Assembly: GCF_018320785.1 (NCBI RefSeq)
Contig: NC_054867.1
Span: forward strand, 32,119,855-32,183,854
Length of the DNA: 64,000 nucleotides
Source: Cheilinus undulatus
Taxonomy: Eukaryota; Chordata; Actinopteri; Labriformes; Labridae
Direction: 5' to 3'
This document shows positions 1 to 64,000 of the stretch, piece after piece. Numbering within the stretch: the stretch's first letter is position 1; each line of letters starts with the position of its first letter. The notes beneath the pieces were generated by a model. It was not told the origin of the DNA. It ran no database searches and saw only the letters and a program-made list of their open reading frames with translations. Made by a program: the position numbers and the translations under genes.

Positions 1-80
1 TGAATATTACGTCTGGCATTATCAACTGCTAAAAGACTCACCTGATATTGTAACATTATTATTATTTTATTGTGTCCTAC

Positions 81-195
81 CTGAATACAGCTGGCCCAGT
101 AGCTGACTGCAGAAAAACTGTGAGAGGAAGTGATGTCATACATAAGGAGAAAGGCCTGGGCTCTGTGGAAAATTTGTCTTGTGATGCTTTGAAAC
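81..195 (-). CDS. rab44: rab44 exon after switch II, last visible
   Basis: A 115-base exon with acceptor gatccttgaag and donor ATTCAG|gtagga. It completes the Arg of switch II and reads [20 protein letters not shown], then [18 protein letters not shown], aligning with the conserved F-x-S-I-T and YDIT segments of Rabs. The following exon, expected to carry NKxD, is left of the window. Confidence 0.85.
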
Positions 196-3100
196 CTTCA
201 AGGATCAAAAAAAAAGAATGTGTATAAAGACAGGAGAAACCAGAAACTCTACAAAACTCACAGAAAAGTACTAATTTTCTCTCAGCCATTCAGAGGTTGA
301 CAGAACAGTTGGCATTGTAGTCAGTGAGAAACAATGGGCTGTGACTGAACTGCCCAAAGGCTGAATGTGTGCTGCCATGACTGTCTAATGATACTGGTTG
401 GTTGAGTTTGCAGAGAGTTCCCTGAAGCTTTTCCGAGAAACAAATTTGGAACATCTTCTTAATCACTATTGCACAACAGCTTTTACAATGAAATCTTTGT
501 TACATGACATGTAATTATTCATATTTTTAAAACACAAAGTCCCTTAATTCAGGTTTGGGGATTTTGGACTCAATCTTGCTGATCTATCTCATCTACAGTG
601 AATCTCTGAACAGCACAGATAACCCTTTGCCCACATGTTATTGTTTAATATAAATTTAGACAGCATGCTAAACATAGGTACCTGTTATGTCCTACTCTGT
701 TTCAACTAAAATCTCTCGTCTTAATTTCAGAGGGCAAAGCATCTCTGAGATGAGCCAAACCAGTTCTGAAACTGGTCTGAAGGACACTTTGCATCACTTT
801 AAATGTGCTTTGAGTGCATGCATTGAGTTTGTTCCAGAAAGCTGCTGCGGGTGACTTACATTTACATAATCCATGACAGGTGACAATTGAAAGTGCACAG
901 AGGATGTAACTCATGTAAACACTGACGTGTTCTCATCTGAAGTCTTGGCTGAAAGTAAAGGTGTACACACAGCTAAGGAGCTGGGAGGCTGCCTTCAAAT
1001 AATGTGAATAGAGTGCAAATATGATGGTGGAAAAAGTTAAACGAGAGAAAGCACATCTACATAAATAGAAAAGTGTCGCTTGTGGGAAATATAGTCCACT
1101 CTGCACATTTAGACCTTATAAACCACAAATAACATCCTGTAAATGTAGCAATGATGCCTCTCTCTACAGCCTTCTCTCCTTCGCCTCCCCGGTACATACT
1201 GGGGGAGAGAGCTGTATACTGTATGAGTCTGATTTCAGGCACATTAAAACAAATATTTCCATACTGAGATGGCTTGTTTGTGAGTTTAAATGCCACCGTA
1301 GTAATCCTCACAGGCATGAGAGTGAACCATGAGTTTATAAAACCATCCTGAACAACACAAATCATCAAAAAGATATCCAACTCATGAGTAACAAGGCCCA
1401 TGGAAATAGAAAATACAGCTTTTACCCATCTTAAGCCCAATGTTCCTACATGTTTATTATTGGGGCAGGACGTATAGTGCCTATAAAAATGATTCACCCC
1501 CTTGGATGTTTTACCATTTTAATGATTTTATAAATTAATCATGGTCAATATAATTCGTCTTTTTTGACACCCACATCCAAAAAAAATGAAAACCGATTCA
1601 GGAGGGAGAAACTCTTAAACAAAATATGTCAGGTAAAATAAGTGACTGCATAAATAATAACCTCTTTTTAAAATGACTGACTTAGTTTAATAGGGGCCCA
1701 GCCAACTGGTGCTAGTAGTCTCACAATTAGTGAAATGGGGAGTGCAGTGAATGTGTCTCAAGTGATTATAGTATAAAAACACCTGTGTCTGAAAGGCCCA
1801 GTCACTAGTTAATCAGTATTCCTAGCTACTATTACACCACAGAGACAAAAGAACACACCAAGCAACTCAAAGAAAAGGATATTGAAAGTATAAGTCAGGG
1901 GACGATTCAAAAACATTTCCAAGGCACAGAACATCCCCCAGAGTTCAGTTAAATCCATCATCAAGAAATGGAAGGACAATGGCACACGTGTTAATCTGCC
2001 TAGATCAGGCCATCCTCACTAACTGAGTGACCGTGCAAGAAGGAGACTAGTGAGAGAGGCCACCAAGACACCTATGACTACTCTGAAGGAGTTACAAGCT
2101 TCAGCAGCTGAGATGAGAGACTCTGCATACAGGTTCTTCCCTATTCAAACCCCTATGGGAGAGTGGCAAAGACTGTTGAAGAAAACTCTTTAAATCTGGA
2201 CTGGACTTCACCAAAAGACATGTGGGAGACTCCATGGTCAAGTGGAATAAAGTTCTGTGGTCTGATGACAACAGAATGGTGCTTTTTGGCATTCAGACAA
2301 GACGCTACATTTGGTGGACACCAAACATTGCACATCACCACAAACACAACATCCCCACTGGGAAGCACGGTGATGGCAGCATCATGCTGTGGGGATGCTT
2401 CTCAACAGCTGGCCTTGGAAGGCTTGTAAGGTAGAGAGTAAAATGAATGCAACAAAATATAGGAAAATCTTGGAGGATGATCTTATTCAGTCTGCAAGAG
2501 AACTACGGCTTGGGAGGATATTTATTTTATAGCAAGACAATGACCTGAAACATTCAGCAAAAGCTACACAGAAATGGTTTAAAGACAACAAGGTGAATGA
2601 GTGACTAAGTCAAAGCTTCTACTGAAAACTGACTTGAAAAAGGTGAATATTTATGCAGTCATCTATTTCACCTTAAATATTTTTTATTTAATTGACATCG
2701 TACAAATCTGTTTATCCTTTGACATTTAAGAGTTTTTTTGTAATTTATTAGTCAAATAGCCAAATTGTACTGACCATGATGGTTTATAAAATCAATCAAA
2801 GGGTAAAACATCCAAGGGGGTGAATACTTTTTTAGGCACTAAAATTCAAGATAACATTTTTAAACTTTTATTTCCAAATAAAAGAAGAGAGAATAATACA
2901 TTTATATTTTGACACAAAGGGAACATATTATAAGTGATGAGGTATCAATTGGCTTCCTTTTTCCTCTTGATCTAATTTCAACAATCATTGCCTACATTCA
3001 ATACAATGAAATCTGAAAGATCTCCGCACGTCCCGCATTGTAAATGCTGCGTAAGTTAGGCTTTACATTAGTAAAACTGACTGGCCATCAGATCTTCAGT

Positions 3101-6100
3101 ACTGTCTTTACTTGACCATTTTCCCATTTGAAACATTTGCAGGTATGCATAAGAAGAAAAAAAGCAGGTGACCAAGGAATTATAGACTGGTTTCAGAGAA
3201 TTTCTCTAATTTTTTATGGCTCTGAAATCTGTTTAACTATTTGTAGTAGAACTACATTTGCTTTAGGCTGATAGAATCATGTACTTTCTCACAATTATGA
3301 AATTGATCTTGTAAATTCTTTCTTTCTCTAAATCTTTCCTAGATTCTTCATGTAAAATTGTTACATTTGCCCTTAAATGTTCTTGTGGAAAAGAAACCTG
3401 ATATCAAGGTATAACTTGTGAGAAAGCTGTATTTAGTCATTTTAATTTTCTGGAATAACAATTGTTTTATCTGTTGTCCATATTTGTTGAAAAACAGACA
3501 CAACTGACACAAGCATCTTTGTCTTGAAAGGGGAAACCTACCTTTCTTGCCCTGCTGTGTCCCACAACTGCAGCATCACAACTTTTCCATCCACCACCAC
3601 AGTCCCCAGGCATGTATCAATCCCTAAATAAGTATTCATGTTTTATTACAATGCATCTTGATAGGAAAATAGCAGGATAAAGATTCAAGTTCTTACCACA
3701 AGAAGCAGGTAAGTCTGTAGAAAACTTTCCAACTACAGCTCTTTTCATGAAGGCGGTTTTACCCACACAGCTGTCGCCGACCATCACCACATTGTAAGAA
3801 TTTGATCTGTTGACTGCTTCTTTAGAGTTGACTGTTAAATCAAAAACAAAAACATTTTATGTCACATTTCATGTTTCTTTTAATATTCAACATCCCTCTC
3901 TCATTATCTTTCTATGATCAGCCACATTTTGCTGTGGCTCTGACTAGTCTAAGTAAATGTTTTCCATTTGATATTTACCCAGGGAGAACGTTTTTTGACC
4001 TTCCTGACTCTGGTGGATTCCAGCAGAGGGTTGTTGAACTCGAGTCACTTGTTGGGATTTCTTCTCACTGCAGAAAAGAATGCCATCAGACACAGATCAA
4101 ACAAAACTCAGTGCAGAAACAGTCGTCAGTGTCTGCAACAGTTTGCATTTTGTAAAGAGACTGTGATCCCATAGGTATGTTTACTATTTTTTACCAAAAG
4201 GCAAAGGGGCTCCAAATCAAAGTCATTATAGGTGTGCATAAGACAGCAGATATTATATCTAAAATACATTATTTTTATTATTTTTTATTATAATTGTACA
4301 TTTCTATGGATATGATATGATACAAACATTACTCATAGGTGCAACATAAACATCTTCCAGACAATTTCCTCCCTTTTTTAAACTTTAATTCATCACACGC
4401 ATGTGTTACTAATTGTCCTCTTCTGTTTTACTGATTATCAAATTTACAGCTACTTTCTAACACAGCAGGGCGAGCTCTTGTCTAAACAGGCTTCTCATCT
4501 TGGCTCTGTCCTTCCAAGTCCCATTACTTATATCTATCTACAGACTCTTTGATTGGTTTTTACTTTTCTTTTTGGCCATTTTGACACTGGTTGTTGTGTA
4601 TTTGGATGTAAGTTTGTTTGGCCTTGTTACACAAGAATGTGATTGTACAAGTTCTGAGGAGAGTGTTAGGGCAGAGAGAGCAGCATGTTAAGCCTTTTTG
4701 AAGTGTTGGGAGCCATCTTGATGAAACATCGGTGAAAGGAGGTGCCCAGTCCATAGTCCTGATATGTAGGCCCTCTCAGTCCATCTAGTTTTATGGTTGG
4801 GCAGTGGGGTCTTTAGAGGCCATGTGGTAGGGTAGACAGTATCAACATTTTCAGCAGCTGGAGCCTGGGTCTGTAGAAAGTGCCAATGCTGTTTGGGTTG
4901 TGGTGAAAATTAAGGGCTATGTGGTGGGGTATAGTGTATAAATTATCAGTAGGGGAAAAGCATGGAGAGATGGATAGGCTAGGGGTCCTCAATAAAGCTC
5001 TCCCTTATAATCAGGCACCACTATCATGTTTGCCTTGATAGTTTTATTTTAACTTTAGGAGACTGATAGTTTCTGTTATTGTTGTTAAAAAATGGAGCAA
5101 TAATTTCCATTTAAAAAAATCTTGCAAAATTTCCACTGCAGTATTAATTTGGGGAAAAATGCTGAAACCTGACAAACACTTTTTTTTAAAGAACGTGGTG
5201 TAGGCCAAAACTCCATCACAGTGAGGCAATCATGGGATCACTGTTTACAATAGCTGCATGGGAAATCAGAGTCTTCATCACTGTATTTTTAGTGACTGTG
5301 GCTGTAGTTGGTTTCTCATTGCTTCGTTTGTCAAATACATGCTGCAGAAACAATGACATGAGCAAAGACTCTTCTCTTGTAGCAGTGGTCTCAGTTGGTG
5401 GGATGGAACCTAAAAGTGGTCCAAAAAGGGGGCAGTAATGGGCTAAACAAGCAGTGAACAGCAGTTGGAAGTGGCAAAAATGGGTTTCAAGCAAGCAGCA
5501 ACCTCTGGTCCTGAAAAATGAAGCCAATGCGAGAGTGCAAAAAATTGCAAAATGGGGAGTGTCTAATCGTGATTGGCTGCAGGATTACAGGAAGTCCTTT
5601 ACACAACACATGTTAAAAAGCAGTTTTTACACTAGAAATAGACTATTTTACACCCTGGATAAAAAAACAAAACAAAAACAAACGTCTCTTATTATTACGG
5701 GGGGGGGGGGGGTTAATTATATTTTATATTTAGGAAAAGCCTCACTGCGCACTGATTGGCATGTCTCATTTGATTGACAGATAGCTTGACAGGCACACGC
5801 TAACTATCTGTCAACCAGAAGGCTAGCTTAAATGATAACTTAGCTGACTGGAGGTCGAGCTCAGTGGGTGGGCTCTTATCTGCCATTAGGTTGATCCAAA
5901 GCTTGGTTGAGACAGCGATATCACTATGAAAGCTGCCACGGATTGGCTTTAAAAGCTGTTTGAGTCTGCTTATTGTAATCAAACGGCTGATGTCACACAG
6001 GCTTTGTCCAATTCTTTTTACAGTCTGTGGTGTCAAGTGGCAGTGGCCTAACCAAGTAGTGAAAAGCAGTTAAAAGTAACAAAATGTGTGGAAAAATAAT

Positions 6101-9100
6101 AATAATAATAATAATAATATCTTGAATTTATATAGCGCCTTTCAAGAAACCCAAGGACGCTTTACAGGAACACATAGACATGGACAAACTACATAAGGGG
6201 TAGGATGAGTGTAAGGGGTGGTTTAGTGAAGACTGTAGGCTGTGGTGAACAGGTGGTGCTTGCGACGTTTTTTGAAAATGTCCAGAGATGGAGCGCTATG
6301 GATGTCTGCAGGCAGAATGTTCCAGAGGGTGGGAGCTGCAGCACTGAAGGCTCTGTCTCCATAGGTTCGGAGTTTGGTTTTGGGTATGGAAAGTAGGCCG
6401 GTGTCTGAAGATCGAAGGTTGCGGGATGGTGTGTATGGATGGAGGAGATCAGAAAGGTACTGGGGAGCCAGAGCATGGAGAGATTTGTATGTGAGGAGGA
6501 GGACTTTGTAGTTGATACGGGACTTGATGGGGAGCCAGTGGAGGTGGATGAGGGGTTAAAAGGGGTTTAAAACAGCAAAGATGGCTTAACAGAGGTATAA
6601 TAAGTGGAAAGTGGCAAAATGGGTTAAAAGGGGGTAATAAAGGGCAGAAAAAGTGGTGAAAATAATTTCCAAAATAGAAAAATGGGTCCCAATTACAAAA
6701 ATGGGTCATAAGTGAAAATAAGTGGTGAAAAAGGATTAAGAAGTGTCACAAATGGGTTTAAAGTAGCGAAAATGGGTTCAACGTGGCAAAAATGGGTCAA
6801 CAGAGGCAAAAAATAGACAGCAAGTGCAAAAAAATGGGCAGAAGAAAGTGATGAAAAGGGGTTTAAATGTGTCAAAAATTGGTAAAAAAATAAAGAGGAA
6901 AAAATAGGCAAAAAAATGCCAAAAACTGATAAAAACTGGCAAATAAAGGTGCCAAAGATTGGTGTAAAGATAAGTTTAATGTGGTTAAAGTGGAACAAAG
7001 AAATAATTTCAACATCGGAACCCAGTAAGGGTTTGACACACTTTTCAGCTCCAAAGTGAAGCGGCTGTTAGCCAGAGTGTAGCACCAATGCTACAGATCC
7101 AAACTGATGCTATTAATAAATCACAGCTAGGAAGGGCCCATTCACCTGGCTTGTTAGGGGCCCTGCCAGTACTACGATCAGGCCTGTTGGCAGGTACTGA
7201 GCCTGGAACCAGGTGAGAACCCCTGTACCCCAACAAGACGGATCGTATTTTTAATGTGCAAAGCTATATATGGAACTGTAGCATTATTGGAGGCCATAAT
7301 GTTAATATCTCTGTTTATGGCTGAAGTCACACATCTCGTATGGAAAAAGCTGCTTTTAGCTTCTCTGCTGAGTTCATATAAAACACTTCACAACAAAAAT
7401 TTAAAGTTCACAGAAATATTCCCATAGGTCTTTAAAATAAAGCATTATTTTAAATAACAGTGTTGTTATCACTTTTTTTAGCCTACTGTGCTTGTTTTGT
7501 TGTACTCTTGACATCACAAAAAAAGAGGGCATGCTACCAGTGATTCCTTGAGAATTAAATAAAGGTTGAAGGAAAGAAGATTTACCTCTTTGGTGCTGAG
7601 TTGTCTCCTCCTTTCAAGGTGCTGATGCCTGGTGATGCTTCCTCTTTAGTATTTTCAACCTGCACAGGCAAAACATGTCACTTAGATAATTATACTGGTT
7701 GCAAATTTAGTCCTCCAAATTACAAATTTTTTTCAAAACATAATTTTGTTTTAAATATTGTGGACCTTTTGAGGGATCTAAAATGAGCCTTTTCAATTTG
7801 AACCCTTTGGCATGTAGCAGGTGAGTGTTGAATCTAGTTACTGTAGATATTAATTACTAATGTAAAACAATATTTTTAAAAATGATTTATAGAGAATTAA
7901 AAAGAATATATGCCAGGAATCAGCCTTAAAATCATTTTTTGCTGTAGGTCAGCAGAGCTATGTGTAGCTTAGGCTACACACAGAATACAAAATCCGCAGT
8001 GTTGAGATCAAGAACTCAGATATGCATCTATGTTCCCCTTTTCACTATGTGAAACTTGTAGTGTGGGCAGAATGTTCCTCATTTCAGTTCCTTGCATCAA
8101 TTTGTTCGTTTTTGCGAAACATTTTACCAGTGAGTAAGACATTTTACACCAACAGGAAGTACATGACATACATGCAAACAGCTGTCTACTTCTTAAAGTA
8201 CAATGTAAAACTATTAAAGTTGAAGATTTGTACATGATAATCTTTGAGTGTAAAAGCAAATCTATGCTGCTTACCTCAGATGTCTTCTTCTCATTTGTCT
8301 TGACAGCACTTTCATCGGTGACACCTTCACCATCGCTCCCACTTTCAGTCTCTATTATTTTCTCTTCTCTTACAGTTTGGTTTTTATTGCTCTGTTGTCC
8401 ACGTGTCTTACGGTTAGATCCAAATTTTCTTCTTCTACCAGAAGATGTTGCTTCTGGCATTGCATCCAGTTCAGGGGTGGTGGATTGTTTTGCAGGGAGA
8501 TAATCTGGAGTTAGTTGATGCTCTATTTTGCTATTAGGCTCAAGATTGTCTTCAGATGTCCCAAGAGCTGTTGGTGTGAGGTGAGAATCACTAATGTGGC
8601 TGAACTCGGCTTGTTCCAATACTATGGCTTTCTTTTGTTCAGAGTCATCATCCCCATGTTCTACTTTGGGTTCCGAATCCTCTTCTTTGTTGCCTGAAAA
8701 GTAATCTGTCTTTACATCCTCAGCATTTGTCGTGGCCTCTGTTGCCTCGTTATCTATCTCCTGCTTTTGATGCAAGCCATCCTCTTTGGTTTTTGACTTC
8801 AGATTCTTACGAGTGGATCCCATTTTTCTTCTGCGATGAGTCAAATTTGGGCTAGCGTTCTTCATCTCAAGATTTGTATTGTGAACTTCTTCATCCACCT
8901 TGTTTGACTCCTGTATGCTAGACTCTGTGTTGTTTTGCTCTTCTCCACCTTTGTTCACTTCAGTTGTCACTATTTCCAAATCTGTCCCAGCCACAACCAG
9001 CTCTGTGGCTGATTTCAGAGCTTGGTGTTGTAATACTATGGCACTCTCTGGCCTTTCTGCAGTACTTTGTGAACACAAAGTGGTCTCATCTAAAGGCACA

Positions 9101-12100
9101 GAGTTCTCTCCTGTCATATTAGAGTTTGCTGAGTTCTCAGTTGCCAGATTTTTGTCTGAGATAATATCATTCTCCAAACTTTGTGGGTCACAGGTACTGC
9201 CTTGTAGAATTTGCCCCAAGTCAAGATGACTGATGGTTTCCTGAGTTTCCAGTTGTTTTTCGACCTCAGCACTGACAAGCCTGGGAATGTCTTCCATTAC
9301 TTTCATTTTTTCAAGACTTCTTAAATCAGCTTCAGCATCAAATTCCCTCTTTTTGGTTTCATCTTTGCTTTCCTGCACTCTTTCCAGATTCCCCTTGAAT
9401 AGAATCCTCCGATTAGAGCCAAACTTTCTTTTCTTCTGTTTGGATTTTTCTTGTAAATTTTCACTTCCATTTTCCTCAGCCACATCCACAGCCTGCTCTG
9501 CTTTGAGGTTTACCACAGGATTGGTGTCCAGTGGAGCCAAAGACTCAGTCTTGTGTGTAGTAGAAAACAATCCAGACTGGGGTGATGCAGTGATCTCCCG
9601 TAAAGCCATAATATTCTCTGTGTCTTGGTCTCTCTTTACCAAATCTTTAAAATTTTCAACTTCTTCGTTCCCCGAAACCGGAACATCCACCTCGGTGTCT
9701 GCTTCTGTTTTATAGTCGTCGAACATAACATGTCCCACTGTTTCTACTGTATCATTGGTCTGTTGTGTAATTATTATTTTGTCTTTGTCATAAGGTGATG
9801 GTTCCTTGTTTTGGATGTGATAGTCATCTTCTTGCTCAAAAGGATCAGAAGAGAATGGCCTGATGAAATCGATATCATCATGACAAGGAATATTCTCAGT
9901 GTCTAAATAATCTTTCAGGGCTGGTGATTGTACCAATTCTGTAAGCTGACTTAAATTATCAAGGTCATTATATCCTTCCTTTTGTCCCACATTATCATCT
10001 TTTACATTTTGTGACAAAACCAGGCCTGTGTTGCCGTTGTCATTTCTTACTTTAATGGGGGGGTTGAGTTTGAAGTCTTCTTCTGGTTCGCCTTCCTTCT
10101 TTTTATCTATTGCTGATGAAATTTCTGTTGCTTTTATGTTGAGTGCTTCATCATTGCTCCTCTTTTGAACACATTCTTCTTTTGACTCATGTAAAGTTTC
10201 AGTAACAATGTTCTCGACATGCTGTTGTCTTTTACTTCTACGACTTGATCCCAGTTTTCTCCTGTTCCTAATAGGGTTCCCATTGGGGTTCATGTGCTGG
10301 GATTCAGAGTCTGAAGGAACATTAATTTCAGCTTGCAGGGCTTGCACTGAAGAATCACCCTCCTTAACTGTGGACCAGATATTTTCATCTTCTTCTGGCA
10401 TTTGTGTTGGCTTTACCTCATCTTCGTGGGTTTCAGTAACATTTTCCCCAGGATGATGATCATCATTTGCTTGCTCAAAGGCCTCAGAGATGGTAGATTT
10501 TGCTGGATGATCTTCGAGCCTGTCATAAAGAGGGAAGTCTTCCTGCTTACTTGGACGATCAAAGGAACTCTTTATAGTCAACTCAGGTTGGTTAATGTCA
10601 CTCACTTCAGCTTCCTCTATCAGGTTTGACAAAACCATTTCTTTGCTTATGTTAGGACTCTGTTTCACACTTTGGCCAGCACTGTCAAGTTCATGCTTTT
10701 CTTGCGTTTGGGCTGGTAGTGTCACATCCTGGTCATGAAAAGCATCCTCTGAATGATAAGCACCTCTGGTGTCTTCATCCTGAAAAGTGCCAGATGTGTC
10801 CATTCCTTCAAGAGGCACTAACATTGATTCATTACACTCCTCCACTCTTAATTCTCCCTCATTTACTCCATGATCTTGGAGATTTTCACTTTCAGGAATT
10901 GGGCTTTCCAGGTTCTTCTCGGGATAGTTTGCTGGTGTGGGGTTTTGAAGCCCAGAATGTGTAATGGCAAGATTTGAAGTGCCATCATGTGGTACAGGGA
11001 TGCTGACATCATAGTCAGTCTGTTGACTGAGTTCTTCTTGACCTACTGTCTCTGTTCCTAGTTGCATTTGTGATGTTTCCAGTTCCTCCCTGCCCCTGGT
11101 ACTTTCTCTGTAGTCAATAGCTGAGTCTTCCAAGTTAGAGATCATTTCTGATTGTTGTGTTTTTACAGATTTACTGTCCTCATCTTCAAACAGGACCTTC
11201 TCCTGATTGCTGAACACATTACCATCTGGATTTGGATTGTCTTGCATAGTTACCAAATCAGTGCTTTCCACATTCAACTCAGGCTGGCACAGGTCACTTA
11301 CTTGGTCTTTTGGGTGTCCAGATAGTAAATCAGAACTTGACATTTCTGTTGCTTTTACATCGAAGGCTTCATCATTGCTCCTCTTTTGAACACATTCTTC
11401 TTTTGGCTCATGTAAAGTTTCAGTAACAATGTTCTCGACATGCTGTTGTCTTTTACTTCTACGACTTGATCCCAGTTTTCTCCTGTTCCTAATGGGGTTC
11501 CCATTGGGGTTCATGTGCTGGGATTCAGAGTCTGAAGGAACATTAATTTCAGCTTGCAGGGCTTGCACTGAAGAATCACCCTCCTTAACTGTGGACCAGA
11601 TATTTTCATCTTCTTCTGGCATTTGTGTTGGCTTTACCTCATCTTCGTGGGTTTCAGTAACATTTTCCCCAGGATGATGATCATCATTTGCTTGCTCAAA
11701 GGCCTCAGAGATGGTAGATTTTGCTGGATGATCTTCGAGCCTGTCATAAAGAGGGAAGTCTTCCTGCTTACTTGGACGATCAAAGGAACTCTTTATAGTC
11801 AACTCAGGTTGGTTAATGTCACTCACTTCAGCTTCCTCTATCAGGTTTGACAAAACCATTTCTTTGCTTATGTTAGGACTCTGTTTCACACTTTGGCCAG
11901 CACTGTCAAGTTCATGCTTTTCTTGCGTTTGGGCTGGTAGTGTCACATCCTGGTCATGAAAAGCATCCTCTGAATGATAAGCACCTCTGGTGTCTTCATC
12001 CTGAAAAGTGCCAGATGTGTCCATTCCTTCAAGAGGCACTAACATTGATTCATTACACTCCTCCACTCTTAATTCTCCCTCATTTACTCCATGATCTTGG

Positions 12101-15100
12101 AGATTTTCACTTTCAGGAATTGGGCTTTCCAGGTTCTTCTCGGGATAGTTTGCTGGTGTGGGGTTTTGAAGCCCAGAATGTGTAATGGCAAGATTTGAAG
12201 TGCCATCATGTGGTACAGGGATGCTGACATCATAGTCAGTCTGTTGACTGAGTTCTTCTTGACCTACTGTCTCTGTTTCTAGTTGCATCTGTGATGTTTC
12301 CAGTTCCTCCCTGACCCTGGTACTTTCTCTGTATTCCATAGCTGAGTCTTCCAAGTTAGAGATCATTTCTGATTGTTGTGTTTTTACAGATTTACTGTCC
12401 TCATCTTCAAACAGGACCTTCTCCTGATTGCTGAACACATTACCATCTGGATTTGGATTGTCTTGCATAGTTACCAAATCAGTGCTTTCCACATTCAACT
12501 CAGGCTGGCACAGGTCACTTACTTGGTCTTTTGGGTGTCCAGATAGTAAATCAGAACTTGACATTTCTGTTGCTTTTACATCGAAGGCTTCATCATTGCT
12601 CCTCTTTGAACACATTCTTCTTTTGGCTCATGTAAAGTTTCAGTAACAATGTTCTCGACATGCTGTTGTCTTTTACTTCTACGACTTGATCCCAGTTTTC
12701 TCCTGTTCCTAATGGGGTTCCCATTGGGGTTCATGTGCTGGGATTCAGAGTCTGAAGGAACATTAATTTCAGCTTGCAGGGCTTGCACTGAAGAATCACC
12801 CTCCTTAACTGTGGACCAGATATTTTCATCTTCTTCTGGCATTTGTGTTGGCTTTACCTCATCTTCGTGGGTTTCAGTAACATTTTCCCCAGGATGATGA
12901 TCATCATTTGCTTGCTCCAAGGCCTCAGAGATGGTAGATTTTGTTGTATGTTCTTCGTGCCTGTCACAAAGAGGGAAGTCTTCCTGCTTACTTGGATGAT
13001 CAAAGGAACTCTTTATAGTCAACTCAGGTTGGTTAATGTCACTCACTTCAGCTTCCTCTATCAGGTTTGACAAAACCATTTCTTTGCTTATGTTAGGACT
13101 CTGTTTCACACTTTGGCCAGCACTGTCAAGTTCATGCTTTTCTTGCGTTTGGGCTGGTAGTGTCACATCCTGGTCATGAAAAGCATCCTCTGAATGATAA
13201 GCACCTCTGGTGTCTTCATCCTGAAAAGTGCCAGATGTGTCCATTCCTTCAAGAGGCACTAACATTGATTCATTACACTCCTCCACTCTTAATTCTCCCT
13301 CATTTACTCCATGATCTTGGAGATTTTCACTTTCAGGAATTGGGCTTTCCAGGTTCTTCTCGGGATAGTTTGTTGGTGTGGGGTTTTGAAGCCCAGAATG
13401 TGTAATGGCAAGATTTGAAGTGCCATCATGTGGTACAGGGATGCTGACATCATAGTCAGTCTGTTGACTGAGTTCTTCTTGACCTACTGTCTCTGTTCCT
13501 AGTTGCATTTGTGATGTTTCCAGTTCCTCCCTGACCCTGGTACTTTCTCTGTATTCAATAGCTGAGTCTTCCAAGTTAGAGATCATTTCTGATTGTTGTG
13601 TTTTTACAGATTTACTGTCCTCATCTTCAAACAGGACCTTCTCCTGATTGCTGAACACATTACCATCTGGATTTGGATTGTCTTGCATAGTTACCAAATC
13701 AGTGCTTTCCACATTCAACTCAGGCTGGCACAGGTCACTTACTTGGTCTTTTGGGTGACAAGATAGTAAATCAGAACTTGACATTTCTGTTGCTTTTACA
13801 TCGAAGGCTTCATCATTGCTCCTCTTTTGAACACATTCTTCTTTTGGCTCATGTAAAGTTTCAGTAACAATGTTCTCGACATGCTGTTGTCTTTTACTTC
13901 TACGACTTGATCCCAGTTTTCTCCTGTTCCTAATGGGGTTCCCATTGGGGTTCATGTGCTGGGATTCAGAGTCTGAAGGAACATTAATTTCAGCTTGCAG
14001 GGCTTGCACTGAAGAATCACCCTCCTTAACTGTGGACCAGATATTTTCATCTTCTTCTGGCATTTGTGTTGGCTTTACCTCATCTTCGTGGGTTTCAGTA
14101 ACATTTTCCCCAGGATGATGATCATCATTTGCTTGCTCAAAGGCCTCAGAGATGGTAGATTTTGCTGGATGATCTTCGAGCCTGTCATAAAGAGGGAAGT
14201 CTTCCTGCTTACTTGGACGATCAAAGGAACTCTTTATAGTCAACTCAGGTTGGTTAATGTCACTCACTTCAGCTTCCTCTATCAGGTTTGACAAAACCAT
14301 TTCTTTGCTTATGTTAGGACTCTGTTTCACACTTTGGCCAGCACTGTCAAGTTCATGCTTTTCTTGCGTTTGGGCTGGTAGTGTCACATCCTGGTCATGA
14401 AAAGCATCCTCTGAATGATAAGCACCTCTGGTGTCTTCATCCTGAAAAGTGCCAGATGTGTCCATTCCTTCAAGAGGCACTAACATTGATTCATTACACT
14501 CCTCCACTCTTAATTCTCCCTCATTTACTCCATGATCTTGGAGATTTTCACTTTCAGGAATTGGGCTTTCCAGGTTCTTCTCGGATAGTTTGCTGGTGTG
14601 GGGTTTTGAAGCCCAGAATGTGTAATGGCAAGATTTGAAGTGCCATCATGTGGTACAGGGATGCTGACATCATAGTCAGTCTGTTGACTGAGTTCTTCTT
14701 GACCTACTGTCTCTGTTTCCTAGTTGCATTTGTGATGTTTCCAGTTCCTCCCTGCCCTGGTACTTTCTCTGTATTCCAATAGCTGAGTCTTCCAAGTTAG
14801 AGATCATTTCTGATTGTTGTGTTTTTACAGATTTACTGTCCTCATCTTCAAACAGGACCTTCTCCTGATTGCTGAACACATTACCATCTGGATTTGGATT
14901 GTCTTGCATAGTTACCAAATCAGTGCTTTCCACATTCAACTCAGGCTGGCACAGGTCACTTACTTGGTCTTTTGGGTGTCCAGATAGTAAATCAGAACTT
15001 GACATTTCTGTTGCTTTTACATCGAAGGCTTCATCATTGCTCCTCTTTGAACACATTCTTCTTTTGGCTCATGTAAAGTTTCAGTAACAATGTTCTCGAC

Positions 15101-18100
15101 ATGCTGTTGTCTTTTACTTCTACGACTTGATCCCAGTTTTCTCCTGTTCCTAATGGGGTTCCCATTGGGGTTCATGTGCTGGGATTCAGAGTCTGAAGGA
15201 ACATTAATTTCAGCTTGCAGGGCTTGCACTGAAGAATCACCCTCCTTAACTGTGGACCAGATATTTTCATCTTCTTCTGGCATTTGTGTTGGCTTTACCT
15301 CATCTTCGTGGGTTTCAGTAACATTTTCCCCAGGATGATGATCATCATTTGCTTGCTCAAAGGCCTCAGAGATGGTAGATTTTGCTGGATGATCTTCGAG
15401 CCTGTCATAAAGAGGGAAGTCTTCCTGCTTACTTGGACGATCAAAGGAACTCTTTATAGTCAACTCAGGTTGGTTAATGTCACTCACTTCAGCTTCCTCT
15501 ATCAGGTTTGACAAAACCATTTCTTTGCTTATGTTAGGACTCTGTTTCACACTTTGGCCAGCACTGTCAAGTTCATGCTTTTCTTGCGTTTGGGCTGGTA
15601 GTGTCACATCCTGGTCATGAAAAGCATCCTCTGAATGATAAGCACCTCTGGTGTCTTCATCCTGAAAAGTGCCAGATGTGTCCATTCCTTCAAGAGGCAC
15701 TAACATTGATTCATTACACTCCTCCACTCTTAATTCTCCCTCATTTACTCCATGATCTTGGAGATTTTCACTTTCAGGAATTGGGCTTTCCAGGTTCTTC
15801 TCGGGATAGTTTGCTGGTGTGGGGTTTTGAAGCCCAGAATGTGTAATGGCAAGATTTGAAGTGCCATCATGTGGTACAGGGATGCTGACATCATAGTCAG
15901 TCTGTTGACTGAGTTCTTCTTGACCTACTGTCTCTGTTTCTAGTTGCATCTGTGATGTTTCCAGTTCCTCCCTGACCCTGGTACTTTCTCTGTATTCCAT
16001 AGCTGAGTCTTCCAAGTTAGAGATCATTTCTGATTGTTGTGTTTTTACAGATTTACTGTCCTCATCTTCAAACAGGACCTTCTCCTGATTGCTGAACACA
16101 TTACCATCTGGATTTGGATTGTCTTGCATAGTTACCAAATCAGTGCTTTCCACATTCAACTCAGGCTGGCACAGGTCACTTACTTGGTCTTTTGGGTGTC
16201 CAGATAGTAAATCAGAACTTGACATTTCTGTTGCTTTTACATCGAAGGCTTCATCATTGCTCCTCTTTTGAACACATTCTTCTTTTGGCTCATGTAAAGT
16301 TTCAGTAACAATGTTCTCGACATGCTGTTGTCTTTTACTTCTACGACTTGATCCCAGTTTTCTCCTGTTCCTAATGGGGTTCCCATTGGGGTTCATGTGC
16401 TGGGATTCAGAGTCTGAAGGAACATTAATTTCAGCTTGCAGGGCTTGCACTGAAGAATCACCCTCCTTAACTGTGGACCAGATATTTTCATCTTCTTCTG
16501 GTATTTGTGTTGGCTTTACCTCATCTTCGTGGGTTTCAGTAACATTTTCCCCAGGATGATGATCATCATTTGCTTGCTCCAAGGCCTCAGAGATGGTAGA
16601 TTTTGTTGTATGTTCTTCGTGCCTGTCACAAAGAGGGAAGTCTTCCTGCTTACTTGGACGATCAAAGGAACTCTTTATAGTCAACTCAGGTTGGTTAATG
16701 TCACTCACTTCAGCTTCCTCTATCAGGTTTGACAAAACCATTTCTTTGCTTATGTTAGGACTCTGTTTCACACTTTGGCCAGCACTGTCAAGTTCATGCT
16801 TTTCTTGCATTTGAGGTGGTGGTTTTACATCCTGGTCATGAAAAGCATCCTCTGAAAAATGAGGACCTATGGCATCTTTAACCTGAAAAGTGCCAGATGT
16901 GTCCATTCCTTCAAGAGGCACTAACATTGATTCATTACACTCCTCCACTCTTAATTCTCCCTCATTTACTCCATGATCTTGGAGATTTTCACTTTCAGGA
17001 ATTGGGCTTTCCAGGTTCTTCTCGGGATAGTTTGCTGGTGTGGGGTTTTGAAGCCCAGAATGTGTAATGGCAAGATTTGAAGTGCCATCATGTGGTACAG
17101 GGATGCTGACATCATAGTCAGTCTGTTGACTGAGTTCTTCTTGACCTACTGTCTCTGTTTCTAGTTGCATCTGTGATGTTTCCAGTTCCTCCCTGACCCT
17201 GGTACTTTCTCTGTATTCCATAGCTGAGTCTTCCAAGTTAGAGATCATTTCTGATTGTTGTGTTTTTACAGATTTACTGTCCTCATCTTCAAACAGGACC
17301 TTCTCCTGATTGCTGAACACATTACCATCTGGATTTGGATTGTCTTGCATAGTTACCAAATCAGTGCTTTCCACATTCAACTCAGGCTGGCACAGGTCAC
17401 TTATTTGGTCGTTTGGGTGTCCAGATACGGATGCAGAACTTTCTGTGGCATCATCAGTCACCCTTTCAGAGGGGTAGTGAATTTCTTGCACTTGTGCTTG
17501 CTTAACCTCCTCCCCCTTCCTGTGAACTTCATTTGCAGTGTCCTTTGAATGAAGAACTCCAGCAGCTTCACATGAGCTGAAGACTTCATTTTGTTTCTCA
17601 TTTTTAGGCAACTCTTCTTTCTGTGATGAAAATTCTTCATGCTCAATACTCCATTCAAATTCTGTACCACTTTGGGGTCTGTGGTTTTCTGTGGTTACCA
17701 CCATCTTGAGAAGCGAATCTTGTTCCTCTGAATTTAAGCGTTGCTCATTCACCAAAGAGTTGGCTGGTAAATTTACATGTGGCTTTGAGAAATTGTTTTC
17801 CTTGTCTCTGTGCTCTTTTTCAGTTACAGTGATTTTGTGGAGTTCTTCATCTGGTATCTTCGTTGACAATTCAACAAGCTTTTGATCAACTTCTGAAACA
17901 AAATTCAAACTTGTAAGCCCACTGGCGTCAACCACTTTGCCAAAACTGGCATCATGTTTTAGTTGATTACCTACTTCTTCCATCTGAACAGTATCAAACG
18001 TGTCACTGTCTACCATGTTTGTTTCAATTGATATGTCCTCTGCTGTTGTCTCTCCTGTTAATGAGCTTTTTGTAGTTTCAGAGGGCTCATTATCTTTGGT

Positions 18101-20290
18101 CATTTCGTTGTCCTCCTCGTTAGGTCCTTGGTACATTTCTGCAGCAGTGAGGATGAGACTACTGTTGGTTTGCAGATGTTGAGAGTTTAGAGAAATCTCA
18201 GATGGAAGGGTTTGAAAAGATTTGCTCTCCACTTGATTTAAGAGGCCTTCCTTTTCTAGATAGCCTGTTTGGTCTGAGGTGTGATTTATATCATCTTCTA
18301 CTTTGCCTTGAGTCGTGAATACCTGGTCAAGTGCTGTGTCTTCTCTTTTATCGTCACTTATCCGTGGTCTTTCATACTCCTCTTTTCTGTGATCAAAAGA
18401 CTCAATGTTGATTACTTTTGTAGGATGCTCATCATGTGTGTCAACAGGGTTTGAAACTTCCTGCTTGGCGACAGAGTCGTCTGAGCTTCTCATGGTGAAT
18501 TCAGATTGGTCACTGACTTTATCTTGTTTAACTGGGTTTCCAGAAAATATTTCTAAGTGTTCCACAACATTTGGTGTCAAAATTTCAGAGTGAACAATTT
18601 CTAAAATTTCTTGACTTTGTGTTAAATGAAACTCTGGTTCAAGAACTGTGTTTACAGCCTCCTCTGACTGATGAGCACCTCTGATTTCTGACAAGGTTGA
18701 TATCTCACTTTGCTCTTCAAGTGTAGATGACTGTTGTTTTGAAGACGGAACTGTTTCTTTCTCAACAATGCTTTCATTTTCAGGTTGGTTTTGAGGGCTT
18801 CTTTCATCCAAGATGTCAAGAAGACACTGATTTTCCACAGGACAGCAAAGTTTTTCAAATTGAGAAGTGTCGAAAGTCATTTCTGCCAGTGCTCTTTCCT
18901 CTGACTTCCTCTGAGCTGTCTCAATTGGTAACGACACTTCTGTTTCCAAGCCTTCCTTACCTGCTATATTTTCCACCACTTCATGTGTTGGTTCGTGGTA
19001 TGATTCAGTGGCAGAATCCTTGATCTGCTTAATCTTATGCTTTCGACTCGACCCAAGTTTTCGTCGGTTCCCAACAGGGCTACAGTCTGAGTCCTGCTCA
19101 TCTCTAGTCACAAAAGTATCTTGACGATGGGAGTCAAAATAGGTTTCTGTTTCTGACTGAAGCATTTGTAAAGAAGAACTGTTCAAGTCAGCACCAGAGG
19201 GATTTTTTTCCATCTCTTGAAATGTCTGGTCAACCTGGGGTTTCATATCATCATCAAGTCCACTTTCTTTTTCGTCCACCTGATCCAGCCCATTGTTAGC
19301 TTTAACTGAAGCTAACTGAACTAAATCACAAACATGGTAATCCTCAGTCTTGTCTACAAAACCCTCAAAGGTGTCTTCTTTTTTGTGTTGTTCATCCTGT
19401 TTGTCGGCAGAATTTAAAACTTCTTGTTTGGCAGAAGCGCCAGTGCTTTCAAACTTGTACTGGTATGTGTAACTGGGCTCAGCTTGGTTATTCAGATTTT
19501 CAGAAATTCTTTCAGTAGGAAGCCTTTCATGCATCAGATTTTCATCATCAGTTCCATGCAGTTGTGTTATCTTCATCTCCTTTTCTGATTGCCAAGCATC
19601 TTTGACTTCAGCAGATAAGCTGAAAATCTCTTTCTGTTGCTCTTTTGTTGATAGCTCCTTATTTGGTGCTGAAAGTTCTGCCTGTTGAATATTGCATTCA
19701 CTTTGCTCAGTCAGGTCTGGTGTGGGAGAAAACGGTTGAGCTAGTGATTCTACATTTGACTCACTCATGTAGCTGCTCTGAGGATTTCCATCCAGTCTTA
19801 TAATTTCTGTGCTCTCTTCTCTGCCCTTGCTTTCTTTCACCTTCGGGAGTTCTTCAGAAAAATACAAAAGGCCTTCGTGTGTCACAATTTCATGCTCATA
19901 ATTTTTACTTAAAAAGTTCCCCTCCTCATGTTGTGTTACTGGTGACATTTGTGTTGTTTCTGGGCTTCCTTCACCCTCAGTCTTTTCCTCAACTTCCTCT
20001 CTAGGTTTGTGGTGTGATTCTGTTTCTGACTCCTTGACATGCCTTCCCCCTTTATGTCTTCGACTAGACCCAAGTTTTCTTCTATTCCCTGTGAGTTCTG
20101 GTGAAGCTGCGGTCTGAGATTGTGAATCGTCAGGCTTGGCAAATGCTAATTCTTTATCTTCAAGTACACTGTGTTCTGCAACAGGGACGCTGTCTGCAAC
20201 TAAGAACTCATCTGTTTCATTTGTGTTTTTGTGATTTACACCATGCCGACGTGAGCCAATCCTTTTTTTCTTTCCACTTTGTTTGGACAT
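81..20290 (-). CDS. rab44: rab44-like giant Rab GTPase gene, 3' end outside window
   Basis: Minus-strand gene whose coding exons in the window are 20290-8275, 7659-7586, 4067-3979, 3831-3697, 3623-3542 and 195-81. All junctions are GT/AG and the phases agree. The last three exons encode a Rab fold: P-loop GDSCVGKT, switch [10 protein letters not shown], then MYDIT and SYWASCIQ. The NKxD and SAK motifs and the C-terminus must lie left of base 1. The N-terminal part is a huge acidic region with repeated basic RRKLGSSRR-like boxes. From memory, mammalian RAB44 has a similar box near its N-terminus, is a long Rab and sits next to SRSF3, as here. Mammalian RAB44 is linked to lysosome and granule traffic in blood-lineage cells. 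No EF-hand is seen. After correcting a net 2-base loss, the window encodes about 4,171 residues, roughly four times my recollection of the human length. The family call is firm; orthology rests on the boxes and synteny. Confidence 0.8.
196..3541 (-). other. rab44 intron containing a decayed Tc1 element
   Basis: No further Rab exon is needed: the phases of the flanking exons match directly. The interval holds a Tc1 remnant (1476-2845) and a 440-base minus-strand open frame at 1057-1497 with no recognised similarity. The rest is AT-rich and featureless. Confidence 0.6.
1476..2845 (+). mobile_element. Decayed Tc1/mariner element
   Basis: Terminal inverted repeats of about 80 imperfect bases: the left end starts TAGTGCCTATAAAAATGATT and the right end finishes with the inverse around GTGAATACTTTTTTAGGCAC, next to TA dinucleotides as expected for this superfamily. 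Between them, 2222-2434 still encodes transposase-like KVLWSDDN and [10 protein letters not shown]. The frame is broken upstream, and the catalytic C-terminal part is missing after a deletion near 2600. Non-functional. Confidence 0.85.
3542..3623 (-). CDS. rab44: rab44 exon with the Rab switch II motif
   Basis: An 82-base exon with acceptor tatttag and donor GAAAG|gtaggt. It reads [14 protein letters not shown] and ends with the invariant WDTAGQER. The switch II Gln needed for GTP hydrolysis is present. The CLGT stretch differs from the usual F-K-x-K-T after GxD. Confidence 0.9.
3697..3831 (-). CDS. rab44: rab44 exon with the Rab P-loop
   Basis: A 135-base exon with acceptor gatttaacag and donor TTGTG|gtaaga. 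It encodes a beta strand, YNVVMVG, followed by the nucleotide-binding P-loop GDSCVGKT, then the helix and the start of switch I, ending LPASC. The Lys and Thr that bind GTP phosphate and magnesium are present. The switch I Thr position appears to be Ser (see findings). Confidence 0.9.
3979..4067 (-). CDS. rab44: rab44 linker exon before the GTPase domain
   Basis: An 89-base exon with acceptor tttctgcag and donor CTGG|gtaaat. It reads [16 protein letters not shown] and continues to KTFSLG. Phases match both neighbours. Low-complexity, Gln-rich spacer; no domain recognised. Confidence 0.65.
6100..6560 (-). mobile_element. LINE 3' fragment (L2-like) with ORF C-terminus and ATT tail
   Basis: On the minus strand about 75 codons read as the C-terminal end of a fish LINE reverse-transcriptase ORF, including [19 protein letters not shown] and AAPTLWN. 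They are followed by a short 3' UTR ending GGCGCTATATAAATTCAAG and an (ATT)n tail at 6100-6118. 5'-truncated, as is usual for LINE copies. The clade is assigned from the tail type only. Confidence 0.75.
6555..7000. repeat. Degenerate AATGGG/GTGGCAAAA minisatellite
   Basis: Loose repetition of units such as AAAAATGGGTCAA and AGTGGCAAAAATGGG, about 20 bases long and highly variable. The reverse complement of the same motif is at 28555-28830, and a weaker stretch lies at 5410-5560. Confidence 0.7.
7586..7659 (-). CDS. rab44: rab44 linker exon
   Basis: A 74-base exon with acceptor tgtgcag|GTT and donor AAAGAG|gtaaat. It reads [11 protein letters not shown] and continues to SAPKR, entered in phase 0 and left after two codon bases. 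It joins the acidic region to the next linker. No domain is recognised. Confidence 0.7.
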
Positions 20291-20308
20291 GACGCCTGCT
20301 CTTCTTTC
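8275..20308 (-). CDS. rab44: rab44 giant exon: acidic repeat region, frame broken by six 1-bp indels
   Basis: One uninterrupted exon of about 12 kb, from acceptor ctttag|GAAAG to donor TCTGAG|gtaagc. The start codon at 20288-20290 opens [17 protein letters not shown], already one of the basic boxes. The protein is rich in Glu, Asp, Ser, Gln and Thr, with no membrane segment or known fold. Basic boxes recur near 20260, 20075, 19050, 16335, 15115, 13895, 12675, 11455, 10235, 9420, 8825 and 8425. Six nearly identical 407-residue repeats fill 10106-17430. Frame breaks occur at about 15044, 14776, 14757, 14720, 14584 and 12604. The coding part is 12,016 bases as given, while a phase-0 exit needs a multiple of 3; adding the net 2 missing bases gives 12,018 (4,006 codons). 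I therefore read the exon as functional and the breaks as probable sequence errors. Confidence 0.8.
10106..17430 (-). repeat. Six 1,221-bp coding tandem repeats inside rab44
   Basis: Equivalent points recur at 10208, 11429, 12649, 13870, 15090 and 16311, i.e. every 1,221 or 1,220 bases. Copies in gene order: 17430-16210, 16209-14989, 14988-13769, 13768-12548, 12547-11328, 11327-10106. Each encodes 407 residues, starting around SGHPKDQ and ending with the [15 protein letters not shown] box and a tail [11 protein letters not shown]. Copies differ at few positions: DRLEDHPAK against DRHEEHTTK, and MQLETETV against MQLGTETV. A near-perfect multiple of 3 keeps the frame, as expected for selected protein repeats. 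Confidence 0.97.
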
Positions 20309-20584
20309 CTAAAGCATGAGATATTCATACATGTTTGAAAATGAAGGTTGCATCTACCCATCAGCATCAGAAAAACTGAATCTTAAAAAAATTACAAATG
20401 CAAACATGCACTAGTTTTAGTCTCCTTTAACAGCTGGTAAACTAAAAAGCAATGCAGTTCTCCAAATACAGTCACATAAGATACTTGCCATTATTTCATA
20501 TTTACTGTTTCTTCTTTACAGCGAGATCACTTTAAAGTTAAAATGAGTAAGTCAACGAAAATTGTTTAATAAGCACACCCTTAC

Positions 20585-20700
20585 CTCCTAGATATGTCCC
20601 TCTGTCTTCTCATGAGCTTCTCTGAAATGACATCAGCCTACACTTGATGGAAGCTACATTTCACACATAGGGGTTGTTCCTTAACTGCAGCTACAACCGA
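20585..20700 (-). other. rab44: rab44 non-coding first exon (5'UTR), 5' limit approximate
   Basis: A strong donor, ggag|gtaagg, ends this exon at 20585 on the minus strand, and the next exon has an acceptor, gctttag, with its first base at 20308, 18 bases before the start codon. No long frame is seen in it. The upstream border is not visible; ETS-like AGGAAG cores at about 20705 and 20762 suggest transcription starts around 20.70-20.78 kb. Confidence 0.5.
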
Positions 20701-20904
20701 AAGCTTCCTGTGTTGGTTACTCTTGCAGCCTTTAACACCAAGCAGCAATAACATACAGCACTTCCTGAACCAAATTGAAGACTTTTTCCTGTTTTCTTTC
20801 TAAAATCTTATTTTTGCACATTGTGAGTTATAGGTATATCCCCACTGGTTTATCAAACAATGACAAAAAATAGAAGCAAAGATAAGGATCACCTTGGAAA
20901 AACA

Positions 20905-20910
20905 TTTATT
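20905..20910 (-). terminator. srsf3: srsf3 polyadenylation signal
   Basis: Minus-strand AATAAA about 590 bases beyond the srsf3 stop codon. The implied 3' UTR is about 20.89-21.50 kb and includes a 22-A run at 21430. It is the nearest canonical signal; use was not tested. Confidence 0.55.
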
Positions 20911-21501
20911 GAACAAGTTTGACCAGCACAAATTGCCACAGCTCAAAGACTCAACCAAAGACAAACAGCGTTGATGCTTGCTTTTGCAAAAGAGTCATAG
21001 CTAAAATACAGCTTTAAATGTGATAAACTTTAAGTACAGTACCAGTATTTACAATAAGTTAAGTTTCCTGTCAGTTTTCTATCATTAGTATAAAGCTTTA
21101 CACGTGATTCAACTTACAGAACCCGGAGTATTTTAAGGGTCAACCAAAAACTACATTAAAAAAACCCCAAGAAAAACCATAAAAAACATGACACAAACTT
21201 TAATCAACAGTTTAAAAAGAATGGCAATATAAAGTACCCAGTATGCCATTTCAAGGCATGCAGTGTAACACATTTCATAGAGCAAGATTCAAGGGAACCT
21301 CAACATTGAAACCATCAGAAGGAGAAAAACATGTAAATCCTTTGGTGATATTTAAAAAGATGGCCATTACACAGTATGAACCATGGCCATCATTCAATGT
21401 CTTGAGCTGGCAAACACAATTTAAAAAGAACAAAAAAAAAAAAAAAAAAAAAAAGGTTTTCCAACAGATGCAGGATTTGACAGTTTTCCCATGGTTTGGG
21501 G

Positions 21502-21529
21502 TCATTTCCTTTCATAGGACCTGGAACGA
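21502..21529 (-). CDS. srsf3: srsf3 last coding exon
   Basis: Acceptor ctctttgcag; the exon reads SRSRSYERK then TGA at 21504-21502, matching the conserved SRSF3 C-terminus. The 3' UTR follows. Confidence 0.93.
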
Positions 21530-24500
21530 CTGCAAAGAGAAAAAAAAAAGTACGTGAAAACAATCTTTTCTTAATTTACAGACTATAATCAAAAAACGTT
21601 GCTTATAAAAACCAACCTCGCTGATCGTGAAAACGATCTTGAACGTTTATGGTTCTTGTCTCTGGAGACAGACCGATTTTTGCGCTTGTCATTTGAAAGA
21701 GACCTGGAGGAAAAAAAAAAGAGAAACATTACTGCTTATGGTAAAAAAACAAAAAAAACAATGCAAATAAAAAAGTTGCCAGAGGCTTACCTGCTTTGAC
21801 TGCGGCTGGGTGTCCTCCTTCGTGGTGATCTAAAATGCAGTTCAGGTTCAGAATGGAGCAAAGACATTAGGAAAAGGAATTTCATACTTCCCATCACCAA
21901 TGAAATCATTGGTATTCTTGATCCTTAAAGAAGCATGTGGTGCATGTGAAAACTTGGTTACACAGTCTGTTTGTACATAAGAGGATCATCTGCATCCATG
22001 AACTTCATCCAAATTGATTCTTGAAGAGGAAATTTGATCATGGAGCCACTTTTTAGGGTGTTGGACAAAATCAAGGCTCAACACTGAAGTTTTCCCAGTA
22101 CAAACTCCCAGTTAAATATGCAACAACTACACACTTATGATATGTGTACAGTGCATATTCTTAGATCATCTGCGATCTGCCCTATAATCTTTTCTTTTTA
22201 GCATTGCCAGAGGCATGTAGCTTTTGCACAACAGTCCTGATATCTTTAGAAATGAGCATGTTAGTTCCAAAAATTTTCCTTTAATATGACCAGGTTGAAA
22301 TTTGGACTTTCTCTTTAGTTATTGGAAAAGTTTTGTACTGAGGTGAAAATATACTTTCTTGGAAGAAATGGGGAATGCACCCTCTTTTCCAACAAATATC
22401 TCTCAAAATGGTTTAATGTTGAGCCATGAAAATGCACTGAGCAGTAAAATTAGACAGTGAGCATCCAATAAATGTAGTTCATTTCTGCAAATGAAAACTG
22501 AACATAGAAAGCAAAGTTCCTTGACCACAACTTTTGATTTGTAGATTTTTGCAGCGCTGCACTTAATTTGGTCTAAATTACATAGCGTCTGAGGGAAAAC
22601 CATCAAGCATAATAACTACAAAGAGCAGGTTAAAAGTGACTTACTATTTATGGGCATTTAGGCAAGATAGAAATGACGCAAGGACGCCAGACTGATGGTG
22701 TGGGAGGTCGAATTGCAGAGAGGATTTGCCACATGATGCAAATGTTGGAGATATGAAGTTGCTTGGTGGCTGGTTGGTAGGGTAGTCGTTGACTGTCCCT
22801 GCACTTTTTGGGGGGAAGGATGTGAAGGGATGTAAGCCAAGGGCTGTTCCCGTTGACCAAGTAGTTGTGTGGAGAATAAAAAGAGTTAAGACGCTGACTG
22901 GCTGAAATGTGAAGTGGACCGCTGTCGATTGGGTTAAGGTTGGAGGAAGAAGAGGAGGATGCTGGGAACTGCATGCTCAGGAACCAAAAGGTTGGAGGAA
23001 CCTGACGGCTTGAGGTGCACCTGGGTCATGTGACAACAACAGCCAAAGCTGATTGGGGCTCGCTGGACAGCAGTCACATGATGCTGAAAGAGGACTAGTT
23101 GACTGACTCAGATGGTGAGAAGCGTGGTGGTGACTCTGCAATGGGGTTCATTTTTATTAATAGATGGCAACTGAACTCAAAGAGAAAACAAAATTTACAC
23201 CTGTAGAAAGCTACTCTAGTAATTATCTTTAAAAAAAATTAATGGATGTTAAAGTGCTAAAAATCCCAGTATACAATATCAGTCTGGTAGAGCTTGACAT
23301 TTTCTACAAGTATACTGTCATGAATCAGCAAAATTAGCAGAGATATAAATACCTTTGACATGTGAAATGGTTCAATAAGTTTGTTCAAAGGGATTAAGAC
23401 AAATTAATGAACTACACTTAAACCCATTAGGGAAACACAGTTAAAATAAAGGATCAAGTCCTTGAGCAGTTAGATGCAAAGATACCTACTGATAATTTTA
23501 ATAGGAATTAACAATTAAATGCAGGCCATGGCAACAACTAACTTAAAACTTTACCGCCTAGCTCAGCTTAAGTGATGTTAAGGCATTATAGCTGTGGAAT
23601 CTGAAGTCATAAGACATGTTTGGTGAGTGTAGAAGGTTGTAAATCATATTTTGGAATTAAAAAAACAATACAATGCTAACTGGATTAGGGGAATGTAAAT
23701 CGGCAAAGAACTTTCATAGTAAGACAGTAAATAAACCCTAAGGTGTATTATTAAATAACAAATGCACACCTGCGTCTAGCTGGAGGACTACGTCGCCTAA
23801 AATTATCCCGAGGTCGTCTACCCCAAGATTGAGGAGGTCCACGGCTCCCAGAGCGCCTCCCCCCTGTGGATAACTCAACTCGGACTTGACAGCCACACAT
23901 TGTCCTATGCAGACAGAAAATAAGTAAAAAAATGAGAAAAGAACTAGTCCTAGTGCAATTACATTATAATAATCATGTACAGAATACATACCTTCCGTCC
24001 ATTTCTCTTACAGCATCTGATGCGTCTCTGGGATCTTCAAACTCTACAAAAGCAAAGCCGGGAGGGTTCCTTGCAACCCACACGCTTCTTAAAGGACCAT
24101 AGTACCCAAAAGCTCTTTCTAACTCTGCCTTGTTTCCATGGTTTCCAAGGTTCCCAACGTACACTTTACAGTCAAGGGGACAGTCTCTTTGAAGAGTGGG
24201 GTCTGAAGGACAGAAACATATAGACAACCATGGACAGATATGATGGATGTTGCTTATTTAGCACTTTTACTTATTCCCTACCATCCATGAAAGATTTATC
24301 ATCCAAATGTAGAGGTAAAATTTCAGTGTGTATAATGCACAACATTACAAAGCAACACAGTTATCAAAAGAACTAAACACATGCTGTTTGACCCTGTTTA
24401 TTATACAGCGAAAGGGAGAGAAGGAAAATGTTTTGAAAGTGTGCAAGCTGAGAGCTAGACAGCTTAACGTGATTGTTAGATATTCTGAAGTGGGTGGACT

Positions 24501-27485
24501 GAGGTATTTGTTAGCAGTAAGCTGTCTTTCTGAAATAAATATTGTGATTTTTTTTAAACAGAAAAGTAAATTATACCAGATAAAGGCCTTTTATGCACTT
24601 CAATTACATTTTAAATCAAACAACTATAGTCTTTATTTTTGTAATTTCATATCAGATTTCAAGTACCACACACTGGGTCAGCCCTTTGACAGCAGGTTGG
24701 ACACAAACACACACAAATACATGCATAGAGGAGGAGGGGAAGTGGAGAGAAAGAAATGATGGAGCAGCATGTTTCCTCATAAAGTTTACAAATAATTTTG
24801 TTACTTGTTATTGCGTTACTAAAATGTCATTAACCATTTTTAACGTAATTCAAGTTATGTTTGGTCTATGTCATCAGCTCTGTTTATGTAAATATTGATT
24901 AAACGGGAACTCACTGTGTTTAGCAGCTGTGACTATCAGACAGAGCAAAGCACACCCAAACTTTTAAGTAAACAATCGGCCTCTCCTTGCTGTTAATGGA
25001 CCACATGTAAAGGAGAACCAGGACATGGTGCAGAGATACTCACTTACGACAGGGGTCTGTCTTAAGTGTCATGCCTGTACATCTGTAACAACAGCATTGT
25101 CACAGATAGCCTGAACATGCAGAAGACACAACTGCTCTGAATGCTCCATGCTCAGTTCTCCGACTGCTGATGGTGTCCCCAAGACAGACTTTCATCAAAT
25201 ATTATTACTAAAAAAGACAAAACTCGTGGCTTTGAATTGAAGCAAACATGTTTAGTAGGAAGAATACTAAACCATAGGAGATGCCAGTCATCTCAGCCCC
25301 CTAAGGAGAGACTAGCCAGAGTGCCAGCACAAAAGACTGGTTATATGTACACTCAGATGGGGTTGTTTGCGCCAAATAATTTAGAAAATAGCAATTAATG
25401 TTTTAGTAAATGCATGCTATAATGAAGTATTCTGTTGGCATCCACTTTATTTCAGTTTAGCTCCACACACTATACTCTTTCCCCTCCTACTACCCCTTTC
25501 CAACCCAAGTGCGGCTTTGGCAGAGGGCTGTCAACAGGAGTCTGGTCTGCTGGACATTTCTGCTCCTTAACTCATTGAGTGCCATTGACGTATATATACG
25601 TCAAAGTGTTTTTTTGGCGGCTCTCACAAGGGGGCGCTCTAACGCTCCCTGTGAGTCATTTTGGGGCTTCTGGGATATGGAGTCGGAACACTACAGTCAG
25701 AACTGACGGTAGATCAAACATCAGAGGTGGAGACCCTGGGGTCAAAGAGCAGAGCGATTGTTACGGAGGTAATCTACACTAAAAGTGCTAACTTAGACGC
25801 TGGAAGAAACTTTAAACTTTTGTCTGAGAAATCGCTTACTCACTGAAACCGACACTGAACTTAACGACAGCGAATCCAGGGATCGGCGCTTTTATTGATC
25901 TGCCTCGGCCGGCAAAGAGGCTAAAGAATGCTGCAAGGTCTCCCCCGTGCGTCGGAGAAATAAGGCAGACTCTGGCCAGCTGGATGCATACAGCGACAAG
26001 CAGGAGAGGACGTGGTCATACACGGAGGTCCCGTGGAGGCCGTCCAGTTCCAGAGTGTGAATGGCATGACAGTGACTGGAAGCGCTGTTATTTATTTTAC
26101 AATAAAATAATATTTGTAATGCAATTTTCAGATGTCTTTTATGTTATTGAAGGCAAAATTATAACATTCAACTCACTGTTCTGCTTGACAGACTTTCACA
26201 AAAATGCATTTTTCTCAGCTTTCCAGGAAAAAAGTTGTCTTTTTGGTGAAACTAGCCTCTATTCAACTTCAGATAAATCAAGAATGGAACAAGGTACAAA
26301 CAAATGTTTTTTTTTCCATGATGAAATAGAGAGATTCTTCTTTCATTTGAGCTATTTGGTGTTTTCAGAATCATAGTACAAAATATTCTATGGGTCTTGA
26401 ATGATGACTCAAAACAAGCCACGTTCCATTTTATAAAAGGGCTGGCACTCAATGAGTTAAGGGGAGGTTTTTGTTGCCATTGTAACAGGGCTAAATACTG
26501 CTAGTGCTGTGCTCAAAGTGATTAACAGTGCTCTTTATTTAAACGGGCCACATCAAAGCCTACGGTCTAGACATACCCTCTTTGCAAAGTGTTTTAGACA
26601 ACTTTGGCTATAAACTGGAACTATACAAACAAAAATTGATAAACTGATCAACTATATTTGTGTTTGTCCTTTGGTAAAGCACTACACTTTTAGCACATAA
26701 TTGTTAGTTGCACAATCTTAAAACAGTTGTGGCTTCTCTAGTTAGCAAACTGCTAACTTCAAGCATAGGAAGTAATTTTTAAAAGTTTCTTCATTTCATC
26801 AAGGATGGCATTCATCAACTTCTATGTCCATGACTCATCCTGGACTAGTTTGTGTTTGTAGTGGCTAATGCAACGACATTAACTTGGCTCTTGCTGTTGA
26901 AATGATGGCATAATGCAGGGTGACAATCCACTCATGTCCATTATCACCCAGATGGAGATGTAAAAAGTATTTAAACCTCTAGCTGCAAGCTTCCCCTTCT
27001 TTGCATGTGTCTTGTGAGGATACAACCTTTTTCATTTCATAACCTCAATAGACTAAAAGAATACTCATTAGAAAGAATGCCACAAGGAATGCTGTGTGAG
27101 CACATCCAAAAGTTAACTGATCCAACAGTTTCTTATTACAGCATGAACGGTTGCAGCTCTACCTGCAGCTCTACCTGCTTGTCCTGCAGCACCCACACTA
27201 ATGTGTCAAATACTGTAAATTCCATTCTAGTGGGTGGGGTGGCTGGGTATTCAGGTATGCCAAAACAAGAAAAAAAAAATCAAACGTCTGCCAAATTGAC
27301 ACACCTTGTAGTTAATGACTGTTTAATATCATTCCTTTGGTCGGGGAATAAGGCTGGCAGCTTTTTGAGCAATCAATAAACTGATGAGTTAACATAAACA
27401 CGCCAAAATGAATTCTTTTTTGACTGGAGGAGAAAGTGATGCAAGAGTTCAGCGAATAAATGAGTCAACACAACTTACCTCCCAT
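21502..27485 (-). CDS. srsf3: SRSF3 (SRp20) splicing factor, complete
   Basis: Serine/arginine-rich splicing factor that binds exonic enhancers and couples splicing to mRNA export in the nucleus. Coding exons: 27485-27479, 24202-23992, 23904-23770, 21829-21791, 21703-21617, 21529-21502; total 507 bases, 168 residues, close to my recollection of 164 for human. The RRM contains RNP2 (KVYVGNLG) and RNP1 (GFAFVEFE), followed by [14 protein letters not shown] and an RS tail ending SRSRSYERK. All phases agree. The start lies in a short exon, ATGGGAG|gtaagt, with G at -3 and +4, giving [15 protein letters not shown] instead of the family's usual MHRD start. A cassette exon at 22645-23135 fits the known autoregulatory exon of SRSF3. 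Clearly SRSF3 rather than SRSF7, because the zinc knuckle is absent. Confidence 0.95.
21617..21703 (-). CDS. srsf3: srsf3 RS-domain exon 2
   Basis: An 87-base exon, acceptor tttcctccag and donor GCGAG|gttggt. Reads [19 protein letters not shown] then [10 protein letters not shown]. The donor is weaker than the others (GTTGGT). Confidence 0.88.
21791..21829 (-). CDS. srsf3: srsf3 RS-domain exon 1
   Basis: A 39-base exon, acceptor gcattttag and donor AGCAG|gtaagc. Reads [13 protein letters not shown], the start of the RS domain. Confidence 0.9.
22645..23135 (-). other. srsf3: Candidate srsf3 poison cassette exon
   Basis: Bounded by acceptor accccattgcag|AGTC and donor AATA|gtaagt, 491 bases long. 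It is compositionally unlike the AT-rich intron around it. Spliced after the 23770 exon it reads RVTTTLLTI and then TGA, so inclusion truncates the protein just after the linker. SRSF3 in mammals carries a conserved exon of about 456 bases at this position, whose inclusion is promoted by SRSF3 itself and leads to nonsense-mediated decay. Position, size and effect all match. Confidence 0.75.
23770..23904 (-). CDS. srsf3: srsf3 exon: end of RRM and linker
   Basis: A 135-base exon, acceptor tctgcatag and donor CGCAG|gtgtgc. It reads [12 protein letters not shown], closing the RRM, then [18 protein letters not shown], the arginine-rich linker used for export-factor binding in this family. Confidence 0.95.
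23992..24202 (-). CDS. srsf3: srsf3 RRM exon 1
   Basis: A 211-base exon, acceptor gtccttcag and donor GGAAG|gtatgt. It carries most of the RRM: RNP2 YVGNLG, the helix [10 protein letters not shown], and RNP1 PGFAFVEF. An in-frame ATG sits 23 bases inside the upstream intron and could be used only if that intron is retained. Confidence 0.95.
24203..27478 (-). other. srsf3 intron 2
   Basis: Apart from the piggyBac-like element at 25567-26460 nothing is recognised. AT-rich, with short simple sequence around 24710. Confidence 0.6.
25567..26460. mobile_element. Non-autonomous piggyBac-like element
   Basis: Exact TTAA at both ends (25567-25570 and 26457-26460) enclosing perfect 13-base inverted ends, CTCATTGAGTGCC and GGCACTCAATGAG. 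TTAA target duplication is the mark of piggyBac. A 16-base perfect palindrome, GACGTATATATACGTC, lies just inside the left end. No transposase similarity is seen in the 886-base interior, so it depended on a helper. Confidence 0.8.
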
Positions 27486-27535
27486 TTCGTCTGACAATTA
27501 TCTTGTTCTTGCTGATGTCCCACGATCAGATGTGT
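27479..27535 (-). CDS. srsf3: srsf3 exon carrying the start codon
   Basis: A 57-base exon with acceptor cttcttgttag and donor GGGAG|gtaagt. Only its last 7 bases are coding (ATGGGAG). The one extra base joins AC at the start of the 24202 exon to make Asp, in frame with the RRM. The 24202 exon itself has no ATG before the RRM. Confidence 0.65.
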
Positions 27536-28058
27536 CTAACAAGAAGACAGGCAGGACCTATTATCTGATTTAGAGTCAGTTTAAGAAATCCTTTGCACCA
27601 ATGTTTAGTTCATGTCTTTTTAATTTCCAGTCGATTTAAATGTACTCTGCAGCAACATCAAACCACATGAGGGCCACTCCTGTTTACAACGAGCTGAATC
27701 TTATTGCTAAATCTGACGTGTCTTATTTTTACGCTACGCTGCAAAGCTTCCTCTAGCTAGCAGAAATTGCGAGTAACAACGACTGGGAAATTTAAATAGT
27801 ACCATTTTACAACGAAAAGTAGCGTTAACTTTTACCACACGCTCACCACTCAAACACCTTCTCTGCCATTGCTGCAGGCCGCTCAGACAGACGCAAATAT
27901 TAACACTACATCAGCCAGAGCCGACTGTAGAAGCTAGCATATTTAGCATTTATGAAAATTAACACTTAAAACGAACACGTATGAGCTCGCTAGCAAACTA
28001 AAACATGCAGTACACGATTAACCCGGCGCAAATAAATGTGTCGAATATATATACTCAC

Positions 28059-28110
28059 CTGTTTGAAGCTGCAATCCTACCACAGAGATAGCAGTAGATT
28101 TAAGTGCTCC
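28059..28110 (-). other. srsf3: srsf3 first exon (5'UTR), 5' limit approximate
   Basis: Minus-strand donor AAACAG|gtgagt at 28059. The next acceptor, tcttgttag, leads to the exon that carries the start codon. The exon has no good start codon. Its upstream limit is unknown, likely within 28.1-28.25 kb. Confidence 0.5.
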
Positions 28111-28387
28111 CTCTGGCCGCTAGCTTGACTTGTTGTTGGCACCAGTTTCAAGCCGGAAGAAATGCACGAGTCCACATGTCCTCTTCTTCTTTTACGGCGA
28201 ATATGTGGGTCAAAACAAATGTAAAAGGAAATACCGCCCTCTGCGGTGCCGGAGGGCACAGTTTTCACTTACTGTTCTTCACAAAAACCTGAAGGAGTTG
28301 ACCATATAGGTTTAAATCACACATTTTCACTACTGGATAAAACGGCCAAACGGTTTATCAACTACGTAACGTAGTTTCCCCATTAGA

Positions 28388-28480
28388 ATTAATTCAGTTG
28401 AGTTCAACTTTATCTGTATAGCACATTTAATACAAATATAGACTCAATGTGCTTTACACAAGATAAAAACTAACAGTAAA
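28388..28480 (-). repeat. L2-like LINE 3' tail fragment
   Basis: The minus strand has the typical GTAAAGCACATTGAG ... GTGCTATACAGATAAAG tail and ends in a TTGAAT-like simple repeat. It is related in layout to the tail at 6100-6150. Confidence 0.5.
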
Positions 28481-28554
28481 AGCAATGAAAACATAAACAA
28501 TTCAACCCCCGTTCTCCCTTCCTTTTTATATTACACAAGTATGTCGGTTCATGA

Positions 28555-28830
28555 CTCTTTTAACCAGTTTTTGCTACTTTCAGCCTCTTGTTCCCTCTGT
28601 TGACCCATTATTGCCCCTGCTTACCCATTTTCACCACTCTTACATCATTTTTTAAACCTTATTTCACTATTTGCAATGCCAGTTTGTGCCACATTTAACC
28701 TTTTTTGCCACTTCAAACATATTTGGTACTTTTAATGCATTTCTGCTACTTTAAAACCCCCATTTCACCACCTCCTCCACCCATTTTTTTTTTGCCATTT
28801 TTAACCCATTTCAACTCTGTTTTTAAGAAA
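28555..28830. repeat. Degenerate minisatellite, inverse of that at 6.6 kb
   Basis: Repeated TTTTTGCCACTT, TTTAACCCATTT and TTGACCCATT units. It is the reverse complement of the AATGGG repeat at 6555-7000. Confidence 0.6.
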
Positions 28831-28839
28831 AGGGGTTTG

Positions 28840-30560
28840 TATTTTTTTTTAATAAAGGATTTTTAACACTGTACAAGTTAATGCAAAAACACTTTTGCTT
28901 TGATGAGAGTGGTTATAATCTAAAATATTAAAAAGAGTAAACATGGGTATCACAGCTTAATTTTACAATGGACCATGACTTTGCTGTCCTCCATGTGGCC
29001 GCAGAAAGCTCTCCCCTTTATTCCCCCCTTAAGAGCAGCCTTGCTTCCAGGTCTTGTACCCAAAGCACCTTTACTTCTTCGAACACATTTAAGATGATAA
29101 CTTTAAATCTGACGTATGAAAAGCGGTTTTAAATAGTCCTACTGAAATTTGGAAACAAATCCTCACCAAATAGTGAGCCTGAGAGAATTCAAACACAAGC
29201 CATCTAACATCAGTGCATTATCCAAAAGAAGGCAGTCATATGATTCACTGGTTCTTTATGCTAATAAATTAACTTTATTCATGTAGACTGACCTGATAAA
29301 CAAAAAAACAGATACCATCTGCAATTGCAATTGATTAGTACTGGGAACATGAGTAAAGTAAGAGAGCAGGAGGGAGTTGTTGCTCAACAGGTCAGAACAC
29401 CACAACAACCACTTGTAAGCATTCAGGAAGGCAGTTAGATACTATATGTAAACTTCCTGTGTAGAGGCACATTTATTGCTGAGCAGAGGAAGAAGTGTAA
29501 AGCAGCAACCAAAATCTTCATAACCCTCTGTGACCCTGAATCAACCTATCACTCCTTACAAAGCAATGTCACACAATGAAGACAAAATAATGATAGAATT
29601 TTATGATTGGAGAAGAAAGATACAAAGAAATGTCTGCTAAAGAATGTACACATTAGTTTATAGCCCTGCAGGGGACACACTGTCAATATGATATAATGTA
29701 TTTAATCATGTTACAGCTGGGCTCTCTGAGCACATTAGAGGAACCGCACCATTTTAAGGCAAAAGTATATCATAGCTTGAAATACACTAATACAATTAGG
29801 CAAAGTCATGAAATACTGATGCTGGATTATAATACAGAAGATAATAAGCACTGTTAAAGTGGATCTCCAATCATAACACAGGGATAAATTGACTTCATAC
29901 CATTAAAATCCTGTTGCAATGGAGTAATGCACCCCTTGAGACTACAATTGTAACACAAAAAATAAACAAAACATAAAAGAATCACAGTGGCTGATCTCGC
30001 ACCTTCATGCACCTTTGGGTTTGGTGCACAACGGGCTTATGGCATAGCTGCTAAATGCATTGTTTTAGAATCTTTCCAACACAAAATATCTAAAATTCTC
30101 TGCTGTGTCATGTCCATTACAGCCAACATGAAACAATACACAGTGTAGCTGACTGAAGCATGCCATAAAATATTGCATTGTCTTAATAAAGGTGGCCCAT
30201 TGAAATATGCAATATTTCCAGTTATGATGGCACTGAGTCAATTTGCAGCCATGCCCTGTGTAACGACTGGGTCATATTCTGCACAAACAAGGCAGCAAAT
30301 CTTCTAGCTACAGATCAAATCTCAGGAGGATCAGAAGACTTCCTGAAGTTAATTCTAGAAGGATCCCTGGAAATAGTTTCATTTTTCCATTTTTTTTTTC
30401 CAATTTTTCTTTTTCTTTCTTTCTTTTTTTTTTTTTTTTACAAAAATTAAAATTCAAAATGAATGTTGATTTGGTGACATGAGTCAAGAGGCTTTTTTGT
30501 AGATCCCGTGATGCTGAATATGTGTACAAAATTTCACATATTTATGTTGTATGTGGTGTT
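28840..30560. other. Intergenic, nothing recognised
   Basis: AT-rich sequence between srsf3 and the transposon at 30.57 kb. A pyrimidine-rich run of about 70 bases sits at 30382-30440. No plausible exon was found. Confidence 0.5.
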
Positions 30561-30564
30561 GGGG

Positions 30565-31425
30565 TAACCTTGCAAAGCAGATGGATATGCCCATTCCCTC
30601 ATTTTTCACTGGCGAATCCATCTTGTTAAGCTCCTGTCTGAACCGTTGAGAGGGACCCAACTGCTGTCAAGATGGCCGACATGGGCATTGCTATACATCC
30701 AATCCATGCCGGAAGTCCCAAGCGGAAGTTTCTTCTTTTTGTTGAACTCAGCTGCCAGTGCCTAAGCCTAAACCTTGGTGCTGGATCTCAAATATATCTC
30801 CTTCCCCAGTGCCTTACCCTGAACCTAACCACTTGGGTTTTAATGCCTAAGCCTAACCTTTGATGTACAGACTTCCAGTTGAGACTTTCGGTATGGATTG
30901 GATGTATGTCAGCCATCTTGTCTGCATCAATGTACTCTTGGAACCGTTTGGGCTCGGTTAGAAGGTGACAGGACCAATCAGCGACGAGGGGCAGTACTTT
31001 CAGGCTCGGCAGAGTTGTGATGTAAACAAGCAGCAGCAAGTGGCTGGTGCAGTTATGGTGGAAGAGCATAGCGTGGATGCTGCTAAAGCATAAGTTTTAT
31101 CAGAACTTGACAACATTTCTTTGTTAAAAGAAGAGCAAAGAACAGCAGTGAGTTGTTTTCTTTTCAAAAACAACAAAAGTCGAGTACTGACATGTCTATA
31201 GTCCCCATGTTTCACGTTATTCCTTGGTAGCTGCACACGTGCAGCTCGATAGCTGCTACGTCACGTGTTTTGTTGCTCTGATTGGCCCGTAGAAATGTGA
31301 CAGACAGAAAGTTCATCCAGTCACACTCCGAGTTTTTTTCAAAGCCTCTGCCTTTTCTCAAACGTTTTCTATTGAAGCTTTCCCAGATGGATGTGTGAAA
31401 CACACCCATCTGGCGTGTAAGGTTA
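30565..31425 (+). mobile_element. DNA-transposon copy with TAACCTT ends, carrying a nested insert
   Basis: Left end TAACCTTGCAAAGCAGATGG and right end CCATCTGGCGTGTAAGGTTA are inverted relatives. A second copy lies at 51760-52235 and fragments at 57070-57180 and 57664-57775. The interior carries a short reading frame that begins MVEEHSVDAAKA and then stops in this copy. A 293-base insert interrupts the left part. The superfamily cannot be fixed from the sequence. Confidence 0.65.
30640..30948. mobile_element. Nested foldback element with 8-bp target duplication
   Basis: GAACCGTT at 30640-30647 is repeated at 30941-30948. Between them, inverted arms are recognisable: AAGATGGCCGACATGG near the left and GTCAGCCATCTTG near the right, each with ATCCAATCC/GGATTGGAT. 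The related copy at 51.83 kb has the site unoccupied (TCTGAACCGTCTGGG), showing insertion. An 8-bp duplication suggests a hAT-like MITE. Confidence 0.65.
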
Positions 31426-31426
31426 G

Positions 31427-32370
31427 AGTCGGGGCTGATTTTTGAAACAAATTTTAGGAGGCACCACTGAGCCATTAAGCCACGCCCACAAACTAAACCC
31501 ATACGCAACTTTTAATTTTTTCCTCTGTGCTTATTCCCACCACTTTTCATGGCAGTACAAGCCCTTTGGAGCTCTTCAAAACCCTTAACTAGACTACTTC
31601 CTCTTTCATTGTTACTAATGGGTTGACATGGCAACAGATTTAGTGTCAGATCCATGGGCTTGAAAATATATACCATGGGAACACTTAAAGGATGTTTCAC
31701 AACAATTTTGTGGCAGATTTGGTCAAGTTAAAGGAGCTGCATTTGTTTATTTAAAACAAAGTCAGTTCCTGTGTCACTATGGGACATCAAAGTTAGGGTT
31801 AGCTGCCATGGCCACGCTCTTTGAGTTTTTAACATAAGCCTCAGAATCTTTCTTCACAAAGGTCTCTTCTAGTAGACAACTCAGTTTTGAGTCAATCAGA
31901 AGAGTGCCTTCAGAGGAAAAACTCCTGGAAGAACACCTGGGAATGACTAGGATTGACCAATGTTGCTACAAAAAAATCAAAATGGTGGACTTCCTGACTT
32001 AGCAATAATGGTCCCAGAGACTTTTTTGTAGGTCCTGGCACGATACATATAAATTCCCATTTTCAAAATCCTAGGTTGAACTTGCTGCTGGGGCCAATTT
32101 TTTGAAAACCTTCTAGGGGGCGCCACTGAGCCATTAAGCCACACCCAAAGCCCAAACTTATATTAATAAACTTGTTCATACACTAGGAATTTTATGAAGC
32201 AAGTTTCCTGGCTGTATTATCCCTTTTACCACTTGATAAAACTACTTCCTATTTCATGGTGATCAAAAAATGACCATGGTAACAGCATTAGACATAAAGT
32301 CATGATCTTCATATTGGTGCAAGATCAAGGTCTTTGGATGTTTCTGAGCAAATTTGAGTGGGATTTGATC
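31427..32370 (+). repeat. Two diverged direct copies of an unclassified repeat
   Basis: About 300 bases at 31427-31730 and 32085-32370 share landmarks in the same order: GCCACTGAGCCATTAAGCCA, CTACTTCCT, and ACATGGCAACAG/CCATGGTAACAG. The copies are strongly diverged and neither has an intact frame. Confidence 0.5.
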
Positions 32371-35300
32371 ACCCATATAGGAATCATGGCTAATTATACA
32401 GAAGCTTTCTATTACCAGTTGGTGGCGCTGTGGCTGAATCCAAAATTTCAAATGCAGATGAATTCAGAATGGACTATTGTTGTGCACATTACATTTTTTG
32501 AGATATGATAAAGAAACAGCAGAGTTATAGCAGTTTGAAATTTTATGGCGAAGCATCAAGCCTGAATCGAAGTTCGCAGTGCCGGCACATCTATGCCCTC
32601 TGATGAAAACTCACCAGTTTTGCTTTGGCAGTGACATCAGTGCCAGGCCCCTAAACTGCAGCTGCCACTAGGGGGCGATTGCAATATTTTGGCTATATAT
32701 TTCTAGGCCTGGCATGCTGTCATCACTGGGTTTGATACTAAAATGCTGTGTTGTGAATGTTGGGGAAATAGTGAGGACATCAGTCTATTGTGGTGGTTCT
32801 CTGGCAGGAAAAATTGAACTCTCAAAGTGCCTAAAGTGGAAATTTGACATGGAAAACAGCTGTTTTCTTTAATCAAGAAAGGATTCAGTATGTATTTATC
32901 ATGCATCGTATTCACTGAGAATGACTGACAGATGAATTTTTGTAAAATGGATCAAACATTAAGCTGACATTTAAAGCCTACTGGGATTTTTTGAAATAAC
33001 ATACCCTAAATACCACAACATATTTTTTCACTGCACAGTTTTTCATTTTAAAAATCTTCTAGGGGCTGGATGGGACCACCATTTGATGATCACTGCTGTA
33101 TGATTTCAACCTGAGTACAGTTTTAGTAAAGAGGGCAATAAGGAAGAAGTGACTGCAATGTAGACTGAGGTAAGAGCAATCAGAAAGATGTGAGAAAAAG
33201 AACAGTGCACCTTTAACATCATTACTCAGAGTGCATTGCACAACAAAGGTAACCTACAGGTGATTTTATTTTCCAGTGTACTTTAAATACATTAATCTAG
33301 TTTGTTTCTATGTGCAACACACACACACAGACACTGATGTTAATCTGAAAAAGTCGATTTGTCTTAACATGCAGGGTTCCCTATGGAAAATACTAAACAG
33401 ATATTCAAAGTTTAAACTAGCTCTGTCTCCAGTGACTACAGCAATAAATGCAGCAGTCCACTACTGTAATAATACACAGTTGCACTAGGAGGCATGATTC
33501 TGTTTCCATAAAAAATACATGACTGTAATCATACATATTTTAGAATTATGAGTACATACTCAGGTTACTCAAGTGATTTTTCTCAGAAACTGTGTGACAT
33601 AATACAACCTGTAATGCAGTATTGCAACACTGTTGTATTGCAGCTCGAGCTGAAGTAAACCATCTCAATATGTACTTAACAGTTACAGACTTTATTTCCA
33701 AAATAACACCCATACCTATAACCTTTCATTATAAACGCATAGTTCAATTCAAAAGCAGACATTTTAAGGGTTTAATATAAGAAAATAAACAACAAAGAAG
33801 TTTACGGTAGTGAGTCTCTTTCTATTTTTTTTTTTTGTCTTCATTTTAGTCTCTACCAGAGGTAGTGAGGAATCATTTAGGGTCCTTGGCAGACACAGCA
33901 GTAAAGGACTCTTGCTTCAGGGGGCAAAAGTTCAGGGATAAAAAGGATCACACAGGAGATTACTCCCATGTACGTAACACGGATGCCTAGAACACAAACA
34001 AAGAGCATTATGTTGCTCAGCTTTTTTTTCGTGGCTTGTGTGAGAGAGTGTTTCTCTATCCTTCCTCCTCACCACTGGACTTTTTAATACCACCAGAAGA
34101 AGAAGTCAAAGTTTTTTCTTTGAACGTGTCCTTCTGTTCTCCTTTTAGCTGTTTAAATGAAACATCTTTTTTTTCTCGTGCCTCCACTCAGGCCAGTGTT
34201 TTTCAATCAGATTAGTACAGCACATTCTGTTCTGTTTCACTTCCTGATGACTGTACTGCCTGTATCCCTGAATGAACTCACCCGCGTGCTTCTGGTTACA
34301 CCAAGACACTCACTCAAACAGACCTCTTCTTGCTCATGCAGGTCGGACTTTAATACCTCAGCAGATGTGTAAGCAAATAATCAAAATGCGTACAGGTTTA
34401 TGAGAAAAAAAATAAGTTGGAAGCAAATACTTCTAACTCTGAGCAGTATGATTTAAAAGCTGAAGTATGTGTAAAAAAATCTACATGAAATTGAACATTA
34501 TAAGCCTTTACATTTTCAAAGCTTCAGCATTCTCACTTAGGCTTTTAGAGCATAATTCCACACTTCTTGCAGCTTACTGGAAATGTACTCACGCTTCTCA
34601 GTTCAGCTCAGGTCAGTCAGTTCATTTTTGACCTCAACTTCTGCATAGAAGTCTGGGGAACTTGCCAAAAAAGCAACCAGGGACACCGCAGAACAGACAA
34701 GGCTGAGAAAACAAACAAATCCCCTTCTGAGCTCTAGTTAACACTCACTGGAATGTAAGAAATAACCAAATATACTGTCAGGTAGGATGTAGAGCATGGG
34801 GGCTGGCTGAGCCATTACATCAGTGATCCTGTTGTGCACCTCTTATCCCCCCTGCTCTGACTGTGAATTAAATGTACTGATTGGAGAGAACCTGTGAAGC
34901 CTACTTTCTTCCGATTACTGATTGTGCAGAAGATTACTCAGCCATCCCCGTGGGTTTTTGCAGAATCAGGTTCACTCGTGTTATGTCACCTTTGTAATCA
35001 ACAGGATCATCATGTTCTCTTCAATAGCTACCTGGCTGTCTGCCAGCAGTGTGTGGTCAGACAGTGTCCTCACCACCTCTGACCGTGGGATTCGTCCTCC
35101 ACTAACCTGCAATTAACTTCTAACTCCTGTCATGGTCAGCTCCCTTAACAGTAGAATTGAACGCCATATGTTGTAGTTTGTAGTCTTTTTAATGCAGAAA
35201 TATGACTACCATAGTTAAAAAGCAGGAACTGAACCTGCTGTAATGCAAACATCCTGTCTGAACAGAATGATAGTTTATCAGCATAAAAGCAAAGCCATAA

Positions 35301-35420
35301 AAAATCTTTAACAACTTCAGCTCCTGCACACTCCTGTGACTTATGTGTCTTCATAACCTAATGACTGAAACGACTGTCTTTTTGAACTATCTCAACCATG
35401 TAAAGTATGCAGCAGTGAAA
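32371..35420. other. Intergenic, weak exon-like pieces only
   Basis: AT-rich. Two minus-strand intervals (33877-33986 and 34603-34702) have acceptors and short hydrophobic frames ending in stops, and an AATAAA follows the first at 33690-33695. They do not join in phase with each other or with a third open interval near 35.0-35.1 kb, and I recognise no protein family. Short CA run at 33300. Confidence 0.4.
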
Positions 35421-35429
35421 TCGCTTGAA

Positions 35430-35930
35430 TTTTTAATGTGCTCTGTAAGAATGAACAGTAAAGGGATGCTAAAAAATGACTTGCTTGAAATACTTGATAG
35501 AACAATTTTTAGTTTTAAGTAAACAGAACCCAATCACTCTGAATATTTTTTGTCATTGTACTCAAGGTGTTTGACAATCTGCATAGTTTTCCAGAGTGCT
35601 TTTTACACCATGAGTGAAGTTATCCTCCCAGTATGCCATACTCCACCCTGTGGAAGAGCACTTCCCAGGTCAAAGTGCATCATCCTGTGTTTATTGGTAA
35701 TATTCAATGAAATTACTTTGAGGACATGACTGTTGATATTAAAAAATGTGACAGTCATAAGGTTGCATTGCAGTGGATGTGAAACATGTAAATTATATAT
35801 TTTCATTTGAGTCATACTAAAAAAAATTCCACTACCAATAAACTTTTGAGTAATTAATTGCAACATATATTTAGAGTATTTACAAATTGTTTGGTTTGAC
35901 AGTGAGATTATTAACACACCGAAATTAATA
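35430..35930 (+). repeat. Dispersed repeat copy (ACAGTG-end family)
   Basis: Shares with 39780-40340 and 51220-51753 a common order: TTTTTAGTTTTA, TATTTTTTGT.ATTGTACTCA, TTTGACAATCT, CATGAGTGAAGT, ending near GGTTTGACAGTG. Non-coding. Confidence 0.55.
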
Positions 35931-36289
35931 CCTGATATCTCATTATGACCTCAGCAACAAGACTGATTATTCTCACATTGTTGTTTTTAATGCCTGCATC
36001 CACTGGCAGGGGGTGGGTATCAGATGAACACCCAGTGTCACCCAGTCCATGATGTGCTCATAGAGAGCAGCTACAACATATTTCAAGTTTTAGTTAAAAT
36101 TTTTTAATTAAATATTATTTATAAACAAAGGCTGGCAGTTATATTCATGAAACAATCACAATGCAAACAATACAGACTAAGAAACTTTTTATTAATAGAA
36201 TACAGATAAAGTTCAGAAGTCTAATTTGGGATTGTGTAATAAAAACCTATTTTAGAAACAGTCATTTGCTTTAGCTTCATCAGCTTTAG

Positions 36290-36490
36290 CAAGCTATCAT
36301 AGCTATGCTAGCTATGTAATTAACATTACTACATAAGCCAATGTAGCTAATTTAGCTTTAGCCACTTGAGCTCTAGCAACCTTAGCCAAAGCTAACAAAG
36401 CTATAGCTAGATAATTAACATTACTGCATAAGCTAATGTAGCTAGGTAAGCTTTGACAATGTTAGCTTGAGCTTTAGCTTGAGCTTTGGT
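36290..36490. repeat. AGCT-rich degenerate tandem repeat
   Basis: Dense TAGCT/AGCTA words. A unit of about 95 bases is visible twice: TAATTAACATTACTACATAA at about 36317 and TAATTAACATTACTGCATAA at about 36412, each followed by AATGTAGCTA. Confidence 0.65.
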
Positions 36491-36679
36491 GACTATCCAG
36501 TTCCCAACCTTAGACTGAGCTACTGACACCTCCAAAAGTGGTCTTCATTTTAACACAAAAGCTTTGATATTTAGCCTAACTCAATTTAAACTTTAACCTA
36601 TTTAGAGAAAATATGTTGCTAGTCAGTGAAGAATATGGTAATCAGAGCGAATTCACTGGGATTTTTCATACTGTACTGG

Positions 36680-37040
36680 TCAAATTTATTCCATCCACCC
36701 ATCCATCCATTTCCTATACCACCTATCCTGTTGGGAGTCACAGGAGGCTGGAGCCTATCCCCACTGTCATTGGGCAAAAGGCCAGTCACTCACAGGGCAG
36801 TCATATAGACAGACAACCAGGCACACTCACATTCACACCTTTGAGGTATTTAGATTCATAATTTAACCTAATGTGCATGTTTTTGGCGATGGGAGGAAGC
36901 CGGCGTACCCGGAGTGAACCCACGCATGCACAAGGAGAACATGCAAGTTCTGCACTCTGCACACCTGACCGGGAAGCAAACCAGGGACTTTCTTGCAGTG
37001 AGGCAACAGCGCTAACCCCTGCGCCACCGTGCAGCCCATC
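36680..37040 (+). repeat. Fish retroelement fragment with ATCC-rich end
   Basis: Begins with CCATCCACCCATCCATCCAT and contains the well-known run GGCTGGAGCCTATCCCC ... GGGAGGAAGCCGGCGTACCC ... GAACATGCAAG ... GCGCCACCGTGC. An inverted fragment of the same family is at 62871-62995. A non-LTR retroelement tail is likely; family not certain. Confidence 0.65.
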
Positions 37041-39779
37041 AAACTTTTTTATGAATATTATGAAACTTAATGGATGTTAAAAGGTGTGTTGTGTAAAATT
37101 GTTCACATCTAAACCTGCTGCTCACGGGTAACCTAGAATAATAGGTCAGCCTCATGAAATTGTGAGTATTAGAAAATCAATTTGAATTAGAAAATCAATT
37201 AGAATTTTATTCATGGTGTTGATGTGTATGTTGAAGATATTATACATGTTTTAGTTTCATAATTCCACTTTCCTGTAGCAGTCAAATTTATCAGTGGCAG
37301 TGGTGTAGTATACAGTGTAAACTTTATTTTTTTTATTCTCCATACTGTACACTCACTTCTAAATGCCTTCTGCTGCATTTTTCCCTATGGTGGGGAAAGC
37401 CTGACCCGGCCTACTTGACCTCCAGTTGGCTTGTTAATTTCCTCTGTTGGCTGGTTGAGTAAGCCAATCCAAAACAGAGAGGGGTGGGTCATACATTGTG
37501 GTTTTCTGAAATATCTGGTTACATTAATCCTTGGCTGGATGGGTTGGACATAAATTCGAATTGTGGTCATTTATACAGGCACCACAACACCATTGTTCAT
37601 TGACAATCTTTGCATTAAAAACAGTCTTTAAAGCTAATGCTGTTGTTTATTACTTTGACACCTAAGACACTTTTATCTCATTAAAAAATCCTCACAGAAA
37701 CTTTGAAAATTTTTCTAATGTGCTATATTTAGTTACACTTTTGAAATTGTGTTTTTGGGATTATTTTCAGCATAGATTGGTTTACATATTATATGCCCAT
37801 GATAAATCTATGGCTTTTTTTTTTTTCATTTTTTTTAAATCTTATATTTGAATATATTACATTTTAATGGCTACTTTTTACCCTTAATGCAACCATTGTT
37901 CCATTTTTAACTCTGCACAACACTATGAATTTCTTTGGTGCCCTATGAATAAACTTGCCTTGGCATGCAGATGCATTTCCCTATACCAGAAGCTCATCAA
38001 ACATAAGTCATTTTAAATGTGGCTGTAATTGGCTTTCTGTTTAAGACTTTTTATATTTTACACCTCTTCAAATGTTTTTATATTGCTTATACTGGGTGCA
38101 TCTTAAAGCTTTTTATGGGTCACATAGACAGTAGGAAAAAGTTAAGAAGGGGTAAATGTCTACATTGAAAATAATAATAGCTCCCTTAAAAAAGTATTTT
38201 ATAATGTCTTTGCATATTTAAATTTGACAAGAGCTAATCCAATGTGATACATTTCACGGCCTTTCCATTCCAAGATTTAATTACAAGGAATGGTTAGTAA
38301 AGAAGCAAGTAAAGAACCCATTTACAGGTCAGATAGAGAGCTATAAAAGACTGAATAACTGTGTTGTCTACTGTAAAACAGCTGCTCTATTACTATTGTT
38401 ATTGCAGATAAAGATCTGACTTTCAAACAAGAGCCAAAAAATATCCCTTAGTTATAAATAAATGGTTACATAACCTGAAACAGATTAACAGGTGTAAATG
38501 GTCATTTTTGTCTTTGACAAGCACACAGACATCCTCTCTGAAAGGTTCCTACAAACAATCTTGTTTGGTTAGACTTTCTGTAACCTTTAGCCTCTATCTC
38601 TGCCCTGAAGGTTAAAATTTACAAATCTAACTCCAACACATTTTTCCTAAAAGTTAATCTGTGATTACATAAAACCTTCAGGGAACCTTGACAATAGGAA
38701 AAAGTTACTAGAAAGTTAGACAGTTATATCTGAAAATCTAAAAAACGTGCAACGTGGAAAGGAAAACATTTGCTCACTTAATATCCGTTCATAGAGACAC
38801 ATGTTGTTCCGAAAGCCTGAGGGAGAAAATAATGAGACTGTCCTAGCCTAAATTCAGCAGTTTACTGTAGGTCAATGACGCAGACACTAATTAAAGCCAT
38901 TATTATTATGATTATTAATAGACGAGGATTGTTAGTGGACACAGTATGATGAGTAGAGATGTCTCTATGAAAAGAAAGAAAGAATTGGCAGTTTGGGCTG
39001 ATAGATGGGTCAGAAAGAATATATTTGTAGCTGATTATAAAACAGACAAGACCATCAGTGAAGAGACTTAAAAATCTTTGTTTTCTTACATTGAATCCTT
39101 GTAACCGCTGTTGCCAGATGGTGTCAGACAAAATGAGTTGTAACAGGAAATTCTGTTCTATTTCCCATGACAATGATTCACAGTGAGTGATACAATAAGA
39201 TTTTTTTTTTTCAATCAAAGGGTGTAGACATGTTCCCAGCAAGATTAGCTTAGAAATAAAAGTTACTGCCTTGTCCACATGGGGACACCAAAATCAATGC
39301 TAACCATAAATCCCACACAGAAACGTTAATTTGTTGTGTTTCGATAACATTTGAATAACAAAGCTAGCTTGCTTAAGAAACTTCCTCTTCCTTTTGTGGT
39401 GGAACTTGCTTACAGAAAAAAAAAAAGTATTAGAGAAAAGTGTATGGTTGAAGAGGTGCTGTAATCCCAGGAAAATTGCAAAGTGATGTTTGGTACCAAT
39501 GCACATTCATAATTTTATGGGAAAATGCCAGTAGGAAAAATTAATACAAATGTTTTTAAAAAAAAGCCAGATGATAATAATTTGAGTCTTAACTGCTGCC
39601 AAGCAACTCAGCCCGATACTTCCAAAAATGTCATACAAAGCTGGGCACTGACAGACACACGTTAATCTAATGAAACATTTCAATGTCACAGTGTTATATA
39701 CATGGAATGATAAAAAAATATGGACTATGGTTTGATCAAAATTTCAATTATTTATGCACAGCAAGACTGTACAGCAAAA
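37041..39779. other. Intergenic, nothing recognised
   Basis: AT-rich with several A or T runs. A 138-codon minus-strand open frame at 38862-39278 has no recognisable domain and ordinary intergenic composition; I do not call it a gene. Confidence 0.5.
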
Positions 39780-40340
39780 GGTTTTTTTTTTAAATCACAC
39801 ATGGTATCTTAAAAATCAAAAATAGCTATTTCTGCTCTATTTTTGAGTTGAAAAAACACATTTTTAGTTTTATGTAAACAGTACTCAAACCATATAGCTA
39901 TTTTTTGTAATTGTACTCAAATTATTTGACAATCTTCCCATAATCTGCATAGTTTTCCAAGAATGCCCTTGGGCATTCAACACTTTTACACCACGAGTGA
40001 GGTTGCCCTCTCAGTTACACAAGTCCCGATTGTGGGAACAAACTTCAGCATTGCAAGCATGGCGTGTTGAACTCTGTTGAAGAATAGTTTCTAATTCAAA
40101 GCATACCTTCAAGCCTTTGTTAGTTAGCTTATGTTGTGTGGCATAATTGCTAAAATCAAAATATGAGAAAGACAGGGAAAACTGTAGTGAAATCATGTAA
40201 ATAATGTATTTTAACTTTAGTCATACTCAAAAATGAATTTCCACTTCTTTAAAACTTTTAAGTAATTAGTTACAGCATGTATTTTAGCATTTTCAACTTG
40301 TGCGCTTTTACAGTGTAGCTTTAACTTTAATTGGTTTGGC
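39780..40340 (+). repeat. Dispersed repeat copy (ACAGTG-end family)
   Basis: Second copy of the family described at 35430-35930, ending GCGCTTTTACAGTG at about 40316. Confidence 0.55.
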
Positions 40341-41800
40341 AATCAAGTTTCTAGAGTTGGCCTATAGCTATTGGTGTTGCTAAATCACTCATTAATTAGC
40401 TGTACTCACAAATGTCCTGTGAATTACCTTTATTCAACATTTTGTTTTAAATTAAATATTTTCAAAAAGCTTTCTTCTGTTATCCACCAGAGAGGCTAAC
40501 AGTGTCAGTGTTTGTTATGGGCTACTAGCTAGGCATTTGAGAGACACAAGATGAGTTAATTCATCTGTTAACTTGTGAAAATTACACAAGCTTTGTTCAA
40601 ATATCTTAAACAGTAAAACTAATGTTTAATTGTGTTGGATAATCGGTTACACACTGAACAATACTTAGCAAACATTTTTCAAAGCTAGCTTTAATTACTT
40701 TGTGCTAACATTAGCAGTGCATAGCTTGCGGCTATATAAGTGTTATGAGCATGAACTTGAAGTTCTTGTGACCTTCTACCTGTTCTTAAATTCTGCTGAG
40801 AAGGAAAACCAACACTGATATTGAACTTTGACTGAGTATGAGGAAGCACCTTGACCTGTAGAGGATTAGCCTACATGGTAGTGTGGCCTGCAAGCCTAGC
40901 TTCAGGCTAGCCCTTAATGTTCAATCACTAAAACATCCTTTGTAAGGAATCAGATAATATTCAAGGCATATTCAAGTCTAAGTGTACAGTACATGCACAT
41001 AAGCGTCATATGCTTTTTATTTGCTTCTGCAGCCCATAGAACCACACATGCACTGTTGGCTTAAGACCCCCACTAACTCGTGGTGTATAAATAAATATAT
41101 AACATTACAGAGTCAATATTTACATCAGTACTCCTTATGATTTTTTAATGTATATATTCCTCAGTGTGCTTTGTATGTACTTCATACTGTTTATTTTTGC
41201 TTGTCTTTGTTTGGCTATGTTGTCCCTGTTTTAAGCTGTGTCTATTTCTGTCTTCCTGGAAATTGTACTTGGAACAGTGTGTTTACATTAGGAGTAAATT
41301 GAAACCAGATTCAAATTCCTTTTTGTGTGTACACATGCATCTTACTTTCCTTCCCTTTTATTTGGGCCACATTATTTTCTCATTGCAGAATAGCCTACTT
41401 TTAAAACCCTATTGATACAGTAGTATGTAATTGAAATAAAATTGATTAAAATGAATTAATTTAATCACCTTACCACGTCTACGTTTATTAACGTTTACTG
41501 TGCCCAAAAATATTGAAATATTATTTTTTATAATTTTGTTTTATAATAATTTTGTTTTTTATATAGCCTGATAACATCTGTATGTTCACGAATAATAACA
41601 GCACTTGTTACTTTTGAACGATGAACTCTGCTCACAACGTCAAAATAATTAACAAACGAGACGTAGGCAACTATTGAAGTTAAAATTACAAAACACTTTT
41701 CAAAATCCAGACTTACTACGAAGTTACAAGAGCACAGGCGCATTACAATAATCACATCCAGCATTCACATCTCCGGTAATCAGAAGCGGATATTTCTTTT
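40341..41800. other. Intergenic, nothing recognised
   Basis: AT-rich sequence upstream of the fkbp5 promoter; no exon, repeat end or clear regulatory cluster was seen. Confidence 0.5.
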
Positions 41801-42049
41801 CACCGTCCCTCACAACGACAGTAATCCGTCTCAGCGCGCGTCTTATCGGGGCACAGTGTGCTTTTATGACGGTGCTTACACTTCGCAGGCAGGCAGGCAG
41901 GCAGGTCGGCAGGCAGGCAAGGGCTCGGCTAGTACACAGCAGTGTTCATGATATGTGTTGTCAGCTGAGCGGAGAGAACAGCCTGCTGCGGTACAGCCTG
42001 TTCCCGGCCTGGCTCGGCACGGAACGGGTTACAGGTCAGGGTGTCTATT

Positions 42050-42064
42050 GGAACACAGTGTTCT
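42050..42064. promoter_or_regulatory. fkbp5: Glucocorticoid response element-like palindrome 1
   Basis: GGAACACAGTGTTCT is a match to the consensus RGAACAnnnTGTTCT at every fixed position. It lies about 260 bases upstream of the TATA-like box. FKBP5 is a well-established steroid-induced gene. Confidence 0.65.
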
Positions 42065-42100
42065 CGTCAGCAGCGGCAGCGGTACAGCTACAGTACAGCC

Positions 42101-42115
42101 GGAACATTGTGTTAC
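42101..42115. promoter_or_regulatory. fkbp5: Glucocorticoid response element-like site 2
   Basis: GGAACATTGTGTTAC keeps the full left half-site and four of six bases of the right half, with 3-base spacing. It starts 51 bases after the start of site 1. Confidence 0.45.
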
Positions 42116-42339
42116 TTTGTGGCCGCTTTCCAAGACCTGCCCCTTAATTTTACACTAAACACCCTCCCACAACTCTTCTCTACTCTCTCTCTCTCTCTCC
42201 CTCCCTCGCTCTTCCCTTCGGTGTGTGTTTGTGCCTCTCTCTCTCTCCAGTGTCATTTCCAAGTCTGAGATCCATGTGGCTGCTTCACCGGCACGTTTAT
42301 CTTCACTAGAGGGGATACGGGATAAAAGGGGGGTGAGAG

Positions 42340-42533
42340 AAAAAGGACAAAAAACAGCGCTACATAGTTAGCACATGGGCAGAACATTTAGTACCCTGGA
42401 TGATATGAGATGAGAGGGGTGGGCTTGTTATAGGAGGACTAAGACGCCGTTTAAAACCTGCTGACCGATTTTCCAGCCGGTCACCGGCCGTTTTTTTTTT
42501 CTTTGGGGAAAACCTACAATACAGGATTTGAAG
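42340..42533 (+). other. fkbp5: fkbp5 first exon (5'UTR), 5' limit approximate
   Basis: Ends with donor TTTGAAG|gtaatg at 42533, about 6.6 kb before the coding start exon, a normal layout for FKBP5. The start is placed just after the TATA-like box and is a guess. Confidence 0.45.
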
Positions 42534-44016
42534 GTAATGTGAATCTTCATTTATTTATCCATTATAGTCATGGAAAACTTAATGAAGCTTTTAATGAAGA
42601 CATTATGGTTGCCGGCTTTCTGATGATCTAGCTTCACATTTGGCTGACTTAAATAGACGCTTGCTCTGTATCGTAAAGATTTACTTCAAATCTAAAGATT
42701 CCCCATAAAAGAAAGGACTATGTTTTTTAAAAAATGCGCTTGAAAATCGAGATGTCCCATTGAGGGTGGTCTCCTGATAGGCTGTTCTAGTGGAGATGTT
42801 AAATTTGCCACCCCATGGGGGCATTTAAGGTTACACTCAGCCTTGTGTTTCCTACTATGCTCTGGTAAATAAGGGCTGATAAATATCCCTATGTGTGTAT
42901 GTTTATAGATGAGAGTGTGTGTTAATGTGACACTCGCCTCTGGAGGAAGATGGGGACTACAGTTCACATGCAGAATCCCTTTAAGCTCAGGTGTATATCT
43001 CATTGAATTACAGGCTGCCTAACCCTGTTTGTGAGAATAAGTAACATTAACTCTTGTTGCTTCAGAGCTGATTCATAGTCATTTGGAGCAAGCTGCATAT
43101 CCCAGTGGGTAATTTCAGACCTTAAATAACCTAAAATATACAGGTGTTATCATGCATGTGTTTAAATATAGATGAGGTGGTAAGATAGAACCAGAGAAAA
43201 CATGCAAACGTGTATGGTTGTTTTAATAATATAAAGGAATTTAAATATCTTGTCTTAATGCTTGACTCGAAAAATTACCACCACAAAAGGATGGTCAGTT
43301 GCTTTTCTGTTGCCTCATAAAACTGACAAATTTCATATTAAAAGCACCAACACTGCAAGTCCTTGCAAGAGCAGCATCTCCAAAAAAAAAAAAAAAGTGC
43401 TGACCTGAAAAACAACTTATTTTTAACCCTCCTGTAATGTAATTGGGTGTAAAATAAATCAAAGAAAAACAGAAACTTAGACTGGTTTGTAGTTCAGAGG
43501 TTTCAGTCCTTGTCATGCACACGGTGTGCTCACATGTTCATATATGAATCAGCAGCGCAGAAAGGATGTGAGACAGAATGTACAGAGACACCGTGTGCAT
43601 CTGTGGATGAGGTCTTTGCCTCATTGTCATCTGTTCCTGCATTCCTCTGCAGGGTATCTCAGTTTAGGTACAGTACATGGAGTCTACATGCCTTTATATT
43701 CATGTCTGAACTACTGAACTGTTTCAGAGAGATAAAATGCCTCACAGGGAGGAGAAAAGTTCAACCTCAAATAAAGGAACTTTTTACAAGACCTGTGTGA
43801 AGTCATTAATAATGCCAATTTAAACCCCAGTGGCTCCACTGTTTTATTTGAATTTAGATGGGGTGTTAATGTAAACATAAACACCTTCTTAATTAGCTTA
43901 ATTGAGTGAATACTATCCTCTGACTTTCATTCAAAAACTGAAGCTGTGTTGTACGTGAGGGGGTCTCAGATTGGTGAGCACCATCAGGCTCTGCCAGCGG
44001 GGATCTGTGAATAGAA

Positions 44017-44031
44017 GGAACATTGTGTTCA
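44017..44031. promoter_or_regulatory. fkbp5: Glucocorticoid response element-like site in intron 1
   Basis: GGAACATTGTGTTCA matches the left half and five of six right-half bases, correct 3-base spacing, about 1.5 kb into intron 1. Confidence 0.5.
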
Positions 44032-47000
44032 AACACACACACGGACACACACGTACACCAAGTTACATCTAAAATGAAAACCATGAAATCTAAAGGACAT
44101 TGGACGAGGTGTTGCTTCAGAGGACATGGACATTTTGTCCCGTGCTCGTGTTGGAGGGTTCAGTGAATAAACACTTGATCCCTGATAGTGACACAAATTG
44201 GGCGAGCAGGATAAATTGTACAGACAGCAGCTGAGACAACAGATCTTTATGGGATTTACCTTTAGGGGTCAAAGCACAGTGATGGTGACGGATCTTTTTC
44301 AGTAGATGAAAATGAGATAAAATCTCAGTCAGTATCCAGCACAAGGCTCTCTAGGATCTCAGTCACCTCGGCAGGATATTTGCAAACAGTCATCAACAGC
44401 ATCTGGGGTGTCCTAAAAGTGAAAAGAGGACAAGTGGTGGAAACATTTGGAAAACATGCAGGGAATGAGTGCAGTTGTGCTCTCTCACAATGCCCCTGGG
44501 CAAAGTTTGTCTTCTTAGACAGTCTGCAGAAATGTTATTATTCAAATTAATCCATTAGATCATTCATTACTGCTTTTACTGTAAAAACAAATAACACTCC
44601 AGTCATATAAAAGTGTTTTTATATGCTTACCCTTTAAGCAAAATGAAGATATCTATCAGCTACGTAAATGTTGCTTTATGTTGCATAACGTCCAGCGCAC
44701 TGAAGTGAAATGATGTGAGAGTTACAGTGATCTTTGAGAGTTTGCTGCAACAGCGAGAGAGTTTTTATGTACATGTAAGACGGTAAAAATGGTTGATACT
44801 TTGATTTTTTTTTTTAATACTTTTTGATACCACACATTTTTAAACAATACAATCTGCATTATTTTATGGTGAATGGTATTTCAAGCACCAAAGCTTTTAA
44901 AAGAGCTAAAGGTCTCCTTTAAGAGAGAGGGGGTTCTGTCTAAATCATTCACATGCTTTGAAAAGTTTTGAAGATGCAGACGGTATGATGGAGTTTGTCT
45001 TAAACTTTGGTAAGTAAAACCAAGAATTCAGCCCAGTTTAATTGAAATGGCAGTCAAAACTAAAAATCTGAGGCACTCTGATATATTAAAAATTCTTTTT
45101 TGAACAGGGATTTCTATGTATTTCAACTCCAAAGAGTCTTCATCAGCAGCAAACTTCACAAAAACACATTCTAGTTGTGCAACAAATTGTTCATACTAAT
45201 ACACAGTGAGTGTAGTCAGCACAAAACATCAAAATAGGCTTGAAGACATTTAAATAAAATAAATCCAATGCCAGTAAAATGTGCATTTAAACATACTGTT
45301 TGTCAAATACACATCAGAGCTCGGTAGCCATGGCTGTCTCCCTGCAAATGTGAGCATGCATAGACGTAAACATAAGAGCACAGAATATAAAGCAGTCACG
45401 TCCTCAAAAAACAAGAGCTGGAGCACATGTGAAGAGGACTCAGGTCTCTCAAGTATCAAAGTTAACTATCCTGGCATTTTTTCTACCCTTACAAACATGG
45501 CCATTCTATGAAGCAGTCTCAGCATTTAACCTACAAAACTTCAAATAGTGTCAACTTCTTTCTCTGCCTCTAAAATAAAAGTATCCTCTGACCCCTGTTT
45601 GCACTTTTTACACATACAGAAACCTTCATTAATGTTGCAAATGATGACAATCAAGAGAACCACTTGCTTTCCTAACTTTATTCTTATCTTAAATGTTGCA
45701 AGAATAACTTCACAACTTTGGCCAAAAGTCTTTACATCAGTAACACCACAGCCCAGTCCCAGAACAGCTGTGAGGTCCTGCTATTGGAGCAAGTGTTAAC
45801 AACTCAGCTGTTTCATGTGATAACAATCGCCAAATAGTGTGTTTGCCAACATGCTTAACATAGCTAACTAGCTTTTTTCATTGTCTTCAAACAATGTCAA
45901 GATTATAGTGCCAGCCAGGTCTGAGCCCGCCTGCAGCTGTTTGTATTGGGGTGGCTAACAATGAGTGTGATGACACGGGCTGCTGTGGTGAGGAGAGAGG
46001 CAACATTTAGCTGCAGTAACGCTAACAGATCATTATGGTTTTATAAGTCTGGTGCAGCTGCAGGTGTCTTTCTGATTATACAGATGTGTGAGACAGGCTG
46101 TCTGTCAGGTTTTTGAACCTGGACTCTTGTCATCAAATACAGAGATTATCCAAAGCCAAGACCTAGCATTAAATGCTTGGTTTTAATTTAAAGAGCTGTA
46201 TCAGCTCTTTGGGATGTGTTCTAAAGGCAGTTTAAGAAGGAAAAATAAGAAACCTCTCACCCAATTTGTTTTATATCATTTAAACAAGAATTGAAAAGCT
46301 CTGCAAGGATTTCTAGCTAAGAATAAAAATGTATAAAAAAATAATAAAATATATCTGTTTATCATTTGTTTATTGCTATTTTTAATCTTTGGAATCACTG
46401 CAAGGAAAACACAACTTACTCGTGTAAGGCACATATTTTTAACAGAAGAAGAAAATGTGCATCTAAGCACTTATTCAACGTAACAGTTTGACATAGATGA
46501 GGTAAAAGCAGGACTGTTTTTGCTGCATTAGACTGAAAGTTGGTGCTTTCAAAATGAAATTTTAGGAAAGGGATCAGCAGCTAATCAGGATGATGGCCAT
46601 TAGGGATGTAACAAACAAGAGGCAGAGCCAGAAGTCTTTAACTCAAACTTAGGAGGATCCAGGGAAACATTTTCCAGAAATATATGCTTATCAGGTAGTT
46701 ATTTGTTTGTTTGGATCCCTATTGGCTTAAGCTATGCTTGTGCTGTTTGTAAGCCATTTAAGTAGATTAAAAAGGTCACATTTATTCACTATTTAGAAAA
46801 AATATATACTGTTCCCTCTTTAATATAAAGCATAATTTCTTAAAATGTTATAGTTCTCATACTGTCCTCATCCTTCTAAGACCATGATATTTGTTGATAT
46901 TCATAATTTTCACTGAATTTTCTCAAGTATCATAGGGTAGAGATTTAGGATAAGTTATTATAATTTGCACTATTCATTTTAAAACAAGAACATAAAAAGA

Positions 47001-47321
47001 AAAATATTTTCTTCCAGATATAGTTTTTTTTTTATGAAAGCACAGAAATGGTCTATTTTTGTATTCTGAGAAAACATTGGGGGATCAAGCTCTGTAACCC
47101 CCCCCCCCCATGCTCCACCTATGACACAAACAGATCACAATCGGTATCATGATTTGACATCCGTTACAATACTAGGTTCAAAATATAATCTTACTCCATT
47201 TTTCGAGGGTTTTTTATTTCAACAAAAACATGAAATCAAAGTCACTTTATGAATGAATATAAGACTACTTTATTTAAAACGCATATTATCCCTTTTTCGT
47301 ACTTTTCTTTATGAATAGCAC

Positions 47322-48045
47322 TCACTGATCACTTTATTAGGTATACCTGTTTGACTCCTCATTAATGCCTGTCACATGGTTGAAGCAACTGATGCATTTA
47401 GGCATGCAGAGATTAAGACAATAAAAGTTCAAACTGAGCATGAGAATGTAAAACAAAGGTGATTTAAGTGACTTTCAACCATGATGGCTGTTGGTACTTT
47501 ATTCAAATATAGCAGCAGAAATTGAGACTCGTCAGGCCAGGCACTGTTTTCCAATCTTCTATGGTCAAGTTCTGGTAATCCCAGGTGAATTATAGCCTCA
47601 GTTTTCTGATTCAAGGTTGGACTTGTTGTGCGTTCAGAGATGCTGTTTAGTATACTTTGGTTGTGACAAGTGGTTATTTGAGTTGTTGCCTTCATATCAG
47701 CTTGATCCAGTCTGGCCTCTGCCATAAACATGGCATTTTGGGCCCAGAGAACTGCTGCACACTGGATATTTTGTCTTTTTCAGACCATTCTCCATAAACT
47801 CTAGAGATGGTTGTGTATGAAAATCTCATTAGGTCAGCAATTTCTGACATACAGAAGACTGGCCCGTCTGACACCAACAACCACGGCACATCCAAAATCA
47901 CTGAAATCCCCCATCTTCCCCATTCCGGTGCTTGGCTTGTGATGTCTACATGCCTAAATGCTTTGGTTGCTTGCATATAATTGGTTGATTAGGTATTTGC
48001 ATTAATGAGCAGTTGAACAGGTTCACCTAATAAAGTGTGCTGTGA
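47322..48045 (-). mobile_element. Deleted Tc1-like element
   Basis: Ends are inverted copies around CACTTTATTAGGTATACCTG and CAGGTTCACCTAATAAAGTG. On the minus strand, pieces of a Tc1 transposase remain: a DNA-binding part with MSEIADLMRFSYTTISRVYG, and further on LDHRRLENSAWPDESQFLL, the start of the catalytic part. Frameshifted and internally deleted, so inactive. Confidence 0.85.
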
Positions 48046-49158
48046 TTGTCATTGAAACTTTGTGTGTGTAGGTTGTTTAGTTGCTAATAAACAACGAGTT
48101 CTTAAATAAAGTGACACTAATTAATGTTACTGCTTCAGCTGTAGCAAAATGTATATTTTTGTGAAATCAATATCAATTTTCCTTATCATGTGTATATAAA
48201 TGTATCAATTCTAAGTAGTATTGTGAGGTATCATTACGTCACTAATGGCCAGCAAGTAGACATCAAGGGTTATGTATTATAAAACCAAAATACTTAAACC
48301 CAGCTGGAAAGTACTCAAAAAAAGAAGAAATGACAGTACTAGAATGCTACCATTCAAACTAGACAGCATGTAGCCTCATATATTCCCATAACAGTGTGCT
48401 GCCTTTGAGTAGAAGAGTAGCATCAATTTCAAGGTTTCTACCTGCCTCATCACAAACACTGAGAGAGATTACATGACTGTAATGACGCAGCAGCATCAGC
48501 ACACTGTGAGCTTGCTCAAGCCCACACTCTTCCTGCGCATACATGGAAGAAGAAGACTCATGTCCAGATACTCGTCACACAATTAACGGTGAAAATACTT
48601 GAGTGAGGCTCAGCCGTGCTGCACATTTAATAAAATATGTGGATGTTATTTATAGGTTGTCAAAGAGGGATAAACAAATAGCCTGGAACATACTGTACTT
48701 TAGTGAGTGCAGCATGTGTTACAAAATAATATGAGTGAAGTAAGCAGCAGGCTGTTGTCTTTATATTTATAGCAGTGTAATTGCTCTATCTGTGTGAGGA
48801 TCAGACAAGTTGTAGTACAGTTGAGTGATAAAACAACTGCAGGCTAGAGCGATGTTCCTCGTACAGCTGGGATCAATGTTAATGTGGTTTTTGCTGTAAA
48901 ACTGCAGATATATTCCCTTGATGTGCTCCCATATGGCCAAAAGTTACATAATATGGAGGAAAAAGTCATGTTTATGGATGGATTATGAAGATCTTGTACT
49001 ATTCTGCCAAAGACAGTCATTCTGCTGCTCAAATTGGATGTTCAGAATTTCTGTCCTTGCATGTTAGTCCTACGGTGAGAACACGAGACGTGAACATGAC
49101 ATTTAAGTTGCTTAGATTACTAACATTTCAGCGTCTGTCTTCATGATTTGTTTTACAG

Positions 49159-49291
49159 TGTTAGTGTGTAATGCCCACACACAGAAATGACCACTGATCA
49201 GGATTTACCTATGGACGGCCAGTCGGCCACAGCTGTGTTTGCTTCAAAGGGCATTGATGTAACAGCTAACAAAGACCAAGGAGTTATCAAG
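49159..49291 (+). CDS. fkbp5: fkbp5 exon 2 with start codon
   Basis: Acceptor gttttacag, 28 bases of 5'UTR, ATG at 49187 (G at -3), then [19 protein letters not shown] and the lead-in to FK1; donor ATCAAG|gtactt. Confidence 0.9.
49171..49197 (+). other. uORF overlapping the fkbp5 start codon
   Basis: ATG at 49171 opens MPTHRNDH and stops at 49195-49197, overlapping the main ATG (49187) in another frame. It is inside the same exon, so every transcript that uses this exon carries it. Confidence 0.6.
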
Positions 49292-52200
49292 GTACTTGTT
49301 GTTGTTACCTTTTTTATATCACTCTAGTCATTCAGGTTTGACTCATTGTTCAATCATACGGCATGGCTGTTATTTTCTGTCCCCTTTTCTCCCAGCTTCT
49401 ATCTACTTTTTATTTCCTGACTTAAAGGTTTCTCAGTCTCACTGGAAGCTTGTGTTTGTGTGCAGATTGTAAAGCGTCCAGGGCTGGATGGAGCTCAGCC
49501 GATGATCGGGGACAGAGTGACTGTTCACTACACTGGGAAACTTCTAAATGGGAAGAAGTTTGATTGCAGTCGAGATCGTAAAGAACCCTTTTGCTTCAAT
49601 GTGGGCAAAGGTGGGTGTACATTTCTGCACAATCCATTGGTATTAGCTAAAATAACTTAGATAAATAGGCTAATTCACAATGGAAAGAAACACTTAACAG
49701 TTTTTGATTACCTTTTAAAGACAAAAGTCAGAACTTGTGAAATAGTCTGACCCTGGTGTGACGGCATTGCCTCTGAGAGCAACGGCCAATTTATAAGGGC
49801 TTCCAGTGTAGCAAGGAATATTCTGTAGATAATGTCTTAAACATTTAAAAGAAGTATACCAAAAGAGCAGAAAAAAAGCTGCACTGTAAACCCCAGTAAG
49901 TTAATAGAAGTCAATATATAACAGGAAACTGGTTACCAAATTTTTTTAAGTAATATTGAAAAAATAGTATTTGTTAAGTAGCAGGTACTTAACTATTTAA
50001 AGTTATATTAACTCAATTTTACCTGTACATTTATGTTACATTAACTCAACTTTTTTTACGGGAATCTTTCCTGCACTTGGAAATTCGGTTTATCACATGT
50101 TATAGCATTTTTCTTAAAGCTGTATGTTCCTTGTCCGCTGCATTTTTCTCAAATTTATTTCACAAACTTCATTTGAACATTCACACCAACTACAGTAGTC
50201 TATTGTCAATAACCACCATTAAAAATGATTAATAGGTGCACACTCAACCAGGGTGTGCTTTGCCATGATGTTCATCAGCATGGGTGTAGCACAAGGGGGA
50301 AAAAGGGTACTGATTACCTGGGCCCACACTATAGGGAAGGACCCTTGAGAAGACTGCAATCAAAAGTGTCTTTTTATTAATTATTGAATCAAAAGTGACT
50401 AAATGAATCAGTCAACAGGCTGAAATTTGTGTCAAATAGAATAATATAAAATACCGGGGAGGCCCCTGCTCCTCCCTTAAAAATGTCCAAATGGTTTAGT
50501 CCAGCGCTGTGAAATTATGCATGTAAATTTAATTGAACCATAGTTAAAATACTGCTCATAAATTTGGAAATTATGGTTCAAAATACATTGAAATGCACTG
50601 ATATTTTAAAAATGATGCAACATTTCTTGCTTGGCTAGTCGGTTAAGGGGGGCCCAAAGTCCCTAGCTACACCCCTGTTTATCAGTGCTGCTGAATTTGC
50701 ACCTATTTGTCTAACTGACTGGGAAACTTCACTCATGGTGCAACAGTGCCTAATACTCAAAGGCATTCTGGGAAACTGCAGATTAAGAATTGGTTGTCAG
50801 ACAATTTGAGTACACTGACAAAAAAATAGAGACTGACAGCTGTTTACTGAAATAACATTTTTTCAACTCAGAAAAATAGAGCTGAAATAGCTGTTTTGGA
50901 TTTGGAAGCTAAAACAACAATTTAATTTTGATATTGTCCTTTAACTGTTCGGTCTTCCAGAGTACCAGAAATTATCTCTACCAGACAGCAGTACTGGAAT
51001 TATAATGATACAAGTTTTAAAAAGACAGTCTATCAGTCAGTCTTCATTTGTTTAGCTGCAGTTAATAATCAGTTATCTCAAGACACTTTACACTTTAAAA
51101 AGGGATGATTTATTTTTAACTTGAAGTTTTCAAGCTTGCAAAAGCAAGTCAAGTGAAATATGAGCAAGTTAAAGGGATACACCCTACAATAGATTTGATA
51201 AAAACATAAACATAATATAATATTAGCTCTTGTTAAAAAATCAGTGGTGTTAGCTTAAAATTAAAAATGAGCTATTTCAGCTCTGTTTTTCTGAGGTGAG
51301 AGAACAAATTTTTAGTTTAACAGCACTACATCACTCAATATTTTTTTTATTGTACTCAAATTATTTCAAATCAATCACTTAATCTGCATAGTTTCCCCAG
51401 AATGCCTTAGGGCATTAGACACACCATGAGTGAAGTCATCCTCTCAGTTAGACATGACTGATGGGGCCAACTTAAACATAGCATAAATGATGTACTGAAG
51501 TCTGTAGAAGAATTTCTGTGTCAAAGTGCACCTTTCAACATTGGTTACTTCTAGTCAATCACAGTAGGTTACTGCAAGTGGCACGATTGTTCTGAATTTA
51601 AATATGTTCAGACATAACTGCAGGACAAAGAAATGTGTAAATTACATATTGTCATATGAGTCATCAAAAATGCATTTCCACCACTTAAAAACTTTAATGA
51701 AAACAGTTACAACAATTACTTACAGTATTTTCAACTTGTTTGGTTTTACAGTGTCTACCTAACCTTGCAAAGCAGATAAATATGCCCGTTTCCTTGTTTC
51801 TCACTGGCGAATCCATCTCGAAAAGCTCCCATCTGAACCGTCTGGGCCCAGTTAGAAAGTAACAGGACCAATCAGTGACGAGGGGCAGTACTTTCAGGCT
51901 TGGCAGAGTCGTGACGTAAGCAAGCAGTGAGAGGAGGCCGGTGCAATGATGGTGGAAGACATTAGCGTGGATGCTGCTAAAGCGCCAGTTTTATCAGAAC
52001 TTGATGACATTTCTTTGTTAAATGAAGAACAAAGAACAGCAGTGAGTTGTTTTCTTTTCAAAAACGGCAAAAGTCGAGTACTTACATGTCTATAGTCGCC
52101 ATGTTTCACGTTATTCCTCAGTAGCTGCGCATGCACAGCTTGATAGCAGCTACATCACGTGTTTTGTTGCTCTGATTGGCCCATAGAGATGTGACAGACA

Positions 52201-55200
52201 TTTCCTATTTAAGCTTTCCCAGATGGATGTCTGGTGGAGGGAAGCTAGACTAAAAAAGGTTTTTTTTTTTTAATGTATATGCAAAGTTTAGTCTTAGCTT
52301 ACCCTCTCAAGTTTTTAAGGCAGCCTAAAACAAACCTTTTAAGTTAAAACAACTGGAACTACTACTTTATTTTTTATAGTGTACAAAGAAGAAGTTAGAA
52401 TGGCACGGACAACTTCCTTTTACAAGGCAGAAAGCTTAAAGAGAACCAGATTTGTGTTGAACAGCCATCTGCTGAATCTGTGTTAGGTGTGTAATGTAGG
52501 CTACATGGCCATAAGTCCATCTTAAACGTATTTTCATCTGAATCATTGTAGAATTAGTAGTAATAATCAGGATTAATAACAGAGTAAACATCCAAATTTC
52601 AGCATATAAGATGATAATGAGAGGACCAATATTGGTTATTCCTGCTGTTTAAGAGCTTTCGGACACATTATTACAATAATAGCAGGTAAAAGGCTGGTGT
52701 TGTCAGTTGAAGCACTTGCAGACATGTGAGTCCACAGCAGCAGGATGTCGATGTCCATCATAATGGTGACAGTGTGTGCGGTATTTGCAGGAACAACCAT
52801 GTAGACACAAGGTGTAACCAGAGTTAAAATCTGAGGCTAAGAGTTTCATCCTGCTCATAGTTTAAACATGATAAAACTCTGAGTTTAGCCATAGTCTTAC
52901 TTGCATGCATATGACTATTTTTTATCGATTAATATTAAGCTAAATCATTTTCAGAAGTCTCATGATGGGTTTAGGGTCATCTTTCTGGTTCACAGTTAAT
53001 ATTCCACCCCTGAGTAACTTGTTCCTCTTCCATAGAGTCTTCATTTATCAGCTGAGTCTCTTTAGAGTTAAAAGAATTAGATGAGAAGATTGAGACCTTG
53101 TTCATGTCTATTAAATACGCAGCAGTATCCAACAGGCAGCTAGCTTAAAGATAAAAAAAAGCTAAACTTGAGCATTTCCAGCACTAAATATTTGCCTCTT
53201 TCCATTTGGATTTTGAATTCCTTGGCAGAATAGAGTCTGAGAATTGGATGAGAAGTTTGAACCCTGGCTTGTTGAAGTAAAACCTATCAGACATTAGCTT
53301 TAAGATGCTAAAAAACACTAGCTGGCTAAAGCTGTAACTCTGCTCTGGCTAGAAAATCTCAAGCGCCAAATACTTTCCCCCTCGTCTACAGATTTATTCA
53401 CAAGCAGAATCTGTTAAATGAGATGAAGACTCAAATGAAAGTCTGACACTTTGCTCATGTCCTTCAGATATAGAGCATTATCCAGAGGGCAGTTAGTGTT
53501 AACATAGAAAGAAAACAGCTTGCCTAGCTGTGCTCAACATAAACAAAACCCTCCAGCCAGCACCTCGAAAGCTGCCAAATAATAATGTTCTATCTTGTTT
53601 GTTTTATCTGTACAAAAACCAAAGAGTAAAAACAACAACTTGGAGATTTACAGGGGGGGATTATGTGTTAATGTTCCTGACTATTCTTGCCTGGGAGCAA
53701 TAAGTTCCTGGAGCCAAGAAGAGGGCCGGAAAATAAAACTCTCCCCCTTGTTAAACCGCATGAGGTTGTACATGTTGTTTTTTCTACAAAGTACACAAAT
53801 TCTTTTTAGCATATTTGTAAATCAAGTGCTGTACAGAGGACTTTATTACCTTTCAAAAGAGACAGGCTATTTCTTTCCCTTTGTGGTTTTTTATTCCAGC
53901 CATTTCCTACTTTAGCTTCATTTTTGAAACGTTAGTAATTTAAGTGCTTTTAGCAAAATCATGCCAAGAATGTGATGAAAAGAAGTATTTTAAAAAGTCA
54001 CAAACAGTCATTTCAAATGATCATAAATATATTCAGTTTTTTCAAATTTCACTGGTCCTCATTCACCAATATCTTTCTAAAAGAAACCTACATGGAATTC
54101 ATGACACATTCTTCAGAGGAGTGAAGCAAGATCAGACAAATTCATCTTGTTGGATAGATATTTGTAGCACGCATATGTATATTGAACAAAAATACTCACT
54201 AGATATCTGCATTTTGAGGACATTTGAACTTCTAAACTCACCAGGAGGCCGCCATGTGGTCCGCACTGGTATCTGGCCACAGCGCTCCTTACTATTTCTA
54301 TGCTGTCAGACTGGCAGCTTGTTTTGCTGCTTGCAGATGCTGCGCGTGTCTGCTCCGGCAGGCACCGTTGAAGCTTGAGTGTGCTACCTGTTGGCCGCAT
54401 ATCCCTGCTTTCATTCTTGCTTCCATTCTTCATAACTTTTAGCAATAATCTCCAAACAAGTGACTTGATTCAGTGAAATAGTGGAAGCATGCTTAGAGCT
54501 TTCCAAAACAAAAGTATCCTGGACAAATAAAGGGAGTTTCTCCAAAGAAATGCCAAAGCTGGCTTTTATTTTGAAAAACACAAACTGGAATTTTACTTGT
54601 GCTATGTTTTTCTTTCCTGAGACATATTGTATGGTGTTGAAAAAGAAAGCTTCACAAATGGAAGTTTAGAGAACAACTTTTCTAACAGACGCATTTCAGC
54701 TCATGGCCTTCATCAGGGTCTTAAGAGACATACATATGTGCTACAACAGGGTAGATATGGCTCTCTAATATTTCCTGTCTATTTTGGCTGCTTGCTGCTT
54801 GTGGGGCACTGGAAAAATAGGCGAGATGTCAATTCTCTAAATTCTCTGCAAGTGAGACGTACGTATCAGGCATGTGAGTTACTACTGTCACGCTGCACAG
54901 CATAGAAATAGTATGGGCGGAGGAGCTCTGTGGCCATATGACATCACACTAAATAAATCAGGAAAACAACTGCAATACTTTGATAGTTCCAAAGTGGATG
55001 TAGACTTACTTCAAATGACAAAAGAGGAAGACTTGATTGCATTTTAAGCACCATTAGTGGATATCAAATATGCTACAAACACAATAATTGGATGAAATCA
55101 CTGGTACAGATGGTGCTTTCATCAGAAATGACATGCACAATGCTGTCTTAAGAAAACAATGTAGTCCAGATGAGTTAAATGTTTTTGTCTTATTTTAAAA

Positions 55201-58200
55201 GTGAGTGTGATTGATTAAAATGGACTTTTATTGGTGAAACATCATCATTTGAACACTTCAAATGCTTTTATATTAACTTTTATTGATTTAAATAAGTGCC
55301 ATGAGATTAAAAAAACCTCTTGAACATGTGTTGAATTTATTTCCAAATTTTAGAAATGTGGAGCTGAGATCAAATCAAACACTGCATGTTTAAATTAATG
55401 CTTTCCTATATTTAGGCCATGTAGTTGTGCATATTATTTGATTAAACAACAGTGTTAAAGTAATGAAAATGCTGTAACATATAGTTAAAAATTCGTAATT
55501 TTTCATTTTTAATTGCTGATTAGTGCAAAATAAAGCATTTTACTCTGTCATATCAGCACTTAAATCATTGTAAGAGTGCTCTTCTTAGCTAAGAACAAAT
55601 CACAGATGAAAAAAAAACTTTGTTGAATGTCAGAATCTTCCTAAAAACTGCTACCACTTCTAACTGTTTTTTTGTATGCTTTTGTGCTCACAGGACAGGT
55701 CCTGAAGGCCTGGGATGTCGGTGTGTTATCCATGCAGAGAGGAGAGGTCTGCACACTGCTGTGTAAGCCTGAATATGCTTACGGAGTGGCCGGTAATCCT
55801 GACAAGATTCCTCCCAACTCTCCCGTAGTGTTTGAGGTAGGCGTGCCCCGCCTGTGCTATCATTTGTGCTGCTTCACACCATGGGACCCTAATAGTTTAA
55901 GAGCAAGTGTCAGTCCCAGCAGGCGAGGGTCTCTGGTCGTAAAATGAACTGGTTTGTCTATTTTAATCCCTCTCAGTCAAGCGGCCAGAATATTCAGCCG
56001 GCTCTCTGTTAACAGCCTCTTTTGAGCTCAGCAGGGATGCAGCTCAGGGATTCTCTGTCCCCTATAATCAATGATGATCATTATTCTGTTCAGGAAGAAA
56101 TTCAATGAGATTTAGCCAACTGCCCTGCTTTACAATTATCACCCCATGAGCACATACTTAGTTGTTAAAATTTGCATTTTTTTCCTTTTTTTCTGTCCAT
56201 GCACCATCTGTGTTACTGAACTAAAGAGTTTGAAGCATAAATATAATACCTGATTTTTTACTTCTTTAAACAGCGATATGAAACTTGACATCCTTATTGC
56301 ATTAATAAGCAGCAAAAGGCTTTGACACAGTGTGTTCTAGCAGTAAGTATTCCTGTTTATTGTTGTATTCACCAGCAACTGTGACTAAGCTAATATAACT
56401 AAACTGTAGAATAAAGTAGATTATTAAAGCTCCTGTGAGAAGTTTTAGTCTGTTATGAAAGTGGCTGAAATTATTACAAGCAGACAAGAACATAAAAGAT
56501 GGGAGTGTTTATTTGTTTAAACTAATTTCTAATGTCTATAACAACTGCTGCAGGGTTGTCAGACTAACTGATTACCTTCAGGTTTCAAAAATAGTCTTTA
56601 TTTACTTTCCCAGAGTGAAGACTCGCAGTGAGCAATACATTTGACTGTTAAAGTAAAGTAAGGGAAGATTTCTCTCTGTCTTGTTTTTTTTTTTTTTTTT
56701 CTTTTTTTTTGCTAAAAGGACAGAATCAACACTAAGTGGTAAACTTCAGTGGTAAAATGCACCTTTTTACAGAAGATAAATAGTGAGTTCTTAGTCAGGG
56801 AATGACTGAGCCAATCAGCATCATTCAGAGAAAGCAAGGCGGTGTACTAGGGTATGGGTTAATTGTACTGCAAGCCCAGGAATGATGGCCAGTGAAGGGC
56901 CCAGCTTGAATGTAGCTATAGCGGTAGTTTTCTCAGAAATGGACAGTCACTTTTAATTAAAAGAAAAGTAAAGAACCACACTGAAGGCTTTTCTTGGGGG
57001 AACTAATAATTAACAACAATTATGGCTGCCTGTTGAGCTTGCATAAATTAGTTTACTCCCCAGGCCAGTGCATGCCTACTATGTCATGTGCTCTGTTGCT
57101 CTGATTGGCCCATAATGGATGTGACAAACAGGATGTTCATCCAGTCATCCTCCACGATTTATTTTAAAGGTTCTGCCATTTCCACACTCAACCACCAACG
57201 ATGTATAATAAATGGACATACAAACATATCAATTTCTCCATCTACATATATAATAGGGAGCATGGCTGCTGTGACTGTAAGCAAGAACGGTGTCAAGAGG
57301 CTTAAGACCCACCTCAGGTCCAACTATTTGCCTTCTTTCTAGGTTGATCTAAAGCAGAGTTAATTTTGGCAGCTATTTTGAATTCAGCCTTAGTCTTCAG
57401 ACTAAAGGTCTTTTAGTTGTAGTCACATTTAGTCATTTTTACCATCAAAAGTTTAGTTTTAGTTGGTTAATATAAAGTCCTATATTTAATTATTTGAGTT
57501 TCATTAAAACAATGATTTACTTTGAACCATACTGTAAACTTAATGTAAATAAAACACTCATATTAATGCACTTATCTGCTAAAATATACTGAAGAAAATA
57601 CAGGCATACCTTGAATGCTCTTTACCCAATCTCTCCACGTGTTTTTACCCGTTATAACAGTGTTTTCCAACCTTGCAAAGCAGATGGGTCCCCCCCTTGC
57701 TGTGTTTCTTACTGGCAAATCCGTCTTGCAAAGCTCCCGCCTGAACCGTTTGGGTCCGGTTAGAAAGGCACCTTAATCAGCGCATGTAATGGAGGGATGT
57801 ACTAGTGGATGTCACTCTAGTGAAGTGGTTCTCACACTGCTGTGCCTTGAAGCAAGTCCAGGTGTGGTGTGGAAAGCTGTGGAAACATGCATTATTTCAA
57901 CAACAATACAACAGTTAAAAATGCTGTAGCTCGTGTTAAAAAAGGCTGTTTTGCATGGATACGATCTTAGATGTACCTCGGACTAAAAAGTTTGCAGACT
58001 ACTGCTCTAGTACACTCTTATATGTTTTTTAAATGGTCAGAAAATTTACTTGGGCGGCTGTAGGAATATTTTCACCCAAGTTTTGTCTTTGTGTGGGGAA
58101 CACTAAGCACATTATGGATTTTGTCCAATACCCCAGCACTAATATTTAAGCATTGTTTTTATTTCCTTGACAAAAACTAAATTTTCGTCCCCGTCAAAGT

Positions 58201-61200
58201 TTCTGTCACCAAAGATCTATTGTTAGCTAGGCTTATTTACAGTCTGACTAACACCTTTCGTCATAGTTTGTCAGCAGAATTAACATGGATCTAAAATAGG
58301 TTTGAGACAACGTTTTCAATAAGGCAGCCACGGTGGATGGACTTCCAAAAGCCCCCTTCAGTAACCTAATGGCTTCAAGTAGGTGGTGGATCCTGAGGCT
58401 AGAGTTAAGAAGGACAGATATAGAATTTTTCTTCTTAAAAGGTTGGAATAGTGAGAAAAAAACACTTCAAAGAGAGCTATGAAAAATTAAGACAATTAAT
58501 TAAAAATCATAAATGTATTTAAAATGTTAAAGGTGTTCCAAAGTTTCCAAAACCTCCAAATACTTCTGTCTGAATTTGAAGAACGTTTTTGTCAAAAGCA
58601 TATCAGATTAATTGAAATGAACTAAATTTAAAGAATCACAGAGAAGCAAATTAGATATAAAGTACTAAGTGATGATACAGTTGAGATACTTCTTATTAAT
58701 CTTAGCTGAGTGATCCATTTTATGTGTCTTGTACTAATAAAACAGAGATGCTGTAAGTAGTGTTGTAAAGTCAAGCTTTACTGTTTTTTCTATAGTCATT
58801 ATTTGTCTTTTTCTTTTTTTATTTCTATGACTCCTACTTGTTTTTCGTTATGTTCTGCCTCTCTCCTCCCACACCTCCTGAAGCACCACACACTAAGTTA
58901 GGCAGAGCCTGTAATTTTGTCCTCTGCTTTTGTGTCGTGCAATGATTAAATAAATGTTTACAACCCAACAGATGGAGCTACTCAAGTTTGAAGGAGAGAT
59001 GCTCACAGACGATGGCGGCATTTTGAGAAGAATAAAAGTCAAAGGAGACGGGTACACTAATCCCAATGACGGGGCCAGTGTTGAAGGTAAAGTACCTTTT
59101 TTTCCAATAATGCAACAGAGAAATTAAAAGGTAAGATTAAATGTCTATTTGTGCGATTATTTGTATTGCAGTGCACCTGGAGGGAAGCTGCAGTGGTCGC
59201 TTGTTTGAGTGCAGAGATGTCAGCTTTATTGTGGGTGAGGCTGAAGATAAAGGTGTTCCTCTCGGCGTGGACCGAGCCATGGACAAGATGCAGAAAGGAG
59301 AATGCTGCATACTTTACTTAGGACCAAAGTAAGTCACTGGAAAAATCCTCAAAAGTTGTTCTTGATTCTTCCTCTGCTCTGTTACTGCAGGTACAGCGAG
59401 TAAGCGGTCGTTATGAGGGATTGCCTTGTGTTTACTTTGATTAAATGTTCATGCTGTGTTCTCCAGGGGCCTTTTATTACAGCAGTTCAGTCAAATTATA
59501 TCCTCAAGAACTTTCTGAGTTAATGGGTAGGTGAAGTAGGATTTCTGTCAGATGATGATTTATTTCTCTGCTGTTTTAAAAGTTTTAAAAGTCTTTCTTG
59601 ATTTCAACTTCCCTGGTAACAAAATAAAATTATAATATAATATGACACAATAATGGTGTAATACAGTACTATTATTACAGTACAGTGCTGTTAAAATAGG
59701 TACATATGCAGTACTTTGCAGTAGTAGTGTCTTAAGTTTAGTTACAGAAGCATCATCCATCTTTTACATACAGAAACTCATAAAGGGTCATGTTAGTCTG
59801 GGTCTGCAACACCTGTCCAAATAGCCACACATCTAAAAAAAAAATCATTAATTTAGATAACATTTCCGTCAAGTTTAATCCTAAAATACTAAATTAATCT
59901 GTTGTTCTTAAACCTAAATAAATCAGCAAATTGAGGACAAAATACAGAAAAAAAGAAATGAAGTGCAGCCCAAACCACATCACACAATCCCACTGAATAT
60001 ACAAGATATGTATAACATAAATAAATGGTGAGCGTGAATACAGAGGGATTATAAAAATAAAACAACACAATGTACTGCCCAAACCACCTCATATCTTTCC
60101 TGTAACTCAGCCCACACTAACCCTCCCCATCGTCTCCTTGGGCCACAGCAAAGTACACACAGTTCAAATCACACTTATATTTCATACTGAGCTAATGCAG
60201 ATTCTGGATAACTGGCAACGAAACAGCACAGGAATGTAAAATTGAAGACTCTACTATACTACTATGTACACAGTTTTTATCTTGATAGTATCAATATTCA
60301 ACTCAACATCCTTTATGTATTTCTCTGATATATTTTCCTCTTAAAGCTCCTGTAAGGGGTTTTTGTTGTATTAATTTTGGCGCCCCCTGTGGACAAAGTA
60401 GCGAGTCTTATTGTTGTTTATTTTTCTGATGAAAAATTGCTTCCTTCAATTTTCAATTTCAGTTTGCTTTATTGGCATGAACAGATCAGTTACTGCCAAA
60501 GCAGTGTGAAAAAAAATGCATTAAATAATTACACGTAATAAAATTTGCATATTGAATAATTCCAGAAATAATCAGTGTAATAAATCTGATTATGAGATAA
60601 AACAATAAGACTAAAAGATAATAGAAATAAAAATAAAAAATAAAAAATAAATTATTAGTTTACTCCCCACTATTATTATCATGTATTATTATTGTTGTTG
60701 TTGTTGTGTTTATTATTATTATATTATTATTATTATTATAATAGGAAATAGATATTACTACTTTCTTTTAACAGTCAAAATGAGTGCACATGGTGAATAT
60801 TTGCTGTAGAGAATGTTTAAAATGAATGAATGAATGAATTTCTGGAGAAACTGCCTGATCTAACTCTTACCCCCAGGCAGATTTTTAGAAGAAGACATAA
60901 ATATTATTGATTTCTGAGAGTACATGACTTTAAGGTAGAATTACAACAACAGTTTCATCTGAAAATGTCAGAGGTGGAAGAAGTACAAGACAATTGTACT
61001 CAAGTAAAAATAAAGTTACTTTGGTTAAAATCCACTTAAGCAGGAGTAACATTACTGGTCTATAAATCAAATTAAAAAATTAATTGATTATTCAAATTTT
61101 ACTCAACCAAAAGGCTTGCACAGCACATATGATCTTTGCCTTATGTGCAATAACAAAAGGACAATATGATCCTTCAATCAAGTTGGCTATTATGAGGTGT

Positions 61201-63168
61201 GACAGGTGTGTGAGGTGTGTCTGTTAGCATTCAAATTACACACTGGCTTTCGCCGGAGCCCCATTTTCCTATGTGCACCACGGCACATACATAGATAAGT
61301 GCAGGGCGGTCAACATCACTGTTAAGAGTCATTCTGCCACATCTGGAGCAGAGAGTTAATGCTGTCAGTAACCTGCAGTTTATACACAATAACAACAGCT
61401 TTATTATTAATCAGAGAAAATCAGAGCAAAACATATATATATATATATATAAACAGACTGTCAAAGAAAACGAGTTATACCCACAAAATCCTTGGGAAAA
61501 AACACTATCCCACTGATAAATTCAGGTGTCTGCATAACTTTTGGCCTTATTTCAGTGCAGCGCTACCAGGCATGAATGACCACAGCAGAGTTTTGTGGGT
61601 TTGTGTGGACAGATGGTCAAAATCTTTAACCTGTTATGTAATGAACAAGTAATAAACATTAAGAAAGCTGTACGATTGGTTTTATATTTCACAAAACTTA
61701 ATGTACATAAAAGTAACTCCCCTTAAGTCCCCATGTATTTCAAACTATGGGTGTGACTTGAACTAAAGTAAAACGTAACAGCTGTTTTAGGATAAAATGT
61801 GGAATCACTCTCTCTTTTTGTGCTGTTGACAGTCATGTGTTTTCAAAGCTCTCCAGTGCTGTGTTGTTGATGAAAGCTTGGACTTTGTTGTTTTGGCTTC
61901 AGTAATGCATTTGTACGGTATGATATTTCCTCTGAAATATAATTACCTGTTTTAAAAACCTCTCAAAAAGTACAAGTACACAAAGGAGCTACTCAGTTAC
62001 AATAATTTAAGAAATGTAATTTGTTACTTTCAGCCTCTGGAAAATGTTAACCCTTTGTCATGTTTTGGCCTTTTTTATGTCATTCTCTCTGAAAATGGAG
62101 AGTTTTTGACAATAGCAGGTGCTTGTTAGGTGTACTGAAACCAGTTTTGTTGCTCATTTCCAGCTGACCTTTACTTCAGATCACTTTACACTCTTGGTAG
62201 TTTAGGGTCCCTTGGAGTAATGGTTAGGATGAATTACATGTGCACATGTTGTGTCATTGTAAGGTCACACCATCAACTCTTGGCTTGACATGCATACAGC
62301 AATGTTTTAAGCTGTTTTTGCAGATCTTTGCCAATGGCAGTTCTTATCAAAACACCAAACCCAGAACTTTTTTGGGGGGAAAACATGTGGAAAATATTCA
62401 ATTCTTTGATTCAGATTCAGATTCAGATTCATATTCAGACAACTTTATTTATCCCAAAGGGCAATTCAGTTTTTGCAGTCTACCCAGACCATACATACAA
62501 TCACAAACAGCAAACAGAGACAATGATAAATAAAAGTCAGTACATACAGAGATGCTCATTGACACATTGACCCGCATATGACCCTTTAAGTATCGACACA
62601 CTCAGGGTCAGGCAGATTATGTGGATTGTTGCTGTGTGAACATAGCCTTATTTTCAGTCGAGTCTATAACCTGGTAAATACAAGATACTGAGTCATCTAG
62701 CTACCCCTAAACCCAATACACTGACTGAAAAATATTGTTTTATTATTTAGCAAAACTACAGCACTTATCAATCTCAGAAACAAATTCTGTTTGTATTAAA
62801 ACCATTACAGCTCAGATTTTCCATAAACACCAAAAGGGGATGTATTAAAACCAGCTGTATTGTTCTGGAGTCCTGCGATTGACTGGCGACTAGTCCAGGG
62901 TGGACCACGCCTCTAGCCCAAAGACAGCTGGGATAGGCTCCAGCCCCTCGTGACCCCGAAAGGGATAAGCAGTGTAGAAAAATGGATGTAATGGAATCTG
63001 GCTTATCTCATGTAAAATTAAGGACTTGTTTATATCTAAAAGAGGCATTTCACCTGTAACAGGTATCAAAATTAGCTATGGACATTAAATTCCTGTTTTG
63101 TCCCCATTTAGCTGGTCAACATGAGCAATCTGAGTGTTTGAAAATGAAGGGTTAACTGTAATTTCTTC

Positions 63169-63202
<34 letters not shown>

Positions 63203-63947
63203 TCTCCTGAAAAATCTAGTCATCCAACTAATTCCCTAAAATCTTTGGGGTTCTTTTCGTACAGGTACGGCTTTGGAAGCGAAGGTAAACCCGAGTACAA
63301 AATTGGCCCCGACAAAGAAATCGTATACGAAGTTACACTCAAAGACTTTAAAAGGGTGAGCCCTGCTTTCTGCTTTTTTATGCTGAATGAAATAAACATT
63401 CAGATTCCACATAACATTAGACACGATGTGGTTAAAGTGTGGCTTTGCTTCACTTTCCCATGAAGACAAACATATCCAAGCACACTCTGAGCAAAGTTCA
63501 AGATGTCCTTCACACTTATAGAGAAATACAGCTGACTACCTAAAACATAACAACCATTGTACTCCTACTTTCTGTGACGTTGTTTGTGTTTTCACAAGGC
63601 GAAAGAATCCTGGGAAATGGACTTGAATGAAAAGCTGAGTTTGGCTTCTGAAGTCAAGCATAAAGGGAATCATTATTTTAAGGTTTGTTTTCAGCCCTTC
63701 AGTTTGATTTTTTCTTCTCTTTGGTACATGTTTATTGAGTGGTGTTTTCCTGCTTTATTAGGCCGGGCGGTATCAGCAGGCTGTTGTCCAGTACCAGCGC
63801 ATAGTTTCCTGGCTGGAAATGGAGTGTGGTACAGGGATAGAGCAGCAGAAGAGGATACAGGACTTTCTCTTGACATCACACCTCAATCTAGCGCTGTGTT
63901 TCCTGAGGGTAAAAGAGTTCTCACAAGTGGTGGAGAACTGCAACAAG
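49187..63947 (+). CDS. fkbp5: FKBP51 peptidyl-prolyl isomerase and Hsp90 co-chaperone, 3' end outside window
   Basis: Immunophilin that binds Hsp90 through its TPR domain and modulates steroid receptors. Coding exons: 49187-49291, 49466-49610, 55694-55836, 58972-59086, 59172-59328, 63265-63355, 63599-63682, 63762-63947; all junctions are GT/AG and in phase. The protein starts [14 protein letters not shown]1 has the active-site series Y, F-D, F, V-L, W, Y of functional FKBPs (VHYTGK, KKFD, AWDVGV, EYAYG). FK2 follows, then [12 protein letters not shown] and the first TPR helices. The MTTD start, intron layout and WEMD linker favour FKBP5 over its sister FKBP4, though one loop is FKBP4-like (see findings). 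The last TPR repeats and C-terminus lie beyond the window. Confidence 0.93.
49466..49610 (+). CDS. fkbp5: fkbp5 FK1 exon A
   Basis: Acceptor gtgtgcag, donor GCAAAG|gtgggt. Encodes the first strands of the catalytic FKBP domain, with [18 protein letters not shown] and the pocket Phe in FCFNVGKG. Confidence 0.95.
49882..51753. mobile_element. Element with CACTGTAAA ends and internal inverted arms
   Basis: Starts CACTGTAAACCCC and ends GGTTTTACAGTG. Segments 50690-50940 and 51240-51520 are inverted relatives of each other and of the copies at 35.5 and 39.9 kb. No coding frame and no clear target duplication. It may be one foldback element or two abutting ones. Confidence 0.5.
51760..52235 (+). 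mobile_element. TAACCTT-ended transposon copy with short intact frame
   Basis: Second copy of the element at 30565-31425, without the nested insert. An intact 49-codon frame at 51946-52095 reads [14 protein letters not shown] ... [14 protein letters not shown] ... SRVLTCL. The EEQRTAV..FL pattern recalls motif 0 of RecQ-type helicases (weak). Confidence 0.55.
55694..55836 (+). CDS. fkbp5: fkbp5 FK1 exon B
   Basis: Acceptor tgctcacag, donor TTTGAG|gtaggc. Encodes [10 protein letters not shown], forming the floor of the ligand pocket with its Trp, then [17 protein letters not shown], including the loop that touches steroid receptors. Confidence 0.95.
57070..57180 (+). repeat. 3' fragment of the TAACCTT-ended transposon
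   Basis: TGTTGCTCTGATTGGCCCAT followed by GATGTGACA and GTTCATCCAGTCA, matching 31271-31325. Confidence 0.55.
57664..57775 (+). repeat. 5' fragment of the TAACCTT-ended transposon
   Basis: AACCTTGCAAAGCAGATGGG then ACTGGCAAATCCGTCTTG and CCTGAACCGTTTGGG, matching 30566-30650. Confidence 0.6.
58972..59086 (+). CDS. fkbp5: fkbp5 FK1-FK2 linker exon
   Basis: Acceptor caacccaacag, donor GTTGAAG|gtaaag. Reads [18 protein letters not shown], closing FK1 and forming the hinge, then the first FK2 strand. Confidence 0.93.
59172..59328 (+). CDS. fkbp5: fkbp5 FK2 exon A
   Basis: Acceptor tgtattgcag, donor GGACCAAA|gtaagt. Reads [18 protein letters not shown] through [11 protein letters not shown]2 lacks isomerase activity in the family. 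Confidence 0.93.
60449..60545 (+). repeat. Retroelement tail fragment
   Basis: TTCAATTTTCAATTTCAG followed by TTGCTTTATTGGCATGAACA and TGCCAAAGCAGTG, a combination common in fish retroelement ends. Confidence 0.45.
60620..60745. repeat. AAAAAT and TTATTG/TTG simple repeats
   Basis: A run of AAATAAAAAATAAAAAATAA is followed by interrupted ATT and TTG triplet repeats. Confidence 0.8.
60961..62047. mobile_element. hAT-like non-autonomous element with perfect 8-bp target duplication
   Basis: GAAAATGT at 60961-60968 and again at 62040-62047 flank ends CAGAGGTGGAAGAAGTAC and TTACTTTCAGCCTCTG. CAGAGG ends with an 8-bp duplication mark the hAT superfamily. The 1,071-base interior has only short frames and an (AT)n run at 61433-61450. 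Confidence 0.8.
62403..62560 (+). repeat. GATTCA simple repeat and retroelement tail
   Basis: Three to four GATTCA units lead into CAACTTTATTTATCCCAAAG, a frequent fish retroelement end. Confidence 0.55.
62871..62995 (-). repeat. Inverted fragment of the ATCC-ended retroelement
   Basis: GACTGGCGACTAGTCCAGGG, AGCTGGGATAGGCTCCAGCC and AAAATGGATGTA are the reverse-strand counterpart of the family at 36680-37040. Confidence 0.65.
63265..63355 (+). CDS. fkbp5: fkbp5 FK2 exon B
   Basis: Acceptor ttcgtacag, donor AAAAGG|gtgagc. Reads [16 protein letters not shown] through VTLKDFKR, the end of FK2. A T run of about 30 lies upstream at 63168-63197. Confidence 0.93.
63599..63682 (+). CDS. fkbp5: fkbp5 TPR exon A
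   Basis: Acceptor ttcacaag, donor TTTAAG|gtttgt. Reads [20 protein letters not shown] then HKGNHYFK, the first TPR helix, with the Lys of the Hsp90 carboxylate clamp. Confidence 0.93.
63762..63947 (+). CDS. fkbp5: fkbp5 TPR exon B, last visible
   Basis: Acceptor gctttattag, donor AACAAG|gtgagg. Reads [20 protein letters not shown] through [14 protein letters not shown]; the clamp Asn (HLNLAL) is present. The next exon is outside the window. Confidence 0.93.
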
Positions 63948-64000
63948 GTGAGGATAAAGCTTAGAAAACATTTTCTTTCACTTGGTTGTCTCTGCTGACT

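Follow-up and report, generated by a model that had tools for sequence, protein, structure and literature searches.

Whether one gene of Cheilinus undulatus joins a giant acidic repeat exon to the exons of a Rab GTPase, and which member of the Rab family such a gene would represent, is the question raised by the minus strand of the 64,000-nucleotide stretch of DNA analyzed here (the whole of this stretch is hereafter called the window). A preliminary description of this DNA had proposed a Rab of this build, with an N-terminal arm of about 4,000 residues that contains six near-identical repeats.

Identity of the Rab Gene

The motifs of the Rab class, the P-loop GDSCVGKT and WDTAGQER, were both present, and the joined Rab piece of 110 residues matched the Pfam family Ras (6.7e-29). 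In a comparison with solved sequences at an E value of 0.001, in which the best 60 of 833 matches were considered, the best match to this piece was RASEF (92.2 bits), followed by Rab43 (81.4 bits). Switch I (window 3697-3623) reads ASCGID, compared with ATLGVD in RASEF, with Ser in place of the usual Thr.

With an SRSF3 query, srsf3 exons were located at 24194-23820 and 21708-21637, directly upstream on the same strand, and with an FKBP5 query, fkbp5 exons were found between 49187 and 63950 on the plus strand. In humans, both genes lie near RAB44 on 6p21, where CDKN1A is another neighbor; a CDKN1A query had no match in the 64-kb window. A query with the N-terminus of human RAB44 likewise had no match in the window at an E value of 0.5 (tblastn). 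Based on the synteny with srsf3 and fkbp5 and on the Rab piece, the gene is very likely the fish orthologue of rab44. The large Rab that had been placed at the RAB44 position is borne out by the Rab piece, by the neighboring genes and by the phases that lead to the giant acidic repeat exon.

In the window as a whole, the search for RNA genes returned none at the gathering score and no tRNA. Three open stretches (2180-2431 on the plus strand, 47695-47988 and 6226-6555 on the minus strand), which by eye resemble remnants of Tc1-type transposase and a LINE, had no Pfam match at an E value of 0.1 (0 of 3). Two dispersed repeats were also noted, one of 300 bases in two copies with 87% identity (30941-31240 and 51835-52134) and one of 99 bases in three copies with 73-80% identity (30566-30664, 51761-51859 and 57669-57767); they perhaps belong to one mobile element family.

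Exon Chain From the Giant Exon to the Rab Domain

The following exons were delineated, with splice-site matrices that are general and approximate. Donor ranks refer to the 456 GT sites between 8500 and 40, and acceptor ranks, given for the five exons after the giant exon, refer to 512 sites.

20585..20685, minus strand: possible non-coding 5' exon; donor at 20585 with a score of 7.2, far end guessed
8275..20308, minus strand: giant N-terminal exon of 12,034 bases; first Met at 20290, donor GAG/GTAAGC in phase 0
7586..7659, minus strand: linker exon 1, 74 bases; acceptor rank 16 of 512, donor rank 8 of 456
3979..4067, minus strand: linker exon 2, 89 bases; acceptor rank 29 of 512, donor rank 35 of 456
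3697..3831, minus strand: Rab exon with the P-loop GDSCVGKT, 135 bases; acceptor rank 12 of 512, donor rank 6 of 456
3542..3623, minus strand: Rab exon with WDTAGQE, 82 bases; acceptor rank 287 of 512 (weak), donor rank 3 of 456
42..195, minus strand: next Rab exon (with YWASCIQ), 3' end at 81 or 42; acceptor rank 3 of 512

The borders of the giant exon, at 20308 and 8275 on the minus strand, were recovered as previously described. The donor at 8275 ranked 2 of 456. The acceptor at 20308 has a poor score (-2.66), and with better-scoring AG sites close by, the position of the 5' border is uncertain. The exon spans 12,016 nt between the Met at 20290 and its donor, which would correspond to a product of about 4,000 residues ahead of the linkers. 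The length of the exon fits the arm that had been claimed, but in the given sequence the frame breaks twice. The preliminary description had also pointed to a 5' part of the gene at "20.7 kb," presumably a possible non-coding exon for which a strong donor-like site was located at 20585. The interval from srsf3 to the giant exon leaves little room for coding exons, and the AATAAA found there at 20910 presumably belongs to srsf3.

The last Rab exon in the window has two donors in the same phase, one at 81 (rank 4 of 456) and a stronger one at 42 (rank 1 of 456). When this exon is taken to 81, the five exons after the giant exon form 165 codons without a stop and their phases agree, which upholds the two short linkers that had been proposed between the giant exon and the Rab exons. 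The weak points of the chain are the poor acceptors at 20308 and 3623 and the donor of linker exon 2, which has rank 35. The exons that should carry the NKxD motif, the SAK region and the C-terminal cysteines are expected outside the window, past its base 1. With good confidence, we regard this exon chain, together with the rab44 identity, as probably correct.

Repeat Array and Frame Breaks

The arm is read in three open segments and contains a tandem array:

10146..17425, minus strand: array of about six near-identical units of 1,221 bases (407 codons), from the repeat search
15018..20290, minus strand: open segment 1, 1757 codons, from the ORF reading
12577..14645, minus strand: open segment 2, 689 codons in another frame, from the ORF reading
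8275..12627, minus strand: open segment 3, 1451 codons in a third frame, which is the frame of the donor to linker exon 1, from the ORF reading
14126..15345, minus strand: array unit 2, five single-base indels, net -1, from the alignment of copies
11685..12904, minus strand: array unit 4, one single-base deletion, from the alignment of copies

The array comprises 5.96 units, and the repeat search returned six copies with spacings of 1221, 1220, 1221, 1220 and 1221 bases. The substitution difference between copies ranged from 0.08% to 3.29% and was below 1% in 13 of the 20 pairs compared, in agreement with the six near-identical 407-residue repeats described before. Such a plain array and such long open frames rule out chance repeats or a chance open frame. 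The five most different pairs all involve the first, partial unit, mostly due to one patch of clustered changes. In this unit (17787-16567), the clustered differences fall at alignment columns 941-1013, and most of the remainder matches the other copies; judging from this patch pattern, it is as if the later copies had been homogenized by gene conversion. As far as the copies themselves reveal, the array is a recent multiplication of one block carrying a basic motif (see below).

The claim of a consistent phase throughout holds from the 3' frame of the giant exon through the linkers to the Rab exons, but not within the giant exon, where three segments lie in three frames. Units 2 and 4 are both 1,220 bases long, and the single deletion of unit 4 is common to unit 2; units 1, 3 and 5, which served as the reference for these two, have no indels among themselves. 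The indels are confined to the two interior copies, and the old flanks remain open. Two of the five indel columns fall in homopolymers (one A run and one C run), two more are at most one column from a site that varies among the copies, and the fifth is two columns off (its placing is ambiguous). The gathering of indels at copy-variant sites (two of five within one column, compared with a background of 7.6%; tail 0.05) is only suggestive. Because the indels occur in only two copies, in homopolymers or near copy-variant sites, we infer that both frame breaks are errors of the consensus or assembly, in an array in which reads cannot be placed uniquely. For the same reason, the copy number is uncertain. 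Taken literally, the given sequence encodes a protein that ends after 1,757 residues, ahead of the Rab exons. Automated gene annotation would be expected to fail at an array of this kind.

Composition and Motifs of the Arm

The net charge of the arm, summed over the three open segments, is -457, and its pI is 4.48-4.52 (about 4.5), which confirms the acidic and highly charged character that had been ascribed to it. FoldIndex, computed for stretches of 51 residues, was below zero in 1649 of 1706, 638 of 638 and 1352 of 1400 such stretches in segments 1, 2 and 3, respectively; the arm is accordingly predicted to be acidic and disordered. No Pfam family reached the cut-off in the three segments. 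A folded unit of known type was considered and rejected, as the 407-residue unit had no solved relative at an E value of 1 and no Pfam family in its segments. A viral or prokaryotic relative did not come to light: viral contigs gave none, and of the 10 stretches in genome contigs that fit a pattern, none was confirmed.

Twelve motifs of the form [RK][RK][LFMI]GS(x)R[RK], with x optional, were found in the arm: three upstream of the array, six inside it and three downstream. When the arm was shuffled 2,000 times, the motif never arose, and the same held for 2,000 shuffles restricted to the two flanks, where six of the twelve lie. The unit matched the upstream flank mainly around the motif (59% over 29 residues, 2e-6), and its matches to the downstream flank were weak (E values of 0.025-0.19). 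One spacer stretch of the unit also matched the upstream flank (31% over 112 aligned positions, 3e-4). Motifs three and four (window 19063 to 16363) are 900 residues apart, more than two unit lengths. The spacer match falls within this gap, at arm residues 535-639, which suggests that the gap may represent an old unit minus its motif. The motif matches and the spacer match therefore point to the motif as an old part that has been kept, with remnants of an older unit in the upstream flank. In the preliminary description the array had been recognized, but the twelve basic motifs that tie it to older, diverged flanks had been overlooked. A motif KLGSNRR is present near the N-terminus of human RAB44; this string was absent from the literature searched.

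Among the frame-intact copies (n = 5), counted without units 2 and 4, there were 6 synonymous and 29 nonsynonymous distinct changes (expected synonymous share 0.236, p 0.43); in this count, a codon of unit 3 that carries two changes was entered as two separate changes, of which one counted as a stop. By this measure, the residue changes among the copies give no sign of constraint on residues.

Internal Splice Donors and Alternative Readings

The giant exon contains donor-like sites of its own, the strongest of which would define a shorter first exon:

18961..20308, minus strand: possible shorter first exon; donor CAG/GTAAGG in phase 1, first of the 543 GT sites in the exon

Phase 1 of this donor is the phase of the P-loop exon. 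Within the array, CAA/GTAAGT occurs at five places and GAA/GTGAGT at six; every one of these sites is in phase 0, which matches linker exon 1. Internal donors are therefore available in fitting phases, and isoforms with a short arm are possible. The splice model of the preliminary description stands as regards the chain to the Rab exons, but it had overlooked these sites. One could go further and assume that the usual Rab44 is short, spliced from 18961 to the P-loop exon or from the unit donors to linker exon 1, and that the giant form is rare. The rank of the 18961 site and the sites in the array are consistent with this, as are the long and short forms in which mouse Rab44 is made according to one report (PMC8303950). 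However, the site scores come from approximate matrices, and all 12 kb are open apart from the two breaks, including the old flank downstream of the array as far as the 8275 donor. This openness suggests translation of the entire exon in one form or another, and we consider a predominantly short Rab44 unlikely.

The two remaining alternatives would disconnect the arm from the Rab domain. If the frame breaks were real, the locus would hold a truncated allele or a decaying gene whose acidic product, 1,757 residues long, lacks a Rab domain. The breaks are indeed present in the given sequence, and one deletion is common to units 2 and 4; however, a decayed gene would fit poorly with later open segments of 689 and 1451 codons, with Rab exons that are otherwise intact in the window and with indels limited to two interior copies, which makes this reading very unlikely. 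Alternatively, there may be two genes, one for a giant acidic protein that terminates at 8008 and one for a Rab with its own 5' end. The open frame does continue past the donor to a stop near 8008, and seven polyA-like hexamers lie between 7255 and 3884, as any A+T-rich stretch would give. Against two genes, the 8275 donor is the second best of 456 and the chain leads to the Rab exons in phase, so that such a separation appears highly improbable.

Comparison With Known Large Rabs

The EF-hand and the coiled coil are the hallmarks of mammalian large Rabs (PMC8303950; PMC9586991). No Pfam family for an EF-hand was found in the three arm segments, and the EF-hand and coiled-coil letters of CRACR2A had no match in the window at an E value of 0.5 (tblastn). 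The ORFs between 8275 and 3850 were surveyed by eye, two of them also with Pfam. These are not strong tests, and the absence is less than clear-cut: one isolated EF-loop-like pattern occurs at 9630, and the pattern used misses the RAB44 control too. In a crude heptad count, the best values were 6, 4 and 7 of 8 in segments 1, 2 and 3 and 7 of 8 in both controls; a stretch at the level of the controls was thus present only in segment 3 (near 9048).

Mammalian RAB44 resembles the fish gene in having its Rab domain C-terminal to a long N-terminal part and in having SRSF3 as a neighbor. Mouse Rab44-L is 924 residues long and contains EF-hand, coiled-coil and proline-rich parts (PMC8303950), whereas the fish gene has a putative acidic repeat arm some 4,000 residues long and gave no match to such families; the size gap to mammalian RAB44 that had been pointed out is therefore correct in scale. 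RASEF/Rab45 and CRACR2A/Rab46 share the large-Rab layout, and the fish Rab piece is nearest to RASEF among the solved structures listed; both possess an EF-hand and a coiled coil, for which the CRACR2A query gave no match in the fish window. In general character, the arm is also similar to neurofilament-like and other polyelectrolyte sidearms in combining an acidic spacer of low hydropathy with repeated basic, possibly phosphorylated motifs, but it differs from them in sitting on a GTPase. No description of a fish Rab44 protein of such build was found in the literature searched on Rab44 and fish, a search that covered few of the subscription journals; annotation databases may already contain such proteins.

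Possible Function and Biological Meaning

In mouse melanocytes, as reported, Rab44 is located on melanosomes via lipidation of the Rab domain, dynactin is bound by the coiled-coil middle region, and calcium acts via the N-terminus (PMC9586991). In zebrafish, rab44 appears among the genes of immature neutrophils in one study (PMC11505477) and in the gene list of one kidney neutrophil cluster in another (PMC10948150).

We tentatively propose a mechanism in which the lipid-anchored Rab domain would keep the arm attached to a granule or lysosome-related organelle. The arm would act as a polyelectrolyte spacer with little constraint on its exact residues, and its twelve basic motifs could serve as repeated docking or kinase (phosphorylation) sites. 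Unequal crossing over between units would alter valency and reach. This spacer-and-docking scheme is plausible but falls short of an even chance; that the arm is a putative tether or scaffold, as had been suggested, is a reasonable inference. As a whole, the reading of the locus as a fish rab44 whose acidic, disordered arm, about 4,000 residues long, comes from one exon, with breaks that are assembly errors and with the spacer mechanism, is slightly favored. A bolder formulation, which we regard as rather doubtful, is that this vertebrate Rab gave up the N-terminus that senses calcium and binds dynein and gained an evolvable polyelectrolyte brush about 4,000 residues long. Its some 12 basic motif beads would vary in number through unequal crossing over, and its reach may be set via the splice donors repeated in the units.

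If the EF-hands are truly gone, the calcium sensor of the mammalian protein would not be available to the fish protein. Provided that the giant form is made, this Rab would exceed the large Rabs of mammals several times in length. The N-terminus of Rab44, a calcium sensor and dynein adaptor in mammals, would then be shown to be replaceable by a disordered repeat arm. The number of repeats could differ among individuals and species, and such differences could be related to the traffic of granules or pigment organelles.
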